From Fontisphaera persica (GTDB lineage: Bacteria > Verrucomicrobiota > Verrucomicrobiia > Limisphaerales > Fontisphaeraceae), in NCBI RefSeq assembly GCF_024832785.1, contig NZ_CP116615.1, forward strand, positions 1,736,001-1,800,000: 64,000 bases of DNA. Reading direction: 5' to 3'. This document shows, piece after piece, positions 1 through 64,000 of the stretch. The position numbers and the translations under genes were made by a program. The notes beneath the pieces were generated by a model. It did not search any database. It had not been told where the DNA came from and saw only the letters and a list, made by a program, of their open reading frames with translations. The stretch's first letter is position 1. Each line of letters opens with the position of its first letter.

Positions 1-3000
1 ATATTCATGCCGCCCCGGCTGGTAATACACGTCATTAACCAGCAAGGCGCTGAACCTCATTCCATCGGAGATAAAGGTGCCGTCCTCATAATCTGCCGTG
101 CGCATGGAGTACACTGTGACCCGCAGCGGCGTCTCGCGCGGGTCAAGTGGCTTGCCATACAGCAGGTACTCAATCACTAAAACCGGCATGTCGCCGAACT
201 CGGCGTACTTGGCATAATAGTTGATGTCCAACGCCAGCAGTTCGGTGGCCGTGGCAGGACTGGAGGCGATGCCTGTAGGTTTGGCTATGGCGGCATTTCG
301 GAGGATGCCACTGGTCAGACGCAACCCCTCTTTCTCCGCATAAACATCCACCGAGGTGCGGATATTGTCGCCCAAATCAGCGGCCATCGCCTCGGCCGCG
401 GCAATCAATTCGTTCACCGCATAGTACCGCACTTCGTTGGTGCCCTTGAAGCTGGCCATGACGTACAGGCCGTACGGGTCCAGTGTCAACTGGTCCGCCC
501 AGGCCCGCGGCACTTCGCGCGTGGCAGCAATCAGTCTGGCCTGCGCGGAGAAAGGATCGCGCACGATGCCAATGTTGGAGCCGTGGCCCAGGTACGGATC
601 GCGGGTGAAGTCGTCCGTGCCATTAAAGGTGCAGTTGCCGAGCACCAGCGCGTAATCGCGGCTGCCCACCCGCACGAAAATCACATCCTCGATGTTGTTG
701 ATGTCAAAGTATTTGCTGGCATCCCACTGTTGTCCGAGCGCCAGCACCAACTGATTCTGGAAGCCCGGGTCGAGGAACGCCGAATAAACGCCGATAAAGG
801 CGTTGTTCATCGCCACATCCACACTGCGTGAATACCGGAGGCGAATCTGCTGGGCGGGTTCAAAGTCCATCGCCACCGTGCGAGTGACGCTCATGGTCTC
901 AAGGTTCACCATGGTCAATCCCACGGGGTCACGAGCACGGATGGCCACGCCCACTTCGGTGGGAGTCCGTCCCGGCGCCACGCCAAAGGGTTTGGCACCC
1001 AGCACGAGCGACTGGAAGCGAAGCGCCTGAGCGGAGTACAACGGGAGCCGCGCGGCAAACAAATAGCCCGCCTCCACCACCAGGTCACCGCCATAATACG
1101 GCGCGCGCCCCGGAGAGGTGACCACCAGGTAATGCGTGGCGCTCTCCGCCGTGCCGGTCACGGTGATGCCAGTCAGGCCGGTGAGGGGCGCCGGCCCTTC
1201 AATCGGATGAATGGTATAGGCATGGAAGAGGCCGGTGGTGCCCGGCAGGCGCGTCGAAATTTCATAGATATACGGCCCTGCCCGGTCAGCGATGAAGGCC
1301 CGCTGTTCCATCTGCCCCGGATGAATGGCGATATCCCAAGGCAGGCCGCCGCGCGGGAGTTGCAGGCGGGTGATGGGTTGCGCATCGTTGGGATCGAGGT
1401 CAATTTCGCGCAGCGTGATGGTGTCAATGAAGGAGACCGTGGCGTCGGTGGTGTTGACCACCAGCGCCAGCAGTCCGTCATTGGTCACCGCCACGCCGGT
1501 GGGGCCGCGTCCCACCGGGATGTTGGCCACCACCGCGGGACCGTTGGCCGCCAAGGGATTAATCACCGAAACGGTGTTCGTTGTGTTGTTGGTCACCCAA
1601 ACATAACTGGGCGCCGCCACACTCGGCTTCTGGTCAAAGGGCGAGCGCTTGGTCACATAAGCCCGCTGCGGGTCACGACCGCCCTGCCACTGCCAGACCT
1701 CGAATTTGCGCTCCACCAGAATCGAGTAGCGCGTCAGGCCCGGAATGTTGGGCAGGGCCAGGGTAATGGTTTGGTCGGTGACACTGGTCAACTGGCTGCC
1801 ATCCACGCGGTAGAAGTCGCCCGGCAGGTAGCCGCCCGTATCGAAATTGGCCAGGCGGAAGAGGGAATCGCGGATGAAGATGATGGTCAGGTCATTCTTG
1901 TTGGTGCCGAAGTTCTGACCATGGATGGTGACCGTGCCGGTGACCACGCCACTGGTGTTGGGCGTCCAGGCGATTTGGGCGCTGCTGAGGTAGGGAATCT
2001 GCTCGCTGAAATTCGGGTCCGGCACGGCCACATGCGTGACAAAGACCCCGCCCACCGGTGGCAACTCAACCACCGCCGTGCCCACCGTGGCATTGCCCTG
2101 CGCATCCCGCGCCGAGCCGTCGGCGGCAAACCGCCATACCCGGATGGCCACCGCGTTGGCCGGCAGCGGGTACAAGCCGCCATAGAATTCGTTGGGCCGG
2201 ACGAAATAGGCGCGCTGACCCTGCGGGCCGCTGGTAATCACTTCAATGTTGGAGTTGGCATAATACTCGGTGAGCCGGAACCAGCGCGCCTGCTCATTGC
2301 GCGCAAATAGATACTGGCTGGAGGCGAGCACGCCAGCGTACGGTGGTGAAGTGGTGGCCGCCCGGCCATCCGGGCCCACCACGGCGAGGTCCACCAATTC
2401 CCAGGCTGTTTGCGTGGAGCCATCGGCCAGCAACATGGTTCCCAAACGGAAGACATACAGGCTTTCGCCGGCCGCCAGCCCGGTGGGCACGCTCAAGCCT
2501 AACACGTGTCCTGGCGAGCCAGTGGGCAGGCTCAAGTTCAGTCCCTTGACGAAATTGAATCCTTCCGGCAATCCCAGTCCCAACTGCCCCTGCTCCAGCG
2601 AATTCACCGCGATGGCGCCGGCCACGTAAGCGCCCGGAGGAACGGCCACGCTGATTTGGTCAGCATTCTGCACGATGGCACCCGCCGGACCTACGACGGA
2701 GCCGCTGGGCACAACGGACGCCACAGTGAAGGCCACCTCGCGCCGGACGCCCTGATGGATGACCGTCACGGTAGTCGTGCCCAGACCGGTCGCCGTCACC
2801 AAGCCGTCGGCGTTGACGGTGACCACCGCCGAATTACCGCTGGTGTAGGTGGTGCCGGTGGCACCAGGCGACCAATCCTCCAAGGCACCCGCAACGGTTC
2901 GTGCATTCAAGAGGATGGGCCGCGTGCCCCCCACCGGCAGGACATAAGCCGCCGGATAGATTTCAACTTGCGCTGGCATCTCCACCGTCCCCACAGTCAC

Positions 3001-6000
3001 CGCCGCCGCCGCAGCCAGCGTGGTGCCGGTCCGGGTGGCGCGGAGGGTGGCGGCGCCCTCAGCGCGGCCCCACACCGCACCGGTTTGGTCCACCATCGCC
3101 ACGGCCGGGTTCAGGGACTCCCATTGCACAAAGCCCGGCGGGGTGGCCACCACGTTGCCGTCTGAGAAGCGCGCATACACCGCCAGCCGCCCCGCGCCGT
3201 TGGAAGGCAGGTTGAGCACTCCATCAACGGCGCGGATAACCAGCGTCTCGAGCGTGGCACTTGAGAATTGAATGTTAACGCGCGCGGTGGCCGAACGCGC
3301 CGCGCCGTCGTCCGCCACAAAATCAAATCCCGCCTCGGAACCAAAGTAATTGGCTTCGGGGATGAAATAGACTGTGCGTCCGTCGCCGCCCAGGACCGCC
3401 GTCCCGTGGGTTACGTTGGTCAGGCGGTACCACAGGCGGTTGCCATCGGCATCGCTGGCGTAGTTGCCCAAGTTCACGCTCACGCCAATGCCGGCGTAAG
3501 TGATGGCGGTGGCAGCCTGCACGGTGGGCGCGCGATTGGCGGCAAATCCGAAATTGCGCTCGAGGTAATAACGATCCCAGGCGTCCACCCGCCCATCGCA
3601 ATCGGCATCGGCTGCCAAGGTGTAGTTGGGCTGGCCGCTCTGCGCCCCAAACGCTGCGGCCAACAGCACACTGTCCGCCCCATTCACCAGTCCATCAGCG
3701 TTCAAATCGCCTGGCAAGGTAAAGCCCAGGGTGTAAGCGCCCGCCGCGCCATTGGCAGCATTGATGGCCACAATCACCGGCCCAGCTTCGCGCACAGTAT
3801 ACAATGCACGCGCCGTGCTTGTGGCCAACTGGGCGGCTTCGGGCAGGCTGCCGGTCACTTGCGGCAAGGCCGGCAGCAGGGCGCCGGCGCCGGCCAGACT
3901 GACCCCCAGCATCAACGCGCCCGAGGCTGAGGAGGACAATTCCGTGGGATTGACCAATACCGCAAAATATCGTGTTTGGCCGGCGGCCAGATTGCCGGTG
4001 AACGGCGCCGCCAGAGCCTCGCGCAGCGAGGTGGCCACGCCGCTCAGGCTCATGGCGCGGGAAATGATGCCGTGCTCGCCGAATTCAAACATCAGACTGG
4101 GCTGTCCGGCGGGGGCAATAATGACATTGAGCAGGCCGGTGTCGGCGGTGTAACCAAACCAGCGGCGTTCTCCGCTGGCCAGACTGTTCACCGACGCCAG
4201 CCGGCCGGTGTCATCATAAGTGTAAAGCACCTGTGAGCCATCCGGCAACGTCAACGCCGTGATACGGTTCGCCGCATCCCGCTGGAAGGCCAGCCGCTGG
4301 CCATTGGGCGCGAAGATGCCGGCGTTGGTTACTTCCACGCGCTGATTGCCCACCACGATGCCCCGCAATTGGCCCTGGGCGTTGTACTGGTAAAGCCGCC
4401 CTGCCGCATCGGTCAACTGCCAAGCCACCGACCCCAGAAGAGGATTGGCCGGATGATACGGCAATCCAGTGCCGCGCTGGTAGAATACACCACCGGCCAA
4501 TTCCAGCAGTGCTCCGGGAGTGGTGAGTTGCCAGTTAATTCCGGCATCGGCCACCCAGGCCGGTTCGTACCACACCACCCCGCCCTGTTGATAACGCACC
4601 GGGGCAAAGGTGAAGCCGCCCATGCGTCCATCGGGCAGGCGCAGGAAGAGACGGGTATCCTGGCGCAAGCCATTGAACAATCCCTGATTTTCCGCGCCCG
4701 TGGAGGCCACATTAAGCATGGCAAAGGTCTCCAACAACGGCGCACTCCAGCCCACGCCGAAGGAGCCGCTCCAATGGGCCGTCAGCGAGTTGTAATTGCG
4801 CTGGAAAACAAAGGTCAGACCGCCCAAGGACACCGTGACATCGTTTTCGGTGCGCGACAGCAGGTCATATTTTTCCGACCGGATTTCAATCCAGCGGCTG
4901 GCCTCGGTGCGCGCTCCGGAAATATCCCGGACCGTCAGTCTGAGTTCATACTCGCCATTCAGGAAAAACCCGGGATCCAACCGAGCCAGGAAACCTTCCT
5001 CAACCGGCTGACGGCCGCTGGCCAGGAGCACTGGCGGGCGGTTAAGTCCCGGCATGATTAGTTCAAGGGTCCAGAGGTCAAGGTTGAGGTCACGTACCAA
5101 GCCATATAAATCAGTTGGCTCGGTAATCACCACTGGCCCCAAGGGCAGCAGCAGCCGGGCCACAGGCGCAGCAGCGTCATTGGGATCGCGCACCTTCAAG
5201 TAAGCAATGGCTGAAGATTCCTGGCCATCCACATCCCGCGCCGTGGCTGTGATGGTGTACTGGCCGGCTTGCAGTGGCACAAAACGCGCCCGGCCAAAGT
5301 TGTCCAGCGCCATGGGCTGGCCATTGACGGCAAGATTCACAGAGGTCACGTCGGCAATGCCGCTGGCCAGCCCGTGGATGAATACCGCCTGGCCGGGGGT
5401 CACCGCGAAGCTGGGTGTCATTTCAATCGTCAAGGTCGGCGGGATGGGCGTTTCCGAGACCACCAGCCGCAGGTTGGCGTAGGCGGCCAGTTCGCCGTCA
5501 CTTGCCTGCACGCGCAGGTCATAGGCGCCCACCTGGCTGGGCCGTGGCGTCCAAGTGAGCAGGCCGGAAGCGGAGAGTGCCGCACCCTCCGGCAATCCTT
5601 CGATAGTGAAAGCCAAGGTAGTGTCGGCGTCGGGATCCCGCGCCGGTACTTGTAACTGGAAGAGTTGATTCACCAGCACGACGTGCCCGCCCATGCGGTC
5701 CACCACTGGCATCTGATTGACGTTCACCACTTCAATTCGGGCATCGGCGGTGGCGGTCAAGCCGCCGGCATCGCGCGCACTGAAGCGCAGCACATACACG
5801 CCGGCCTGGTTGAAGTCGGGCGTCCAGGTAAGCATGCGCGTGGCCGCATCAAACATCACGCCGCGCGGCGGGTTGACCACCTGGCCGTTCACCACGGCGC
5901 CCGCCAGTGAATAAATCAGGGTATCACCATCCAAATCGCCGGCCAGCACGGTGAATTGCAAGGTATTATTCTCCAGCGCCAGCGTGTCGTTAATAGGGAC

Positions 6001-9000
6001 AAATTGGGGCGCACGATTGGTATTGGCCACGGTGATGACCACCTGCTCTGCGCTCACCGCCGCACCGTCGGTCACCGCAAACTGAATCGGATACGCGCCC
6101 GCCTGCTCATATGACGGCGTCCACGTAAAGAGGCCGGTCACCGGATTGAATTCCGCCCCCCGCGGCAATCGGCTGCTGGTGAATGTCAGCAAATCGCTAT
6201 CAGCATCCACGGCGCGGAGGGTAAAGCTCAAGGTTTGCATCTCGGCCACCGTGCGCGCCCCGATGGGCAACAAGAGGGGGGCCTGGTTGGCAGCGCGGAC
6301 GGTAATCTGCACGTTCCGGGAATCCGACAGTGCCCGCGTGGCATCGCCATTGCCGCTGTCCGTGACCCGCAAGGTAACGTTGTGCGTCCCCACGTTGCCG
6401 GCGGTGGGGGTCCAGGTCAACCGGGCTGTGCCGTAAGTGGTCAAACCGGTGAAAGTTGCGCCCGGCGGCAAGTTGGTGGCGCTCCAGGTCAGCGGGTCTT
6501 CATCCAAATCGCTTACGGCAACTTCCAAGGTCCATGCCTGCCCCACCACGGCCACCACTTGGGCCGGCACGTGGGCAAACTGCGGGCGGGCGTTGGGCGC
6601 CACGACGGTGACAATGAATGATTTGACGGCGATCAACGCGGCCTTGGGATCGCCGTTGCCGTTGTCGGTGGCCGACAAGGTGAAGGTATGATCACCGCGT
6701 TGTTGCGTGAGGGTCGGCTCCACCGTGAGCGTACCCTGGCCATTGCCCAAATCCGTAAAGGTTGCCCAAGCCGGCAGGCCGAAGCCCGGCAGCCCTCCCA
6801 TGCTCAGCGTCAAACCGGCCACGCCGTCAGGGTCCGCAACGGTCACGGGGATGACCAGGCGCTCACCCACCGCCAGCCGCACATTGGCCAAGGCAGGAAT
6901 TTGCGGCGGGGCATTGGTGTCGCGCACACGGATTTGGAGTGTCACCGTGGCGCTGGTGGGCTGGCTAGTGCCGTCACCGTCATCCGTCACAGTGAAGCGC
7001 AGGTTGTAAGTGCCCGCCTGCTGATAACCGGGCTTCCAGCGGAAGAGGCCGGTATTGGGGTTGAATTCCGCGCCGGCGGGCAGGTTATCATGAGTCCAGA
7101 TGAAGTCCGGCCGCAGGAAATCATTGTCTGACGAGCCGTCTGCCATCGGAGCGCCCACGCCCATCGGATGGTCTGGGTCCACCACGGCAAGGACTACAGA
7201 CATCTCCTGACCCTCCAGGATATCCCAGCGATCCACCGGTTCAAAATAGACCGGGCCGTTGACGTTCAGCACGGTCAGGATGACACTGCGCACCGCGGTG
7301 GCCGTGCCGTCACTGGCCTGGAAGTTCAGGGTGTACACTCCGTTTTGGTTATAGGCGGGCCGCCAGGTGAAAACGCCGGTTACCGGGTTCAACTCGGCAC
7401 CCAGTGGCGGATTCAACAAGGCATAGCTCAGGGCGTCACCATCCACGTCACTGCCGGGCACCGGGAAGGTGACCCACTGGCCCTCCGTCACGATACGGTC
7501 CATGATTGGTGCAATGACTGGCGGCTGGTTGAGATTGGCCACCACCATGGTAAAGGTGCGGGAGACGGTGACCTTGCCATCGCTGACATACACCGTCACG
7601 CCTTCGTAACGCCCGGCGGAGTCGCCGCCGGTTTGCCAGCGAAGAATGTTATTTTGCGCGTCGAATACAGCGCCAGGCGGCAGGTTGCCCGCCCAGAAGG
7701 AGAGCGGGTCATTGTCAGCGTCAGTTGCGCCCACAGCCAGCTCCAACAGGCCGCCCTCGACGAGCGTCACATCGGCCAGGGGCAGCATGAAGGGCGCCTG
7801 GTTGGCGTTGGCCACGGTGACGGTCCAGCGCTGGGTGGCGGAGGCCCCGCGCGAGTCAAAGACGCGCACCTCAAAGGTTTCGGCGGCCGCCGCTGCTGCA
7901 CTGGGCGTCCACGCGAGCAGGCCGCTGGCCGGATTCAAGGAAGCGCCTGCTGGCCCCGCCACCAACAAAAAAATCAGCGCGCCTCCCTCGGCATCGGTGG
8001 CGGCGATTTGATAGGTGTAGGGCGTGCCCCGTGTCGCCGTGGTGGCCGGCGTGCTGGCAATGACCGGCGCCGCATTGGCAGCGGCGGTGATGGAAACCCG
8101 GGACAACAACTGGAAGCTCAGGCCGTCGGGATTGTGCACCCGCACCGTGCGGTACTGGGTGGCCTGCCCCTGGCTCAAGGTGGCTGGGCCGGCCAGTTCG
8201 AGGTAGGGCACGCCCTCATCAGAGATGCCGTCCGCCTCTACCACGGTGGCGGTGGTGCCCGCCAGGCCGGTGAAATAGAGCCGGTAAGGTGCCAACAAAT
8301 CATACGTGAACGGATTCACCACCCGCACGTCGAACAGCACCGTGTTCGTCTGGAGATTGAGCCGTACGTTGGTGATTTCCGGGGGCACGGCCAGCGAGAG
8401 GTCGGGCAGCACGGTGAACTCGGCGGTGACTGGCGCCGTCATGGCCACCCCCAGGGCACTGCGCAGTTCTGCGCTTACACTCACGCGGTAGGCCCCTTCG
8501 GGCAGCGGCTCAAATTGCACCACCGCCGAACGGGTGGCCGCGTCATATACCACCCGGGTAACCTGCACGGGCTGGCTGTCGCTCAACCGCTGCACGGAAT
8601 AATAGGCTGGGTTGGTGACCGACCCCACCCCCGCCCCCGCGTCGAGCATTTCGGTGTCAAATCGCAGGGTGATTTGATTGACCACCGGCAGCACCCGCGA
8701 CTGAGGGACCGGCGTCATGGCCACCACCACCGGCGGCGTGCGCGGGAAGAAGGTCAGCACCTGGTCGCCCTGGGTCACGAAGAGCCGCCCCTGCGGACTA
8801 ATGGCCAAGAAGTCACCGCGCACCCCGCCCTGAGCGACATCAATCGAACGCCCATTGACCAGGTCCACCATCGTCAACGTGCCGCTGCTGCCGTGATTAA
8901 GGAACAACAGGCTGGCCAGCGGCGTGCCCGGCCGGCCAAACGCGAGGCCGTTGGCGGGCTGCGCCGGTATCAAGAAGATTTCCGCGTTGCCCCGGGCATC

Positions 9001-12000
9001 AAACCGCACCACATTGCCGTCGTCCGGCCAAGTGGTGCCATACAGCCTGCCGTCCGGCGCGAAGGCGAGGTCATACACGCGCGTAGAAGAGAACCCAGCA
9101 AACTGCCGCGTGGCCGGGTTGAAGATCAACACGCCGCTGGAGGCCGCGGTGTAAATCAAACCGCTGGTGGGATGCACCGCCAGGCCGAGAGTGATGCCAT
9201 CGCCGTAGCGCCCCAGAATGGCGCCGGACACCGGGTCAATTTCAATCAACGGCCCGCCTCCCGTCGTGGCCCACAGGCGGCCAAGACTGTCAAATTCCAT
9301 GTCGTACACGGGCAAAGGCAGCGTAGCCCACGGCGCCGCGTTGGCGCTGCCGCCGCCCGGCCCGAATTTCCAGATTTGATTGCGTCCGGGCCCGCCGCTT
9401 ATGTACACGGTCTGGCCATCTGCGGCAAAGGCCATGCCCAGCGGCCCGATATTGGCGCCAGAATTGGTAAAGTCCCAAGCAAACACCCCCAACACAAACG
9501 GCTCGAACACCGTGGCGAACCGCGCCGGGCGGGTGACGGATTGGCCGGCGGGAATTTGTTGCAGCGCCTGGAGGAACAGCGGATTAGTGCTGGGCGTGGA
9601 GACAGGCGCGGCCAGCGGCAAGGTGACGGTTGCGCCCAGCGAGGCCGCGGTGGGCAGATTGCCGAGGTTGACGCCAGGATTGTAGGCTGGCACCACCTGT
9701 CCACCGGGCGGTTCTTCAACGTTGCCCGCGTTATCAGCCGCCAGAACAATGAATTGCGCCGTTGCACCGGCCGGAGTGATGTAGAGAAATTCGCGCTGGG
9801 TCGTCCGCCGCTGCCAGGCCTCCCATGCGCCGCCGTCGAGCGAGACGTAAACCGTGTAATCTTTGACCCCGGAGCCGCCTGCGTCATCTCGGGCGCCAAA
9901 GTTCAGCCGGTAGGATCGCCGGTCCTGCGTGTCCACGCCCAAATCCGTCACGGTCAGGCTGGTGACTGGCGCACGCACATCCAGCGTAGCGGTGTGGGTG
10001 TTGGTATCCAGCGGCGTGCCATTGTCAAAAACCACCCGCGCAGCCGCTGTCAGAGTCACGCCGGTTTCGTGGACAATCCCCTGGGTGTAGGACGGCCAAT
10101 CCTTGATCAAGTAACTGACCACGCCGCGCTGGCTGCCGTCCACATCCGGTTTGAGCAATCCCACAGAAGGATCCGTCGGCGGCAGGCCGGTCAAGGGGTC
10201 CAAAGCCACGATGTTCCAGAAGGCGATGCGGCTCACCACATCCACCCCGGCGGTCACGCGCACCACGAAGCCCAGCTCTTTGGTGAAATCGAAGTCGCCG
10301 CTGAAACTGCCGCGCTCCGAGGGAATGTGAATCTGAATGTCGCCCAGGAGAATGTCCCCCAATTGGAAGCTGCGCACATCCAAATCCTCGTCCAACTGCT
10401 GCCGGATTTGTATCTGCTTGATGGTTTGGGTGCTATCGGAAGCGTTGCGGAAAGTGATTTGATACGGCAGGTAGGTGGCCGTCGGGACAAAGTTATCCGC
10501 GCCATAACCCGTCGGCCCCACCATCCGGACCAAGTCTGACACCGTGCCCGTGCCGCCAAAGAACGAGCCAAGATTGGGGGTTTGGATGGCCGGGCCACCG
10601 CCTTCATCGAAGATGCCACCGTGTACCCAGAACGTTTCAAAATGGGTTTCGTGCGTCAGCCCCAAGTCAAATTGCTGGCGCGACGGCAACACATTCGGGT
10701 CGCTGGCCTGCGTGGCATCGTGGCCGTACCATTTGCGCACCAGGTTGAAAAACTCCACCAGATTGCCGGCCTGGAGGAGACGCCCTTGCGTGTCCACCCC
10801 GAGCAGGCCGGCAGTAATGACGCTCATCAAGCTGGAGGTAGCCGGCAACAGATTGACCGACGGCGGGGTGTCCTCTGGCCGCAGTTGGCCGGCGTCGCGC
10901 AATCCAGCAAGGTACAATGCCGTCCATTGATTGGCATCTGCGGCAGCCATCACCAAGGCTTGCGGCGCGTTCGGGTCCGCCAAAATTGCCTGCCGGTAAC
11001 GTTCAGCCACCGCCGTTTGGTAAGTGATGTACTCCGCGCTGGTCATGGGTGTGGCCGCCGCCGCAATCCAGAACTTGAAGGTGAAATCGTTGTACAAATC
11101 CAGCGGGTCTTCCTTCAGCTCCTTCAAGGCCTTGGGATTCACCTTGAGCACGTCGCGCATTTCGGGCCGCACGTCGGCGGTGAAGGTCAACGCCATGAAA
11201 CCTCGATTCACGAAATCAAAAGTGAAACCGCTGGCCAGCAGTTGGCCGTTGAGGTTCAAAATGGAATCCAGGCTCGCCCACGGAACGCCCGCCACGTTGG
11301 GAGCGCCGGTCAAATTGGTGCGGAAGATGAGTGGATCACCAACGGGGTAGTTGGGGTCGCCCATCTCGCTTCTCACCCACTCGGGCCAACTGATATAGCC
11401 GCCCGCGCCATCCACCACGCGGGGCATGCCGATTTCGAAGTGAACATAGGGGGCATCCACATTCGTAAGGCTGTAAACGCCAAAGCCGTACCACCCCACC
11501 TGCCCGAATTCGATTTCATGCGGCCCGCCCATGCCCACGGTCAGCGACAAGGGCTGGGCCGTTTCCACCAAATACCGGTAGGGCATCATCGCCACCTGCC
11601 CGCCGGGATTGATGACGACGACGTCGTACAAACCATGCGGAGCGTTGCGCAAATCAAAAACGCCCACGATGCGGGTGGCATCCACCACCCGGTAGTTGAC
11701 CGGTTCAAATTCGCCAAACTGCGGCCGCACCAGTTTGAGGATGGCGTTCTCGGCAAAGCGCGCCCCGCGCACTTCCAGCGTGACGTAACGGCTGTCGCCG
11801 CCAGTGTCCGGCGTGACGCTGCGGATGCCAAACGGCAACAGCCGCGCGGAAACGGTCACCTCCGTGGGTCCGGCGGCGCTGGCGCAACGCACCAGGATAT
11901 AATATTTGCCGGCCTTGGTGAGCGGCACCCGGGCCGTCTGGTCACTCCACAAATGACCTTCAAAGGCGGCATCGTGGCGGATGCTGTTGGGGAGGCCCTC

Positions 12001-15000
12001 GTAAAGCACATACAATTCATTGGCCGCGGACTTGTCTGCCGCCACCAGGTTGACCTCCAAAGTTTCCCCATACGGCGCCTCGATTTCGAATAACAGCTCC
12101 TGGCCGGCGGCAACCGTGCCGATGGCCGGCATCCCAAATTGCAGCCGTGGCACGGTTACGGCCATGGCATCGCTGCTGGCGCGGCGGTTGTTCGCGTTAT
12201 TTTGCGCCTCGTAGATGTCGTCAAAGATGTCCGTGCGCACAATGACGCGATACTGCCCCGGCAGCACCGCCGGCAGCAGGGCGGTCAGGGTACCGGTGTA
12301 AGTCTGCCCCGGCGCCAGGTCACGGTAGATGGGCCGGAACTGGCCGGGCTGACCAGGCACCGGTTCCAGTTCCACCCGCCCAATCAGCTTATCGCCCAAA
12401 TCCCAAACGGCGTCGTCCGAAAGATAAAGCGCATCCGCCCAGTAACCCTTGGCGCGCTCATTGTTGGTCGTCGCGTTGCGCACGGTGTAGGTAATGGTGA
12501 CCGGCTGGCTGGCGGCGCCGGTGGCGGGGATGGTGACTTCGTCCACCACCAGATCCGTGGGCGGTGCCAGATCAATGATCATGGGGATGGCGCTGGCGCT
12601 GCTGTTATTGGCCTCATTGGCCCCCTCATACACGATGCCATAGGGTCTTGAGCCGCCGGTGACATCGGTCAGGACCATGACGTAATAGGGGCCCAGCAAA
12701 CCACGTGGCACGAAGAAAGTGGTGGTTACGGTGTACGTGCCGTTAACGTTCAGCACACCGGTATGTTCCATGCTGCCCAGGAAATGGTCACTGCGCACAT
12801 CCAGGAATTTGTCGCGTGACAAATAAACATTATCGGTCCACGTGCCCTGGCGGTCGGGCACCGCGCCGTTGCCCAGGTTGGTGACCGTGTAAGTGACGGT
12901 GAATTGCCGGCCGGTGATGGCGTGCCCCGCCTCGGCATCCGGCCCGCCATTGAAGTTCACTTGAGTGACTTGCAAATCCGGCAGGTTGACGAGCGTCACC
13001 TGAACCGGCGTGGCGGTGATGTTGTTGGCCTCCAGGTGGAATTCCTTGACATTGGCCATCAGGTTCCATTCGGTGGCAGGCAATGGCCCCTCAATTCGGG
13101 TGGCGCCGGTGGCGGTGGGATATGGCAGGGCGCGGGAGAGATTACGGTCCGGACCATAGGGCGAGTCCACATAAACCAAAATATAAAATTGGCCCTGGAT
13201 GTCATCGGGCAATCGCACCGTGGTGTTGACCGTGTAAGTCGCGCCTGGTTCGAGCACTTCCCGGCGGCGGAATTCGCCAATCAATAGATCGTAGCGGTCC
13301 AAAGAAGCATCGGTGGAGATATATACCCGGTCCGTCCAGAAATCCACACGGGTGGCCCGGGTGCCGGCGTTTTCCACGGTCCACCGGATGTCAATGGTCT
13401 GTCCAGAATTCGCCGCAGACGGAATAACCAGGGAGCCGGGCAAGACCCGGAGGTCAGGCTCCCGGAAGGTCACGGTCGTCTGGGCGGAGGCCACATTGTT
13501 CCGCTTGTTGTCAGGCGGCCCTTCCCAAACGCGATCCTGAATGAAGGACGGCCAATCTGGGAATTGCAAGTCCGTCGCCATCAGGGCGTCTATCGGCACG
13601 GCACCCCACAGGTAGTCCGGAGATTCCTTGTGGGGATCCCGGTCGCTGAACACATAAATGAACTGCCGTCCGCTAACGCCCGGCGGCAGGGTAAAGGTGT
13701 GGGTCACCGTGTAGCTCTCGCCGGGCTGCAAAAGACCGGTGGCGGTCTGCGTGTGCACCACACTGCCCAACGCGGTGGCGCGGTTGAAGATGAACGAGGC
13801 GTCCGGGCTAAGATATACATAATCCAGCCAGCGCTCCGTGCCCCGATATACCGGCGCACTGCCCACATTGGTCACCGTCCATTGAATGGTCAGGTCCTCA
13901 CCGGAAAAGGCGCTGGCCGGCACGGTGACCCGGGTCACCGCCAAATCGGCCCAACTACCCAGCACCGCACAGGCTGCCGGGCGCGTGTTATTATTCGTGA
14001 ACGGCCCTTCCCACACTTTTTCCACCTTCTTGTCCCCCCAGAGGATGTACTTGATGTCATTTAGTGTCAGGGCGTCCAGGCGGGCATTGATTTCCGCAGG
14101 ACTCATGTTGTTCACATCGCCGATGCGCTCATTGATGCGCGCGCTCAGCTCGGCCATTTCTCGCAACAGCAGCACTTCCTCGGTCAGGATTTTCCTCGGT
14201 TCAACGTTGGTCTCCACAATAATATAGGCGGCATCCAGGCCGGGCGGCAGGGTGAACGTGGCCGTCTGGGTGTAACTCTGGCCGCGGTCCAGCCGGCCCT
14301 CATGCAACAAGCCAAACGCCAGCCATTGCTCGCCCTGGTTGTCATGCAGCACGGGGTCCGTGGAGAGGTAAATGGCATCCGCCCAGCGGTCGAGGTCCGT
14401 GGCGTTGGCGCCGTTATTCTTGACCGTCCACGTGACCGTGACGCGCTCGCCCCGCGCGGCCGTGGGCGGCGTGCGAACTTCCACCACCTCCAAATCCGCT
14501 GGCGGCGTGTAAATCGCGGTCATCGGTCCAGTAGCTGCTGTCTTGAAGTTGTTGTTGTCCAGCGCCGTGGGATCGTCCGGGTTGAGGTTGACATCAAAGG
14601 TCAGTTCATAAACTGCATTCGACGAGTCGGTGTAAACCATCAACTCATAGACCCCGCTGAAATGCTCGGGCAATCTGCCGGTAATCGTGCCGACGTAGCT
14701 TTGGCCCACCTGCAACGCGCCTGTGTGCCAGGCGGTGCCAATCAGAATGTCCTCCGCGCCGCCCGGACGGCGTTTGTCATTGGTAAGCCATAACGCATCC
14801 ATCCACGCCGCCGGGTAGGTTACCCCGGCGCCGCGGTTGGTTACCCGGTAGGTCACGGTGATGGTGGTGCCGTCAAATGCCTCGGTGGGCCCCGCCACGT
14901 CGGACACCACCAAATCCGGCGGCGGCACCGGGGTCACATCCACAAACACCGGGCGCGCCAACACATTGTTACCCTCGTTCGGGAATTCATCCACCGCCCC

Positions 15001-18000
15001 GCCGGCATCCACCGCCACCAGGATGTACATTGGCCCGCCGACCGCCGCCGGCAGGCGATAGGCCCCAGAGCTGCGGTATTGCTCGGCCGGCCCGAGGGCG
15101 GAGCCGTTTTGCACCCATGCCAGCAGCCAGTCGCCGCCATCCCAAGTGTTGTTGAGCGAAAGGTAAACGCCATCAAACCACCGGCTGCCGCCGGTAGGCG
15201 TGGCCACAGTGCCGAGGTTGCTGACCACCCACTCCACATCAATCACCGCCCCCGCGGTGACGGTTTCGGGCACAGTCAGGGTGGTCACCTGCAAGTCTGG
15301 CCGGGGGCGCAACTGCACGGTGAGCGGTTCCAGATAGTCCGCGTTGTTGTTTTCATTGGTCTCCAGGACTTCATTGCGCGCATCGGCATGAACAAAAACC
15401 TGATAGACGCCTGAAATATGCTGCGGCAGGCGGAAGTTCTCCGTGCGGGTATAACTGCGGCCTGCGCCCAGCCCTTGCGTGAGGGTGAAGCGCCCGATTT
15501 CTATCCGCTGCGCCAGATTGCCGTTGGGCGCGATATAAATGACATCCGTCCACGTGCCCAGGGCGTCGTCCACCTGGTTGTTGCGCACCGTCCACGTCAC
15601 GTCAATGGCCGCGCCATCGGGCACGGGCAGCGTGGGCACCACCACATTAATGACTTCCAAATCCACTGAAGGCGGCGGGACGTAGGTTACGTTGATGGCC
15701 GCCGATACTGCGTTGTTCGCCGCGCCACCGTAAATGAATTCATAGACACTGTTGTTATGGTTGGCGCGCAGGACGAGGTAATAAGTACCCGAGGCGTCTG
15801 CCGGCAGGGTCACCTCAGCCGTGCGGGTATAACTGGCGCCCACCGCCAAGTGTCCCACGCGACTGAAGCTCCGCAGGCTGATGAGCGGCCCGCTGCCGTC
15901 TGGATTGCGCGCCAGCCAGACCTGGTCATTCCACTCCGGCACACTGGTCTGACCGATGCTGTTGCCACCGTCGGCAGGGCCGGCGTTGATGACCGTCCAA
16001 GTAATCGTGACCGTGTCGCCATTGTTCAGCGGTCCGCCGGAGGTATCCGCGACGCTGACGTTGACGCTGGTCACACGCAGGTCGGCATACGGCCGCGGCA
16101 CGATGTCCACCACGTGTCCTGGACTGGCGCTGTTGGGGCCGGTGTTGGTGTGTTCATAAACGGCATCGGTGGCATCCGTCACCACAAACAGGGTGAAACG
16201 GCCATCGGTGGCCGGTGGGAGGGTCATGATTTGCGTGCGCGTGTACGAAGTCCCCGCCGGCATGAGGCCCACATGCGTGAACTCGCCAATCACCAAATCG
16301 TCCTGGTCTCCCAAAACGGTGTTGCGCGACAGCACCACGCGGTCCACCCAGGTATCCACCGGCCCCACCTGGCTGCTGACGTTGGTCACGGTCCAGGTGA
16401 CGCTTAAGTCCGCCGGATCGCCCACCACCAGCGGTTGGGTCAACACGCCGCTGACGGCCAAATCCGTGAATGGGGCGAGGGTCACCGCCACGGTGTTGCT
16501 GGCTCGGTTGTTGTTGGTTTCGTAGACCGGGCCTTCGGCAACCAACCCGGTGGCGTCGGTCTGCACCATCAGGTAGAAAGTGCCGCTGATGCCGTTGGGC
16601 AGGCTCACCGGCAGGCTGGCATTGTAGCTGGCGCCGGCCGCCAACGCCCCCACGCGCTCCCGGCTGCCCAGCAGCATGTCCTCGCCCGAGAGGGTGGCGT
16701 CCGGGCTCAAGTAAATGCGCTCCACCCACTGGCCGCCGGTCACGCCAGTGCCGGAGTTACGGGTGGTCCAGTTCACTGTGATCTGCGTGCCGGATTGGGC
16801 TGCCGCCACCGTGAAGACGGCAGTGACCTCCAAATCTGGATGCAGCAACGTCACCGCCGCTGAGACGCCCTGGTTGTTATTCTCGCCGCCACGCTCAAAC
16901 ACCTGCCCCGCAGCGTCGGTGACCACCAGCCACTGATAGGTTCCGTCGGCCAGCAACGGCACAGTCACCGTGCGCTCAAGGGTGTACACCGCGCCCGGCG
17001 CGAGGTCATTGGGCCGCGCAAACTCGCCCAGGTAAGCCGCACCCTGCACCTGGCCATTGCTCGAAAGATACAAGCGGTCCACCCAGGCACGGCTTGTGGC
17101 GGCCGCGCCGTCGTTGCGCACCGTCCAAGTCACCGTTGCCGGCTGGCCCACCACCGCCGCGGTCGCGCTGGTAACGGAAGTCACCACCAAATCCGGCACC
17201 GGCGCCAGCGTGACGGCCAGCGGTCCCAGGCTGCGCGTGGTGTTGTTGTTCTCCGCGCCCGGCTCATTCAGCCAGTTGCCGGCATCGGTCAGCACAAAGA
17301 GCCAGTAACTCCCCGCGGTCAAATCCTCGGGCAAGCTCAGCGTCACTTGCTGTCCATAATTGGCCCCGCTGGCGAGGACGCCATTCCGCTCAAAGGTTCC
17401 CAACAACCAGTCGTTGCCGAAGGTATCGTCCGCTGACAGGAAAACCTGGTCCTGCCAGCGCGAGGCAGTGGTGGCCGCCGTTCCCTGGTTGACCACGCGC
17501 CAGCTCACGTTAATGGCCGCGCCGGTCAGGGCGGTTTCCGGCCCCACCACCGTTTCCACCACCAAATCGGCCGGCGGCGTGGCATAGACAATGGTCAAGG
17601 CCGCGTCGTGGCGGTTATTGTTCTCGTTCACCTCCGGCTGCTCATTCCAAACATCCAGGCGAATGACCAGAGTGTATTCACCCTCGATTCCCCACGGGAG
17701 TTGCACGCTGACACTGCGCTGCACCGAAGCATCGGCGGCCAGCGGGGCGCTCTGGGTCACGTGCCCCACCAGAATGTCGTCAAAGTTGCCCAGGAATGCG
17801 TCCTTGGTCAGCACCACCCGTTCGCTCCATGTACGGTCAGCGGGTGCACTCCCCGGATTGGAGGTGGCCCATTCCACCGTGAGGGTGTTGCCGTTGGCAA
17901 ACACCTGCGGATTGGCATTATTCGAGCGGATAACCACATTGCTCAAAGCCAGGTCGGGCGCGCTCAAGGTCACGGCCTGCACCAGGAGGTTGTCGTTTTC

Positions 18001-21000
18001 GTTGCTCTCCGGCTGATTCTGGTAATGGTCCACCACCAACAGCAGGTGCCGGCTGCCCGTCAAGCCGCCGGGAATTTGCACCGTTCGAGTATCGGGCAGC
18101 GTCGCTCCACCCTCCAGCACGTCGGTCCGGCTGAAGGTGCCCAGGATTAAATCATCTCCACTGGGTGTGGCATCGGTGGAAAGCAGCACCACCGTCACCC
18201 ACCCCGTGGTGGCCCGGCCCGTGCCGGCATTCTGCACCGTCCAGGTCAAAGTGGCGGCCTTGCCGGACTCCAGCGCCGTTGGCAGCGTCGTGCCTGCGGC
18301 AAACGTCAGGTTGGGCGCGCGCACTTCCACCGGCACCACCCGCGAGTTGTTGCTGTTATTGCTTTCCAATTGAGTGTTGCCGGTGTCGGTGTGGAAAATC
18401 AGGAATCGCGCCCCCGTACCCAGGGCGGCGGGGATGGCGCCCACATTGCCTGCGCTTAAATTCACTTCGTAAGCGGCCCCCGGATTGAGCGCCGTGCCGC
18501 TGCCGCGCCAGGCGGATGCCAGAATTGTGTCTCCCGCGTCCAGCACGTTGTCCGTCGAGAGATAGACTGCATCCCACCACGAGGACATCGCCTGCCCTGA
18601 GCCGGTGTTGGTCACAGTCCAACTCAGGGCAATGCGCTCACCCCATGCCACCACCGCCGATGCGTTGGCCGCGCTCACCACGAGGTCCGCCGCGTTGAAG
18701 CTGGTCGTGCTTGAGTGCACTCGCACGTTGTTATTTTCATTGGACTCCGCCTGTTCCTGCCGTGCGTCGGTGACGAAGATAAACCGCACCTCGCCGGTCA
18801 GTCCGCTGGGCATGGTGACCTCGCGGGTGACCTCATAATTTGCCCCGGCCGCCAGGGCGGCGTTGCCCGCCCAATGCTCCAACACCAGCAAATCCGCGGC
18901 CGGGTCCAAGGTGGCATCGGCGGAGAGATAGACGCGGTCCACCCAAGCCCCTGTGGCCGCCCCTGATCCCTGGTTGGCGACAGTCCACGAGATCGTCACC
19001 CGCTGTCCCCAACTGGCCGTGGCGGGAGTCGTGGAAGCCGTCACCACCAAATCCGGGTCAGTGACGGTGATGGGCCTTATGACGATATTGTTGGTCGTCT
19101 CCTCCGCCTCCACCTGCTGATTATCCGCGTCCACCCGAATGATGAGGAATTTGCTGCCCACCGCATTCATCGGGAGGCGCACCTGGGCGCTCAAGGAGTA
19201 ATTGGCCCCGCCCGCCAGCGGCGTTTGCGCCGCCACGGTCACCGCCCCCAGCAGCAAATCATCCGTGCTCCATTGGTTGTCGTTCGAGAGATAAACGCGG
19301 TCCACCCAGTCCGCAAAGGCGGTGGAGTTGGACTGGTTGGTGACTGTCCATGCCACCTCAATCCACTGCCCCACGGCCGCCGTAGCGGGAGAGGTGGCGC
19401 CTGTCAGCCGCAGGTCCGGCGGGGGCAAAATAGTGATGGGAATCGCGAAATAGTTGTTGGTTTCATCCGTCTCGCCCTGCTGCTGCTGCACATCCACCAC
19501 CACAATCAAATATTGATGCAGAGCGGAGGCGGACGCCGGCAGGGTGGCCTGTTCAGTGCGCGTATAGCTGCCGTTGACGGCCACGGGCGACTGGCTGGCC
19601 ATGTCGTAGGAGGTCACCAGCAAATCGTCCCCCGTTAATCGGTTGTCGTTGGAAAGGTACAGGCCGTCGCGCCACGTCGCGCTGGCCACACCCGGCCCGG
19701 CGTTGGTAACCGTCCAGCTCACGGTGATGGTCTGCTGCGCGGCCGCCTGGGCCGGCCCCTGGCCGTTGGTCACGCGCAAGTCCGGCGCTTCCACGCGGAT
19801 GGCCGCGGAGGCCCGGGTATTATTGGTTTCGTTGCTTTCGCCCTGCTGTCCGGTGTCATCCACGCGAAGGATGAGGTAATAGTTCCCCACCGGCAGCGCC
19901 GGCAGCGCCACCTGCGCCTGAGCCGTGTAAGTGCTCCCCGCCGCCAGCGGTGTCAGTGCCGCCATGTCGCGCTGCGCCAGCCGCGTGTCGCTGGTGTCCC
20001 ACTCAGCATCCGTGCTCAGGTAAATCCCATCCCACCAATCCGCCGGCGCAGCCACCTGACCCGTGTTGACCACCGTCCAACTCACGGTAATGGTCTGGTT
20101 GGGCGAGGCGCTGGCCGGCACGGTCACCGCGGTCACGGTCAAATCGGGCACGCTGATGGTTACCGGCTCGCTGGCGTGCGCATTGTTGTTTTCGTTGGAC
20201 TCGCCCTGCGTGGCGGTGGCATCGGTCACCAGGATGAAATAATACGTTCCCGCCGCCACTCCGGGCAGCCGGACGGTGCGAATGGCGCTGTAATTGGCCC
20301 CCGCCGCCAGCGGCACCCGCTCGGCGGCGCTCCACTGCTCGATGAGCACATCGGTGCCGGCTTGGAAGACCGCGTCGGTTGAGAGATAGAGGGCATCTTG
20401 CCAACCCGCCAGCGCCGGGGCGCCACCGACGTTGGCCACGCGATAAGACAACTGAAATTCCTGCCCGCTGATGAGCGTGGCGGGCACCGTGGCACGCTCT
20501 GCTGCCAGATCCGGCGCCACCAGGGTGATAGCCGCCACCGCCACGTTGTTATTTTCATTCGTCTCACCCTGGTTCCGCGATCCATCCACCACCACCAGCA
20601 AATAAAAGGTACCGCTGGTCGTGGCCGGCAAGGTCACATTACGGCTCAAGGTGTAGTTCTGGCCAGCCGCCAGCGGCGACTGGTCGCCTGTCCATACCGA
20701 TAACAGGCGGGTGTCGGAGGCATCCAACTGGTTATTGGCGCTGAAATATATATAGTCGTACCAGTCGGCCCGCGCCGCCTCATTCGCGCTAGTGACCGTC
20801 CAACTTACTTCAACGGTCTGCCCCAAGGCCGCCGTGGCTGGCGCGTTCAGGTTGCCCACCGTCAAATCCGGCGCGGCAATTTCAATTGCCACCGCGGTTA
20901 CATTGTTGCTCTCATTCGTCTCGCCCTGGTGCCGCCCGCCGTCAGCAACCAACAACAAATACTTGCCCGGCCCGATTAGGGTGGTTTCCGGCAGGAACAC

Positions 21001-24000
21001 CGAGCCGGTGCGGGCCGCTTTCTGTCCGGCGGCCAGGGTGGATGCCTGCCAGAAGGAGCCAAGCAGCACATCGGCTTCGTCCAGCGTGGCGTTGGACGAA
21101 AGGTAAACCTGGTCATACCAGGAAACCTGCGTCGGGTATGCGCCCATGTTTTGTACCGTCCAGCTTAGACTTATCGTGTCGCCCAAAACCGCCCGCGCTG
21201 GCGTCACAGGAGCGTCTGCACCCGTGGCGGGGATGACCAAATCCGGCGCATTCAACACGATGGCCACCGCTGCTGTGTTGTTGGCTTCATTGGTCTCGCC
21301 CTGATAATTGTAATAATCAGTCACCACCAACAGGTATTTGGCCCCGGCGGCGTTGCCCGGCAGGGTGACGTTAACGTTCACCGTGTAGGCTGCCCCGGTG
21401 CCCAAGCCGCCGGTGTTATCCCGGTAATGGGTATATAGCTCCATGTCGCTGGCATCCCATTGATTGTCATTTGATAGGAACACCCGGTCATCCCAATACA
21501 TGGCATTGGCCGCGCCGCTGCCGGAATTAGTCACGCGCCAGCTCAGCGGGATGGTTTGGCCGCCAGCCGCCGTGGCCGGAGCGGAAAGAATTTGCGGCGC
21601 CAAATCTGCCGATTCGATGGCGAGAGGACGGCTGGCTTCGTTGTTGTCTTCGTTGGTCTCCGGCTGGCTGTTATAACCATCCGTCATAAACAGAAGTTGA
21701 TAAGCCCCGGCCGCCGCTCCGCTGGGCAACTGCATATAAGTGGTGACGGAGTAACCATCGGCCCGTCCGCGCACGCGCGCCGGCGCATAGCCATTCTGAA
21801 TCACCAGCGTGCCGTGGTTGGCCTGCCCGCTGGCATCCTGCACCACCAGCCCACCGGTCTCCTCAAACCGCCAATATCCCACCAACCCTGCTTCGCCGCT
21901 GTTCAACACCGCGTTGCGCTGGGCCGCAATCTGCGCCGCGCTGCGCACACCGCTCCATACCCGTACTTCATCTATGAGTCCGTCAAAGATTTGGTAGCCG
22001 TATTGATTGGCGGCCAAGGTCACTGCGACATCCTGATTGGTAAAATCAATCTGGCTGGACACAAAAGGCTCGGCCACGGCGCTGTGATACAACTTTACGC
22101 CATTGGCCGGATCGAATACCGCCGCCAGGTGCTGCCACTGCCCCACCAGAACCGGCAAACCCGTGTCAATTTCCTGAGCGCCATTGCACAACGACCACGT
22201 GGGGCCGGTTTGCATCAAGGACCAATAGTTGGTGGAGGTGTCTCTGTTGGTGCTTAACAAAGCCGTGCTCTGATTGTTGGTGTTATAAGGGAACACCCAT
22301 AATTCAAAGGTCACTCCGCTGCCCGCCGTGCTTTGGTTGAGGTTCAAGTCGGTGCTTATGTATCCCCCATAAGACGACAGCAACATGGCCCCCTGCCCGG
22401 TTCGCCAGCCACCCGCCCGGATATCCGCCCATCCCATAAACCTATTAACGGAATTGGCGGAGAGATAAACTATGTCCTGCCATGCGCCCCCGGCTGGCCC
22501 GCCGGTGTTGGTCACCGTCCAGCCCACTTCAATTAAACCCTCGGGGGAGCCGCTGGCCGGGCCTTGCGTCTCCGTGACGGCAAGGTCCGGCCCCGGCAAA
22601 ATGTTCACCGGCACTGCCACCAAGTTATTGGCATGGGTGGTTTCCCCTTGGTAGTTGTAAAAATCCGTGAAGAAAAGCAGGTAATAGCTGCCACTTGTTT
22701 TCCGGCTGAATACCAAATTGAAGACCGCCTCATAGGTGGCTCCGGCAGCTATTCCCCCTCCACGCCACAGATTGGCCAGAATGATATCCTGCGCTGACTC
22801 GTAGGTGGCATTTTGCGAGAGAATCACAGCGTCATACCAACTTGCCTGCGCCGGATGCGCTCCCAGATTGGTGACTTCCATCCGGAGCTGCAAATTTTGT
22901 CCCCACGCCACAGTGCTGGGGGCCACTGTGCGGGTTACCGCCAAATCCGGGGCGACCACCGTCACCGGGCGCACCAGATAATTGTCCGTCAAGTCACTTT
23001 CGGGAAACCCATAATAAGTTGATTGATTGACCTTGAGAATGACATAGCCTGCTCCTATGGGCAGTGAAGTGCCGCCCGTGAAAGTTTGAGTAACTTCGTA
23101 CGAGCCGCCTACAGCCAAGGGCGTCCAATTCTCACTGGAGTAAGAGCCGATAAACTCGTCGTTGCTGTCCCATTGGTCATTGATGGAGAAATAAAGTCCG
23201 TCGAACCAATAGTCCCAAATAGGGGCGGTTCCTTCATTAAGGGCAGTCCATCGCACCTCCACCCCCCCGCCCAGTATGATGGTGGAGGGCACCGTTAAAG
23301 CCGTTGGCCGCAAGTCGGGCATAATGGCCTGGATGGGGATGGCCACGCCCGCGTTGTTGCTATCATTCACCTCGCGGACCTCTCGGCCACTATCTGTCAC
23401 CAATATCAAATAATAGGCACCTGTTGCCGACGCGGTAAAAGTAAAGCGCCCTGACCCGGTGTAACTGGCATTGGCACCCAAACCGCCGGTGCGCGCAAAT
23501 GAACTCAGCAACACATCACCCGCGTCATAAACAGCATCAGTGGACAAATACCAGCCGTCTGACCAGCTCGCGGTGGTAATGGCATCCGAGGTTTGATTGG
23601 CCACTGTCCACGTCACTGCCAGGGACTCGCCCAATATCACCTGCAAGGGAGAGGTTGATTGGCGGGTCGGCAGAAAGGTCACCAATCCCATGCCTTGACC
23701 GCCGGGATTGGCCACCCAAGTGGTGGTCTCGCTGTCCTGAATGGTGTATTCCCCCGCCGTCAGATTGACATTCAGCCCCTCCACCCGCCACAGGTTTGGG
23801 TTGCCCCCATCCTGGGATGCTGCCCATGAGCCAATCACCGCTCCGGCCTGATTGCGCAAGGTCAAAGTGACACTGGATGGAGCGGCGCCTCGATGCAACG
23901 TGGTAATACTTTGTAAAGAAACCGGCTCAGCCAGCTTAAATGAAAATGGCTGGTTAGGATTCACGCCATACCAGCTATAAGCCTCCAAACTGCCAGCCTG

Positions 24001-26226
24001 ACGAGGGGCCAGTGCTACATTGGCGGCCGATACCGACAAATCCCCCGACCCTATGGTGGCCGTTGTGCTTAGATTGTTGTTGTTGTTGTCGGTCTCTGCC
24101 TGAGCATTATTGGCATCCGTCACCACAAAGACATAAATCAAACCGGAAGGAGCGCCCGCAGGCAGGTTAAAGGTGGCTTCTTTGCTATAGGTGCCGTTGG
24201 CCGCCAAAGGCAGGGTAGTGTTCCAGGAAGCGACATAAACTGAGCCGACCCAAATATCACTGGAGACATCCAATAGATTGTCAGCGCTGATATAAACTGC
24301 GTCATTCCAAGCACTTGCAGAAGTTGCGCCTGTGCCCTGATTGCGCACGGTATAATTGATGGTGAAAGAATTGCCGCTGATGACGACAGGGGTCACACTC
24401 ACCAATTGAACCACCAAGTCCGCGGACGCCAGTTGGATGGGGAGGGCATAGACGTTGTTGTTTTCACTAGTCTCCGTCAGTTCATTATAACGATCCGTGA
24501 CCACCAACAGGTAGCTGCCCGTGGCATCGGTGGGAATATATAGCGTTGTGCTATAAGTGCGGGTTTGGTTGTTGGCCAGGCTTTGCCCCTGAAAATAATT
24601 GGTCAGGTACAGGTCCGTATTGGGGTCCCATGTCGCATCGTTGGAAAGATAAAAAGCATCGTTAAACGTGGTGTTGATGTCTCCGCCGCTGTTTCGCAGC
24701 GTCCAGGATATTTCAATATTCTGGCCCGGCCCAACAGTGCCCGCCGTGATTTGGGCATTGGTAATTTGGAGGTCAGGCGGGGTGAAGTTGACCTGAAGGG
24801 GGATCGCCAGGGAATTATTGGTTTCGTTGGTTTCTGGCTGAGCATCCCAGGAGTCGGTCCGGAAAATGAGAAATTGCCCGCCCCGAGCCGGAAGCGTGAT
24901 TTGAATCTGCTCACGGCTATATTGCTGTCCCGCTCCCAAAACGTCGCGGTACCGCATCATCTCCCAGGCGCCCTGAACTTGAGTGTCGGAGCTATCATAA
25001 ACGTTGTCATCGGAGACGTAGATGGCATCCATCCAGTTTTCCTGCCATTCCATGACCCGCGGTAAACCGGCGGCGGCTGTGCCAATATTGCGCACGGTGT
25101 ACGACACCGTAATGGTCTGACCGGCCTGCGCCGAAGTCAGACCTCCCGCACTGGCCGATACCATGGTCAAATCAGCCTGGGCCGGCCCAAACCGGATCGT
25201 GGTGGAGGAGACCACCGTGTTGTTGGTTTTTTCGGTTTCCGGCTGCGTCGTGCCATAGGACATCATGCCTGAGCCATTGACCACCACGATGAGGTAATAG
25301 TCAGTGCCCAGTTGCACATTATCCCATGCGCTGATGCCGAAAACCAAGGTGCCATTGCGTGAACCACCCGCCGGAATCGGCGCCAGATTATTGATGGGCA
25401 AAGCCCCCAACGCGGTGTCGGGGTTATCTCCCTCCAATTCGAGGGTATTATTTAGCGACAGGTAAACTTGCGCATATATTACCCCTCCCACGCCCGTGGC
25501 CTCGTCAGTGCCCAAGTTTTGAACCGTAATAGGTACGTTAACGGGTGAACCCGCAATTCCCGTGGCCGGCGGTGATAAACCCGTGGGATTCAGGTCAATC
25601 AACGCTTTGCGCAGTTGAATGGTCTGAGCCAGATGCTGATTGTTAGTTTCGTTGGATTCAACGATGAAATTCTCTGAGTCGGCCACGATGTGCACATAGG
25701 CCGTGCCCACGGCCGTGTCCCAGCGATATTCTTCGGGATTAACCCACGTTTGGACGGTGAAGCTGCCCCCTGGCGCCAAGGAACCTCCCGGCAAATCATA
25801 GCGTGCTAACTTTTGCCCTAATAGATCGTCCCAATTGTAGTTGGAGGGGTCAAAAGCGGCGGTCTTGGTCAGGTAAACACGGCTTAGAAGGGTGGTTTCT
25901 GCAATCGCCGCGTTGCCCTGGTTGGTAATCGTGAATTGCACCGGCACACTATGCACAAAACCATTCGCCGGCACCGTGGCGGAAGTCACTACCAAATCCG
26001 GCTGGCCGCCATTGGCATCGGGAGAAACCAGCGGCTCACCCTCGGGCAGAAGGGATGCGGAAATGGCCGCCGACTCGGCAGCTTCCTGGGGAAAAAGCAT
26101 GACCTCCTCGCTCGCCTGCCAACCGGGATAGTCCGATGCCTGCGTCCACAACCCTGGCTCCGCCGCCCCTGGCAAATCTGCCGACAGGAGAACTCGTGGC
26201 TCCAGCAATTCCAAACCCCATCGCAT
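1..26226 (-). CDS. Giant LEPR-XLL / CARDB-repeat extracellular mosaic protein (C-terminus outside window)
   Basis: One open frame of 8742 codons runs from an ATG at 26226 to the left edge without a stop; the phase is the same at both ends. The N-terminus reads MRWGLELLEPRVLLSAD, the LEPR-XLL signature of giant exported proteins in Planctomycetes and Verrucomicrobia. The frame opens at a TAG 29 codons upstream, so a GTG start is possible. Rough layout by residue: CARDB modules 70-4560 with a LamG-like domain at about 1280-1475; PPC-like 4700-4790; NHL/SMP-30-like stretch 5575-5830; Ig-like He_PIG modules 6050-6920; YD repeats 7265-7360; dockerin/EF-hand pair 7500-7562 (GDLNADGLVNGADSVLL); two Big_2-like modules 7655-7860; TIG 8070-8110; YVTN-type propeller 8195-8660 (VWVTNNTTNTVSVINPL). 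All are adhesion or carbohydrate-binding folds, so a surface or matrix role is inferred. No enzyme domain is visible. Confidence 0.93.
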   Translation of the reverse strand, partial: MRWGLELLEPRVLLSADLPGAAEPGLWTQASDYPGWQASEEVMLFPQEAAESAAISASLLPEGEPLVSPDANGGQPDLVVTSATVPANGFVHSVPVQFTITNQGNAAIAETTLLSRVYLTKTAAFDPSNYNWDDLLGQKLARYDLPGGSLAPGGSFTVQTWVNPEEYRWDTAVGTAYVHIVADSENFIVESNETNNQHLAQTIQLRKALIDLNPTGLSPPATGIAGSPVNVPITVQNLGTDEATGVGGVIYAQVYLSLNNTLELEGDNPDTALGALPINNLAPIPAGGSRNGTLVFGISAWDNVQLGTDYYLIVVVNGSGMMSYGTTQPETEKTNNTVVSSTTIRFGPAQADLTMVSASAGGLTSAQAGQTITVSYTVRNIGTAAAGLPRVMEWQENWMDAIYVSDDNVYDSSDTQVQGAWEMMRYRDVLGAGQQYSREQIQITLPARGGQFLIFRTDSWDAQPETNETNNSLAIPLQVNFTPPDLQITNAQITAGTVGPGQNIEISWTLRNSGGDINTTFNDAFYLSNDATWDPNTDLYLTNYFQGQSLANNQTRTYSTTLYIPTDATGSYLLVVTDRYNELTETSENNNVYALPIQLASADLVVQLVSVTPVVISGNSFTINYTVRNQGTGATSASAWNDAVYISADNLLDVSSDIWVGSVYVASWNTTLPLAANGTYSKEATFNLPAGAPSGLIYVFVVTDANNAQAETDNNNNNLSTTATIGSGDLSVSAANVALAPRQAGSLEAYSWYGVNPNQPFSFKLAEPVSLQSITTLHRGAAPSSVTLTLRNQAGAVIGSWAASQDGGNPNLWRVEGLNVNLTAGEYTIQDSETTTWVANPGGQGMGLVTFLPTRQSTSPLQVILGESLAVTWTVANQTSDAITTASWSDGWYLSTDAVYDAGDVLLSSFARTGGLGANASYTGSGRFTFTASATGAYYLILVTDSGREVREVNDSNNAGVAIPIQAIMPDLRPTALTVPSTIILGGGVEVRWTALNEGTAPIWDYWFDGLYFSINDQWDSNDEFIGSYSSENWTPLAVGGSYEVTQTFTGGTSLPIGAGYVILKVNQSTYYGFPESDLTDNYLVRPVTVVAPDLAVTRTVAPSTVAWGQNLQLRMEVTNLGAHPAQASWYDAVILSQNATYESAQDIILANLWRGGGIAAGATYEAVFNLVFSRKTSGSYYLLFFTDFYNYQGETTHANNLVAVPVNILPGPDLAVTETQGPASGSPEGLIEVGWTVTNTGGPAGGAWQDIVYLSANSVNRFMGWADIRAGGWRTGQGAMLLSSYGGYISTDLNLNQSTAGSGVTFELWVFPYNTNNQSTALLSTNRDTSTNYWSLMQTGPTWSLCNGAQEIDTGLPVLVGQWQHLAAVFDPANGVKLYHSAVAEPFVSSQIDFTNQDVAVTLAANQYGYQIFDGLIDEVRVWSGVRSAAQIAAQRNAVLNSGEAGLVGYWRFEETGGLVVQDASGQANHGTLVIQNGYAPARVRGRADGYSVTTYMQLPSGAAAGAYQLLFMTDGYNSQPETNEDNNEASRPLAIESADLAPQILSAPATAAGGQTIPLSWRVTNSGSGAANAMYWDDRVFLSNDNQWDASDMELYTHYRDNTGGLGTGAAYTVNVNVTLPGNAAGAKYLLVVTDYYNYQGETNEANNTAAVAIVLNAPDLVIPATGADAPVTPARAVLGDTISLSWTVQNMGAYPTQVSWYDQVYLSSNATLDEADVLLGSFWQASTLAAGQKAARTGSVFLPETTLIGPGKYLLLVADGGRHQGETNESNNVTAVAIEIAAPDLTVGNLNAPATAALGQTVEVSWTVTSANEAARADWYDYIYFSANNQLDASDTRLLSVWTGDQSPLAAGQNYTLSRNVTLPATTSGTFYLLVVVDGSRNQGETNENNNVAVAAITLVAPDLAAERATVPATLISGQEFQLSYRVANVGGAPALAGWQDALYLSTDAVFQAGTDVLIEQWSAAERVPLAAGANYSAIRTVRLPGVAAGTYYFILVTDATATQGESNENNNAHASEPVTISVPDLTVTAVTVPASASPNQTITVSWTVVNTGQVAAPADWWDGIYLSTDAEWDTSDTRLAQRDMAALTPLAAGSTYTAQAQVALPALPVGNYYLILRVDDTGQQGESNETNNTRASAAIRVEAPDLRVTNGQGPAQAAAQQTITVSWTVTNAGPGVASATWRDGLYLSNDNRLTGDDLLVTSYDMASQSPVAVNGSYTRTEQATLPASASALHQYLIVVVDVQQQQGETDETNNYFAIPITILPPPDLRLTGATSPATAAVGQWIEVAWTVTNQSNSTAFADWVDRVYLSNDNQWSTDDLLLGAVTVAAQTPLAGGANYSLSAQVRLPMNAVGSKFLIIRVDADNQQVEAEETTNNIVIRPITVTDPDLVVTASTTPATASWGQRVTISWTVANQGSGAATGAWVDRVYLSADATLDPAADLLVLEHWAGNAALAAGANYEVTREVTMPSGLTGEVRFIFVTDARQEQAESNENNNVRVHSSTTSFNAADLVVSAANASAVVAWGERIALSWTVTNTGSGQAMSSWWDAVYLSTDNVLDAGDTILASAWRGSGTALNPGAAYEVNLSAGNVGAIPAALGTGARFLIFHTDTGNTQLESNNSNNSRVVPVEVRAPNLTFAAGTTLPTALESGKAATLTWTVQNAGTGRATTGWVTVVLLSTDATPSGDDLILGTFSRTDVLEGGATLPDTRTVQIPGGLTGSRHLLLVVDHYQNQPESNENDNLLVQAVTLSAPDLALSNVVIRSNNANPQVFANGNTLTVEWATSNPGSAPADRTWSERVVLTKDAFLGNFDDILVGHVTQSAPLAADASVQRSVSVQLPWGIEGEYTLVIRLDVWNEQPEVNENNNRHDAALTIVYATPPADLVVETVVGPETALTGAAINVSWRVVNQGTAATTASRWQDQVFLSADDTFGNDWLLGTFERNGVLASGANYGQQVTLSLPEDLTAGSYWLFVLTDAGNWLNEPGAENNNTTRSLGPLAVTLAPVPDLVVTSVTSATAAVVGQPATVTWTVRNDGAAATSRAWVDRLYLSSNGQVQGAAYLGEFARPNDLAPGAVYTLERTVTVPLLADGTYQWLVVTDAAGQVFERGGENNNQGVSAAVTLLHPDLEVTAVFTVAAAQSGTQITVNWTTRNSGTGVTGGQWVERIYLSPDATLSGEDMLLGSRERVGALAAGASYNASLPVSLPNGISGTFYLMVQTDATGLVAEGPVYETNNNRASNTVAVTLAPFTDLAVSGVLTQPLVVGDPADLSVTWTVTNVSSQVGPVDTWVDRVVLSRNTVLGDQDDLVIGEFTHVGLMPAGTSYTRTQIMTLPPATDGRFTLFVVTDATDAVYEHTNTGPNSASPGHVVDIVPRPYADLRVTSVNVSVADTSGGPLNNGDTVTITWTVINAGPADGGNSIGQTSVPEWNDQVWLARNPDGSGPLISLRSFSRVGHLAVGASYTRTAEVTLPADASGTYYLVLRANHNNSVYEFIYGGAANNAVSAAINVTYVPPPSVDLEVINVVVPTLPVPDGAAIDVTWTVRNNQVDDALGTWTDVIYIAPNGNLAQRIEIGRFTLTQGLGAGRSYTRTENFRLPQHISGVYQVFVHADARNEVLETNENNNADYLEPLTVQLRPRPDLQVTTLTVPETVTAGAVIDVEWVVSNLGTVATPTGGSRWFDGVYLSLNNTWDGGDWLLAWVQNGSALGPAEQYRSSGAYRLPAAVGGPMYILVAVDAGGAVDEFPNEGNNVLARPVFVDVTPVPPPDLVVSDVAGPTEAFDGTTITVTYRVTNRGAGVTYPAAWMDALWLTNDKRRPGGAEDILIGTAWHTGALQVGQSYVGTITGRLPEHFSGVYELMVYTDSSNAVYELTFDVNLNPDDPTALDNNNFKTAATGPMTAIYTPPADLEVVEVRTPPTAARGERVTVTWTVKNNGANATDLDRWADAIYLSTDPVLHDNQGEQWLAFGLLHEGRLDRGQSYTQTATFTLPPGLDAAYIIVETNVEPRKILTEEVLLLREMAELSARINERIGDVNNMSPAEINARLDALTLNDIKYILWGDKKVEKVWEGPFTNNNTRPAACAVLGSWADLAVTRVTVPASAFSGEDLTIQWTVTNVGSAPVYRGTERWLDYVYLSPDASFIFNRATALGSVVHTQTATGLLQPGESYTVTHTFTLPPGVSGRQFIYVFSDRDPHKESPDYLWGAVPIDALMATDLQFPDWPSFIQDRVWEGPPDNKRNNVASAQTTVTFREPDLRVLPGSLVIPSAANSGQTIDIRWTVENAGTRATRVDFWTDRVYISTDASLDRYDLLIGEFRRREVLEPGATYTVNTTVRLPDDIQGQFYILVYVDSPYGPDRNLSRALPYPTATGATRIEGPLPATEWNLMANVKEFHLEANNITATPVQVTLVNLPDLQVTQVNFNGGPDAEAGHAITGRQFTVTYTVTNLGNGAVPDRQGTWTDNVYLSRDKFLDVRSDHFLGSMEHTGVLNVNGTYTVTTTFFVPRGLLGPYYVMVLTDVTGGSRPYGIVYEGANEANNSSASAIPMIIDLAPPTDLVVDEVTIPATGAASQPVTITYTVRNATTNNERAKGYWADALYLSDDAVWDLGDKLIGRVELEPVPGQPGQFRPIYRDLAPGQTYTGTLTALLPAVLPGQYRVIVRTDIFDDIYEAQNNANNRRASSDAMAVTVPRLQFGMPAIGTVAAGQELLFEIEAPYGETLEVNLVAADKSAANELYVLYEGLPNSIRHDAAFEGHLWSDQTARVPLTKAGKYYILVRCASAAGPTEVTVSARLLPFGIRSVTPDTGGDSRYVTLEVRGARFAENAILKLVRPQFGEFEPVNYRVVDATRIVGVFDLRNAPHGLYDVVVINPGGQVAMMPYRYLVETAQPLSLTVGMGGPHEIEFGQVGWYGFGVYSLTNVDAPYVHFEIGMPRVVDGAGGYISWPEWVRSEMGDPNYPVGDPLIFRTNLTGAPNVAGVPWASLDSILNLNGQLLASGFTFDFVNRGFMALTFTADVRPEMRDVLKVNPKALKELKEDPLDLYNDFTFKFWIAAAATPMTSAEYITYQTAVAERYRQAILADPNAPQALVMAAADANQWTALYLAGLRDAGQLRPEDTPPSVNLLPATSSLMSVITAGLLGVDTQGRLLQAGNLVEFFNLVRKWYGHDATQASDPNVLPSRQQFDLGLTHETHFETFWVHGGIFDEGGGPAIQTPNLGSFFGGTGTVSDLVRMVGPTGYGADNFVPTATYLPYQITFRNASDSTQTIKQIQIRQQLDEDLDVRSFQLGDILLGDIQIHIPSERGSFSGDFDFTKELGFVVRVTAGVDVVSRIAFWNIVALDPLTGLPPTDPSVGLLKPDVDGSQRGVVSYLIKDWPSYTQGIVHETGVTLTAAARVVFDNGTPLDTNTHTATLDVRAPVTSLTVTDLGVDTQDRRSYRLNFGARDDAGGSGVKDYTVYVSLDGGAWEAWQRRTTQREFLYITPAGATAQFIVLAADNAGNVEEPPGGQVVPAYNPGVNLGNLPTAASLGATVTLPLAAPVSTPSTNPLFLQALQQIPAGQSVTRPARFATVFEPFVLGVFAWDFTNSGANIGPLGMAFAADGQTVYISGGPGRNQIWKFGPGGGSANAAPWATLPLPVYDMEFDSLGRLWATTGGGPLIEIDPVSGAILGRYGDGITLGLAVHPTSGLIYTAASSGVLIFNPATRQFAGFSSTRVYDLAFAPDGRLYGTTWPDDGNVVRFDARGNAEIFLIPAQPANGLAFGRPGTPLASLLFLNHGSSGTLTMVDLVNGRSIDVAQGGVRGDFLAISPQGRLFVTQGDQVLTFFPRTPPVVVAMTPVPQSRVLPVVNQITLRFDTEMLDAGAGVGSVTNPAYYSVQRLSDSQPVQVTRVVYDAATRSAVVQFEPLPEGAYRVSVSAELRSALGVAMTAPVTAEFTVLPDLSLAVPPEITNVRLNLQTNTVLFDVRVVNPFTYDLLAPYRLYFTGLAGTTATVVEADGISDEGVPYLELAGPATLSQGQATQYRTVRVHNPDGLSFQLLSRVSITAAANAAPVIASTPATTATRGTPYTYQIAATDAEGGALIFLLVAGPAGASLNPASGLLAWTPSAAAAAAETFEVRVFDSRGASATQRWTVTVANANQAPFMLPLADVTLVEGGLLELAVGATDADNDPLSFWAGNLPPGAVFDAQNNILRWQTGGDSAGRYEGVTVYVSDGKVTVSRTFTMVVANLNQPPVIAPIMDRIVTEGQWVTFPVPGSDVDGDALSYALLNPPLGAELNPVTGVFTWRPAYNQNGVYTLNFQASDGTATAVRSVILTVLNVNGPVYFEPVDRWDILEGQEMSVVLAVVDPDHPMGVGAPMADGSSDNDFLRPDFIWTHDNLPAGAEFNPNTGLFRWKPGYQQAGTYNLRFTVTDDGDGTSQPTSATVTLQIRVRDTNAPPQIPALANVRLAVGERLVIPVTVADPDGVAGLTLSMGGLPGFGLPAWATFTDLGNGQGTLTVEPTLTQQRGDHTFTLSATDNGNGDPKAALIAVKSFIVTVVAPNARPQFAHVPAQVVAVVGQAWTLEVAVSDLDEDPLTWSATNLPPGATFTGLTTYGTARLTWTPTAGNVGTHNVTLRVTDSGNGDATRALSDSRNVQITVRAANQAPLLLPIGARTVAEMQTLSFTLRAVDADSDLLTFTSSRLPRGAEFNPVTGLFTWTPSYEQAGAYPIQFAVTDGAAVSAEQVVITVANTNRAPQFVPINDTLALENNTLQFTVLAGDLDGDTLIYSLAGAVVNGQVVNPPRGVMFDAATRMLTWTPDFNQAGVYVLRFSARDAGGLTATADARIEVVNVNQMPVVDRMGGHVVLVNQLFQLQVPARDPDADTTLAFTIEGLPEGAALSASGLLTWTPRPSQVGAYDLRVQASDGELAAYANLRLVVSETPIPPTLTIEMTPSFAVTPGQAVFIHGLASGIADVTSVNLAVNGQPMALDNFGRARFVPLQAGQYTITATARDVDGQESSAIAYLKVRDPNDAAAPVARLLLPLGPVVITEPTDLYGLVRDLNLDLWTLELIMPGLNRPPVLLASGRQPVEEGFLARLDPGFFLNGEYELRLTVRDISGARTEASRWIEIRSEKYDLLSRTENDVTVSLGGLTFVFQRNYNSLTAHWSGSFGVGWSAPLLETFAMLNVASTGAENQGLFNGLRQDTRLFLRLPDGRMGGFTFAPVRYQQGGVVWYEPAWVADAGINWQLTTPGALLELAGGVFYQRGTGLPYHPANPLLGSVAWQLTDAAGRLYQYNAQGQLRGIVVGNQRVEVTNAGIFAPNGQRLAFQRDAANRITALTLPDGSQVLYTYDDTGRLASVNSLASGERRWFGYTADTGLLNVIIAPAGQPSLMFEFGEHGIISRAMSLSGVATSLREALAAPFTGNLAAGQTRYFAVLVNPTELSSSASGALMLGVSLAGAGALLPALPQVTGSLPEAAQLATSTARALYTVREAGPVIVAINAANGAAGAYTLGFTLPGDLNADGLVNGADSVLLAAAFGAQSGQPNYTLAADADCDGRVDAWDRYYLERNFGFAANRAPTVQAATAITYAGIGVSVNLGNYASDADGNRLWYRLTNVTHGTAVLGGDGRTVYFIPEANYFGSEAGFDFVADDGAARSATARVNIQFSSATLETLVIRAVDGVLNLPSNGAGRLAVYARFSDGNVVATPPGFVQWESLNPAVAMVDQTGAVWGRAEGAATLRATRTGTTLAAAAAVTVGTVEMPAQVEIYPAAYVLPVGGTRPILLNARTVAGALEDWSPGATGTTYTSGNSAVVTVNADGLVTATGLGTTTVTVIHQGVRREVAFTVASVVPSGSVVGPAGAIVQNADQISVAVPPGAYVAGAIAVNSLEQGQLGLGLPEGFNFVKGLNLSLPTGSPGHVLGLSVPTGLAAGESLYVFRLGTMLLADGSTQTAWELVDLAVVGPDGRAATTSPPYAGVLASSQYLFARNEQARWFRLTEYYANSNIEVITSGPQGQRAYFVRPNEFYGGLYPLPANAVAIRVWRFAADGSARDAQGNATVGTAVVELPPVGGVFVTHVAVPDPNFSEQIPYLSSAQIAWTPNTSGVVTGTVTIHGQNFGTNKNDLTIIFIRDSLFRLANFDTGGYLPGDFYRVDGSQLTSVTDQTITLALPNIPGLTRYSILVERKFEVWQWQGGRDPQRAYVTKRSPFDQKPSVAAPSYVWVTNNTTNTVSVINPLAANGPAVVANIPVGRGPTGVAVTNDGLLALVVNTTDATVSFIDTITLREIDLDPNDAQPITRLQLPRGGLPWDIAIHPGQMEQRAFIADRAGPYIYEISTRLPGTTGLFHAYTIHPIEGPAPLTGLTGITVTGTAESATHYLVVTSPGRAPYYGGDLVVEAGYLFAARLPLYSAQALRFQSLVLGAKPFGVAPGRTPTEVGVAIRARDPVGLTMVNLETMSVTRTVAMDFEPAQQIRLRYSRSVDVAMNNAFIGVYSAFLDPGFQNQLVLALGQQWDASKYFDINNIEDVIFVRVGSRDYALVLGNCTFNGTDDFTRDPYLGHGSNIGIVRDPFSAQARLIAATREVPRAWADQLTLDPYGLYVMASFKGTNEVRYYAVNELIAAAEAMAADLGDNIRTSVDVYAEKEGLRLTSGILRNAAIAKPTGIASSPATATELLALDINYYAKYAEFGDMPVLVIEYLLYGKPLDPRETPLRVTVYSMRTADYEDGTFISDGMRFSALLVNDVYYQPGRHEY
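5460..8090 (-). repeat. Row of Ig-like (He_PIG / cadherin-like) modules in the giant gene
   Basis: About eight to nine units of 270-330 bp recur, each with the pattern NRAPQF..PI......V.EG..L.F.V.A.D.D.D.LTFS....P.GA.F....G.F.WTP...Q.G.Y...F...D. This is the putative-Ig He_PIG/cadherin-like fold common in secreted proteins of Verrucomicrobia and Planctomycetes. Conserved acidic DxDxD stretches suggest calcium binding, which is inference. Confidence 0.75.
12540..26020 (-). repeat. Tandem array of about 33 CARDB modules within the giant gene
   Basis: A unit of roughly 360-370 bp (about 122 residues) recurs in phase. Each copy opens with a PDLVVT-like strand, continues with a sentence such as VSWTVTNTG, then a WxDxVYLS segment, and closes with TDxxxQxxESNENNN before the next copy. 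Counting the openings gives about 33. Copies diverge at many positions, so this is an old protein-level repeat rather than a recent DNA duplication. CARDB (cell adhesion related domain in bacteria) is an Ig-like fold. Confidence 0.85.
21800..22400 (-). other. LamG/concanavalin-like lectin domain nested inside a CARDB module
   Basis: Translation of the giant frame here reads FELWVFPYN, then WSLMQTGPTWSLCNG, WQHLAAVFDPANGVKLYH, IFDGLIDEVRVWSGVRS and LVGYWRFEETGG, the usual order of strands in bacterial LamG_3/jelly-roll domains. It is flanked by the first half of a CARDB unit (ending YLSANSVN) and its second half (starting at DGYSVTTYMQLPSG), so the domain was inserted into, not between, repeats. 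A carbohydrate-binding role is inferred from the family. Confidence 0.7.
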
Positions 26227-26488
26227 GCTCGTCTGATACTGCCAGCCAACTGCGCCGATCCGGTCATATACGAGCACCAGCCCGCAAAAAACGGCTTCGA
26301 CGAGACGCTGCGTCTAAGAAACATTCACCTTCGCGGTCCAGGCCAAGGCAAATGAATCATTTCACGGTATGCATGCGTATAATTTTTTACCGAAAAAATC
26401 AAGCCAATTCTTGTTTATTTCAAACTACTTTTTGGCGAGCCATGACGCAAGTTGCCTCCTCCCGGCGAGGCATCCATGTCGAAAAAGA

Positions 26489-26564
26489 TGGTGGGCCCAG
26501 AGGGATTTGAACCCCCGACCAAGCGATTATGAGTCGCCTGCTCTAACCCCTGAGCTATGGGCCC
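26489..26564 (-). tRNA. tRNA-Met (anticodon CAU), CCA encoded
   Basis: The minus strand folds into a 76-nt cloverleaf. The acceptor arms GGGCCCA and TGGGCCC pair fully, and an A discriminator and genomic CCA end at 26489. The anticodon loop is CTCATAA (CAT at 26529-26531) on a 5-bp stem, and the T arm is GGGGG TTCAAAT CCCTC. A CAU anticodon could also belong to tRNA-Ile with lysidine; identity elements were not tested. The gene lies between the giant surface gene and an integrase, so it probably marks the integration site. The integrase is on the 5' side, which is the less usual arrangement. Confidence 0.93.
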
Positions 26565-26582
26565 ATCAAATTGATTTACAAG

Positions 26583-26611
26583 ATAATACGACTACAAAAA
26601 CAGGCTGTTGA
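26583..26611 (-). promoter_or_regulatory. Possible tRNA promoter
   Basis: On the minus strand a TATTAT box (26588-26583) lies about 19 bases before the tRNA 5' end. The hexamer 17 bp further upstream is a poor -35. The segment lies inside the presumed element side of the junction, so the integrated element may supply the tRNA promoter. Assignment is tentative. Confidence 0.3.
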
Positions 26612-26639
26612 CAGGCGTTCAATACTCGGTTTCTATACT
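26608..26639 (+). promoter_or_regulatory. Possible integrase promoter
   Basis: A perfect TTGACA (26608-26613) is followed by TATACT (26634-26639). The 20-bp spacer is longer than ideal. Transcription from here would start at or next to the ATG at 26646, making the integrase message nearly leaderless. This fits the absence of a Shine-Dalgarno sequence there. Confidence 0.35.
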
Positions 26640-26645
26640 TCCGGC

Positions 26646-27794
26646 ATGAAACAGCGCAAACGCCAGGTTGAGCCGGATCGCCAGAAGTCAGACTGGCAAC
26701 CAACTCAACACAGCAACCTGATTCGTTACGTTCCATCCGGCGTATTCTACCTCAGAGCCAGGATCAACGGCAAGCTCCATTGGCAAAGCCTTAAAACCGA
26801 CGTTCTCAGCGTGGCCAAACTCCGCCTCGCCGACAAGATCAAGGAGAAGCGAGAGGAGACCGGGAGTGATCTTGCGGTGAAGGCGGGCAGGATGACCTTT
26901 GCCGATGCTCTCCAAGTTTTCCGGCACAGACTCGATGCTGATCCAGACCTCAAGGAGGGTGCAAAAGTTTATCGCCGGAAAACGATCATCTCCCTTCTGA
27001 AATCGTGGCCCAGCTTGGAACAGACCAACGTGAGCAAGATTTCCAAAGACGATTGCCTCGCGTGGGCGAAGCGCTTCGCTGCGGACTACAGCCCGTCGGT
27101 TTACAACAACACCGTCGGCACACTTCGCATGGTGCTCGACATTGCCATAGAGAAGGGAGCGCGCTCCGGCAATCCCGCGCAGCACATTTCAAAGCGCAGG
27201 ATTCAGCAGAAGGCTTTGAGCCTCCCGGAGCCAGAGGAATTTCTCAGGTTTGCGGAAGCCATCACGCAGGCTGGGGCATGGTGCAGTCAGGAGTGCGCCG
27301 ATCTGGTTCAATTCCTTGCTTACGGGGGGTTCCGCAAAACTGAAGGAGCCAACATTACATGGGCCGATTGCGATTTTGATCGTGGGCAAATTCGCGTGAG
27401 AATCACCAAGAATGGTGAGCCTCGAATCGTGCCGATGATTCCGGAGATGAAGACGCTTCTGGAACGCATCAAGGCAGAGCGAACCGAGATTCAACCCGCA
27501 GACGCTGTGATGAAGGTCCGGGAGTGTCAAAAAGCCATGGACCGAGCTGCCAAAGTGGTCGGCATACAACGGATCACCCATCACGACCTGCGCCACCTAT
27601 TTGCCACCCGTTGCATTGAATCCGGTGTAGACATCCCCACCGTCTCGCGCTGGTTGGGCCACAAGGACGGTGGTGCACTGGCAATGAAGGTGTACGGTCA
27701 TTTGCGCGACCACCACTCCACTGCCATGGCCCAGAAGGTGTCGTTCAGCCTCAAGCCCAAATCTAGATCGAATGCACAATTGGCGACCACCTAG
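26646..27794 (+). CDS. Tyrosine recombinase / phage-type integrase
   Basis: This 382-residue site-specific recombinase would integrate and excise the element at the adjacent tRNA. An N-terminal arm-binding part and a SAM-like core-binding domain (about 80-180) precede the catalytic domain (about 195-360). All catalytic positions are visible: R230 in GGFRKTEG, K255 in RITKNG, H313 and R316 in HHDLRH, H339 in LGHKDG, and the nucleophile Y350 in VYGHL. I chose the ATG at 26646; an in-frame TTG at 26571 would add 25 residues reading close to the tRNA and looks less natural. No ribosome binding site is seen. Orientation points away from the tRNA into the element. Confidence 0.92.
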   Translation: MKQRKRQVEPDRQKSDWQPTQHSNLIRYVPSGVFYLRARINGKLHWQSLKTDVLSVAKLRLADKIKEKREETGSDLAVKAGRMTFADALQVFRHRLDADPDLKEGAKVYRRKTIISLLKSWPSLEQTNVSKISKDDCLAWAKRFAADYSPSVYNNTVGTLRMVLDIAIEKGARSGNPAQHISKRRIQQKALSLPEPEEFLRFAEAITQAGAWCSQECADLVQFLAYGGFRKTEGANITWADCDFDRGQIRVRITKNGEPRIVPMIPEMKTLLERIKAERTEIQPADAVMKVRECQKAMDRAAKVVGIQRITHHDLRHLFATRCIESGVDIPTVSRWLGHKDGGALAMKVYGHLRDHHSTAMAQKVSFSLKPKSRSNAQLATT

Positions 27795-27819
27795 CCCCGC
27801 TGGTTCTTTGGCCGGCGCA

Positions 27820-28908
27820 TCAGGGGTTGCGATGGATATCCCAGCCGGCGGTCATCCCCCTCCAGAAGCCGGAAGTGAAGGGAAAGCTGGGTGAGATCAT
27901 GACCCCGGTGGAGGGGTGGAGGCAAGTCGGGATGGTGGGGTTGGGAGAGGTTGAGGGGAGCCAGTGGATTAGGGCCCCGGCGAGGGCTGGGGCCTTGGCG
28001 TTGAGGATTTGGAGTGGGCTTTGCCATTCTTTGCCGCGGTTGGGGCGGACGAGGTTGAAGTACAGCCAGTAGGTGGTGATTTTGGCCCAAAAGTCTTGGG
28101 GGCTGGAGAAGGTTTCGCGGTCGAAGAATTCGTCTTCGACCAGGCGGTGGACGGTTTCGACGTCGCTTTGCCAGGTGTAGCGTTTGGGAGGGATGAAGCG
28201 GTGGTCGGAGCCGAGGGCGCGGACGGTGGCGGGGAGGCCTTGGTGGTGTTGGTTGACTTGGAATTCACTGCCGTTGTCGGTTTGCCAGACCAGGGTGGTG
28301 AGGTTGACGCCGTGGGCGGCGAGGTGGGCGGAGAGTTGTGTGGCCAGGAGGGTGGCGTAGGATTTGGAGAGTTCGTCGGCGTAGCCGGTGAAGCAGGCGC
28401 CGGAGACTGGTTCGCGGACGGTGTATTGGAAGCGGGGGAGGTGGAGGCGGTTCATTTGGGGCCAGTAATGGGGAATGTCCTGTAAATACTTGGTATCGGC
28501 GGAGAGTTGGGAGAAGAGTGGCCAGTTCCGTTTGAGGGCGCGGAGGAGTTTTTTGGTGGCGGGTTTCTTTTTGCGTGGGCGGAGGAGATGGTGTTGGCGG
28601 AGGACGCGGGCGATGGCGTTGTGGCTGCAGGGGAGGGCGGATCTGCGCTGGAGGCGTTCGGCGCCGAAGCCGGTTTGGTGGCGGAGTTTGACGATTTGGC
28701 CTTCGAGGCCGGAGGGGATACGGCGGGGGGAGCGTCGTGGGCGGCGGCTGTGTTCTTGGAGGGAGGAGGGCTTGCCGGGCACGTGGCGTCGGAGCCATTT
28801 ACGGACGGTGTTGCGGGAACAGCCGAACTCGCGGACGGCGGCTTTGATGCCGTGGGTTTTGGCGAAGGCGACGAGTTTTTGTCGCAACCAATGGCGGTGG
28901 GTGCGCAT
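27820..28908 (-). CDS. IS481-like DDE transposase
   Basis: This 362-residue transposase would excise and insert its own IS. The N-terminus is a helix-turn-helix (about 1-45, GIKAAVREFGCSRNTVRKWL) with a basic linker, followed by an rve-type integrase core. The catalytic triad is D138 (ADTKYL), D211 (WQTDNGSEF) and E251 (SDVETVHR). I start at the ATG at 28908; the frame extends back to 29019 but through the palindrome and inverted repeats. The frame leaves the IS at 27879, so about the last 20 residues are encoded by target DNA and the stop at 27820 is borrowed. Whether the native protein ends this way is unknown. Confidence 0.88.
   Translation of the reverse strand: MRTHRHWLRQKLVAFAKTHGIKAAVREFGCSRNTVRKWLRRHVPGKPSSLQEHSRRPRRSPRRIPSGLEGQIVKLRHQTGFGAERLQRRSALPCSHNAIARVLRQHHLLRPRKKKPATKKLLRALKRNWPLFSQLSADTKYLQDIPHYWPQMNRLHLPRFQYTVREPVSGACFTGYADELSKSYATLLATQLSAHLAAHGVNLTTLVWQTDNGSEFQVNQHHQGLPATVRALGSDHRFIPPKRYTWQSDVETVHRLVEDEFFDRETFSSPQDFWAKITTYWLYFNLVRPNRGKEWQSPLQILNAKAPALAGALIHWLPSTSPNPTIPTCLHPSTGVMISPSFPFTSGFWRGMTAGWDIHRNP
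27864..27906. repeat. Left target duplication and left inverted repeat of the IS
   Basis: The 15-bp direct repeat AGAAGCCGGAAGTGA (27864-27878) is followed by the terminal repeat beginning GGGAAAGCTGGG at 27880. It matches the right end in reverse complement over about 27 bp with two one-base gaps. Confidence 0.85.
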
Positions 28909-29072
28909 ACGGTACAATTCAAAGTAGGTGGTGTGCACGCCGGGAGGATAGCAGATGGGGCGCGCCGCTGCTGCACCTCCTCCGGAGGAGGTGCAGCAGC
29001 TCATCCTTGCGGCGTGCACTCAACACGTTGATCTTAACCACGGGGGGGTCATGATCTACCCAGTCTTTCCCA
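27879..29072 (-). mobile_element. IS481-like insertion sequence, 1194 bp
   Basis: Imperfect terminal inverted repeats of about 27 bp (27880-27906 and 29045-29071, both ending in GATCATGACCCC) bound the element. They are flanked directly by identical 15-bp copies of AGAAGCCGGAAGTGA. Length, a single transposase gene and a long target duplication fit IS481. The intact duplication and intact reading frame suggest recent insertion. The insertion separates the integrase end from a TTGACA promoter box that begins only five bases after the right duplication. Confidence 0.85.
28933..29019. other. Nested palindrome upstream of the transposase
   Basis: A perfect 34-bp palindrome without a loop lies at 28967-29000 (arm GCTGCTGCACCTCCTCC). 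It is enclosed by a second inverted pair, GTGCACGCC at 28933-28941 and GGCGTGCAC at 29011-29019. In the transposase message this would form a very stable hairpin 25-110 nt before the start codon. It could act as a block to read-through transcription, as a translational brake or as a transposase site. Confidence 0.7.
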
Positions 29073-29087
29073 AGAAGCCGGAAGTGA
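29045..29087. repeat. Right inverted repeat and right target duplication of the IS
   Basis: The right terminal repeat (29045-29071, ending CAGTCTTTCCC) is followed by A and then the second copy of AGAAGCCGGAAGTGA at 29073-29087. Confidence 0.85.
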
Positions 29088-29091
29088 CCAC

Positions 29092-29119
29092 TTGACACCC
29101 CTTTGCTTCGTGGTATTGT
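29092..29119 (+). promoter_or_regulatory. Sigma-70-like promoter before the excisionase operon
   Basis: TTGACA (29092-29097), a 16-bp spacer and TATTGT (29114-29119) predict a transcript starting near 29126. It lies only a few bases beyond the IS target duplication, so the insertion removed whatever normally lay upstream. Confidence 0.5.
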
Positions 29120-29406
29120 CCGCGCCAGTTCGGTTGCTTCCGAAAGCCGCTTCAGGCGAATAGGTAGTCGTAGCAACCGAATCGTCTAGCTGACTGTGTT
29201 AGCAGGCTTTTTCCGCGAGATGCCCCGAAAGGCGGCCATGCGGTAGTGACAAACGACGCTCAACACTTCCTCCAAGTGGGAGGCAGTGGGGAGCGGCTTG
29301 TCATGGGCATGGCATGAGCCAAGCAGGACCGGGGCCGTCAAAAGCACCCGCCACTCTGCTCCGACGCTGATCGCGTCCCCCTGACGAGATTTCCAGAAAG
29401 GGATCT
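29120..29406 (+). other. Non-coding leader with inverted repeats; no gene seen
   Basis: This stretch of nearly 290 bases has no convincing reading frame. It contains a 9-bp perfect stem, TTCGGTTGC (29129-29137) with GCAACCGAA (29173-29181), enclosing a small inner hairpin, and further GC-rich short repeats up to the next start codon. It could be a structured 5' leader, a small RNA or part of the recombination site region. Nothing matches an RNA family I can name. Confidence 0.35.
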
Positions 29407-29616
29407 ATGCCCCTAGGAAATCGCGATGAACTGCCGACCTTGGTCTATACAGTCCATGAGACGGCAGCGATACTAAAGGTCACCGAAAAAACGATCTACC
29501 GCTTGGTGGATCGTGAGTTGCTTAAGGCGTCCAACGCCCTCCGGCACCTGCGGATTACCCGCAAGAGTTTAGAGGAATTCCTCGCCAAAACTTCGGGGGA
29601 GGTGGGCCATGAATAA
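29407..29616 (+). CDS. Excisionase-like helix-turn-helix protein
   Basis: This 69-residue DNA-binding protein has the HTH_17/MerR-like excisionase fold: YTVHETAAILKVTEKTIYRL is the helix-turn-helix, followed by a wing (LKASNALRHLRITRKSLEEFL). Such proteins bend DNA for the integrase or act as small regulators. It is preceded by AAAGGGATCT, a possible ribosome binding site. It overlaps the next gene by 8 bases, so the two are translationally coupled. Proximity to the integrase supports an excisionase role, but a transcription factor role is equally possible from sequence. Confidence 0.8.
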   Translation: MPLGNRDELPTLVYTVHETAAILKVTEKTIYRLVDRELLKASNALRHLRITRKSLEEFLAKTSGEVGHE

Positions 29617-30322
29617 TGGTCATGCGCCTCCCGCAGGTGGTTCTGAACACGAAGCTGTCGCTCCAAGTTCACTGCACGAACAGAACGTGTTCAGGTGCGT
29701 TGGGGACCAATGGGAATTGGTCTTCAACGGAACGCAGGCGCATTACCGTGGCTCCTTGAAGGGGCTGCGGTATATCCGCCACTTGCTGGCCGAAAGGCCG
29801 CTGGTCCCCGTCCCGGCCACGCAACTGCTCCTCCAGGAATCTGGTGAGTTTGATGAGTGCGTCAGTGCCAAGGAACTCAGCAACCCTGGTTGCGCAGAGG
29901 GTGGGGTCGAAGGACAAATCGACGGTCTGGTTTACGAGGAAGGTCTCGTGTCCCCGGACTCGGACTTCAGGCAGGTAATCCTTCCAGAACCGGACCGCCG
30001 CTGGGTTCAGAATCTCATCGAGAGGCTGCGTGGCGATGCCGAGGCTCGCCGGGCTAATGGGCGTGGGCCGGAGGCACAAGCCCTCCTCGAAGAACTCGCA
30101 CTGGCAGAGCGGATGGTGCAGCAATGCAGGGTTCGTAACCACGACGCCGTCTTCAACAATCAAGAGGAACGTAACCGGAAAAGCGTGGGCAACGCGATTT
30201 CCCGGGCCATCGAGGCGATCAGGGCAGTCCATCCCCGTCTCGCTCAACATCTCAAGGACTCCATCACGGCGAGCTGGGACTGCTGCTATTCACCGGTGAT
30301 GGCCTTGTCCTGGCAGGTGTAG
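29609..30322 (+). CDS. Stand-alone homologue of the GLRYL-type regulatory domain
   Basis: This 237-residue protein has no enzyme motif. WELVFNGTQAHYRGSLKGLR near residue 35 and the C-terminal part (about 185-230: KSVGNAISRAIEAI, HPRLAQHL, TASWDCCYSP) resemble a domain I know from the end of large AAA-type regulators in Actinobacteria and Acidobacteria. That domain reads like KGLRYLARLL ... RxNVTRAIRRAL ... HPALGRHL ... TFCSYTP. There it accompanies ATPase or cyclase regulators; here it stands alone. A middle segment (120-180) is predicted helical. Coupling to the excisionase-like gene suggests regulation of excision or of the element. The family match is from memory of motif patterns and is moderate. 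Confidence 0.6.
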   Translation: MNNGHAPPAGGSEHEAVAPSSLHEQNVFRCVGDQWELVFNGTQAHYRGSLKGLRYIRHLLAERPLVPVPATQLLLQESGEFDECVSAKELSNPGCAEGGVEGQIDGLVYEEGLVSPDSDFRQVILPEPDRRWVQNLIERLRGDAEARRANGRGPEAQALLEELALAERMVQQCRVRNHDAVFNNQEERNRKSVGNAISRAIEAIRAVHPRLAQHLKDSITASWDCCYSPVMALSWQV

Positions 30323-30391
30323 CAAGCCGCAAGGCCCCTTGTAGCTATTAAACCTATAAGGGGCGGTGCTCCTCGGTGACCTGAAATAAAC

Positions 30392-30559
30392 ATGCGAAAC
30401 CAGCCTGACAACAAGCACGATGACCGTGGCGCTGCAGCGTTGAGCGAATCGGGGCGGTGTGCGCATGAGCTGGCACTTCAGGTCCTCCAGAACAGAAACG
30501 CCAGCCGGCTTATCGCCGCCCACCGTGAGTGCGCATCTGGCACTGGGCAGCACAAGTAA
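30392..30559 (+). CDS. Small hypothetical protein
   Basis: A 55-residue frame starting MRNQPDNKHDDRGAAA fills the gap between two better supported genes on the same strand. It lacks a clear ribosome binding site and any recognisable motif. A weak hairpin (GCCCCTT at 30334-30340 with AAGGGGC at 30358-30364) precedes it. It may be real or chance. Confidence 0.35.
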   Translation: MRNQPDNKHDDRGAAALSESGRCAHELALQVLQNRNASRLIAAHRECASGTGQHK

Positions 30560-30571
30560 CATAAGAAAATA

Positions 30572-30958
30572 ATGAAAGCTAAAGCAAAGAAGATTCAGAA
30601 AGCAATTCTGGCTGAGGGTAGTTACCTTGCCAAACTCACCTCCACGAAATACCGCATGAACGGCAGCGAGGCCACGAAAGTCAGCCTCTGCTTCAAGATC
30701 GACGGCTGCGAAGAGGAAGTCATCAAAGAACTGCCGTTCAGTCTCGATGAAGGCACGCGGCTCCGACAGGACGTCGAAACTCTTTTGGGTCGCCAATTCA
30801 CGGCCAAAGAAGCAGAGGATGGCTACGAAATCGACAACCTGATCGGCAAGGCTTGTCAAATCGTCGTTGCTCATGAATCGGGTGCCGGTGGAAAGTCCAA
30901 GCCTGTTGTGAAGGTGATTATGGCCGCTCCCCAAGCCAGCTTGCCGATCAACGCCTAG
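30572..30958 (+). CDS. Hypothetical protein, possibly OB-fold-like
   Basis: A 128-residue acidic/basic mixed protein that I do not recognise with certainty. A lysine-rich start (MKAKAKKIQKAI) leads into alternating strands (GSYLAKLTSTKY, VSLCFKIDGC), and a later LIGKACQIVV strand. This resembles small phage proteins of the DUF669 type, and it shares the GxY ... LVGK layout with the protein at 34790. Those proteins are found beside recombination or replication genes, so a DNA-metabolism role is possible. The leader is A-rich without a Shine-Dalgarno sequence. Confidence 0.65.
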   Translation: MKAKAKKIQKAILAEGSYLAKLTSTKYRMNGSEATKVSLCFKIDGCEEEVIKELPFSLDEGTRLRQDVETLLGRQFTAKEAEDGYEIDNLIGKACQIVVAHESGAGGKSKPVVKVIMAAPQASLPINA

Positions 30959-30970
30959 ACGGAAACCAAC

Positions 30971-31001
30971 CCGCAGCCAGACCAACGGGGTTTGGCTGCG
31001 G
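30971..31001 (+). terminator. Intrinsic terminator-like hairpin
   Basis: CCGCAGCCA (30971-30979) pairs with TGGCTGCGG (30993-31001), with additional pairing near the loop, followed by ACTTTCTTT. Confidence 0.6.
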
Positions 31002-31033
31002 ACTTTCTTTAACAAACTCAAATCCGATCAAAT

Positions 31034-31474
31034 ATGGCAAATATCGAAATCAAATACGGTCAAGTGTGGCAGGATTGTCGGAACATTCTGGTTCCGCGCT
31101 ACGTGCTCGTTACAGACGTTTCCGACAATCAGGTGTCGTACTTCGACTTAAAATCTCGTCGTCGCATGAGCATCCGCAAGACATCGATGAGGCCAGGAAC
31201 CAGAGGCTACTCTCTCGTGACTGACGAGAAGCTGCTGGCAAAGATGCAAGCTGCTTGCGCCTTCATCCCACCTCTCTCTGTTCAACCGATACAGGCGGCG
31301 GGATCTGGCCCGGAATGTCCGTGGCGTAGCTCACTGCCGTTAGTTGAGCGGCAATTGCTTCACTATGTCTTCAAGGGAATGTCAGATAATGAGAGGCTGC
31401 AATTCACCCGAGGGATGATGAAATACTACGACGAGAACAAGCCTGATGGCGCTGCAGTGAGAAACGGCAAATAG
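31034..31474 (+). CDS. Hypothetical protein
   Basis: A 146-residue protein without a family I recognise. The first 60 residues (EIKYGQVWQDCRNILVPRYV, VSYFDLKSRRRMSIRKTSM) look like a small beta-barrel of the kind found in short DNA- or RNA-binding proteins. The second half is helical and basic. It is flanked by terminator-like hairpins on both sides (30971-31001 and 31489-31515), so it may be a single-gene unit. Its leader ends CAAATCCGATCAAAT before the ATG, with no Shine-Dalgarno sequence. Confidence 0.7.
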   Translation: MANIEIKYGQVWQDCRNILVPRYVLVTDVSDNQVSYFDLKSRRRMSIRKTSMRPGTRGYSLVTDEKLLAKMQAACAFIPPLSVQPIQAAGSGPECPWRSSLPLVERQLLHYVFKGMSDNERLQFTRGMMKYYDENKPDGAAVRNGK

Positions 31475-31488
31475 CCTGCTGGCATACA

Positions 31489-31515
31489 GGGCTGGAGACT
31501 TCGCGTTTCCAGCCC
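31489..31515 (+). terminator. Terminator-like hairpin
   Basis: GGGCTGGA (31489-31496) pairs with TCCAGCCC (31508-31515), followed by ATTTTCTCC. It sits only ten bases before the next ATG. Confidence 0.5.
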
Positions 31516-31524
31516 ATTTTCTCC

Positions 31525-32502
31525 ATGTCCTCTTCAACCAAACCGGCATCTCTCCCCATCCCACAACCACTTCCACTTACACCAGTGATTGCCAAAGCCA
31601 CTCCACAATTCCGATGGCCACCAATCGACATCGCCAGGCATCTCCTGGCCAATCCCAATCTCGTAGTCCCTCCGGCCATTGTTCACGGTCTGCTCCACAA
31701 AGGAACCAAAGGAGTGTTGGCGAGTTCAAGCAAGGCCGGGAAGACCTGGGTGCTTTTGGATTTGGCAGCCAGCATTGCTACAGGGACGCCTTTTCTCAAG
31801 TGGCCCACCACGCAAGGGAAGGTGCTGTTTGTCAACCTTGAGATCCAGCGGGCCTTCATCAAAGAGCGGCTCCGCATCATCCAGGAGCGCAAGAAACTGG
31901 ACAACCTCGACAATCTGGAAATCTGGACCTTGAGAGGATGGACGATGAACTTCGAGGATGTACAGGAGGAGTTGATTCGACGTGCCAAAGGCGAAGGCTA
32001 CTCGCTCATTGTTCTGGACCCGGCCTATAAGATGATGATTGGGAAGTCTGAGAACGCGGCGAGTGGGGTTGGTGTTCTCTGTCACAGTCTCGAACAAGTG
32101 GCGGTGGACACAGGAGCGCTGGTGATGTTTGCCCATCATTTCACGAAAGGAGGGCAGTCGAACAAATCCCCGATGGACAGGATGAGCGGCAGCGGAGTGT
32201 TTGCCAGAGATGCCGACTCGATCATCACCCTCACCGAGCACGCGGAGGAGAACTGCTACTCCGTGGAGATGACCCTGCGCAATCTCCCTCCACAAGCTCC
32301 TTTCGTGGTTCAGTGGAAGTTCCCATTGATGGTGGTGCGTGAAGATCTCGATCCAGCAGACCTCAAAGGAGTTGATCGGGGAGAGGGCAATGGGAATCCT
32401 GACCATCTCCTCGCAACCCCTCCTGGCATGATTGTCCCTGAAGAGGAGTCGTCAACAACCAACCCATCTCCCGCAGCAACCTCTTCAACAGCTCTCCCAT
32501 GA
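31525..32502 (+). CDS. RepA-like RecA-fold ATPase (AAA_25), putative replicative helicase
   Basis: This 325-residue protein has the RecA-type ATPase core of plasmid RSF1010 RepA and phage/plasmid helicase loaders. Walker A is SSSKAGKT (about 67-74), Walker B is LIVLDPAY (161-168), and a FAHHFTKGG motif (202-210) matches the conserved histidine-containing loop of this family. A proline-rich N-terminus and C-terminal tail (after 285) look disordered. In such systems the hexamer unwinds DNA at the origin. The iteron-like repeats and two-winged-helix protein downstream support a replication module. Helicase rather than another ATPase role is inferred. Confidence 0.8.
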   Translation: MSSSTKPASLPIPQPLPLTPVIAKATPQFRWPPIDIARHLLANPNLVVPPAIVHGLLHKGTKGVLASSSKAGKTWVLLDLAASIATGTPFLKWPTTQGKVLFVNLEIQRAFIKERLRIIQERKKLDNLDNLEIWTLRGWTMNFEDVQEELIRRAKGEGYSLIVLDPAYKMMIGKSENAASGVGVLCHSLEQVAVDTGALVMFAHHFTKGGQSNKSPMDRMSGSGVFARDADSIITLTEHAEENCYSVEMTLRNLPPQAPFVVQWKFPLMVVREDLDPADLKGVDRGEGNGNPDHLLATPPGMIVPEEESSTTNPSPAATSSTALP

Positions 32503-33100
32503 TGTCCTCTGTGCAGCCGAACCCTGAATACGCCCTTGCTTGATGAACTCGGACCTTCCTCCTCTTCCGCCCACTCATCCTGGGCTCGTGGAAGACCCAC
32601 CGCGAAGACGTCTCCTAACGCCTCCTCCAGCGGGCACCCAACTGGCTCCTCCAACAAAGCAACGGCGGGTAATCCGATGTGGTTTGGCCGATGAATCCAA
32701 GCTGGAAGGCAGGAAAGAGGCAGGTCAAACTCGGTCACCCCACCTGCGCGTATGCCGGTCTGCCCACCCCATACCCGGCAGCAGGATCACATTGCCACCA
32801 AACCATGCATCTCAACCGCCAGATCCGCACTCCTGAATGCGTGGCGACGGCCCCGCCTTCGGCCCCAGCGTTTCCACCTGCTCTTTCTGGGCTGACTCCA
32901 ACCACTTGCCTGGGACGGCGAGCCGAGCAGGGCGAGGCGAAGCAGCCAGGGAAGACCATGAATACATGTGACGCCATTTCGGATAGTTTTCGCCAGGTTT
33001 GGTTGAGCCAGCGCAGCGTTAATGAGCCGGAGCGCAGCGACGGCTCATGGGAAAAAGCATTTACCAGAAGTCATTTCCATAAGTATTACCAGAAGTATAA
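32503..33100. other. Stretch without a confident gene
   Basis: Several frames stay open here, but they are rich in proline, arginine and serine and look like by-products of composition. A frame ending at 33140 contains a more protein-like last third, starting MNTCDAISDSFRQVWLSQRS at 32958, but has no support. TACCAGAAGT occurs twice 25 bp apart (33062-33071 and 33087-33096), next to the iteron-like repeats. Confidence 0.4.
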
Positions 33101-33102
33101 TA

Positions 33103-33163
33103 GATGTGGCCATTTTGATCACGTGATGTGGCCAAATTGATTCTGTGATGTGGCCATTTTGAT
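33103..33163 (+). repeat. Three 22-bp iteron-like repeats
   Basis: GATGTGGCCATTTTGAT (33103-33119), GATGTGGCCAAATTGAT (33125-33141) and GATGTGGCCATTTTGAT (33147-33163) recur at exactly 22-bp spacing, two helical turns. A fourth, diverged copy (ATGTGGCCAAATCGTG) starts at 33231. Around it are an 11-bp inverted pair (33206-33216 with 33263-33273) and a repeated GAAAACGTGGAC (about 33185-33196 and 33245-33256). Placement between a RepA-like ATPase and an initiator-like gene suggests an origin. Confidence 0.65.
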
Positions 33164-33521
33164 AGGCCCTTTTGCCAACGTATGAAAAACGTGGACCAAA
33201 CCCCCGTAAACATTGGGTTTTGTGAAAAGCATGTGGCCAAATCGTGAAAACGTGGACGAGAGCCAATGTTTACAGCCCTTTCGGTCACTTTGGAGTGCAT
33301 CTGCTTGCCGACTTCTATTCCTTGCAACTCCGCGCAGCCACAACTCTACACGGATACGATATTAAGCAACAAATCAGAACTCCTCTCACGCACCATTTAT
33401 ACAATAACGGGTCAGTGGGAGGCTGGAAAGCGGCGTCCATGCCATTAAGAGCTTGTACAATCTCCCGCACTCTCGTACTATTTAGTATAGAACCGGCGTG
33501 ACAACCGATTCTTAAAACACA

Positions 33522-33654
33522 GCGCGAATATGATCACGACACATCAATCTTCAGGAGAGACTGGGCACCTCCGGCCTAGTCAACCGGGCATATTCGCGCC
33601 AGGAACACCACCTGCTTGGCCCAGTCTCTCCGCCCCTATTGAGCGCGAATATGA
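33522..33654. promoter_or_regulatory. Repeated GCGCGAATATGA motifs and inverted repeat at the initiator gene start
   Basis: GCGCGAATATGA lies at 33522-33533 and again at 33643-33654, where its ATG is the start codon of the next gene. A reversed copy, GCATATTCGCGC, is at 33588-33599. Between them, GGAGAGACTGGGC (33554-33566) and GCCCAGTCTCTCC (33619-33631) form perfect 13-bp arms. The first motif copy continues into sequence resembling the beginning of the gene. The arrangement suits an autoregulatory operator or a structured leader. Confidence 0.6.
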
Positions 33655-34556
33655 AAATCACGGCACCAATCTATAAGGAGGACACACACCTCCATCTCTT
33701 CAACAAGGACATCGCCGCGCAAAACTATGGCGGCTTGAAAAACCGACAATACGACATTGAGGGAGCCATCCTTTTGACTGACCTAGCCCGCAACATTGAA
33801 GGCATCAAGAAATACAGGAAGGATGGCAAAGTCGCTGCTCGAGAGATGGATGGGTGGTATTATACCTCCGTTAAGGACCTCGCCAAACGTCATCCCTACA
33901 TCAAAAAGCGCACTGTCAGGCGCATTTTAGCACGGCTTCGCAAGGAAAAGGTGCTGAAGACGACGAAAACGTTCCACAAGCGCAAGAGTATTCATACATT
34001 GTACTATAGTTTTGCCGACAAGGAACTCCACAAGGAAGCATTGGCCACGGAAGACGGCATCTCATTTTGGGTTGAGGACGCAGTGGAATGCGGCATTGAG
34101 GCCGCGATTCTTTTGCGGAACCTCACTTATGTGGAAGAGCACTGGATACATGGTGACGCTTGGATACAGTTAAATCCAGTAGAGTTTCTGGACGCGACAG
34201 ATCTGCCCATGTCCCCGCAGGCTGTACGTCGGGCATTGGTCACACTCGTGAAGAAGGGCAGGCTTGAGCGCCGACGCAACAATAAATACGGTGACAATTA
34301 CTATCTTTACCGTTTGGTGGATACGCCACACCTAAGAAGACGGGTAGGAACTGACGCCCTGCCCACGGAATGCTACGATCAACCATTCTTCGAAGACAAC
34401 TTGCCCTCCGAACACTATGAGAAGCTCCCTGCATTAACGGCCCACAGGCATCATAAAGACAAAGAGAATAGAATGCTAAAAGAGTACGCTGACCACGTGG
34501 CAAAGGTAAAGAGCCAGCCGAAGAGCACGCCAAGGCAGCGGAAGACAGTCACGTAA
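33651..34556 (+). CDS. Two-winged-helix protein, putative replication initiator
   Basis: This 301-residue protein contains two similar winged-helix halves. The first (about 25-105) has YDIEGAILLTDLARNIE then RTVRRILARLRKEKVLKT. The second (about 140-225) has CGIEAAILLRNLTYVEEHW then QAVRRALVTLVKKGRLERR. Duplicated winged helices are the hallmark of iteron-binding plasmid initiators and of phage replisome organisers. The basic C-terminal tail after 255 could bind DNA. The start is the ATG at 33651 inside a repeated motif; an in-frame TTG lies 12 bases earlier. Iteron-like repeats lie about 500 bp upstream. A transcription regulator is the alternative. Confidence 0.7.
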   Translation: MKITAPIYKEDTHLHLFNKDIAAQNYGGLKNRQYDIEGAILLTDLARNIEGIKKYRKDGKVAAREMDGWYYTSVKDLAKRHPYIKKRTVRRILARLRKEKVLKTTKTFHKRKSIHTLYYSFADKELHKEALATEDGISFWVEDAVECGIEAAILLRNLTYVEEHWIHGDAWIQLNPVEFLDATDLPMSPQAVRRALVTLVKKGRLERRRNNKYGDNYYLYRLVDTPHLRRRVGTDALPTECYDQPFFEDNLPSEHYEKLPALTAHRHHKDKENRMLKEYADHVAKVKSQPKSTPRQRKTVT

Positions 34557-34631
34557 AGAGCGACAACCATGCAGCATCCTAAATGCCCCCAGACGATTGA
34601 TTGGCATGGGAGTCAAGGCAGGGAGAAAACT

Positions 34632-34796
34632 ATGAATAGCCATTTACGTTTTAGTTGTTGTACAGACTCCGCGCATCTGATAGAATCAACATATAGTAAG
34701 GCCGTCACTTTGTTGGTTCTTGGCCGCACCCGTTATGTGCAACTGCCGCAAGAGCCAGTCTGGAAGACAGCCAAAGCGAAGGAGAAAATATGTTGA
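34632..34796 (+). CDS. Small hypothetical protein, coupled to the next gene
   Basis: A 54-residue frame starting MNSHLRFSCCTDSAHL is preceded by GGGAGAAAACT. Its stop overlaps the next start in the heptamer ATGTTGA, the same overlap seen at 44101-44107. A longer version would start at 34569. No motif is recognised. It may only serve to couple translation. Confidence 0.4.
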   Translation: MNSHLRFSCCTDSAHLIESTYSKAVTLLVLGRTRYVQLPQEPVWKTAKAKEKIC

Positions 34797-35203
34797 TCAC
34801 TGTCACCCCACGAGATTGCTTTGATGTCCCTGCAGGGCGTTATCGAGCAACCTGTGTTGAGGCCCACGAACTCTACAAGGAAACGCCCCAAGGCCCGGAA
34901 CGATACTTGCGCCTGGTCTGGGAACTGGCCGAGGCCCCAGATCGAGATGTCCGTTACCTCGTCGGCAAGAACTACATTCCCGACCTGACGAATCGAAGCG
35001 TGCTGAGAAAGGACCTCCGAACCTGGTTTGGCCATGATGTCGACCCCGGCCAGTTCAATACCGACACGCTGGTTGGCAAGGAAGCTACTGTCACCGTTGT
35101 CCAGATCTTCAACGAGAACCATGCGCAGCCCTATTGTTGGGTTAGCAGAGTGGACCCGCCATTCAAAGATCCCGAAGACGGCGAAGAGATTTTGGTCGAA
35201 TAG
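34790..35203 (+). CDS. Hypothetical DNA-metabolism-associated protein (DUF669-like layout)
   Basis: A 137-residue acidic protein. It begins with strands (LITVTPRDCFDVPAGRYRAT), a helix-rich middle (EAPDRDVRYLVGKNYIPDL) and a late LVGKEATVTVVQIFNEN strand followed by a proline/aspartate-rich tail (FKDPEDGEEILVE). This pattern resembles small phage and plasmid proteins that accompany ssDNA-binding or recombination functions. The family match is not certain. AAGGAGAAAAT just before the ATG is a good ribosome binding site, unusual in this element where many genes lack one. Confidence 0.7.
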   Translation: MLITVTPRDCFDVPAGRYRATCVEAHELYKETPQGPERYLRLVWELAEAPDRDVRYLVGKNYIPDLTNRSVLRKDLRTWFGHDVDPGQFNTDTLVGKEATVTVVQIFNENHAQPYCWVSRVDPPFKDPEDGEEILVE

Positions 35204-35258
35204 TGGGTTGGGTGACAACAGGGAGCTTGTGGGTCTTCCTGCAGGCTTCCCTCCATCT

Positions 35259-35483
35259 ATGCCAGAGCCAATCCCCAAAGCCTCTGAACATGATAATCTG
35301 GTGCGGAATGTCCATGAGTTGATCAGGGACATCCGCATCATCGTCTCGAAAATCGATCAGTTTCACCTGTGCCTGAGTTGGAGCAGAAAGCCCAGACCCG
35401 ATGCAACCCCCCCTCAAGAAGGCGATTTCTCAGTTCCAGCCCAATCCTCAAACGATGAGCGAGGTTTTGCGCTGTCCGCGTAG
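35259..35483 (+). CDS. Small helical hypothetical protein
   Basis: A 74-residue frame starting MPEPIPKASEHDNLVRNVHE. Residues 8-36 make a plausible amphipathic helix (LVRNVHELIRDIRIIVSKID), and the tail is polar. No ribosome binding site is obvious. It follows the previous gene on the same strand after 55 bases. Confidence 0.45.
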   Translation: MPEPIPKASEHDNLVRNVHELIRDIRIIVSKIDQFHLCLSWSRKPRPDATPPQEGDFSVPAQSSNDERGFALSA

Positions 35484-35801
35484 AGGACAAAATGGAATCT
35501 CCAAGTGGTTGATTAGGAGGCTACAGCAAAAACACTACCCCCATTTTGGCACGGAAAATGCGGAGCACGACACCCCCCCGATTTTTCACGCACAACCCCA
35601 ATCACTGAATCGGGTTGCACGGAGCTTGACCACCCAATCGAATCTGGATTAAACCTCTCCCCGACTTTTGCAGACGACTACTCGGGGCTGCATTCGGTGG
35701 CGGATGCCACGCGGGCTGCCTTTGACTATACCAATGGCGAGTAGTTCTAGCCAGACATACTTGGCCTCCGCGGTTCCTCTGCAGGAGAAAGTTTGCAGAA
35801 G
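35484..35801. other. Intergenic stretch between convergent genes; nothing supported
   Basis: This lies between a plus-strand small gene and the end of the minus-strand NYN gene. No frame has protein-like composition and no clear terminator stem was found. Confidence 0.5.
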
Positions 35802-37325
35802 TCATTTTTTCTGGCCTTGGAGAACACCTCCGAGCACCCGGATCAACTCCTCCGCCATTTTGACTCGGCAGCAAAGATCCAGCGCGGGCACGATCAACCA
35901 GTCCGACATCACTCTTCCCTTGAACAAACGGTCAGCTTCGTCGGCCAACCACGGGTATTTGGCAATATGGTCTCGATACCTGTCATTGGTCAGGACGGGG
36001 CAATCCTCTTTGGCTGCTCTGGCCAAGATGAAGGCGTCAGCGGTTTCTCCACCTGGGACCTCCTGCAGGATGTGTGGCGCTTCCCTGAGCAGCTTTTCGT
36101 AGTGCGTCTTGGCATTAAAGCAATTCCTGCCTTGCCTGGGGGGCGGCGCGAGCTTTTCCATTGTGTAGCGAGTGTTGGCGTCAAACACGCACACGAAACT
36201 AATAGAGCGCGCCGCCAGCTCACAAAACAGCGTTAGCAAAGCAGCAAAATCGCACTGGTTGGCAGGATTGTAAGACCGCAGGACATTGGTCCCGTCGATG
36301 ATGATCAGCTTGCCGTCTTTCGTGGTGCAAGATGAGCTTTCAGTCTTTTTCCGGGCAGGGTTTCTGCCGTCCAGTAAAGCCCTCATCATCGAGAGAGATT
36401 CATCAATGTTGAGCTTCACCACCAAGTCCTCGATCATCTTCATGGCCGTTCTTGAGGACTGCACTGGCTTGGAATTGCGGCGGGGCTCCTTTCCTGCCTT
36501 TGACAACTCTTCCGGGGCCAGAAGCCCAAGGACCTTGCAGGCATCTTGGTGACTGCGGCGGAATCGGGCATAGACCCCCACCGCAACATTGTCTCCAGAG
36601 ATCAAGGAAGCCACCTTCTTCCGCTTCCTCTCATGCACCTGGCGCAGTTGAGCAAGTTCCCTCCCCAGTGAAGTGCGCTTCGACTGGGCTTCGGGATTGT
36701 CCTTGAGTTGATTCAGTTCGGCATTCCTCGTTCTGATCTTCTCGGCAATGGACCTGCACTCTTCCACTCTCTCGCAAAGGTATTTCAGGTGGGCCTGGAG
36801 GATTTTGGTGAAGTCGGCAGAAGCTCGTTCCAAAGGGTTGAGGGATTTATGCGGGTTCGATGATTTCTCGTCCTCGCAAGAAGCGGAGCATCGCCCAATA
36901 GCAGCCTCGACCTCTTTCTTGACCTCATCCAATTCCCTTAAGCGACCTTGGAGCGTCTTTAACAGCGACAGGCGGTTTTGAACTCGCGTCCTGTGCTGCA
37001 CTGCGAACACTGGGTTTGGGGTTGGCTCTGCCTCGGGATAGCGCAGGAGTGAGTTTCCGAGGCGATCAATGTCGTTGTTTATCTTCTCCAACAATGCAGA
37101 TGCCTCACCGATCTCCGTCGTCAACCGCTCCGTTTCTGCGGCCACCATCGTATTCTCCAGAACCTTCCTGGCCCAGAGACAGTGCTTCAGATCGTGGGGT
37201 TGCGTGACGTTCACCCATTTGGTCTGAACAACGCGCCTCCACTGGCCCCCAAATGGATTGGGAGGTTTCGGAATGCGTGTTTTCTTTCCAACCAACGCCT
37301 CAACAGCTCTTCCAAAAATGGACAT
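35802..37325 (-). CDS. Coiled-coil protein with C-terminal NYN/Zc3h12a-like nuclease domain
   Basis: This 507-residue protein is predicted to cut RNA. Residues 60-145 and 170-240 are long heptad-like helices (coiled coil). The C-terminal domain (about 338-480) has the NYN/PIN acidic set: D344 in IIIDGTNVLRS, D382 in CVFDANTRY, D430 in GGETADAFIL and D448 in LTNDRYRDH. This order matches the Zc3h12a-like (Regnase) NYN family. It is transcribed against the neighbouring genes and follows an XRE regulator by 86 bases. The pair resembles a regulated toxin or abortive-defence unit, which is inference. Confidence 0.8.
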   Translation of the reverse strand: MSIFGRAVEALVGKKTRIPKPPNPFGGQWRRVVQTKWVNVTQPHDLKHCLWARKVLENTMVAAETERLTTEIGEASALLEKINNDIDRLGNSLLRYPEAEPTPNPVFAVQHRTRVQNRLSLLKTLQGRLRELDEVKKEVEAAIGRCSASCEDEKSSNPHKSLNPLERASADFTKILQAHLKYLCERVEECRSIAEKIRTRNAELNQLKDNPEAQSKRTSLGRELAQLRQVHERKRKKVASLISGDNVAVGVYARFRRSHQDACKVLGLLAPEELSKAGKEPRRNSKPVQSSRTAMKMIEDLVVKLNIDESLSMMRALLDGRNPARKKTESSSCTTKDGKLIIIDGTNVLRSYNPANQCDFAALLTLFCELAARSISFVCVFDANTRYTMEKLAPPPRQGRNCFNAKTHYEKLLREAPHILQEVPGGETADAFILARAAKEDCPVLTNDRYRDHIAKYPWLADEADRLFKGRVMSDWLIVPALDLCCRVKMAEELIRVLGGVLQGQKK

Positions 37326-37411
37326 AAGGTAGTATCAGTTTGAACGACTCCCATGTGCGGAAGGTGCTCCTCATTCCGGTTTGAGGAACTCGAAACCTCA
37401 CCGCCGGCACA

Positions 37412-37651
37412 TCACTCCCCCAACATCTCCGAGACCTTGCACTTCAGGCGCTCTGCGAGCTGCTCAAGGGTCTTCAGGGTCACGTTCTGATCCGCCATCT
37501 CCATCCGGTGCAGGGTGGAATCGCTCAAGCCGACCTTCTTGGCGAACTGGGCATACGTGAGCTTTCCCCGTTTCTTGCGCAGAAACGAGCCGAGGTTTTT
37601 CGCAAGTCGTTGTGCCACATGTGGGATTGTGCTCCCGTCGTCATCCCACAT
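37412..37651 (-). CDS. XRE/Cro-family transcription regulator
   Basis: This 79-residue HTH_3 protein reads QRLAKNLGSFLRKKRGKLTY then AQFAKKVGLSDSTLHRMEMA and TLKTLEQLAERLKCKVSEML, the standard five-helix Cro fold. The ATG at 37651 (MWDDDGST) is preferred over a start at 37963, which would add about 100 residues of low-complexity reading through the divergent gene. It is upstream of the NYN nuclease gene on the same strand and divergent from the gene at 37729, so it probably controls this interval. Confidence 0.85.
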   Translation of the reverse strand: MWDDDGSTIPHVAQRLAKNLGSFLRKKRGKLTYAQFAKKVGLSDSTLHRMEMADQNVTLKTLEQLAERLKCKVSEMLGE

Positions 37652-37728
37652 GTGAAAGAAGTGGCTTGCGTCTGTCCCGCCTTTGGGATTAGGCTGACTC
37701 CGAAGCCGAAACCACGGAAATCGTTTGC

Positions 37729-39072
37729 ATGAAGATTGTTGTGATGGATTACGGCGAGCCAAGAGGGCTGATTGAACTGGCAGCCTCAGAACGGCTCTGC
37801 CCGAAAGGGAATACCGACTACCGGGCTGTCCGCCTGACCTGCCCTCCGGGGCTGCGCCCCTTGGACAACTGCAAGTTGGTGCCGACACTCCTGCTCCTGA
37901 TCCTGCTGAGCGTTTCTCCGAGTGCTTCAGGTCAATCTGAGGCATCGGCACCAAACGCTGCAACTAAGCAAGCTTACGTCAAACTGGCCAATGCGTTTGC
38001 GTTGCCCCTGCTTGAAGACCCCAAGCAAGCAATGTCGAAGATGGACATGGCCCAGGTTATTGCCGCAAGAAAAGAACTGTTTCTCGATCTGCGCGCCATC
38101 CCGGGGGTCGGTCCGGAACTGAAAGAAATCATCGCCGACGTCGAAAAGTTCTCCGGGCAGTGCATTGATGACGGCCAACTCCTTGAAAGATTGCCAAAGC
38201 CCCCCAACGAAGCGGACAGGACTTTCCGGTTGCTCTACTACGGGGCCACCCTGCAGTTGGAGGCAGGGGAGGAGTTTGGTAAAAAGGTCGATCAAGAGAG
38301 AGCCGACGTGCAGGCGGTGGTGAGGCGAATGCTCCAAGCCCAGACGCAGTTGGAGGCTGCCACTCTCCTTTTTCCGAGGATTGCCCGCACTATTGCCGGT
38401 CCCACATCTTCGCGGGGTGAAGTGCTCAAGGTCGGAATTTACGAATCATGGGGATTCACGGCCCCTGACCTGCTCAAGTTGGAAAACGTTTCTGACCAAA
38501 CCCTGCACAATTGCACCGTCGTGGTTGGTCTTCGCGGCATGGAGGGTGAGGTCAAACAAAATGTCCATTTTGTCCCGACTTGGCCATCGCGATCTTGCCT
38601 TCAGGCGTACTACGCAGGTGGCGACAAGGTGCTGGGTCAAGTGACGGGCCGGCAGACTGTTACGGGCATTCAATCTGTCGAGGTGATGCTCTTTTGTGAT
38701 GAGTTGTCATTGTCGCCAGTCAAATACACCTATGCAGGCTCTGCGCGAGAAGCATACATCGGGGCTTGTCTTGACAAGCTATTCAAACCAAAAGCCCGGT
38801 TCCGCCCCTTTTCCAAGGGCCTCCTCTTCGACGATCTGCCAGCCGTCATCGTCAGTTTCGAGGGTTTGCAGTGGTTGCCACCCGGCACCCTTAGCATCAC
38901 GGTAAAAAGTGGCGATCTTTCCGCTGCCCGCGATCAACAATTTCAGACCTGGGTTAAGGGGGGAGAACAGACGGTAGTGTTCAAAGCGCTTTCTTGGGTG
39001 CCATCCGAATGGGCAGTCACCTTCCGATTCAACGACAACAAGGTTACGAGAACTTATCGATGGAAGCCTTGA
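37729..39072 (+). CDS. Exported protein of unknown function
   Basis: Up to 447 residues. A hydrophobic segment (KLVPTLLLLILLSVSPSASG) ends in a signal-peptidase-like site. It lies about 48 residues after the ATG, so a TTG at 37861 could be the true start with a normal-length signal peptide. The mature part has a helical region (about 75-215) followed by beta-rich modules (230-447: VGIYESWGFTAPDLLKLENV, VIVSFEGLQWLPPGTLSITV), which look like Ig-like or adhesin-type folds. No catalytic motif is recognised. It is followed by a second exported protein. Confidence 0.7.
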   Translation: MKIVVMDYGEPRGLIELAASERLCPKGNTDYRAVRLTCPPGLRPLDNCKLVPTLLLLILLSVSPSASGQSEASAPNAATKQAYVKLANAFALPLLEDPKQAMSKMDMAQVIAARKELFLDLRAIPGVGPELKEIIADVEKFSGQCIDDGQLLERLPKPPNEADRTFRLLYYGATLQLEAGEEFGKKVDQERADVQAVVRRMLQAQTQLEAATLLFPRIARTIAGPTSSRGEVLKVGIYESWGFTAPDLLKLENVSDQTLHNCTVVVGLRGMEGEVKQNVHFVPTWPSRSCLQAYYAGGDKVLGQVTGRQTVTGIQSVEVMLFCDELSLSPVKYTYAGSAREAYIGACLDKLFKPKARFRPFSKGLLFDDLPAVIVSFEGLQWLPPGTLSITVKSGDLSAARDQQFQTWVKGGEQTVVFKALSWVPSEWAVTFRFNDNKVTRTYRWKP

Positions 39073-39114
39073 TCGTGCTCACTTTGAAACTCTCAACCCA
39101 CCACATATCGAATC

Positions 39115-39585
39115 ATGAACACACACTCCATGAAACGTGCCACAACCATTTCGCTTGTCTGTTTGCTATTGGCCTGTCTGCCGTCACAGGCAGGCCTCTT
39201 TTCTGACGATCCACTTGAGCTTTCCGCCAAACCTGTCCCGCGCCTCTTAGCCGACGACGAACTCCACTTTCAACTTGCAGGCAAGTGTTCCGGTTTCATG
39301 CTCTACCAGCCCGAGCTGACGCTTGAATTGGTCTATTCGACAGGAACTCAAAAACTGAATTGCAGCACCGAACTCTGGGCATTCGACAAGCCGCTTGTAG
39401 TCAAATTGCCAAACGGGCTGAAAAACCTGCAGTCGTATCGACTGACCGGCAAGGTTCGCCAGATCACCAAGTTCAAGGCGAAGATGAAGAGGACAGGCGA
39501 CTCCAAAAGGGATTTTGTGGAGAACCAGGAACCGGTTACGGGCTACAAGAAAACGATAGACGCGAAGTGGATTGTGGGCCCTTGA
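39115..39585 (+). CDS. Small exported protein or lipoprotein
   Basis: This 156-residue protein starts MNTHSMKRATTISLVCLLLA followed by CLPSQAGLF. Both a signal peptidase I site (SQA/GLF) and a lipobox-like LLAC are present, so it could be secreted or lipid-anchored. The mature part is beta-rich (LHFQLAGKCSGFMLY, YRLTGKVRQIT). I do not recognise a family. A second ATG at 39130 is also possible. It probably shares a transcript with the preceding exported protein. Confidence 0.7.
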   Translation: MNTHSMKRATTISLVCLLLACLPSQAGLFSDDPLELSAKPVPRLLADDELHFQLAGKCSGFMLYQPELTLELVYSTGTQKLNCSTELWAFDKPLVVKLPNGLKNLQSYRLTGKVRQITKFKAKMKRTGDSKRDFVENQEPVTGYKKTIDAKWIVGP

Positions 39586-39639
39586 CCCGTGGCACTGTTC
39601 TCGCCGCACCTCTCACGGAGCAACAGGAAGGAGCGATAC

Positions 39640-40320
39640 ATGTTTGGTGACCTGTTCATGAATCAGTGGCACGCCTTCGTCATCCGTCTCGCCTTCAGTG
39701 TAGCCCGCGTGGACGGGGCAGTGAACGATGCAGAAAAGCACGCCATCTTACGCCTGACCCAACTGCTGCGTGACGGAAAAGCCGTGGACTGGCAGCACAA
39801 GCTAATCCTGCAAGGGGTCAATTCCCGTTTGCTCCCGGAGAAGGACGCCGCTGAACTGGCTCCGCAGTCGCAGTTGCAGACTGTTCAGTGGCTTCACACG
39901 GTGTACTGGATGCTGGGCATCTGTTGCGCAGACGGTCCTCTGAATGAAGCCGAGATGGATTGGTTGCGACGGCTTCAGGCAGCAACCGCATCGGAACAAT
40001 ACCTGATGATGGTCCTGGAGTTGTTCGCGTGGAGGGAGAACGGCAAATGGGGCGTGGCTGACTCTGACAACCAGGTCGATGGCATGGTAGTCCTCAATCC
40101 CAACTCCGGCGGTTGGAGTTTATTGCGAGAGATGGATTCTCAAGGGGTGGCTGCTTGCTCGATGTGTTATGAGCAAAATCGTCTCCCTGACGGCGAGAAT
40201 GCCAAATTCGCCAGGTGTGGAGCATGCCACATGTATTTAGCATTGAGCAGCCGACAGGCCGACAATGTGTGTTGCATGACGACCAGGGACTTCGGCCCCA
40301 TTCCACAGGCGAGTTCCTAG
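39640..40320 (+). CDS. TerB-like helical protein with C-terminal zinc-finger motif
   Basis: A 226-residue protein. The N-terminal part (about 10-125) has FVIRLAFSVARVDGAVNDAE and CCADGPLNEAEMDWLRRL, which match the paired acidic motifs of TerB/DjlA-like helical domains that may bind metal. The C-terminal part carries two CxxC pairs, C173/C176 (CSMC) and C193/C196 (CGAC), a zinc-ribbon-like knuckle. AGGAAGGAGCG gives a strong ribosome binding site for the ATG at 39640; an upstream start at 39589 is less likely. Function is unknown; TerB domains occur in stress and phage-defence contexts. Confidence 0.7.
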   Translation: MFGDLFMNQWHAFVIRLAFSVARVDGAVNDAEKHAILRLTQLLRDGKAVDWQHKLILQGVNSRLLPEKDAAELAPQSQLQTVQWLHTVYWMLGICCADGPLNEAEMDWLRRLQAATASEQYLMMVLELFAWRENGKWGVADSDNQVDGMVVLNPNSGGWSLLREMDSQGVAACSMCYEQNRLPDGENAKFARCGACHMYLALSSRQADNVCCMTTRDFGPIPQASS

Positions 40321-40390
40321 CAAGAGGCCCCTCCCGTCTCGTTGGGTGTGGCCTCTGGGTGGTATGATAATCCGAAACCCATATCCACCC

Positions 40391-40543
40391 ATGAACCTCA
40401 TCATCGGACTCCTCATCATATTCGCCACAGTCATGTTCAGCATCGCCATTCAAACGTTCCTCCCCCCCATTCTTGGCTGGCCCTTGATGGCCTTGATGTG
40501 GGCCGGGGCACTTTGGATCGTCTATGGGAAACTTGACAAGTAG
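40391..40543 (+). CDS. Small two-helix membrane protein
   Basis: A 50-residue protein with two predicted membrane segments, IIGLLIIFATVMFSIAI and LGWPLMALMWAGALWIVYG, and a charged end (KLDK). Longer starts up to 40346 are possible. It is followed directly by a terminator hairpin. Similar in size and plan, though not in sequence, to the one at 46180. Confidence 0.6.
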   Translation: MNLIIGLLIIFATVMFSIAIQTFLPPILGWPLMALMWAGALWIVYGKLDK

Positions 40544-40570
40544 GCGATAAACCAACCCCTCCCGTCACCC

Positions 40571-40601
40571 CCACCCGGCTCTCTCAAAAGGAGCCGGGTG
40601 G
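40571..40601 (+). terminator. Terminator-like hairpin with GAGCCGG core
   Basis: CCACCCGGCTC (40571-40581) pairs perfectly with GAGCCGGGTGG (40591-40601), followed by CTTCGTTTTC. It belongs to a set of hairpins with the same core in this element. Confidence 0.7.
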
Positions 40602-40644
40602 CTTCGTTTTCAGACCAATCAAAACCATCAACCAAAGGAATCAA

Positions 40645-41133
40645 ATGATCGTCCTCGAAACCAACTACAGCAAAAAACTCGGCCTTCCTGGCTACTCTTC
40701 CCATCAGTTCAGCATCACCCTCAAAACCGAGATTGCTGACCTTGCCCAAGTCCAAACCGAGAGCAACCGCCTCTATCAACTCCTGCAGCAGAGCGTTGAT
40801 GCTTCGATCAAGGAAGTCGGTTTCCTGCCCACCGAAGTCCCCATCCAGAACAGGAACGGGAATGGCAATGGAAACGGACACCACAACGGCAACGACACCT
40901 GGGAATGCAGCGACAAGCAAAAGGCGCTCATCCTGAAGATCGTCGAGGAGCACAAGCTCGACAAGAAGGAGATTGAAGCCCTGGCGCAAGACCGGTTTGG
41001 CAAAGGTGTCAAAGCCCTGAACAAGCTGGAGGCGTCTCAAATCATCGAAATCCTCCTCCAAGAACACAGCGACAACAACAAAGGCAATGGTCGTCGCTTC
41101 GGCTCGCGTTACCAGAAAGCAGGTGCCAAGTGA
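40645..41133 (+). CDS. Phage/plasmid protein with recombinase-type C-terminal helical domain
   Basis: A 162-residue protein. The N-terminal half (1-65) resembles small proteins of unknown function in phage recombination clusters. A glycine/asparagine-rich linker (NRNGNGNGNGHHNGND) joins it to a C-terminal domain (about 88-143). That domain reads SDKQKALILKIVEEHKL then IEALAQDRFGKGVKALNKLE, close to the helical tail found at the end of many phage ssDNA-annealing and RecT/Rad52-type proteins. It overlaps the following nuclease by 4 bases (ATGA-type), suggesting they act together. The leader is A/C-rich without a Shine-Dalgarno sequence. Confidence 0.7.
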   Translation: MIVLETNYSKKLGLPGYSSHQFSITLKTEIADLAQVQTESNRLYQLLQQSVDASIKEVGFLPTEVPIQNRNGNGNGNGHHNGNDTWECSDKQKALILKIVEEHKLDKKEIEALAQDRFGKGVKALNKLEASQIIEILLQEHSDNNKGNGRRFGSRYQKAGAK

Positions 41134-41951
41134 TCGCCGTCCTCGATCCAGTTCAGGTTGCTGCCAGACCTGAGCCCAACCCCACGGAAGAACTTCAGAA
41201 AACAGTCTCGGCCTCCCGGCTCAACTGCTGGCTTCAATGCCGGCTGAAGTTCTTCTTCCGCTACGTCCTCCAACTTCCACGACCTCCCTCCGCTGCCATG
41301 TTCGTTGGCAGTATCGCCCACCAAGTCCTCCAGCAGTGGAACCACGGGAGATGGCGAAAGGAGCCGTTCCAGACTGAGAAGTTCAAAGCCTGGTTCGACT
41401 CGCAATGGACCGAGGAGCAGAAAACCTCCAAGATCAAATGGGACGATGACCAGGCCGATGAACGCGCCTCTGCCTGGAAAACGCTGGAACACTACTTCCT
41501 CGAAACGCCCATCAAAGCAGATGAGCGTCCAGAGGCGGTGGAGGTTCCGGTTGAAGCAGACTTGTCTCATCATGGTCTGCCCAGGCTCATTGGCATACTC
41601 GACCTCGTGAGGGCTGGCGGAACCATCGTGGACTTCAAGGTGACCGGGAAGACACCAGACCCTGAACAAGCCATCCACCAGCACGAGATCCAGCTCTCCT
41701 GCTATGGCGTCCTCTACAGGGATGCCACCAGCAGGAAGGAGGCGGGTCTTGAACTGCATCACCTGGTCAGAACCAAGACCCCCAAGCTGATCGTCACCCG
41801 CATTGGCCCCATCACCCAGCAGCAGGAAACCCGGCTGTTCAAAGTGATGGAGTCCTACGTTGATGGAGTTGGCAGACAGGACTTCGTGCCTTCTCCCAGC
41901 TTCGGTTGTGCTGGCTGCGAATACTTCACCGAGTGCCGGCGCTGGTCGTAA
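41130..41951 (+). CDS. PD-(D/E)XK exonuclease, Cas4/RecB C-terminal type with probable Fe-S cluster
   Basis: A 273-residue RecB-family nuclease. The ordered motifs are QCRLKFFFRY, H64 in GSIAHQVL, D158 in IGILDLV, and D168-F-K170 in IVDFKVTGK, all expected for the PDDEXK_1/Cas4 family. Cysteines at the N-terminus (C33/C37) and near the end (C260, C263, C269 in GCAGCEYFTECRRW) would hold an iron-sulfur cluster. Such enzymes process DNA ends in recombination. Its overlap with the recombinase-tail gene upstream suggests a Red-like end-processing pair. There is no Cas gene nearby. Confidence 0.87.
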   Translation: MIAVLDPVQVAARPEPNPTEELQKTVSASRLNCWLQCRLKFFFRYVLQLPRPPSAAMFVGSIAHQVLQQWNHGRWRKEPFQTEKFKAWFDSQWTEEQKTSKIKWDDDQADERASAWKTLEHYFLETPIKADERPEAVEVPVEADLSHHGLPRLIGILDLVRAGGTIVDFKVTGKTPDPEQAIHQHEIQLSCYGVLYRDATSRKEAGLELHHLVRTKTPKLIVTRIGPITQQQETRLFKVMESYVDGVGRQDFVPSPSFGCAGCEYFTECRRWS

Positions 41952-42040
41952 ACCTTCCACCCAGCCGGGTACACTCTGACAGATGAAGCCCACTGTGGGC
42001 AGGATCGTTGTCAGGTGTGCCCGGTCCTCTTTTCCCCAAC

Positions 42041-42382
42041 ATGCACCACTTCATCATCCAATCCATGCTCCAGTCGCTTAAGCCGGTCCTGAAAGACAAG
42101 GCCAGGGCAGAGCGCCTCCTGGAGTGCTTCTGGCAGGACAAAATCGCGCTGGTCTGGGACACGGAAGATGTTCATCGGGCAGCTAACGAAATCGAGGTGG
42201 CCCTGACTGAAACCGAAGCCCGTGAACTCCTCCATGACCTGCACGAGCACCACAACCCGCAATACGGCCTGCAATGGAAAGACGTCACGGAACAAATCCG
42301 GGATGATGTCCTGGGCCGTGCAATGACCAAGCAGGAGGTGAACCGCTTTGTGAAGAAGGACATCCTCACCATCCACCGCTAG
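42041..42382 (+). CDS. Hypothetical helical protein
   Basis: A 113-residue mostly helical protein (ARAERLLECFWQDKIALVW, IEVALTETEARELLHDLHEH) that I do not recognise. The ATG at 42041 follows TTTCCCCAAC with no Shine-Dalgarno sequence. A hairpin follows closely. Confidence 0.65.
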   Translation: MHHFIIQSMLQSLKPVLKDKARAERLLECFWQDKIALVWDTEDVHRAANEIEVALTETEARELLHDLHEHHNPQYGLQWKDVTEQIRDDVLGRAMTKQEVNRFVKKDILTIHR

Positions 42383-42400
42383 CCAACCCTCAACCAACTC

Positions 42401-42434
42401 AGAGCCGGGTGCCCTCAGAAGCATCCGGCTCTTT
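42401..42434 (+). terminator. Terminator-like hairpin with AGAGCCGG core
   Basis: AGAGCCGGGTGC (42401-42412) pairs with GCATCCGGCTCT (from 42421), with one G-T pair, followed by TTTCATTT. It ends only a few bases before the next ATG. Confidence 0.7.
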
Positions 42435-42442
42435 TCATTTCC

Positions 42443-42907
42443 ATGACCCTCAAACCCTACACCCCACACGAATTCAAAATCATGCGAGTCCGCGAATGTC
42501 TGCCCATGACTGAAACCGTGGACACACCCGAAAGAGCTGCTGCGTATTGGAGAGCCAACATCCCTCAAGCGCCGTGGTTCGATCCCGCCAAGGAAGCAGT
42601 GGTCGTGCTGGTCCTCAACACCCGCAGACGCATTCTTGGCCACAACCTCGTCACCCTGGGCTCGCTGGATACCTGCATCGTGACCCCGCTGTCTGTGTTC
42701 CGGCCTGTGATCGTGATGGCCGGCAGTGCGATCATCCTCATGCACCAGCACCCATCAGGCGACTGTACCCCATCTGAAGGGGACATCAGAGTGACCCGTG
42801 ACCTAATCCGCGCTGGTCAACTGCTCAAGATTGATTTGGTGGATCACGTCATCATCGGCGAGCCCAACCACGCCAGCCTCCGAAACATGGGCTATTTTTC
42901 GATTTAG
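42443..42907 (+). CDS. RadC-like JAB/JAMM-domain protein
   Basis: A 154-residue RadC family protein lacking the N-terminal helix-hairpin-helix of chromosomal RadC. The JAMM metal site is intact: E51 in DPAKEAVVVLVLN, H101 and H103 in MHQHPSGDCTPSEGD, and D114. The end, DHVIIGEPNHASLRNMGYF, is typical. RadC-like proteins are common on mobile elements and plasmids, where the exact function is uncertain; a protease/isopeptidase-type or DNA-related role has been proposed. It is flanked by two hairpins and so may be transcribed alone. Confidence 0.9.
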   Translation: MTLKPYTPHEFKIMRVRECLPMTETVDTPERAAAYWRANIPQAPWFDPAKEAVVVLVLNTRRRILGHNLVTLGSLDTCIVTPLSVFRPVIVMAGSAIILMHQHPSGDCTPSEGDIRVTRDLIRAGQLLKIDLVDHVIIGEPNHASLRNMGYFSI

Positions 42908-42935
42908 GAGTCCGCTGCATCCCACCCCATCCCCA

Positions 42936-42966
42936 GAGCCGGAGGTCAGCAGTGGATCTCCGGCTC
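42936..42966 (+). terminator. Terminator-like hairpin with GAGCCGG core
   Basis: GAGCCGGAG (42936-42944) pairs perfectly with CTCCGGCTC (42958-42966), followed by GCTCTCTTTG. Confidence 0.6.
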
Positions 42967-43018
42967 GCTCTCTTTGTCCCCAAACCATCAACCAAAAACA
43001 TCAAACCAACACAACATC

Positions 43019-44107
43019 ATGCCAACCCTCGTTGAAGAAACTCTCGACAAAACAACCCTCTATTACCGCGAAGGCGGTTCCGACAAGGTTTACCAGTGCG
43101 CGATTGAACCCGCTGGCAATCGCTTTGTCGTGAACTTCGCCTTTGGTCGTCGCGGCTCCACGTTGAACACCGGCACCAAAACCAATGTGCCTGTGGATTA
43201 CGATGCTGCCAAACGCATCTACGACAAGCTGGTGAAGGAGAAGACCGCCAAAGGCTACACCCCTGGCCCAGACGGCAATCCTTACCACAACTCGCCCAAA
43301 GCAGACCGTTTCACCGGCCTCCTGCCTCAATTGCTGAACCCGATTGACGAAGCCGAAATGAACCGCCTGCTCACGAATGACAACTTCTGTATGCAGGAAA
43401 AGTTCGATGGGCGGCGCATCCTGATCCAGAAGCAGGGCACCACAATCACTGGTATCAACAAGAAGGGCCTGGTGGTTGGTCTGCCGGAATGTGTCGTGCA
43501 GGCGGCTCAGTGCTTGCCTGGCGACTTCATTCTGGATGGTGAGTGCATCGGGGACACGTTCTTCGTGTTCGACATGCTCTCCAACCACACCGATCTGCGC
43601 GTCCTGCCCTATCGCCAACGCCTGGTGCAGCTCTACAATCTGATCGCCTCGGCTCAACAACGCGCCATCCGGCTGGTGGAAACCGCGTTCAAGCACGATG
43701 AAAAGCAACGCCTGCTGAAAGACCTCCGCGCTGCCCGAAAGGAAGGTGTGGTGTTCAAGCTGTTGACTGCTGCTTACACGCCTGGTCGTTCCAATTCCGG
43801 AGGTCCCCAACTGAAGCACAAGTTCTATGCCACGCTCTCGGCAGTGGTCGCCAAGATCAATGCCCAGCGCAGCGTGGAGATTCGGTTGTTGGGTGATGAC
43901 GGCTGGCAGGCGGCGGGCAACGTCACCATCCCAGCCAATCAATCCGTGCCACAGGTCGGTCAGGTGGTGGAGATTCGCTACCTCTACGCCTTCAAGGAGA
44001 GCGGTGTCCTCTACCAGCCCGTGTTCCTGGGCCTTCGCAGTGATGTGGAGCCAATGGAATGCCTCGCCACGCAGTTGAAATTCAAAGCCGAGGAGGACGC
44101 ATGTTGA
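43019..44107 (+). CDS. ATP-dependent DNA ligase with N-terminal WGR domain
   Basis: A 362-residue ligase that seals nicks. The N-terminal WGR-like domain (about 12-75: LYYREGGSDKVYQC, FVVNFAFGRRGSTL) binds DNA in PARP-type proteins. The nucleotidyltransferase core follows: motif I K128 in EKFDGRR, motif III LDGECIG (E175), motif IV EGVVFKL (242-248) and motif V LKHKFY (K266, K268). An OB-fold lies at about 270-350. The start at 43019 follows an A/C-rich leader (CAACACAACATC) without a Shine-Dalgarno sequence. The stop overlaps the next gene in ATGTTGA. WGR-ligase fusions occur on bacterial mobile elements. Confidence 0.9.
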   Translation: MPTLVEETLDKTTLYYREGGSDKVYQCAIEPAGNRFVVNFAFGRRGSTLNTGTKTNVPVDYDAAKRIYDKLVKEKTAKGYTPGPDGNPYHNSPKADRFTGLLPQLLNPIDEAEMNRLLTNDNFCMQEKFDGRRILIQKQGTTITGINKKGLVVGLPECVVQAAQCLPGDFILDGECIGDTFFVFDMLSNHTDLRVLPYRQRLVQLYNLIASAQQRAIRLVETAFKHDEKQRLLKDLRAARKEGVVFKLLTAAYTPGRSNSGGPQLKHKFYATLSAVVAKINAQRSVEIRLLGDDGWQAAGNVTIPANQSVPQVGQVVEIRYLYAFKESGVLYQPVFLGLRSDVEPMECLATQLKFKAEEDAC

Positions 44108-44274
44108 TCAACCGCCGCCACGTGAAACTGTTCGCGTTGGAGATGGCCATGGCTCGCGCCCACAAGTTCACCCGCGTCAGCCAGGAGTTCTTCCTGAAAT
44201 GCGAGGCGAACCTGAAGGAGTTTATCAGGGGCCAAGTGCATCGGCATCCCTCTGTCGGCAAGACCATCCGGTAG
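44101..44274 (+). CDS. Small basic hypothetical protein coupled to the ligase
   Basis: A 57-residue protein (MLINRRHVKLFALEMAMARA, then a basic end HRHPSVGKTIR). Its ATG overlaps the ligase stop in the heptamer ATGTTGA, so it is likely translated by re-initiation. No family is recognised. Confidence 0.6.
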   Translation: MLINRRHVKLFALEMAMARAHKFTRVSQEFFLKCEANLKEFIRGQVHRHPSVGKTIR

Positions 44275-44290
44275 TCCTTTCTCCCCAAAG

Positions 44291-44376
44291 CGAACCAGTT
44301 GGTTCGGTCCTCCGGCAAACCGGCACCAATTGGTGCCGGTCACTTGGCCAGCCATGCCTTCGGGTGTGGCTGGCCA
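44291..44376 (+). other. Cluster of three perfect hairpins
   Basis: Three stems follow each other: CGAACCA/TGGTTCG at about 44291-44306; a 22-bp perfect palindrome centred on CAATTG at 44319-44340; and TGGCCAGCCA (44345-44354) with TGGCTGGCCA (44367-44376). The last is followed by TTCTCTTT and the next ATG at 44385. They could terminate transcription, or act as protein-binding or RNA-processing sites. Confidence 0.6.
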
Positions 44377-44384
44377 TTCTCTTT

Positions 44385-44624
44385 ATGCAAACCATCCAAA
44401 AACCGCCTCTTCAACGCGGCCCCATCCGTTACCGCAATCATTTCCGGTGGCGCGTCATGCCTCCGGATCACGCTGCGGAACACGGCTTCTTTGATCGTTC
44501 CTTCGAGAACAAGAAGAAAGCTGTGGCCTACCAGAAGCAGGTCAAAGCCAAGTTCCCGGATCATCCCTGCTGCCTGATTGATACAGGACGCTGGTATGAC
44601 TCCATGGGGCGCATCATCCATTAA
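44385..44624 (+). CDS. Small basic hypothetical protein
   Basis: A 79-residue protein rich in aromatic and basic residues (IRYRNHFRWRVMPPDHAAEH, then KKAVAYQKQVKAKFPDHPCC). I know no family for it. It lies 28 bases before the clamp-like gene and likely shares its transcript. Confidence 0.6.
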   Translation: MQTIQKPPLQRGPIRYRNHFRWRVMPPDHAAEHGFFDRSFENKKKAVAYQKQVKAKFPDHPCCLIDTGRWYDSMGRIIH

Positions 44625-44652
44625 CCCTCAACCAAGAAAGCAACCCCTCATA

Positions 44653-46110
44653 ATGAAGAACCTCATCGAACTCCCTGTCTCCGAACTCAAAACCGCGCTG
44701 GCCGGCCTCAACAAGATCGTCAGCAAGTCCACCTCCCTGCCGGTCCTCCGCAGCATTCGGGTGAACCGCTCCTCGGAAGGGCGGGTCATCCTCGAAGCCA
44801 CCGACCTCGACACCGCTGCCTGCTACGAGACTGTGAACCAGCAGCCCAATGCCGCCTGCGAAGTCCTGGTCCCCATTGAAACGCTCACCAAAGCCGTCAA
44901 AAACTCCGCCAGTAACAGCCGCATCGCGCTGCTCAAGGAATCCAAGACCGCCCTCACGCTCCGCACCTTCATTGGCGAAAATCCCGTGGACCAGAAGATC
45001 GAAACGCTGGAACCCAAGGAATGGCCTCCGGTGCCTCGCGCTGAACTGCCACCGATTATCCTCGACCAGAAACTGCGGGAAGCCGTGACCGATGCGATGG
45101 AATGCAGCAGTGAGGAAGCCACCCGGGCAGCGCTTCAAGGAGCCTGGATTGATCCAAGCGATCCCCAGGCGCACTACGTTCTCGGCACGGATGGGCGGCA
45201 CCTCTTCACCGCCAACTCCTTCTGCCTGGACCTCAAGGAAGCCGTGCTGCTGCCCAACAAGAAGTTCGTGCAGTGGAGCGGATTCAAGGAGGACGGCGAT
45301 TGGAAACTGTCGCTGATGCCCGCCAAGACCAAGGATGAACAAGCTTGGCTCCAGTTGCAGTCCGATCACTGGACCTTCCTCAGCCGGCGTCAGGATGCGA
45401 CCTGTCCGAATTGGCGTCAGGCTGTCCCTTCGCCTACCGATGCCAAGACCATCCTCCAATTCAGTGAAGCCTCGGTGGAGTTCCTGCAACAACTCCTGCC
45501 CAAACTGCCCGGCAACGACGACATCAACCGTGGCATCACCCTCGACGTCACCAAGACCCTGACCGTGAAGGCCCATGCCAGAGGCTCCTCGGATTGGACC
45601 AGTGTGGTGGTGCCGGAGGTGAAGATCACCGGCAAACCCAACCTGATCTGCCTTAACCGGGATTACCTGCTGAAGGCGCTCAGTTTTGGTCTGCACAACC
45701 TCGACCTCTACGACGAGCTTTCGCCGATGGTCTTCTCCACTGCCGGCAAGCGAATGGTCGTCATGCCCATCCGGCTGGAAGCGACTGCCCCTGTGCCCCA
45801 GCCTGAAGCCCAAGTCGCGGAGCCTGCCAAGGAATCTGCCACTGCCACACCCAACCCCGAAACCCCAACCACCGAAAGGAACACCATGCCGAAAGCCACC
45901 GAAACCCAGACCGCCGAGACCGCTGAGTCCCCGGTCAAATCCCTGGTGCAGCACATCGAAACCATCAAGGAATCGCTCAAAGGAGTGGTCCGCGATCTCA
46001 ATGACCTGCTGGACCTGGTGAAGAAGACCGAGAAGGAGAAGAAGGCCAGCGAGAAGGAAATCGAGGCAGTCCGGGAGAAACTGCGCGAGATCCAGAGCGT
46101 GAAGATCTAG
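44653..46110 (+). CDS. DNA polymerase sliding-clamp (DnaN-like) homologue with C-terminal coiled coil
   Basis: A 485-residue protein. Residues 1-385 follow the bacterial beta-clamp plan: VSKSTSLPVLRSIRVN, VILEATDLDTAACYE, a central domain with VLGTDGRHLFTANSFCLDL, and the terminal LNRDYLLKALSFG ... MVVMPIRLE, which matches the VMPMRL ending of DnaN. After a proline/threonine-rich linker (390-410) comes a charged coiled coil (about 425-485) absent from ordinary clamps. An internal ATG at 45886 after GAAAGGAACACC could give the coiled coil as a separate product. The start at 44653 follows an A/C-rich leader. A processivity role in element replication is inferred. Confidence 0.8.
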   Translation: MKNLIELPVSELKTALAGLNKIVSKSTSLPVLRSIRVNRSSEGRVILEATDLDTAACYETVNQQPNAACEVLVPIETLTKAVKNSASNSRIALLKESKTALTLRTFIGENPVDQKIETLEPKEWPPVPRAELPPIILDQKLREAVTDAMECSSEEATRAALQGAWIDPSDPQAHYVLGTDGRHLFTANSFCLDLKEAVLLPNKKFVQWSGFKEDGDWKLSLMPAKTKDEQAWLQLQSDHWTFLSRRQDATCPNWRQAVPSPTDAKTILQFSEASVEFLQQLLPKLPGNDDINRGITLDVTKTLTVKAHARGSSDWTSVVVPEVKITGKPNLICLNRDYLLKALSFGLHNLDLYDELSPMVFSTAGKRMVVMPIRLEATAPVPQPEAQVAEPAKESATATPNPETPTTERNTMPKATETQTAETAESPVKSLVQHIETIKESLKGVVRDLNDLLDLVKKTEKEKKASEKEIEAVREKLREIQSVKI

Positions 46111-46127
46111 CCCGTTCTGCCAACCCT

Positions 46128-46163
46128 GAAGAGCCGGATGCCATTCATGGTGTCCGGCTCTTC
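46128..46163 (+). terminator. Terminator-like hairpin with GAGCCGG core
   Basis: GAAGAGCCGGATGCC (46128-46142) pairs with GGTGTCCGGCTCTTC (46149-46163) apart from two central mismatches, followed by TTCATGAAAGG. Confidence 0.65.
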
Positions 46164-46179
46164 TTCATGAAAGGACTCC

Positions 46180-46338
46180 ATGAGAATCAACAACAACTCC
46201 GACCTCATCGGGTATGGCATCGCAGCTCTCATCGCCGTCGTGGTGCTCTACAGCTTCTGGCAATACATCGTCGGCGCTCTGGCTCTGTTCGGACTCGGCT
46301 ACGTGATCCAGCAGATGAACCGCAACAACCGCGGATAG
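46180..46338 (+). CDS. Small membrane protein
   Basis: A 52-residue protein with two hydrophobic stretches, IGYGIAALIAVVVLYSFW and IVGALALFGLGYVIQQ, joined by a short turn, and a basic tail (NRNNRG). AAAGGACTCC precedes the ATG. It lies 12 bases before the DUF3150-like gene, so it shares its transcript. Confidence 0.65.
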   Translation: MRINNNSDLIGYGIAALIAVVVLYSFWQYIVGALALFGLGYVIQQMNRNNRG

Positions 46339-46350
46339 AAAGGAGATTTC

Positions 46351-47355
46351 ATGCAAAACCAACTACTCCAAATCCTGACCCGCGAGGGTGTGCTGGTAAA
46401 AGTCAGCATCCGTTACTGGCGCGGCACGAAGAAGCTCAAGCCAGAGGACATCGGGCTCAAAGAATCCCAGGTGTCAGACCGTTTGATTTCACTGGGCCAC
46501 AAACGCCTGCTGCCCAAAGAAGCCCTGTCCGCATTGGCATTGGTGGAAGGTCGTGCCCATGCTTTTGTCGAATCGAACACTTTTCCTTTCCTCAACGGCC
46601 TGGCCCACTTCGTTCCCAATCCTCGTTTGCAGGAGGTGAACCAGAAGCTCAAGGAACTCGAAACGGAGTTCTGGCAGGCGAAGAAGGCGTTCCTGGATCA
46701 ATACGCCACGCTCCGGAAGAACGCTTCAGCAGAGTGGAGAACGATGGCGAAGAAGCTGGTGGCTGATCCCGATAGACTAGTCGCCGCCATTGAAGCCTCG
46801 TTCCCGTTTCCCAACCGAATGGACCGCTACTATGGATTCGACGTGCAGTTGTTCCAGATTAGCGTGCCCGAGAAGTTGGGTTTGGATCTGGTGACGATGG
46901 CAGACCAGCAGGAAGTGATGCAGGCTCGCCAGAAAGCCGCCCAGGAAGCGTCCAGCAAGATTCGTCAGGGCGTGGAGAGTTTTGTTTCAGGTTGCGTGTC
47001 GGCTTTGAGGGAACAGACGGCGCAACTTTGCTCCGACATGCTCCAATCCATTCAGTCCTCCGAGACCGGCGTCCACCAGAAGACCCTCAATCGTTTGCTG
47101 CGGTTCATCGAGCAGTTCAAGCAGATGAACTTCGCCAATGCCCGGGTGATGGAGGAAATGCTGGAACGTATCCGTCGTGAACTGCTGACCCGGACTGCTG
47201 AGGAATATCGGGACAGCGCCAAGGCCAGACAGGTGTTGGTGAACGGTCTCACCCAGCTTCGCCAGCAAGCCTCAGAGCTGGCCCGACAGGATGCCTCCGA
47301 ACTTGTGCAGCGGTTTGGGAGCATGGGCGTCAGGAAGTTCAACCTCGCTGCGTAA
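46351..47355 (+). CDS. DUF3150-like phage/plasmid protein
   Basis: A 334-residue helical protein. The opening (VKVSIRYWRGTKKLKPEDIG, then SLGHKRLLPKEALSALALVE and HAFVESNTFPFLNG) agrees with my memory of DUF3150, a family found on phages and plasmids beside DUF1257/AAA ATPase genes. The rest is long helices with coiled-coil character (105-130 and 190-330). Function is unknown. AGAAAGGAGATTTC is a good ribosome binding site. Its co-occurrence with the Ycf35-like and Ycf46-like genes further along fits the usual neighbourhood. Confidence 0.7.
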   Translation: MQNQLLQILTREGVLVKVSIRYWRGTKKLKPEDIGLKESQVSDRLISLGHKRLLPKEALSALALVEGRAHAFVESNTFPFLNGLAHFVPNPRLQEVNQKLKELETEFWQAKKAFLDQYATLRKNASAEWRTMAKKLVADPDRLVAAIEASFPFPNRMDRYYGFDVQLFQISVPEKLGLDLVTMADQQEVMQARQKAAQEASSKIRQGVESFVSGCVSALREQTAQLCSDMLQSIQSSETGVHQKTLNRLLRFIEQFKQMNFANARVMEEMLERIRRELLTRTAEEYRDSAKARQVLVNGLTQLRQQASELARQDASELVQRFGSMGVRKFNLAA

Positions 47356-47359
47356 ATCT

Positions 47360-47387
47360 GGCTGCACTGGTTCATCCCGGTGCAGCC
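47360..47387 (+). terminator. Short hairpin between genes
   Basis: GGCTGCAC (47360-47367) pairs with GTGCAGCC (47380-47387), followed by TCTTCAG and the ribosome binding site of the next gene. Confidence 0.5.
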
Positions 47388-47403
47388 TCTTCAGAAAGGA
47401 AAC

Positions 47404-47826
47404 ATGGCCGATTATTTCACCAACTTCAGCCTGGTCGTGAGCCTGCCCAGTGAAGCAGCTCAAACCTACGCTCTCGAACTTCACCATCGAGCCAGCCAAG
47501 CCAGTCAGGGAGATGACCTGCCCAAGGACTTCCCCAAAGAACTGGAAGGTGCCTTGGAGGATTGGCAGTTCGACCTGGAAGCCGATAGTCCTGTGGGCAA
47601 CCACGGGCTTTGGCTCCACTCCATGAACGGTGGTGTGGATGCCGTGTGCGCGTTCATTCAACACCTGCTCCAAAGATTCGATCCACAGGGCAGGGCGACG
47701 TTTGAGTGGTCGCATGATTGTTCCAAGCCTCGCACTGACGCATACGGAGGTGGGGCTGCAATCGTCACCGCTCAGGAGATCAAAACCATCAACACCGCGC
47801 AATGGCTGGCTGAGAATGCTGGCTGA
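47404..47826 (+). CDS. Hypothetical protein of mobile-element type
   Basis: A 140-residue acidic protein (ADYFTNFSLVVSLPSEAAQT, then FDLEADSPVGNHGLWLHSMN and DAVCAFIQHLLQRF). The pattern resembles small conserved phage/plasmid proteins, but I cannot name a family. AGAAAGGAAAC before the ATG at 47404 supports this start over one 24 bases upstream. Confidence 0.7.
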   Translation: MADYFTNFSLVVSLPSEAAQTYALELHHRASQASQGDDLPKDFPKELEGALEDWQFDLEADSPVGNHGLWLHSMNGGVDAVCAFIQHLLQRFDPQGRATFEWSHDCSKPRTDAYGGGAAIVTAQEIKTINTAQWLAENAG

Positions 47827-47848
47827 GCGCGCCAACCTCAACTGAATC

Positions 47849-48226
47849 ATGGGAGACCGTTGCTACATGGAAATCACCTGTCGCCGGGAAGACCAAGGCC
47901 GATTCGAGGCGCTTGGGTTCACGGCTCAGGGATCAACCTCGCCCTTCGTGGAGATGGTGGATGAACAAGCCAACTACGCTCACTACGGCAATCTTCCCAC
48001 CGACATTCCTTATCACGGTCATTTTGGAGCCGGCAGCGAGTATGGGCCGGGCAAAGTGGTGTGTGATGGGAAGGTGCGTGCCGAGGTGGATACCGGTCAG
48101 AGTGGCGGCTTCGTGGTGGACTGGGACGAGAAAAAGAATCGTCCCTCCCTGCGCAGCCTGAAAGCCATCCGCCGCTACCTCAGGACGCGCAAGAAAGTTG
48201 GAGAACTGTTCACCCAAACAACATGA
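47849..48226 (+). CDS. Hypothetical protein of mobile-element type
   Basis: A 125-residue protein starting MGDRCYMEITCRREDQGRFE, with aromatic/glycine-rich stretches (NYAHYGNLPTDIPYHGHFGA) and a basic C-terminus (SLKAIRRYLRTRKKVGEL). I recall similar proteins beside DUF3150 and DUF1257 genes, but assign no function. It overlaps the next gene by 4 bases (ATGA). Confidence 0.7.
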   Translation: MGDRCYMEITCRREDQGRFEALGFTAQGSTSPFVEMVDEQANYAHYGNLPTDIPYHGHFGAGSEYGPGKVVCDGKVRAEVDTGQSGGFVVDWDEKKNRPSLRSLKAIRRYLRTRKKVGELFTQTT

Positions 48227-48426
48227 GAACCATCACCGTCCATCGGCTCGTCCTGCAATTCGACGCCGATCAGATCACCAAAGGAAACCAACAACAACAA
48301 ACCAACCAAGCCATTGACCTCATCAATAGGGTCCTGCAGCGAGAACCATTTGGCTTGGGCGCACAACTGATTGCCCACCCCGACGAAATCGAGGTGGAAA
48401 GCGCCAAGACAAATCTCGCTGCATAA
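48223..48426 (+). CDS. Small hypothetical protein
   Basis: A 67-residue protein (MRTITVHRLVLQFDADQITK, with a polyglutamine-like QQQQ and a helix) coupled by ATGA to the gene before it. A long perfect hairpin follows two bases after its stop. No family recognised. Confidence 0.65.
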   Translation: MRTITVHRLVLQFDADQITKGNQQQQTNQAIDLINRVLQREPFGLGAQLIAHPDEIEVESAKTNLAA

Positions 48427-48428
48427 CC

Positions 48429-48489
48429 GAGGAGGGCCAGAGGTGTGTTGGAGGGTCGCCATAGCCCTTCAGCCCCTCTGGCCCTCCTC
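48429..48489 (+). terminator. Long perfect-stem hairpin closing the operon
   Basis: GAGGAGGGCCAGAGG (48429-48443) pairs over all 15 bases with CCTCTGGCCCTCCTC (48475-48489). There is no T-run, so it may act as an RNA end-protecting or bidirectional element rather than a classic terminator. Confidence 0.6.
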
Positions 48490-48625
48490 ACCAACCCCAA
48501 CTCTAGCAGCCATTCCAGGCCGCTAACTCCCAACCACAATACCGCAGCATACTGAGGCATTTCCTGTGCTAGCGACTTGTCTTTTGAGAAGCGCCTAATC
48601 CCCCATGACTACTGGACGCAAGCGG

Positions 48626-49546
48626 TTACCCTCTCGTTGATTTCAAGTGTTTGCATCGCAACAGCCGCTCCACGGCCTTTTCGTAAATGCTCCGGGGACC
48701 GTGACACCGGATCTCCTGGATTCTCTCTACACGCCCAACTTCATAGAATCCAACGCCTGCTAGAACAGGCTCTGATCCAACGATGTCGGTTACAGTGGAC
48801 CGGGACGTCTTCTTTGAGAGAGGAACACGCCATACTCCACCACCGCTCATTCCCTGAAATGTCGGGATCGCATCACTCTTCGGCCCATAGGTGATGCCGA
48901 GTTCCAAGAAGTCATAGCTGTTCTTCCATCGCCAGCGCCTGGATATGCCCGAGGCGGCGCCCCAACCTTCGAGGAACAGCACTTCACGAAAACCGCTCTG
49001 CGGAGCGAGCAAATCCTTCTGTAGATCGGGGTATCCTGAAAAAATGAAATAGCCGGCGTTGGGGAGAGCATTACGAAGTTTGATGGCTCGTTTATGTTTC
49101 AGGTTGTAGAATTGCTTTTTTGCCTTGATCGTTCCGATCAGTGGCTCAGGGAGAACGATCAACGAAAGGTCCGGTCCAGTTGATTCTCGTTTCGGTGTCG
49201 CGATATCAACAAGGCCACAGTATTGCAGTTGCAGTTCGTAGCAATGGGCGAAGTCGGCAACCAGGAGTCCGAGTTTTTGAGAGCTGTTGAAATCAAAACG
49301 ACGACTCGGATCGTGGGGGTTGTGGATGACATGGTGAGCGGTCAGGACACCGAATGTGTTGCCACACTTGATGAACGTGCCGGACCCGACCAGGTTGCCA
49401 TCCAAAATCAGGGCTGTCGAGAACTGGCTGACAAAAGCTGCAGCATCCTCTTGGACCGGATCTGGAATCTGCACAATCTGGAGCCGGAAATGTCTTCGTT
49501 CTCGCCTCACAGGAGAAAGCATTCGTTCAACCTCATTAACAATCAA
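48626..49546 (-). CDS. Trypsin-like serine protease (stand-alone copy)
   Basis: Up to 306 residues with a chymotrypsin-fold catalytic triad: histidine in VLTAHHVI (H71 or H72), D126 in GPDLSLIVL and S234 in GMSGGGVW. There is no signal peptide, so it probably acts in the cytoplasm. The first codon of the longest frame is a TTG at 49546; an ATG eight codons later (49522) is equally likely. It is transcribed against its neighbours, away from the Ycf35-like gene. Cytoplasmic trypsin-like proteases are frequent in defence islands. A second, different copy lies at 58197-59048. Confidence 0.82.
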   Translation of the reverse strand: MIVNEVERMLSPVRRERRHFRLQIVQIPDPVQEDAAAFVSQFSTALILDGNLVGSGTFIKCGNTFGVLTAHHVIHNPHDPSRRFDFNSSQKLGLLVADFAHCYELQLQYCGLVDIATPKRESTGPDLSLIVLPEPLIGTIKAKKQFYNLKHKRAIKLRNALPNAGYFIFSGYPDLQKDLLAPQSGFREVLFLEGWGAASGISRRWRWKNSYDFLELGITYGPKSDAIPTFQGMSGGGVWRVPLSKKTSRSTVTDIVGSEPVLAGVGFYEVGRVERIQEIRCHGPRSIYEKAVERLLRCKHLKSTRG

Positions 49547-49558
49547 CCATAAATGTTG

Positions 49559-49933
49559 ATGTCACACTTCACCACCATTAAAACGCAGATCAAGGACATC
49601 GAAGCCCTGAAATCCGCCTGTGCCGAACTGAACCTGCCGGTCTTGGAAAAAGCACAGGCGCGGGGCTACTACGAAAACAAGACCCGAGGCGATTTCGTCA
49701 TCAAGCTGAAAGGCCCGTATGACATCGCCGTTCAGAAGCAACCCGATGGCACCTTCGGCCTGACGGCTGATCTTTGGAATGGCCACGTCGAACAGGAGGT
49801 CGGCCCCAACTACGGCAAGCTCCTGCAATTGTATGCCGTCCACAAGGCGATGAAGGAGGCCCGCAAGAAAGGCCACCTCGTCAGCCGCCACAACAAACCC
49901 ACCGGCGAAATCAAACTCGTCATCCAAGCCTGA
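49559..49933 (+). CDS. DUF1257 / Ycf35-like protein
   Basis: A 124-residue protein. MSHFTTIKTQIKDIEALKSA at the start, RGYYENKTRGDFVIKL and YDIAVQKQPDGTFGLTADLW match the Ycf35/DUF1257 family of cyanobacteria, plastids and some phages and plasmids; its biochemical role is unknown. I place the start at the canonical MSHF (49559), although an in-frame ATG two codons earlier exists. It begins a plus-strand run with DUF2997 and a Ycf46-like ATPase. Confidence 0.85.
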   Translation: MSHFTTIKTQIKDIEALKSACAELNLPVLEKAQARGYYENKTRGDFVIKLKGPYDIAVQKQPDGTFGLTADLWNGHVEQEVGPNYGKLLQLYAVHKAMKEARKKGHLVSRHNKPTGEIKLVIQA

Positions 49934-49935
49934 CC

Positions 49936-50136
49936 ATGAATACCAAACGAACCATCGAAATCATCGTCTCGCCAATTGGCGAGGTCTCCATTGATGCAGT
50001 CGGTTTCAAGGGTGCGGATTGCCAAAAGGCCACGGCATTCCTGGAGGAGGCTCTGGGGGTGGTCGGCAACAAGACCAAGAAACCGGAGTTCCACCAGGTC
50101 GCCCAGAAGAATCATCATCAAACACTGGGCGGGTAA
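49936..50136 (+). CDS. DUF2997-like small protein
   Basis: A 66-residue protein. The reading MNTKRTIEIIVSPIGEVSID then GFKGADCQKATAFLEEALG follows the DUF2997 pattern (I.I.P.G.V.I...G.KG..C......LE..LG). DUF2997 genes usually sit beside ycf35-like genes, as here, two bases after its stop. Function unknown. Confidence 0.8.
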   Translation: MNTKRTIEIIVSPIGEVSIDAVGFKGADCQKATAFLEEALGVVGNKTKKPEFHQVAQKNHHQTLGG

Positions 50137-50246
50137 ACCTGCACAGAACTGCATCTGGAGCCTCGGCAAGTCATTGTCCGGGCTCCATTTGTATAGTTGC
50201 GGGCCAGATTCATACAATAACCGGATTTGGCTCGTAAACCTCCGGG

Positions 50247-50323
50247 AACGGCTTCTGAGCGATCCTCCTGTCTGTCGGGCACGGCGTGGCCTCCGTCCTG
50301 GCAAAAACGCTCCAGAAGCCGTT
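50247..50323 (+). other. Long inverted repeat after DUF2997 gene
   Basis: AACGGCTTCTGAGCG (50247-50261) pairs with CGCTCCAGAAGCCGTT (50308-50323) with one bulge, enclosing about 46 bases. No T-run follows, so it could be a processing or insulating hairpin. Confidence 0.5.
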
Positions 50324-50386
50324 TAGGATCTAAATTCAGCCCCTCCAACCCCTCGCGCCGATCCACATGCCAACTCCAACCCCAAA

Positions 50387-50611
50387 ATGAACGCTGTCCT
50401 CACCTTCAACCCCAACGGCACTGGTTCCTGTCTCTAAACCGAGCTGATCGATTTGTATTCGATTGGCCGGCTGGAGGTGTCCCGTGCCTCCACCATCGAA
50501 TTCAACAATCAAACTCAGCGCTGGGAAGTCAAAGACCACCGTGGTCATCTGCAGTTCTTTGCCCGCTCCCGCTCTGCCTGCCTCGAATGGGAACACAACA
50601 ACCTCGGTTGA
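50387..50611 (+). pseudogene. Small gene interrupted by an in-frame TAA
   Basis: From the ATG at 50387 the frame reads MNAVLTFNPNGTGSCL, then TAA at 50435-50437. It continues in the same frame with protein-like sequence (TELIDLYSIGRLEVSRASTI, EFNNQTQRWEVKDHRGHLQF, ACLEWEHNNLG) to a TGA at 50611. The post-stop part is more conserved-looking than the rest. It is either a broken gene, a gene starting at an internal TTG (50451 onward), or a sequencing error at the TAA. It overlaps the next start by 25 bases, as an intact operon gene would. Confidence 0.6.
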
Positions 50612-51120
50612 CGGACCATGCCATCCGTCAACAAGTCCATGCCGCTGTCCTTCGCCGTTATCGGGAGTGGTATGGAACCCGGCACATGGCCAGAGGATCC
50701 TGCCTTTACTGGACGCTCACCGGCCTGGGCATTCTGCATGGCCTGGGACTTCGAACTTTGCTTCAGGCTGGCTCGATGTCCTGGCCCATTCTTCCTGCTG
50801 ATCTGGATGACGGTCAGGAGCCAACGCACTTCAGCTACGAGTGGTCCCCTTGGCGCGAAGAAAGCCAAGCCGCCTTGAAACTGGGACTGCTGCCGGAAAT
50901 TCACATGTGGATCGGTCTGCCGGATCAAAACGAGCTGGTTGACTTCTCCACGAAATGGCTGCCCAAACAAGCCGCCCTGGATGGTCTGGTCTGGCGAACT
51001 GAACCTCCACCCGACTTTCTTTGGTGTGGTCCTTCTGATCTCCCGGCTGGCGTCATCTACCAGCCAAACATGGAGGCCATTCAATTCGCCCTGAACTTCA
51101 TCCGCGCTCACCATCAATGA
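50587..51120 (+). CDS. Hypothetical protein
   Basis: A 177-residue protein (MGTQQPRLTDHAIRQQVHAA, SCLYWTLTGLGILHGLGLRT, HFSYEWSPWREESQAALKLG). The segments GSCLYWT and WIGLPDQNELVDFSTKWLP recall transglutaminase-like or papain-like small proteins of phages, but no complete catalytic set is evident, so I leave the function open. The start at 50587 is the first with protein-like composition; a longer frame to 50227 reads through hairpin sequence. It ends in an ATGA overlap with the next gene. Confidence 0.65.
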   Translation: MGTQQPRLTDHAIRQQVHAAVLRRYREWYGTRHMARGSCLYWTLTGLGILHGLGLRTLLQAGSMSWPILPADLDDGQEPTHFSYEWSPWREESQAALKLGLLPEIHMWIGLPDQNELVDFSTKWLPKQAALDGLVWRTEPPPDFLWCGPSDLPAGVIYQPNMEAIQFALNFIRAHHQ

Positions 51121-51293
51121 AAACCAAACCTACCCGCCTGTTCTTCAGAGATGGGCGGGTGTCAACCTTCCGTGATCCCAAGCTCGCCTACCTGACCTGG
51201 CTCTCGCTGCCCCGTGGAACCCGTGTGGCTTTTCGTGGCCCTGGAGACAACCGGCCAGTGCAACCTTGGGACTTCGCGGACAAACCCAACTGA
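51117..51293 (+). CDS. Small hypothetical protein
   Basis: A 58-residue basic protein (MKTKPTRLFFRDGRVSTFRD, then YLTWLSLPRGTRVAFRG) coupled by ATGA to the previous gene and three bases before the next. No family recognised. Confidence 0.6.
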   Translation: MKTKPTRLFFRDGRVSTFRDPKLAYLTWLSLPRGTRVAFRGPGDNRPVQPWDFADKPN

Positions 51294-51296
51294 ACC

Positions 51297-51596
51297 ATGA
51301 CCAAACCCATTCGCCAGGTGTGGACATTCAGGTCGGACTCCAATCCCAATCAGGAATACCAGACGCTGCAATACACTGACGGCTCCACCTCCTGCGCGTG
51401 CAAAGGCTGGACCCGTCGTGTGGCTGCTGATGGTTCGCGGTCCTGCAAACACACGCGCTGGATCGACATGGGAATCGCCGACCACCACTGCATCTCCACG
51501 CACAACTACAACCATCAACCTCAACCCACCAACCATCATGCCCCAACCAAAATCAAAATCCTGCCCCTCCTTGGACGCCGCAAGTTCGCTGTCTGA
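51297..51596 (+). CDS. SWIM-type zinc-finger protein
   Basis: A 99-residue protein with a SWIM-like motif CxCx(14)CxH: C33 and C35 in TSCACKGW, C50 and H52 in SCKHTRW. SWIM fingers bind DNA or proteins and occur beside recombination and DNA-repair genes. The tail after residue 60 is histidine/asparagine/proline-rich. Its last 59 bases overlap the start region of the Ycf46-like ATPase gene if that starts at 51538. Confidence 0.7.
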   Translation: MTKPIRQVWTFRSDSNPNQEYQTLQYTDGSTSCACKGWTRRVAADGSRSCKHTRWIDMGIADHHCISTHNYNHQPQPTNHHAPTKIKILPLLGRRKFAV

Positions 51597-53094
51597 CATG
51601 GGGAGCAAACTCGTCAATTATCTCCAAGCCGGCTACCCCGCGCTTTATCTGGTGTCCCATGAAGACGCCAGGGTTGAAGCCGAGTTGAGCCAGGTCGCCA
51701 GTGCCATCAACTACAACCTCTGTTTCTGGTCCGTCATCTCCGGCCTGGTCGAAACCAATTCCAAGAAAGTTCACCAAGCCCAGGAGCCTATCGAAGCCCT
51801 GCAAGCCATCGAATCCCTGCCGGAGAAGTCCATGATCCTGCTGAAGGACTTCCACCTGTTCCTGGCAGACGCGAACCCCATCCTGATCTGCAAAATGAAG
51901 GAGGTGCTGGCTGAAGCGAAGACCAAGAACAAGTCCCTCATCATTCTGGGCTGTCGTCTGTGCCTGCCTCCTGAACTCGAAAGAGAGATAACAGTGCTGG
52001 ATTTCGCTCTGCCCAACAAATCTCAACTCGGACTGGTTCTCGACGGCATTTCAGAATCCGCCATGCTCCAGAAGATCCAGGATGAAGATCGGGAGAAGAT
52101 TCTCGAAGCAGCAACCGGCCTCACCACCATCGAAGCAGAAAACGCCTTCGCCCTCTCTTTCGTGCAGTCCAAAGCCATCGATCCCGTCCTGGTGGCTAAG
52201 GAAAAAGCCCAGGCCGTGAAGAAGAACGGGCTGCTGGAGATCGTGGAGACCAAGGAGAACCTGGATTCAATTGGCGGGCTGGATGTGCTGAAAACCTGGC
52301 TGCTCAAGAGAAAGTCTGCCTTCAGCCAAAGAGCCATGGAATACGGCCTGCCCACTCCAAAGGGCCTGCTCATTCTCGGAATCGCAGGCACAGGGAAAAG
52401 CCTCACCGCCAAAGCCACTGCCAAGGTCTTCGGGGTGCCATTGCTGAAATTGGATGCAGGCCGGATCTTCGCTTCGTTGGTCGGCCAGTCTGAATCCAAC
52501 CTGCGCAGTGTCATCCAAACTGCTGAGGCCATTGCTCCCTGCTGTCTGTGGATTGACGAGCTTGAGAAGGGGTTCAGTGGCAGCAAATCCTCGGGATCAA
52601 CTGACGGCGGCACTTCAAGCAGGGTGTTCGGGTCATTCCTGTCGTGGATGCAGGAGAAGAAGGCACCGGTGTTCGTCGTGGCCACTGCAAATGATGTGTC
52701 CCAACTTCCGCCTGAAATGCTACGCAAGGGCAGATGGGATGAGCTGTTCTTCGTGGATCTGCCCAATCAATCCGAAAGGGAAGCCATCTGGAAGATTCAG
52801 ATCTCCAAGTATGGCCGGGATGCAAAGGACTTCGACATCCAAGTTCTTTCCAAGGCCACGGATGGCTTGACCGGCAGTGAAATCGAAGCCTGTTTTGTGG
52901 AGGCTCTGTATGCTGGTTTCGACCAGGACACCGAGCCCACCGACCTCACCATCGCTCAAGTCCTCACCGATTTTGTTCCGCTGTCGAAGTTGATGGCGGA
53001 GCAGATTGGGGCATTGAGGAACTGGGCGAAAGGCAGGGCCAGGTATGCCACTTCTTCGGTTCCTGAAAAGGGACTGAGGAGGCTGGCGGCGTAG
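51538..53094 (+). CDS. Ycf46-like AAA+ ATPase
   Basis: A 518-residue ATPase. Residues 20-170 form the N-terminal domain typical of Ycf46 (VNYLQAGYPALYLVSHEDAR, SLIILGCRLCLPPELEREI). The AAA+ module follows with Walker A GIAGTGKS (281-288), Walker B LWIDELEK (337-344), sensor VATAND and arginine finger region RKGRWDE (396-402), then the helical lid. Ycf46 in cyanobacteria and plastids has an unclear role linked to inorganic carbon and photosynthesis control; on mobile elements it travels with Ycf35-like and DUF2997 genes. The ATG at 51598, two bases after the SWIM gene stop, is an alternative start. Confidence 0.88.
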   Translation: MPQPKSKSCPSLDAASSLSDMGSKLVNYLQAGYPALYLVSHEDARVEAELSQVASAINYNLCFWSVISGLVETNSKKVHQAQEPIEALQAIESLPEKSMILLKDFHLFLADANPILICKMKEVLAEAKTKNKSLIILGCRLCLPPELEREITVLDFALPNKSQLGLVLDGISESAMLQKIQDEDREKILEAATGLTTIEAENAFALSFVQSKAIDPVLVAKEKAQAVKKNGLLEIVETKENLDSIGGLDVLKTWLLKRKSAFSQRAMEYGLPTPKGLLILGIAGTGKSLTAKATAKVFGVPLLKLDAGRIFASLVGQSESNLRSVIQTAEAIAPCCLWIDELEKGFSGSKSSGSTDGGTSSRVFGSFLSWMQEKKAPVFVVATANDVSQLPPEMLRKGRWDELFFVDLPNQSEREAIWKIQISKYGRDAKDFDIQVLSKATDGLTGSEIEACFVEALYAGFDQDTEPTDLTIAQVLTDFVPLSKLMAEQIGALRNWAKGRARYATSSVPEKGLRRLAA

Positions 53095-53098
53095 TTTG

Positions 53099-53138
53099 AA
53101 AGAGGAATTTGGCCTCGGGCTGGATTCCTCTTTTTTTA
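53099..53138 (+). terminator. Strong intrinsic terminator after the Ycf46-like gene
   Basis: AAAGAGGAAT (53099-53108) pairs with ATTCCTCTTT (53124-53133), with the T-run continuing to 53137. It separates this operon from the convergent defence operon. Confidence 0.85.
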
Positions 53139-53178
53139 GCTAGCGAGGCTCTCTCGGTCAATCATTGCGGCTGTGCTT

Positions 53179-54624
53179 CTACTGCGCAGCCTCAAGCAAC
53201 GGCTGGAGTGCCTTTACCTTGTTCGTAACACGCGAGTCTAGTCTCCACTTGTCAGGTGGTGCTTGAAGACCCGTCAGAAAGTCTATGAGTTCCGCCATAG
53301 CAGGAAGCGCTGCTTTCTGCTTCATCCGCGTGAGCAACTCCATATACTTGTCACGGCAAAGCTTAAACTGAAGGCGACTCGCTATTGTTGGATCTTCAAA
53401 TGCTAAGACGGCCATCATGGCTTTGGCGATGTCAAATTGTTCGATTAGCTTCAAATACACTGGCTCCGCCGCCCATGCGACACCATTTCCATTCGTTAGG
53501 TAAACATAAACCAATGTTCTAACGTACTTTTGAGCGATTATTGAAGGAATAGCGCCGTGGGAGCCAACTAGATTCGCTAACTCCTGCGCAAACGCCGGTT
53601 CGTTGTAAAAGTTATTCATGGCGTTATGCACAGTCAACAACCTGGTAAGAACTTCCTCCAGTTGGACAGCCTTCAAATCCTCAGGCAGGTATTGCAGCCC
53701 CCCAACAAGAGCAAGAAACTGGTGTGCAAGATTCTTAGAGCCTTGATCATTGGAAGCCACGAACTTCCCGTACTTCACGCCAAAACCTCCCCGCGTCGCT
53801 TCCGAAACACGCAACCAGAGGGTGGGAATCAGCTTGTGAATGTTGTCCCGCGTTGATGGAGAAGTATCGTTGCGGGTGTAAATGCCAAACAATCCTGCAG
53901 CGAGGCTGTCCACTTGTTCCTGGGTAAGGTTTGCAAAGAACACCCCGATCTCTTTGGCGGACTTCTCGTCCAACACTGTGGTCTTGATACTTCCCAGCAG
54001 CGACTTTATCTCCACTGTGGCGTTGGAGAGCGGCAGTGTTATTACCTCTTTGGCACACGTTTCAAGCCACGACAGCAACTGCAAGCCGGTGATTTCGTTT
54101 TGATTGGGGTGCGCTGCGCTGACCCAATTGCGCATAAAGCGGATGTAGTCCAGGTGCTTGAAACCAATCTCACCGATCAAGCCTATCGCATGGGCACCGC
54201 GGATAAGTTCGTCGTCGGATATTTTATCAAGGTCGCTTGCGTCCTTTAGGTGCTTCCTTCGCTCTTCGCTACTTACTGCATTGTCGTAAAAATAGGACAG
54301 GTCATACTGCGCGACGCGAGTGCGTAACTGAATAATGGTTTCATCCCATAAGTAGTTGAGGGCAGCGTCGAACAGTCCAGTTGCCACAGCGGATACATAC
54401 TTGGAGAGATAGACCGCACTCAAGCGATCTGCATGAGGGATGCGGCGTACGACTCTGGCGATGTTATCGAGGTTGACCTTGCGCTCTTCAATTCCCGCAA
54501 GAATGCCCTCGTGGGGCAGGTCGTGAAGTTTGAGGAATGTCAGAAGCTGGGTTTCAAAACGCGCCACCTCGACGATTTCCTTCGATTGCTGTTGAACGAT
54601 GAGTTGTTGGTCGGTGTTGCTCAT
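53179..54624 (-). CDS. Last gene of the Argonaute operon; helical protein with HEPN-like motif
   Basis: A 481-residue, almost entirely helical protein I cannot place in a named family. Residues 160-173 read YIRFMRNWVSAAHP, where R165-N166 and H172 fit the RN-x(5)-H pattern of HEPN ribonucleases, preceded by the helix expected there (GAHAIGLIGEIGFKHLD). The remaining 300 residues (FGIYTRNDTSPSTRDNIHKL, VRTLVYVYLTNGNGVAWAAE) look like helical repeats. I start at the ATG at 54624; a frame to 54786 overlaps the upstream gene. It lies 49 bases after the nuclease stop, so it belongs to the operon. A toxic RNase effector is possible but unproven. Confidence 0.7.
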   Translation of the reverse strand: MSNTDQQLIVQQQSKEIVEVARFETQLLTFLKLHDLPHEGILAGIEERKVNLDNIARVVRRIPHADRLSAVYLSKYVSAVATGLFDAALNYLWDETIIQLRTRVAQYDLSYFYDNAVSSEERRKHLKDASDLDKISDDELIRGAHAIGLIGEIGFKHLDYIRFMRNWVSAAHPNQNEITGLQLLSWLETCAKEVITLPLSNATVEIKSLLGSIKTTVLDEKSAKEIGVFFANLTQEQVDSLAAGLFGIYTRNDTSPSTRDNIHKLIPTLWLRVSEATRGGFGVKYGKFVASNDQGSKNLAHQFLALVGGLQYLPEDLKAVQLEEVLTRLLTVHNAMNNFYNEPAFAQELANLVGSHGAIPSIIAQKYVRTLVYVYLTNGNGVAWAAEPVYLKLIEQFDIAKAMMAVLAFEDPTIASRLQFKLCRDKYMELLTRMKQKAALPAMAELIDFLTGLQAPPDKWRLDSRVTNKVKALQPLLEAAQ

Positions 54625-54673
54625 AGCGGTGTGTATTGGGCGTCTGGCTGTCGGATGGCCAATGGGGACGATT

Positions 54674-55912
54674 TCATAAACCTTTGGGTGCAACGATGAC
54701 GATGATACGCATGCGCTCAGTTGTCTCTGACAGGTCCCTCTCCAGCGCCGTGGGTTTGTCGCAGTAACCCTCCGGATCGTAAACAAAGCAGATCAGGGTG
54801 CGGCAATGTGGATGCGCTCTATATCGCTCTTTGTCCTCAGCCAATTGGGCGGCAACGTCTCTTTGTCCCAGATTCTTGCGGGTCATCTTGACCTCGACAA
54901 CAACTTCCTCAGGCATCAGGAGAAAATCCATGCGCGCCGAGCTTCCTCCGCGACTTGGCGTGGTTTCCTCGGGACGCACATCGTCGAAGTGCAATCGCAG
55001 CAGAGCGTGCATGAGATCCTGCACGTCATACTCGTCCTCGAGTGGGAAGGTCTTGCGTTTGTCGTGTCGCCTCTGCAACTGCTTTGCAAACAAAGGGAAG
55101 CGTCTGCAAATGGACTCCACCAAGAGTGCTGCATCTTGTGCGCCCCTCGACAGAACCCACGTGTCAGCAATGGCCGACTTCAGTCGCGCCTGGGTTGCCT
55201 GCCGTATTGAAGAGATGAGAAGTGCGGCCTCTGCCAAGTCGCGCACATCCAGTTCGGACTCCAAGGTGACTTGCAGCAGGGCTTCGTCCAAAGGTCCGAA
55301 GTTCTGGGTAGCGAATGAAACAAAGGTCTGGGAAACGCCTCCGAGCCATCGAGCCAGCGCCAACTCCTGTAAACGCAACCCCGTCCATTCTCGTGGTCCG
55401 TTAACTGGCTTTTGCACTCCGAGAATATCGCCGGCGAACTGGTGCAACATCCCGTCCCAAAGGTCGCTCTCGCTTCTTTTTCCCAGCTCCGTCAATGCCG
55501 CTTTCAGCCAATCGATCTGGTCGCTGGCGCGCTGCTTACAGCAAGAAAGACCAAGTGCAATTCCGACGACTTCCAGAGGGCGAAACACGAATGATGACCG
55601 ATCCACAGGGAACAGCTCCCGCTTCTGGAGCTTCTCCAAAGCTTTCAGCCAGGCCGTCTCGTCTGGGAGAGCAGATCGCCAAAGATCCGCAGCCATCGCA
55701 ATACCAACAGCAGCGAGCATTGGTGCTTCGTCGAGACGTTTCGCATCCAGGGTAATCCTCGCCTGACTGAGCGACTGTGGCACCTCCCCGACCTTTCTGT
55801 AAACAAAACCGGCGAAGGCGAGAGCGGGTGACAGAGCGCCAACGCTGCGGTTTTGGAAGTCCTCAAGGCGCGCCAACTGGGCGGCGAGACTTTTGTGCAA
55901 AGCGTCGCTCAT
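54674..55912 (-). CDS. PD-(D/E)XK nuclease partner of the Argonaute
   Basis: A 412-residue protein. The first 280 residues are helical and lack known motifs. The C-terminal domain (about 290-410) reads LEDEYDVQDLMHALLRLHFD, GSSARMDFLL, VVVEVKMTRKNL, YRAHPHCRTLICFVYDPEG and IIVIVAPK. This matches a restriction-type fold with D329 and E340-x-K342, known from defence-associated proteins. Its ATG overlaps the Argonaute stop (ATGA), so both are made together. Nucleases next to inactive long Argonautes act as their effectors in described systems; by analogy, guide-target recognition would unleash DNA or RNA cleavage. Confidence 0.85.
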   Translation of the reverse strand: MSDALHKSLAAQLARLEDFQNRSVGALSPALAFAGFVYRKVGEVPQSLSQARITLDAKRLDEAPMLAAVGIAMAADLWRSALPDETAWLKALEKLQKRELFPVDRSSFVFRPLEVVGIALGLSCCKQRASDQIDWLKAALTELGKRSESDLWDGMLHQFAGDILGVQKPVNGPREWTGLRLQELALARWLGGVSQTFVSFATQNFGPLDEALLQVTLESELDVRDLAEAALLISSIRQATQARLKSAIADTWVLSRGAQDAALLVESICRRFPLFAKQLQRRHDKRKTFPLEDEYDVQDLMHALLRLHFDDVRPEETTPSRGGSSARMDFLLMPEEVVVEVKMTRKNLGQRDVAAQLAEDKERYRAHPHCRTLICFVYDPEGYCDKPTALERDLSETTERMRIIVIVAPKGL

Positions 55913-58200
55913 AAGAACCATTTGCTTGCGCGGAGCTTGATGTTGAGCATCGCAGGGGACCAGTCGGGCACGCTGCGCATCCGGCTCAAAAGACCGGCAA
56001 TGAGTTCGCTGTAGTAAATCGTCACGGGCAATTTCGCCGGCAGGGTGGATCGCCACGACAGCGATGTGAACTTCAGCACCTGTTCCGTCAACGAAGCCAG
56101 ATCACGGTAGGTCGATTCTGGATGAATATGCACCAACAATGGCAGCGGCAGCGGGGACACAGTGCGCTTGATCAACTCGGGACCATTCGTGCTGAGAAGC
56201 CGCGTGAAAGAACCAAGCTGGGCAATCATGCCTCGATGCGGCACCAGCACAGCCTTCAGCACGTTTGGATTCTTCTTTTGCGGCACGCCCTTCTGCTCCC
56301 GATCAAAAAGCCGAAACGGATGCTGTTGCGTGACCGTCAGGAATGCGAACTCCACGCTCTGCTCATCTCCAACTGTTGCCACGCAGTCCTTCATAATCTG
56401 AGCAAGCTCCAGCTTCTTCAGTGGCTTGAAGGAATGCACGACGACGCGCACTGTATCTTTCGGCTGCCAGCCGTTCCGCTTTTTTATCTCCTTCAGAATC
56501 TCCACGGTGGATCGTTGAAGGACTTCGGGGTAGGTGTCGTAGTTGCACTCCGTTGAGAGATTCGAGAGAAGGTAGTTGCCATCGCCTCGAAACACCGTCG
56601 TGATTCCAATGAACCGCTTGCGCGCTTCGAACCGACTCTCGCCAATCTCGCAAGTGCCCAAGCCAATCACCAGTTCATCAGCGATGGTCAAGTCGTGGTC
56701 CACTGTCCAGGGAATGCCGTTCAGCTTCGCGTAGAAGGCAACTGCGATGTTTTGCAGGAGGAACTGCAGGCTGTATTCGGACTGACTCATCGTGGTCACA
56801 CGGACATCCTGGACTGGAATCCCGGCCATCAGCAGCACAGCCTTTGAGTGAAGGTATGGATTCTGTTGGTCCGGTAGCCTGGCATGCTCATCCAAAATCG
56901 TCACAATGGCCGCATCAAACTGACCGTTTCGGCTCAGAAACTCCTCGATGGTCTTTCGGTAGATCTGTGCTGGGCTATCATTCTGCTTGGGAAACAGCGG
57001 GATGCGGCACGATACAAACTCCGGATTGACCAGCCCAAAGGTCTTGGCGAAACCACCGGCATAACGGCTGTTGGCGACGCCAGTGATGCCATCCCGCAAA
57101 TATCGCAAGAAACGTTCTGCGGGCCCCTGCACAGAATCCGGGAAGACAAACAAAATGCGCGGCGACTTCTTCGCCAACGTATCGCGACTGAAAGGCCCAT
57201 AGTCCTCGAGTCCGGGCCATGCATACCTGCTCCGCTTGCTACGAGCAGAATCAAAGCAGTAGTCAACCGGGGGAGCTTGAACTGTGGTCTTGTACGTTCC
57301 CACATTCTGCACAGGGATACGCTCTCCCACCGAACACTGGAGGTCCGAAGAAAGGGTGACCGGGGATGCCTTGCGCAAATAGTCCCCCATACGCTCAACT
57401 CGCTCATCAAGGGCATTGCCAACCAAGACACGCGCTTCCTGTTCCTGTCGCTCACTGTCGAAAGCACCATACATGTCCCCCAGAATGCGCTTCAGACAGT
57501 GGGCAAACGAAGCCCGCGAGCCTTCCACATAGACATCATCGGCGAAGACCTCCGCCTGGTTCCCGTATGCTTCAGAAAGAACGACCCTCTGGCCGATCAG
57601 TTCTTTCACGCGGCCAATTAGCCGGCGACCCTTTGGATCAGGAGTCCGGCGCACAACATAAAGTCCGGCAACATCAACTCCAGCCGCCTTGAGTTCGTCC
57701 AAATGGGCAAGAATTTGCCAGTTCGTTGCGATGTCCACGAAGAGACCCACTCGCAGCTCGTTTTCACGCAATTCAATCAACCTGGCGTCCAACTCAAACG
57801 TCAGCGAGATTTTGAACTTGCCAACTACAGGCGGTAGGTGCTTGAGCTTGGTCAGAATCGCGGCGACAATTTCATCTTTCTGCGCCCTGAATTTGAATGG
57901 TTTGCGCCGGAATGCTTCATATTTCGGGAATTTCTCTGGAAGCACTTCTGTCAACCGTCGTGCCAGCAAGGAGAGATGATCGGCGACCTTCAGCGTTTGT
58001 GCTTGCCCGAATGGCTTGGATGGGGTCGCGCACTTCGGCAGCCCGTATGCAACTCCGTCGTGCCAGTGGATAAACCACTCGTCCCCCAGCGCCTCCCGAG
58101 TGGGCTCCAACTGCTGGTTGTCAGGCATCGGACTGACGAAGGCAGTAAAATCCTGGCTGGTGAATTCAACGGAAAAGCCATTGAGGAAAAGATTGCTCAT
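55909..58200 (-). CDS. Long prokaryotic Argonaute, predicted catalytically inactive
   Basis: A 763-residue protein. The C-terminal half (about 345-763) is MID-PIWI. In MID, Y449 and K453 (NPYLHSK), a glutamine-rich QFLLQN helix and K492 (AKLNG) fit the 5'-phosphate pocket. KLNGIPWT then IADELVIGLGTCEIG (506-520) aligns with the first PIWI strand, where an active enzyme has the sequence GID; here the aspartate is absent (GLG). PIWI ends in VHIHPESTYRDL. Residues 1-340 would be the N, L1 and PAZ-like regions (LRVGLFVDIATNWQIL, LIGRVKELIGQRVVLSE). This fits the long-B class of guide-binding, non-cutting Argonautes that work through a partner. ATGA overlaps join it to both neighbours. Confidence 0.87.
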   Translation of the reverse strand: MSNLFLNGFSVEFTSQDFTAFVSPMPDNQQLEPTREALGDEWFIHWHDGVAYGLPKCATPSKPFGQAQTLKVADHLSLLARRLTEVLPEKFPKYEAFRRKPFKFRAQKDEIVAAILTKLKHLPPVVGKFKISLTFELDARLIELRENELRVGLFVDIATNWQILAHLDELKAAGVDVAGLYVVRRTPDPKGRRLIGRVKELIGQRVVLSEAYGNQAEVFADDVYVEGSRASFAHCLKRILGDMYGAFDSERQEQEARVLVGNALDERVERMGDYLRKASPVTLSSDLQCSVGERIPVQNVGTYKTTVQAPPVDYCFDSARSKRSRYAWPGLEDYGPFSRDTLAKKSPRILFVFPDSVQGPAERFLRYLRDGITGVANSRYAGGFAKTFGLVNPEFVSCRIPLFPKQNDSPAQIYRKTIEEFLSRNGQFDAAIVTILDEHARLPDQQNPYLHSKAVLLMAGIPVQDVRVTTMSQSEYSLQFLLQNIAVAFYAKLNGIPWTVDHDLTIADELVIGLGTCEIGESRFEARKRFIGITTVFRGDGNYLLSNLSTECNYDTYPEVLQRSTVEILKEIKKRNGWQPKDTVRVVVHSFKPLKKLELAQIMKDCVATVGDEQSVEFAFLTVTQQHPFRLFDREQKGVPQKKNPNVLKAVLVPHRGMIAQLGSFTRLLSTNGPELIKRTVSPLPLPLLVHIHPESTYRDLASLTEQVLKFTSLSWRSTLPAKLPVTIYYSELIAGLLSRMRSVPDWSPAMLNIKLRASKWFL

Positions 58201-59048
58201 AATGCGCCCTGCCGTGTTGTCCCTTCTTCCGTGCCATCCTTGGTCGCTCTTGCTAGCGCCGGCCCCAGAATGTCTGCGACGTCAGGGTAAAACGACGCGA
58301 TGCCCTTCAAAAAGAACCGAACATGAGTGGCTACCAGCGCATTTACGTGATGAACTGGATACGCCCATTCGTTGAGGATTCCCGTTAACTTGTGCGTTCT
58401 TCCCGTCGTCTTCCACAAGCCTCCCCCGCTCACGCCGAAGGGGTGTGGGGCTGTAACGTCTCGGTTGTTCTGAATGAGGTGGCGCTTGTTGAAGCCTACC
58501 ACAAAATGCTGTCCAGGGGTCTTCCCTAGCATTTTGTACGTTTTCGGCGGACAGCTATTCGTAAAGCACTTAAAGCGGTTCGCTGTGACCTTGGCAGTGG
58601 CAACATTGACCTTTCTGTTCTTGGTATGGGGAAAGCCGCATGCGAAATACGTTGCTCCAGGCAAGGGCGGTGATGTGGTGTCGCAATCTTGAACGCCCAC
58701 TGCGTTAACCGCATCCAAGGCTGCGGATGTGCGTTCATCTAGTGCCAAAATACCGACATCGAATGGATCATCGCGGTGATCGGGATACTCTGAAGGCGAG
58801 CAATGTTTTTGCCCTTTGAGGATCACCGAGGTGGTGGGGGTCACAACAAAGAGTGTTTTGTCCCTGTTCTGATCAAAAACATGAGCAGCCGACAATGCGA
58901 ACAGTCTGGGACCCACCCGGAGAAAGATGCAGGAACCGACATGGGGGACATGTCGCCTGTCAACCTCGACACGCAATTGGAACACGTAAGAAGCCATTTC
59001 ATTTGCTAGGGCGTTTTTGGCGGCTTCTTGTTTTTGGGTTAGTGCCAT
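58197..59048 (-). CDS. Trypsin-like serine protease in the Argonaute operon
   Basis: A 283-residue protein with a complete trypsin-like triad: H56 in LSAAHVFD, D97 in DDPFDVGILAL and S207 in GVSGGGLW. There is no signal peptide or membrane segment, so it acts in the cytoplasm. Its stop overlaps the Argonaute start (ATGA), and it begins three bases after the methyltransferase stop, so it is embedded in the operon rather than a bystander. It could be activated to cut a partner, as other defence proteases do. It differs clearly from the protease at 48626. The substrate is unknown. Confidence 0.83.
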   Translation of the reverse strand: MALTQKQEAAKNALANEMASYVFQLRVEVDRRHVPHVGSCIFLRVGPRLFALSAAHVFDQNRDKTLFVVTPTTSVILKGQKHCSPSEYPDHRDDPFDVGILALDERTSAALDAVNAVGVQDCDTTSPPLPGATYFACGFPHTKNRKVNVATAKVTANRFKCFTNSCPPKTYKMLGKTPGQHFVVGFNKRHLIQNNRDVTAPHPFGVSGGGLWKTTGRTHKLTGILNEWAYPVHHVNALVATHVRFFLKGIASFYPDVADILGPALARATKDGTEEGTTRQGAL

Positions 59049-59051
59049 AAA

Positions 59052-62000
59052 TCAGAGCAACGACGGTTGATCTCCAGCATCGTGGGCGGTCTTTTTCCCC
59101 GGCTTCTTCTTGTGCAGGCCCTTCGCTTCTTCCTCGGCGTAGAGCTTGTGGTTGAGTTGGAGGAGGCGTTTCAGGAGTTCTTTGCGGGCATCGGGGTGGA
59201 TGGTGTAGCGGAGGCGGTCATTTTCGGGGAGGTAGTCCACTTCGTGGAAGGCGTGGCCGAGGGACAGTGCGGGGCCGGCGTCGCTGGGTTTGTCCCAGCC
59301 GTAGGCGGCGAGGACGGCGTGGTCCAGTTCGACGTGGAGCTTGCGCAGGGTGCAGATGCCAGCTACGGCTTCGTCCAGGGAACAGGTTCCGGGGGTGGTG
59401 GCGAGATGCTTGGTGAGCCAGGCGGTGGTTTCGCCTGGGGTGCCGCCAATCTCCGGGTCGTGGAAAAGGTTGTAGGTCTTGGTCAGACCCAATTGCAGCT
59501 TCAGCATCAGCTCGCGGCGGTGTTCGTGGTAGCGATGTCCGATGTCTTCCAGTTGGACTTCAACCGCTTTGCACTGCGAAAGTGGAAATGGAAAAGTGTC
59601 AATGCAGTCACCGTTGGTATAGCGAATCCGCGACTCCAACGTGGAGGCATAGCGCCAAGCCCATGCGCAGTGAAAGTCGGATTGGAATAGCGCAAAGTCC
59701 GCCCATCTTGTGCGAGCAACGACATTCGTCGTGACATCGTAGACAAAAGTGGCAGGGGCAAAACTCAAGAGTAAGTGTTTTGAAACACGAGAGGCCACAA
59801 GCACACGCGGCAAAGCCGCGATGGTTTCGTAGAGCTTTGGCCGTTTGTCTGCGTGTATCCACCACTTTTGTGGCAGGGGCCTTCGCAAGACGAACTCTCC
59901 CGCCTCATTTGTGCGAGTCCTCTCGGGTTTGACGCTCTTCTCCACAATGCTGAAGATATCCGGGTGCTCATGCCTACACTTCTCCTCTGGCCAATCGAAG
60001 AAGTTTATGACCCAGCGGCTAGGGGCTTGATGGGGAGTGCTATTAATGTCGTCACCAGTCAAATAGGGGAATAGAACAGATTTGGCGCTAGGCCGTTTGC
60101 GCATGAGGTCCTGCGCCTCATCGGGCTCCATCATAAAACCAAGCCCGAGAACAATTGATCCCTGGAAACTCTTGTTGGCGTTAGAGGCTAAACGCTCAGG
60201 GTCCGCCAATGTTTCGGCGTCATCAAGGTATGCGGTAATGCGCGAAACGGCTCTATTGTCGAGGTAGTGTTGTCTTCCCCATTTTCCTTTGTGGATGGTC
60301 AACAAGGAAACCTCCACCGCTGCTCTTCCTGGCCATTTTGTTGAGCGCACCGCAAAGACTATTGAACCCCCGTGGTCTATGATCACGTCCAAGCCACCTT
60401 CGCGGGCTCCACCTTGAGCAATCGTGTTAGTCGAGATGAGTGCTTGAAAGCCACCCTCACGAATCAAAGTGAAAACCCGCCTGAAAAAGTAGGTGACTAA
60501 GTCCACTGATCCGGCAGGCGCATATTCTGTTTTGACCCAGTTCAGAAATGAGTCGCCGAAGGTGCCGCTGAGTGCTCGATTCCCAAGGAATGGGGGATTG
60601 CCGAGAATGCAATCGAAGCCACCCTGTTCAACGATGTCCGGGAACTCCAAGAACCAGTGGAAAAACCGTTCCTTAAAGCCCACAGCGTTGGCTTTGGCGA
60701 CGGCTTGGCTTTGGGGATTGCGCTTGCCGGTGAGGTAGTCGCGGTATTCTTCCTCAGTGCAGATGAAGGGGCGATTCTCGGGTGTCTTGGGGATGAAGAA
60801 CTGGGCGACCTGGAGATTGGCCAGGGTGCGCAGCCGCCAAAGGTCTTTGCGCTGGGTGATCTCCTCGAACTTGGCCTGCTTCTTGGCGTAGTCGTCAGGC
60901 GTGTGGTCTGGGAGGTCAGCGAGTGCAGCGTAGTGCTGGGAGACGGGGTGGAGTTCCTGCCGGACTGTCTGGGCAAGGTCGAGTTTGATTTGCTTGGCGG
61001 CACTGGCGGCTTCTTCCCGCTGTTGCTTGTTGGACTTGCGGAAGGCAGCGGCAACTTCCTTGTCATCGCCAGGCAGGGTCTTGAAGGCTTCTTCAGGAAT
61101 GCCGCGTTCCAGTTCCTTTTCGTGGGCCAGACCGACGATGGCGTTGCCGCACTTGATGTGGTGGTCCAGGAAGTTGAGGCTTTCACCCGGCACGTGGGCT
61201 TCAAGCCAGAGGGCGACTTTGCAGAGTTCGACAGCCAGCGGGTTGACGTCCACGCCATAGATGCAGTGGCGGATGACATCGCGCACCGCTTCACGGAAGG
61301 CAGAGGGTGAAGGCTGGTCTTCACCGGTGCGGACAATGGCGAGTTCGGTGGCAATGCGGCGGGCTGCATTGAGGAGGATGTGACCACTGCCGCAAGCCGG
61401 GTCGAGGACGCGGATGGAGAGCAGGGCCGCTTCCGCAGTTCGTTGATAGTTGAGAGTTGATGGTTGAGAGCGACCCACCTCACCCCGGCCCTCTCCCCCC
61501 TCGGAGGGCGGAGAGGGAGAAGACTTCGGCGCTTTAGCTGACTTTTCACGCGCTTCTTTCAACTTCTCCTCGATGATGTAGTCGAGGGAATGGTGGATGA
61601 GCGGGTGAGCGAGTTCGTCGGGGGTGTAGTGCGATTGGGTGTCGTCGTCGCTTTCCCGGAGTTCAAAACTGGGACGCTCTCCATTGGGCAGGAAGATGGG
61701 TTCGCGCTTGAGCAGCCCTTCATAAACGGAGCCGAATTCCTCGACGTTCAGGGCACCGTAGTTGACCCGAATCCATTGCTTGGTGTCGGGGTGCTGGAAG
61801 ACGCTGAGGTTGCGGAAGCTGGTGAGGAGAACTTCGTTGTCGAGTTGGGCGTCGTTGAGCAGACCAATGGCGCGGTCACTGAAGAGGTCGCCAGCCAGAG
61901 GGGCGACGCCGAGCTTGTGGCCAGGGCTGCTGGCTTCAAAGAGACGGAAGGTGGCGTTGAGGCCAAGCCAGGCATCCTCGAAGTGCTTGTCAGCGAAGTA

Positions 62001-62990
62001 GCGCTTCTCGCCCAGTTTTCGGAGGCGTTGGATGCTGTAGAAGCGGTAGTAGATGTCGCGTTGCTTGCGGCTGGCCTTCTTGGGGTAGATGAGGTCGCGT
62101 TCCTCAATGACCATCAGGAACAGGATGCGGTAGATGAGGCGCAGGAGCCATTGATAGAGCTGGGTGGGCTGAACCTGGCCTGCTTTGACGGCATCACGGA
62201 AGGACTGGTTCTGAGGATGGCTGAGAAAACCGTTGGCCAGGGCGATGATGGATTTCTCAACGGCAGCGCTGAGGCCGTCACGGATGCGGGAGCCGGATTC
62301 GAGGGAGTCCTGGTGGTAGCGCTCAATGATGCACTCAGCACCAGCGTCGTGCTTGAGCGGCATCCGGGAAACGTGGACGAGCCGGTAAAGGAGAGCGAAG
62401 TCAGGGAACAGCTCTTCCTCCATCATGCGCTCCAAATCGAATTCGAGGTAGGAGAGCTTGATGAGGCGGCTGCTGTCACGCAGGAGGCGAAGCTGCTGGC
62501 CGTTGGTGACGATGGCGTAGAGGTGCTCGGTGAGGTTCAGGTATTCCTGCACCAGAGCATGAGGCGACATGCGCGGGCCGCTGTCCTCGCGTTTTTTGTC
62601 GAGGCTGTCCCGGTAGCCCATGATGTGGACTACAAACTGGTCGCGGGTGGGAACGCGATGGCTGAGGAAGTAGTTCTTGCCCAGGACCTCTTCGCCTTTG
62701 CGGGCCAGTTCAACCTGATAGCCCAGCAGACCCAGGAGCGGCACGACCCAGAAGTTGCGGGTCTCAGTGGTAGCGGAGGTGCCTTCCTTGGTGGCGTCGA
62801 GCTTACGACGGAAGATGCGCCAGAGGTCTTGGGCATCCGCCCAGGCACGGACAATCTCGTCCTTCACCTTGGCATCCGCAGGCAGCCCGAAGTCGGAGGG
62901 CTTCTGGCCAATGACATCGGCTTGCTCGATTTTCTCGAGGATGTCAGCGGCAAGAATGCTGCCTTCGATGCGGATGGAGGGGAATTTCAT
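59052..62990 (-). CDS. Large Eco57I/PglX-like adenine-specific DNA methyltransferase (type IIG-like)
   Basis: A 1312-residue protein. A helical N-terminal region (1-450) is followed by the methyltransferase core: SAM motif I VLDPACGSGHILL near residue 530, YGVDVNPLAVELCKVALWLE, and catalytic motif IV DCILGNPPFLG near 797, the N6-adenine (NPPF) type. The C-terminal part (930-1300) resembles target-recognition and helical spacer regions of type IIG enzymes and BREX PglX. About 35 residues near 487-520 (KSSPSPPSEGGEGRGEVG) come from an interspersed repeat. No separate nuclease motif was found at the N-terminus. It overlaps the upstream DUF1016-like gene by ATGA. Confidence 0.88.
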   Translation of the reverse strand: MKFPSIRIEGSILAADILEKIEQADVIGQKPSDFGLPADAKVKDEIVRAWADAQDLWRIFRRKLDATKEGTSATTETRNFWVVPLLGLLGYQVELARKGEEVLGKNYFLSHRVPTRDQFVVHIMGYRDSLDKKREDSGPRMSPHALVQEYLNLTEHLYAIVTNGQQLRLLRDSSRLIKLSYLEFDLERMMEEELFPDFALLYRLVHVSRMPLKHDAGAECIIERYHQDSLESGSRIRDGLSAAVEKSIIALANGFLSHPQNQSFRDAVKAGQVQPTQLYQWLLRLIYRILFLMVIEERDLIYPKKASRKQRDIYYRFYSIQRLRKLGEKRYFADKHFEDAWLGLNATFRLFEASSPGHKLGVAPLAGDLFSDRAIGLLNDAQLDNEVLLTSFRNLSVFQHPDTKQWIRVNYGALNVEEFGSVYEGLLKREPIFLPNGERPSFELRESDDDTQSHYTPDELAHPLIHHSLDYIIEEKLKEAREKSAKAPKSSPSPPSEGGEGRGEVGRSQPSTLNYQRTAEAALLSIRVLDPACGSGHILLNAARRIATELAIVRTGEDQPSPSAFREAVRDVIRHCIYGVDVNPLAVELCKVALWLEAHVPGESLNFLDHHIKCGNAIVGLAHEKELERGIPEEAFKTLPGDDKEVAAAFRKSNKQQREEAASAAKQIKLDLAQTVRQELHPVSQHYAALADLPDHTPDDYAKKQAKFEEITQRKDLWRLRTLANLQVAQFFIPKTPENRPFICTEEEYRDYLTGKRNPQSQAVAKANAVGFKERFFHWFLEFPDIVEQGGFDCILGNPPFLGNRALSGTFGDSFLNWVKTEYAPAGSVDLVTYFFRRVFTLIREGGFQALISTNTIAQGGAREGGLDVIIDHGGSIVFAVRSTKWPGRAAVEVSLLTIHKGKWGRQHYLDNRAVSRITAYLDDAETLADPERLASNANKSFQGSIVLGLGFMMEPDEAQDLMRKRPSAKSVLFPYLTGDDINSTPHQAPSRWVINFFDWPEEKCRHEHPDIFSIVEKSVKPERTRTNEAGEFVLRRPLPQKWWIHADKRPKLYETIAALPRVLVASRVSKHLLLSFAPATFVYDVTTNVVARTRWADFALFQSDFHCAWAWRYASTLESRIRYTNGDCIDTFPFPLSQCKAVEVQLEDIGHRYHEHRRELMLKLQLGLTKTYNLFHDPEIGGTPGETTAWLTKHLATTPGTCSLDEAVAGICTLRKLHVELDHAVLAAYGWDKPSDAGPALSLGHAFHEVDYLPENDRLRYTIHPDARKELLKRLLQLNHKLYAEEEAKGLHKKKPGKKTAHDAGDQPSLL
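61432..61535. repeat. Interspersed repeat inserted in frame in the methyltransferase gene
   Basis: GTTGATAGTTGAGAGTTGAT and the palindromic tract CCGGCCCTCTCCCCCCTCGG with its return arm GAGGGCGGAGAGGG interrupt the coding sequence without breaking the frame. Short repeats of this kind recur between genes of Verrucomicrobia and Planctomycetes genomes. The repeat encodes a proline/glycine-rich linker ahead of methyltransferase motif I. Confidence 0.65.
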
Positions 62991-64000
62991 TTCTTCCGGT
63001 CCGTGCTCTCGGGCAGTTGCAGTGGGGCGTCTTTGAACCGCGCCTTGAGACGGGCACGGGCTAGGAGGACAGCCTGATGGAGTTTGCGCTCAAGTTCCTT
63101 CTTGGGCAGAACCTCGGTCCAGTAGGAGGCAACCCGGATGCCACTCTTTTCGAGATCGAGAAGCTCAACCGTTTCGTGCTTTTTGCCCGCGCAGAGGATC
63201 AGTCCAATGGGGGCTTCCTCACCGGGCTTGCGTTCATATTTATCGAGCCAGCGGAGGTAGAGTTCCATCTGCCCCTTGTCGCCGGGCTTGAACTCATCCA
63301 GCTTCAGGTCCATGGCGACAAGCCGCTTCAGGTGGCGATGGTAAAACAGCAGGTCGAGGTAGAAATCCTCTGCGTCCACCGTGATGCGTTTCTGACGTTC
63401 AAGGAAAGCGAAGCCGACACCCAGTTCCAAGATGAAGGACTCCATCTCACGCAAAATGGCAGCCTCCAAGTCCTTCTCGGCGTAAGAGTCTTTCAAACCA
63501 AGGAAATCGAGCAGATAGGGGTCCCGAAACACGAGGTCTGGAGTGAGCTTGTCTTCCTCGCGGAGTTGTTTCAGTTCCATCGCGGCCAGCTTGGCGGGCT
63601 TGCGGGAGAGGGCGGTGCGCTCAAACAACATCCCGCCGATTTTCTTCTCCAGGGTGCGAGTGCTCCAACGCTCCAACCGGCACATCTCAGCGTAAAACTC
63701 GCGTTTGAGCGGGTCGTCCAGCCGGATGATGTGGAGAAAATGGGTCCAGCCCAATTGTGTCATCAGTGATGACACAATCTTAGGGTTGGGGAACGCCTCG
63801 GCAAACCGAACCATGCGAAACAGGTTCCGTCGTCCAAAGCCGCGACCAAACTCGACCTCGAGTTGCTTTGCCAATGTGGCCACGATTTGCTCGCCGTATT
63901 CAGCCCGCTTTTCCTTGAGGATGTCCTTGCGGATGCGCTGGCCAATTTGCCAGTGCAGCAGGGTCAGGCTGGCGTTGACGGTGTGCGCGACCTGCTGGCG
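62987..64000 (-). CDS. DUF1016 / YhcG-like nuclease (N-terminus outside window)
   Basis: 337 residues are visible and the frame is still open at the right edge. The N-terminal part (ASLTLLHWQIGQRIRKDILK, KRAEYGEQIVATLAKQLEVE, FGRRNLFRMVRFAEAFPN) and the C-terminal PD-(D/E)XK domain (ESFILELGVGFAFLERQKRI, DFYLDLLFYHRHLKRLVAMD, LKLDEFKPGDKGQMELYLRW, IGLILCAGKKHETVE) match DUF1016/YhcG throughout, including the D/E-x-K region around DLKLDEFKP. Such nucleases are frequent beside restriction-modification genes. It overlaps the methyltransferase start by ATGA and is the first gene seen of the operon. Confidence 0.9.
   Translation of the reverse strand, partial: RQQVAHTVNASLTLLHWQIGQRIRKDILKEKRAEYGEQIVATLAKQLEVEFGRGFGRRNLFRMVRFAEAFPNPKIVSSLMTQLGWTHFLHIIRLDDPLKREFYAEMCRLERWSTRTLEKKIGGMLFERTALSRKPAKLAAMELKQLREEDKLTPDLVFRDPYLLDFLGLKDSYAEKDLEAAILREMESFILELGVGFAFLERQKRITVDAEDFYLDLLFYHRHLKRLVAMDLKLDEFKPGDKGQMELYLRWLDKYERKPGEEAPIGLILCAGKKHETVELLDLEKSGIRVASYWTEVLPKKELERKLHQAVLLARARLKARFKDAPLQLPESTDRKK

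Follow-up and report, generated by a model that had tools for sequence, protein, structure and literature searches.

The locus considered here raises the question of whether a genomic island, integrated at a tRNA gene, carries a replication origin of its own, and of what type. The window (the whole stretch of DNA analysed, 64,000 nucleotides at G000:C1:1736001-1800000, from a genome consisting of a single 4.73-Mb contig) contains at 31525-34556 a set of features which the earlier note had read as a plasmid-type origin inside an integrated element. Part of this reading stands: initiator-family matches, together with the repeat arrays present in 9 of 13 relatives, point to a replication-type module, and this lies within an element defined by its att ends and by an empty site; the term "plasmid-type" is instead too specific, since the matches of the initiator are to PHROGs from phages, none being to a Pfam family of plasmid Rep proteins at E<=1, and phage proteins are also the nearer ones to the ATPase. 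We consider it probable that 31525-34556 is a phage-type initiator-iteron origin by which a 47-kb integrative element replicates; that the module is active today deserves perhaps half of this confidence.

The Element and Its Integration Site

The replication module sits in a 47,013-bp element integrated at a tRNA-Met gene, the relevant features of which are the following (coordinates of the window):

26489..26564, minus strand: tRNA-Met (CAT), the integration target
26524..26566: attL, 43-bp direct repeat, tRNA-Met 5' half
73537-73579 (beyond the window; G000:C1:1809537-1809579): attR, the identical 43 bp
26646..27794, plus strand: tyrosine integrase from its own ATG (mechanical ORF from TTG 26571); Phage_integrase E=7.9e-22
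29407..29616, plus strand: excisionase-like HTH_17 protein; HTH_17 E=9.7e-13, phrog_66 excisionase E=2.3e-6
30572..30958, plus strand: SSB-like protein, a weak match (phrog_378 SSB, E=0.037 only)

The two att copies, 47,013 bp apart, emerged when the tRNA-Met region was compared by BLAST with the genome that contains it, and an empty site is available in the same-genus genome G001. There the left flank (73%, 2.2 kb) enters a lone copy of the 43-bp repeat, past which the right flank (74%, 1.2 kb) restarts after 104 bp, compared with 164 bp in G000; on the basis of the att repeats and of this empty site, the element is assigned to G000:C1:1762524-1809579. The 5' half of the tRNA is supplied by the element, a 5' tRNA fragment being the rarer geometry, counted in 159 of 3919 islands in a report on the Islander database (PMC4383910). 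The GC content is 0.557 in the window's part of the element and 0.615 in the left flank.

The element is a defence island with Argonaute and restriction-type genes. Among its 29 ORFs scanned with Pfam (at thresholds of 1, 0.01 and 0.1), neither a primase, nor mob genes, nor the relaxase or type IV secretion genes expected of an ICE or IME were found; terminase, capsid and tail genes, which would mark a prophage, were likewise not found in these 29 and in the 18 PHROG-scanned ORFs, a set that does not cover every ORF of the element (the five at the right end were scanned with PADLOC only, and some small ones fell outside all scans). The lone exception is a weak match of the xis-like HTH protein to a terminase small subunit (E=0.025). 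A transposase-like ORF lies between the integrase and xis genes, and for this reason the element may be partly decayed.

The Iteron Array and the Initiator Leader

The non-coding DNA that precedes the initiator gene is organised as follows:

33050..33099: AT-rich stretch (68% AT), candidate unwinding element
33074..33101, plus strand: sigma70-like promoter match TTTCCA-16-TATAAT (consensus match only)
33103..33124, plus strand: iteron 1, 22-bp repeat
33125..33146, plus strand: iteron 2, 22-bp repeat
33147..33168, plus strand: iteron 3, 22-bp repeat
33191 and 33252, plus strand: degenerate GTGGAC half-copies, within 33186..33273
33206-33216/33263-33273: inverted repeat GTAAACATTGG, within 33186..33273
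33231..33242, plus strand: iteron 4, core only, 12/12 identical to the copy-2 core
33521..33654: interleaved inverted repeats A1-B-A'-B'-A2, initiator leader
33651..34556, plus strand: double-winged-helix initiator, 301 aa

The three repeats at exactly 22-bp spacing (starting at 33103, 33125 and 33147) and the additional copy at 33231-33242, already noticed in the earlier note, were recovered. Iteron 1 shares 77% identity over 22 bp with iteron 2 and likewise with iteron 3, and only 2 of 17 core positions vary among the three; iteron 4 follows copy 3 at a start-to-start distance of 83 bp. The equal-spacing three-copy score is 47 out of 51, the best shuffles reaching 34 (60 shuffles of the whole window) and 35 (1000 shuffles of 32500-33650), so that the array is far beyond chance expectation. 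In the 4.73-Mb genome the 17-bp iteron motif occurs 12 times with up to two mismatches, and its exact matches are only three, namely iterons 1-3. The array begins 548 bp 5' of the initiator ATG at 33651 and is intergenic, no copy lying within the initiator gene.

Upstream, the AT-rich stretch contains two TTACCAGAAGT repeats with a spacing of 25 bp, and sigma70-like matches number 2 in 32480-33720 against a mean of 0.6 in shuffles. A consensus DnaA box was not found near the array, where the nearest forms have 2 mismatches; in the whole window, TTWTNCACA sites occur at 18390 and 53624 only. A DnaA-dependent iteron plasmid was considered and rejected, no Rep_3 match at E<=1 and no DnaA box near the array being present.

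As to the inverted repeats, an exact 13-nt inverted pair (33554-33566/33619-33631) has no equally long counterpart in 60 shuffles, and GCGCGAATATG is found at 33522(+), 33589(-) and 33643(+), besides the GTAAACATTGG repeat listed above. Repeat A2 of the leader overlaps the initiator start codon, for which, judging from the sequence, ATG 33651 appears more probable than TTG 33639. A pseudoknot or attenuator was also considered for this leader, the fold z-scores being -2.19 as RNA and -2.12 as DNA.

The Initiator and the RepA-Like ATPase

Profile comparison of the initiator with PHROGs returned eight families at E<1e-4, annotated as replication initiation, O-like or DnaD-like loader (among them phrog_11233, E=1.9e-12, phrog_428, 1.2e-10, and phrog_678, 1.1e-9), and in five of the eight two stretches of the protein are matched; no match at E<=1 was obtained to Rep_3 (WH1-WH2), RepC or other plasmid Rep families of Pfam. 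By family match, it is thus classed as a putative phage-type, lambda-O-like initiator. The two winged-helix halves previously noticed by inspection find strong support in the comparison of half-1 and half-2 profiles, built from the initiator and six relatives (seven sequences each), which match with an hhalign probability of 98.7 (E=1.8e-16), indicating an internally duplicated winged-helix unit. The AlphaFold model of the initiator alone (pLDDT 39.7) was too poor for a fold search. As a single query, the protein retrieves no sequence but its own from sets of 58 and of 387 genomes and nothing from viral contigs, while plasmids give one match at 28% and phages one at E=0.02; a family profile is therefore needed to find its relatives.

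31525..32502, plus strand: AAA_25/RepA-like ATPase, helicase type; Pfam AAA_25 E=9.8e-31

The identification of this ATPase as RepA-like is corroborated, besides the Pfam match, by the comparison with solved structures, in which RSF1010 RepA (1g8y, E=1.3e-10) is the sole match at E<=1. The PHROG that it matches best is one of DNA primases, the match spanning positions 355-548 of 747, and the ATPase appears closer to phage primase-helicases than to IncQ RepA: among the 312 phage records matched, the 15 listed range from 34.5 to 42% identity (up to 164 bits), while among the 168 plasmid records 14 of the 15 listed carry an annotated RepC and stand at 29.8-30.3% identity, the listed matches to IncQ RepA being at about 30% and 57-61 bits. 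The remaining listed plasmid match, non-IncQ and from Paenibacillus (40.9%, 157 bits), is as close as the phages. The ATPase is encoded in 9 of 58 genomes, its own included.

Relatives of the Initiator and Their Arrays

Genomes of the order contain the family at low frequency: a search with phrog_11233 found it in 8 of 196 genomes, and one with an alignment of ten cores (alignment A2, within which the initiator is 17-30% identical to the other members) found the double-winged-helix family in 11 of 320, own genome included in both counts. Extended to the whole phylum (387 genomes), the profile search retrieved 6, one of them the genome of the window itself; the other five, outside the order, have partial matches (E from 3.6e-9 to 3.2e-4). 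When 621 aa of the initiator of locus L081 were used as query, three weak partial phage matches were obtained, and none in plasmids or viral contigs.

The array test covered 13 relative genes and the gene of the window, each with 1 kb on either side, at spacings of 17-25 bp; a gene broken into two pieces (G580:C24, L105) had been left out before this count, as had a second, weak match in G483:C30. Arrays of 20 or 21 bp, equalled by at most 2 of 200 shuffles, lie in or overlap the relative's own gene in 9 of the 13 (L078, L079, L080, L081, L082, L084, L085, L106 and L107). In all nine the array sets in 733-1161 bp past the mechanically called start, beyond the second winged helix (judged by eye, from the translation, for L106 and L107), and in one of them it straddles the stop codon. 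Hence, in most of the family members tested the array is within the initiator gene, while in the element of the window it is intergenic.

The same score, restricted to 20-22 bp, was applied to 142 control ORFs. The lowest three-copy score of the nine (30) is matched by only one of them, which is the ATPase of the window, whose 1-kb flank includes the iterons described above; by the four-copy score L082 is weak, 6 of the 142 controls equalling it. No 20-22-bp array was found in L083 (a pair only), L086, L104 and L108. Triples at 24 bp occur in L086 (1 of 200 shuffles as good; in the gene, far downstream) and in L104 (4 of 200; outside the gene), and were not counted because their spacing and place differ and because at 20-22 bp their scores do not stand out, being equalled by 77 and 134 of the 142 controls, respectively.

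The copies of L107 are spaced by 20 bp in an open frame and therefore traverse all three codon phases, and the array of L085, where the gene is split, extends beyond stop codons; both patterns indicate that it is at the DNA level, rather than as repeated protein sequence, that the repeats are maintained. As to homology between the iterons themselves, three weight matrices derived from those of the relatives did not single out the ones of the window, whose best site ranks 76, 74 and 17 of about 128,000 and whose cluster ranks 445th, 108th and 477th of 12,774 windows; the sequence GGCCAAATC, common to the copies of L106 and to iteron 4, is suggestive only.

The surroundings of these genes partly recall those found here. 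In L080 the integrase is 57% identical to that of the window and the start of its gene adjoins the 5' end of a tRNA-Lys, and the xis-like protein has a 47% match on the opposite strand; integrase genes also adjoin tRNA-Gly in L104 (match of 26%) and tRNA-Cys in L083 (by eye only). L078, L079 and L081 encode homologues of the SSB-like protein (28-31% identity) 5' of their double-winged-helix genes, and in L081 the position of the ATPase is occupied by a gene with DNA-primase PHROG matches, judged by eye to encode an SF3-type helicase; from these three contexts it follows that the SSB-like gene accompanies the initiator, whereas the helicase-type gene may differ. An exact terminal overlap of 20-400 bases, as a sign of circularity, was not found in nine whole contigs (eight with an initiator gene, one with the ATPase only).

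Origin, Remnant, or Operator

In the mechanism that we propose, the double-winged-helix protein would bind the 22-bp iterons 5' of its gene and open the adjacent AT-rich stretch, where the RepA-like ATPase would be loaded as helicase, priming and polymerase presumably coming from the host or from a helper; the likely role of such an origin would be the copying of the excised element. Binding of the initiator may also lower its own transcription, as the promoter-like sequence before iteron 1 suggests.

A first alternative is that this origin no longer functions. A primase was not found among the 29 ORFs, and a C-terminal region of about 400 aa, common to the initiators of L079 and L081 and partly present in a second ORF of L085, is absent from the initiator of the window, and nothing in the element matches it convincingly; moreover, the first residue of the P-loop is S in the ATPase and G in its 58%-identical relative of L027 (from the ORF translations), and a transposase-like ORF separates integrase and xis. 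All this would fit a decayed phage or plasmid replicon, a former origin now non-functional in a passively maintained element. The frames of ATPase and initiator are nevertheless open, the near-invariance of the iteron cores argues against decay, and L104, in which no array was detected, likewise encodes a short double-winged-helix protein (304 aa), whose gene lies 3 kb from an integrase gene on the same contig; we therefore hold decay to be rather unlikely.

The position of the repeats lends itself to another explanation, namely that they are a regulatory operator only, at which the initiator, or another regulator of the element, represses the adjoining promoter without any working origin. Indeed, the promoter-like match ends at 33101 and iteron 1 begins at 33103, and the leader is filled by inverted repeats as far as the start codon. 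It is difficult to reconcile an exclusively regulatory function with the arrays of 9 of 13 relatives, which are in or overlap the initiator gene well 3' of its start, with family matches that are to replication initiators, or with the helicase-type ATPase and SSB-like genes adjoining the initiator; this explanation is, in our judgement, improbable, slightly more so than decay.

Finally, the ends of IS21-type transposons carry short spaced terminal repeats and the GTGGCCA...TTGA style of the iterons is reminiscent of IS21-family ends, but that the array is the solo end of such a transposon is very improbable and was rejected as unsupported, the one above-cutoff PF01695 (IstB-like) match of the genome being 1.38 Mb away (a second is below the cut-off) and exact-pattern scans of genome and viral contigs giving a single match, in an unrelated ORF of L013.

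Returning to the phage-type origin, the island may copy itself once excised, because it has what resembles a replication start site of its own and several related elements have similar arrays within the initiator gene. A broader view may be put forward only tentatively, and we would sooner doubt than assert it: that these proteins form an undescribed double-winged-helix family whose origin has two alternative positions, one within the gene, at a spacing of 20-21 bp that in some cases departs from the codon phase and in one case goes with a split gene, the other outside the gene, at 22 bp. Such origins would power a family of integrated elements, some of them beside tRNA genes, and would let the defence island of the window amplify after excision. 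Searches of the literature, limited to open papers and therefore weak evidence, yielded no account of double-winged-helix initiators that form a family and carry iterons within their genes.

Comparison with Known Systems

The nearest mechanism to that of the module is the one of lambda O. The origin of lambda lies inside gene O, a condition which recurs in 9 of the 13 relatives, whereas the iterons of the window are 5' of the initiator gene. The likeness consists of the O-like PHROG matches of the initiator and of an array of iterons of about 20 bp, lambda O having four of 19 bp according to PMC3985674; unlike lambda O, the initiator of the window has two winged helices, and the gene beside it encodes a helicase-type ATPase and not a helicase loader.

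With IncQ plasmids such as RSF1010 the element shares a RepA-like ATPase together with a separate candidate iteron-binding protein. The iteron spacing of IncQ plasmids is 20-22 bp, a range that includes the 22 bp of the element. It differs from them in that no RepC Pfam match was obtained and no primase or mob gene is present among the 29 ORFs, and in that the ATPase is apparently nearer to phage primase-helicases; IncQ membership was therefore rejected, the RepA-like ATPase being its only feature found, without those of RepC and RepB.

Two islands offer a closer parallel in organisation. In SGI1, as described for its rep-oriV region (PMC7433901), an integrated island has an iteron origin beside the initiator gene which replicates the excised form; its four 17-bp iterons are, however, 3' of rep and accompanied by a putative DnaA box, its initiator has a RepA_C domain, and a helicase gene is unmentioned in that account of the region. 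The PLE of Vibrio cholerae, an integrated satellite, combines an initiator, RepA, with three iterons in non-coding DNA (PMC8263062), although these are semi-palindromes of about 30 bp and the initiator is of the RepA_N type.

Significance

Islands with iteron origins are already known from well-studied bacteria, as the published accounts of SGI1 (PMC7433901) and PLE (PMC8263062) indicate; the same idea recurs here in a different bacterial group, with two-winged-helix initiators which mostly keep the repeats in or beside their own gene. If the module works, the defence island could gain copy number upon excision, and the initiator family would provide a natural series on how origins shift between coding and non-coding DNA.

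Repeat Arrays and Leader of the Initiator Gene

In two other genomes carrying relatives of the initiator, repeats accompany the initiator gene: at locus L085 (G483:C305, 237-2316) the initiator gene is in two parts, an N-terminal double-winged-helix ORF being followed by about ten 21-bp repeats, partly non-coding, and then by a separate ORF whose end is similar to the C-terminal region of the relative at a further locus, L079; at locus L107 (G656:C31, 7140-7219) four 20-bp repeats lie within an open reading frame whose codon phase they do not keep. The leader of the initiator gene itself (window 33521-33676) contains inverted repeats interleaved in the order A1-B-A'-B'-A2, together with a 48-codon ORF which begins at ATG 33530 and overlaps the initiator start; through these features the initiator could be controlled by a leader peptide or an attenuator.

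Other Genes of the Element

The remaining genes include a run of DNA-metabolism type and, at the right end, defence-type cargo recognized by PADLOC (window coordinates unless stated):

27820-29019: transposase-like ORF between integrase and xis, with weak HTH_32 and rve_3 matches
41130-46110: series of DNA-metabolism genes for a PD-(D/E)XK nuclease, RadC, a WGR-domain ligase and a homologue of the sliding clamp (phrog_947, E=3.5e-27)
48626-49546 and 58197-59048: weak Trypsin_2 matches
51418-53094: AAA+ ATPase, very strongly matching phrog_8638 (E=5.3e-139), a phage family of unknown function
53179-63883 and L038:84-8036 (coordinates of that locus): Argonaute (pAgo_II, E=2.3e-212), a helical-REase-like partner in an ORF overlapping that of Argonaute, DrmMI-like methylase, PDC-S02 protein, and helicases of DpdE/DrmD-like and DruE-like type

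Another RepA-like ATPase gene, with 41% identity, is found elsewhere in the genome (L029, G000:C1:1170827-1171597), in surroundings that, judged by eye, are prophage-like.

Integration Site

The point of integration is the 5' half of the tRNA-Met gene (sites at window 26489-26566 and, in genome-scale coordinates, G000:C1:1809537-1809579). A second tRNA-Met is present at about G000:C1:1847323. Because the insertion falls in the 5' half, the element also provides this gene with its upstream DNA.
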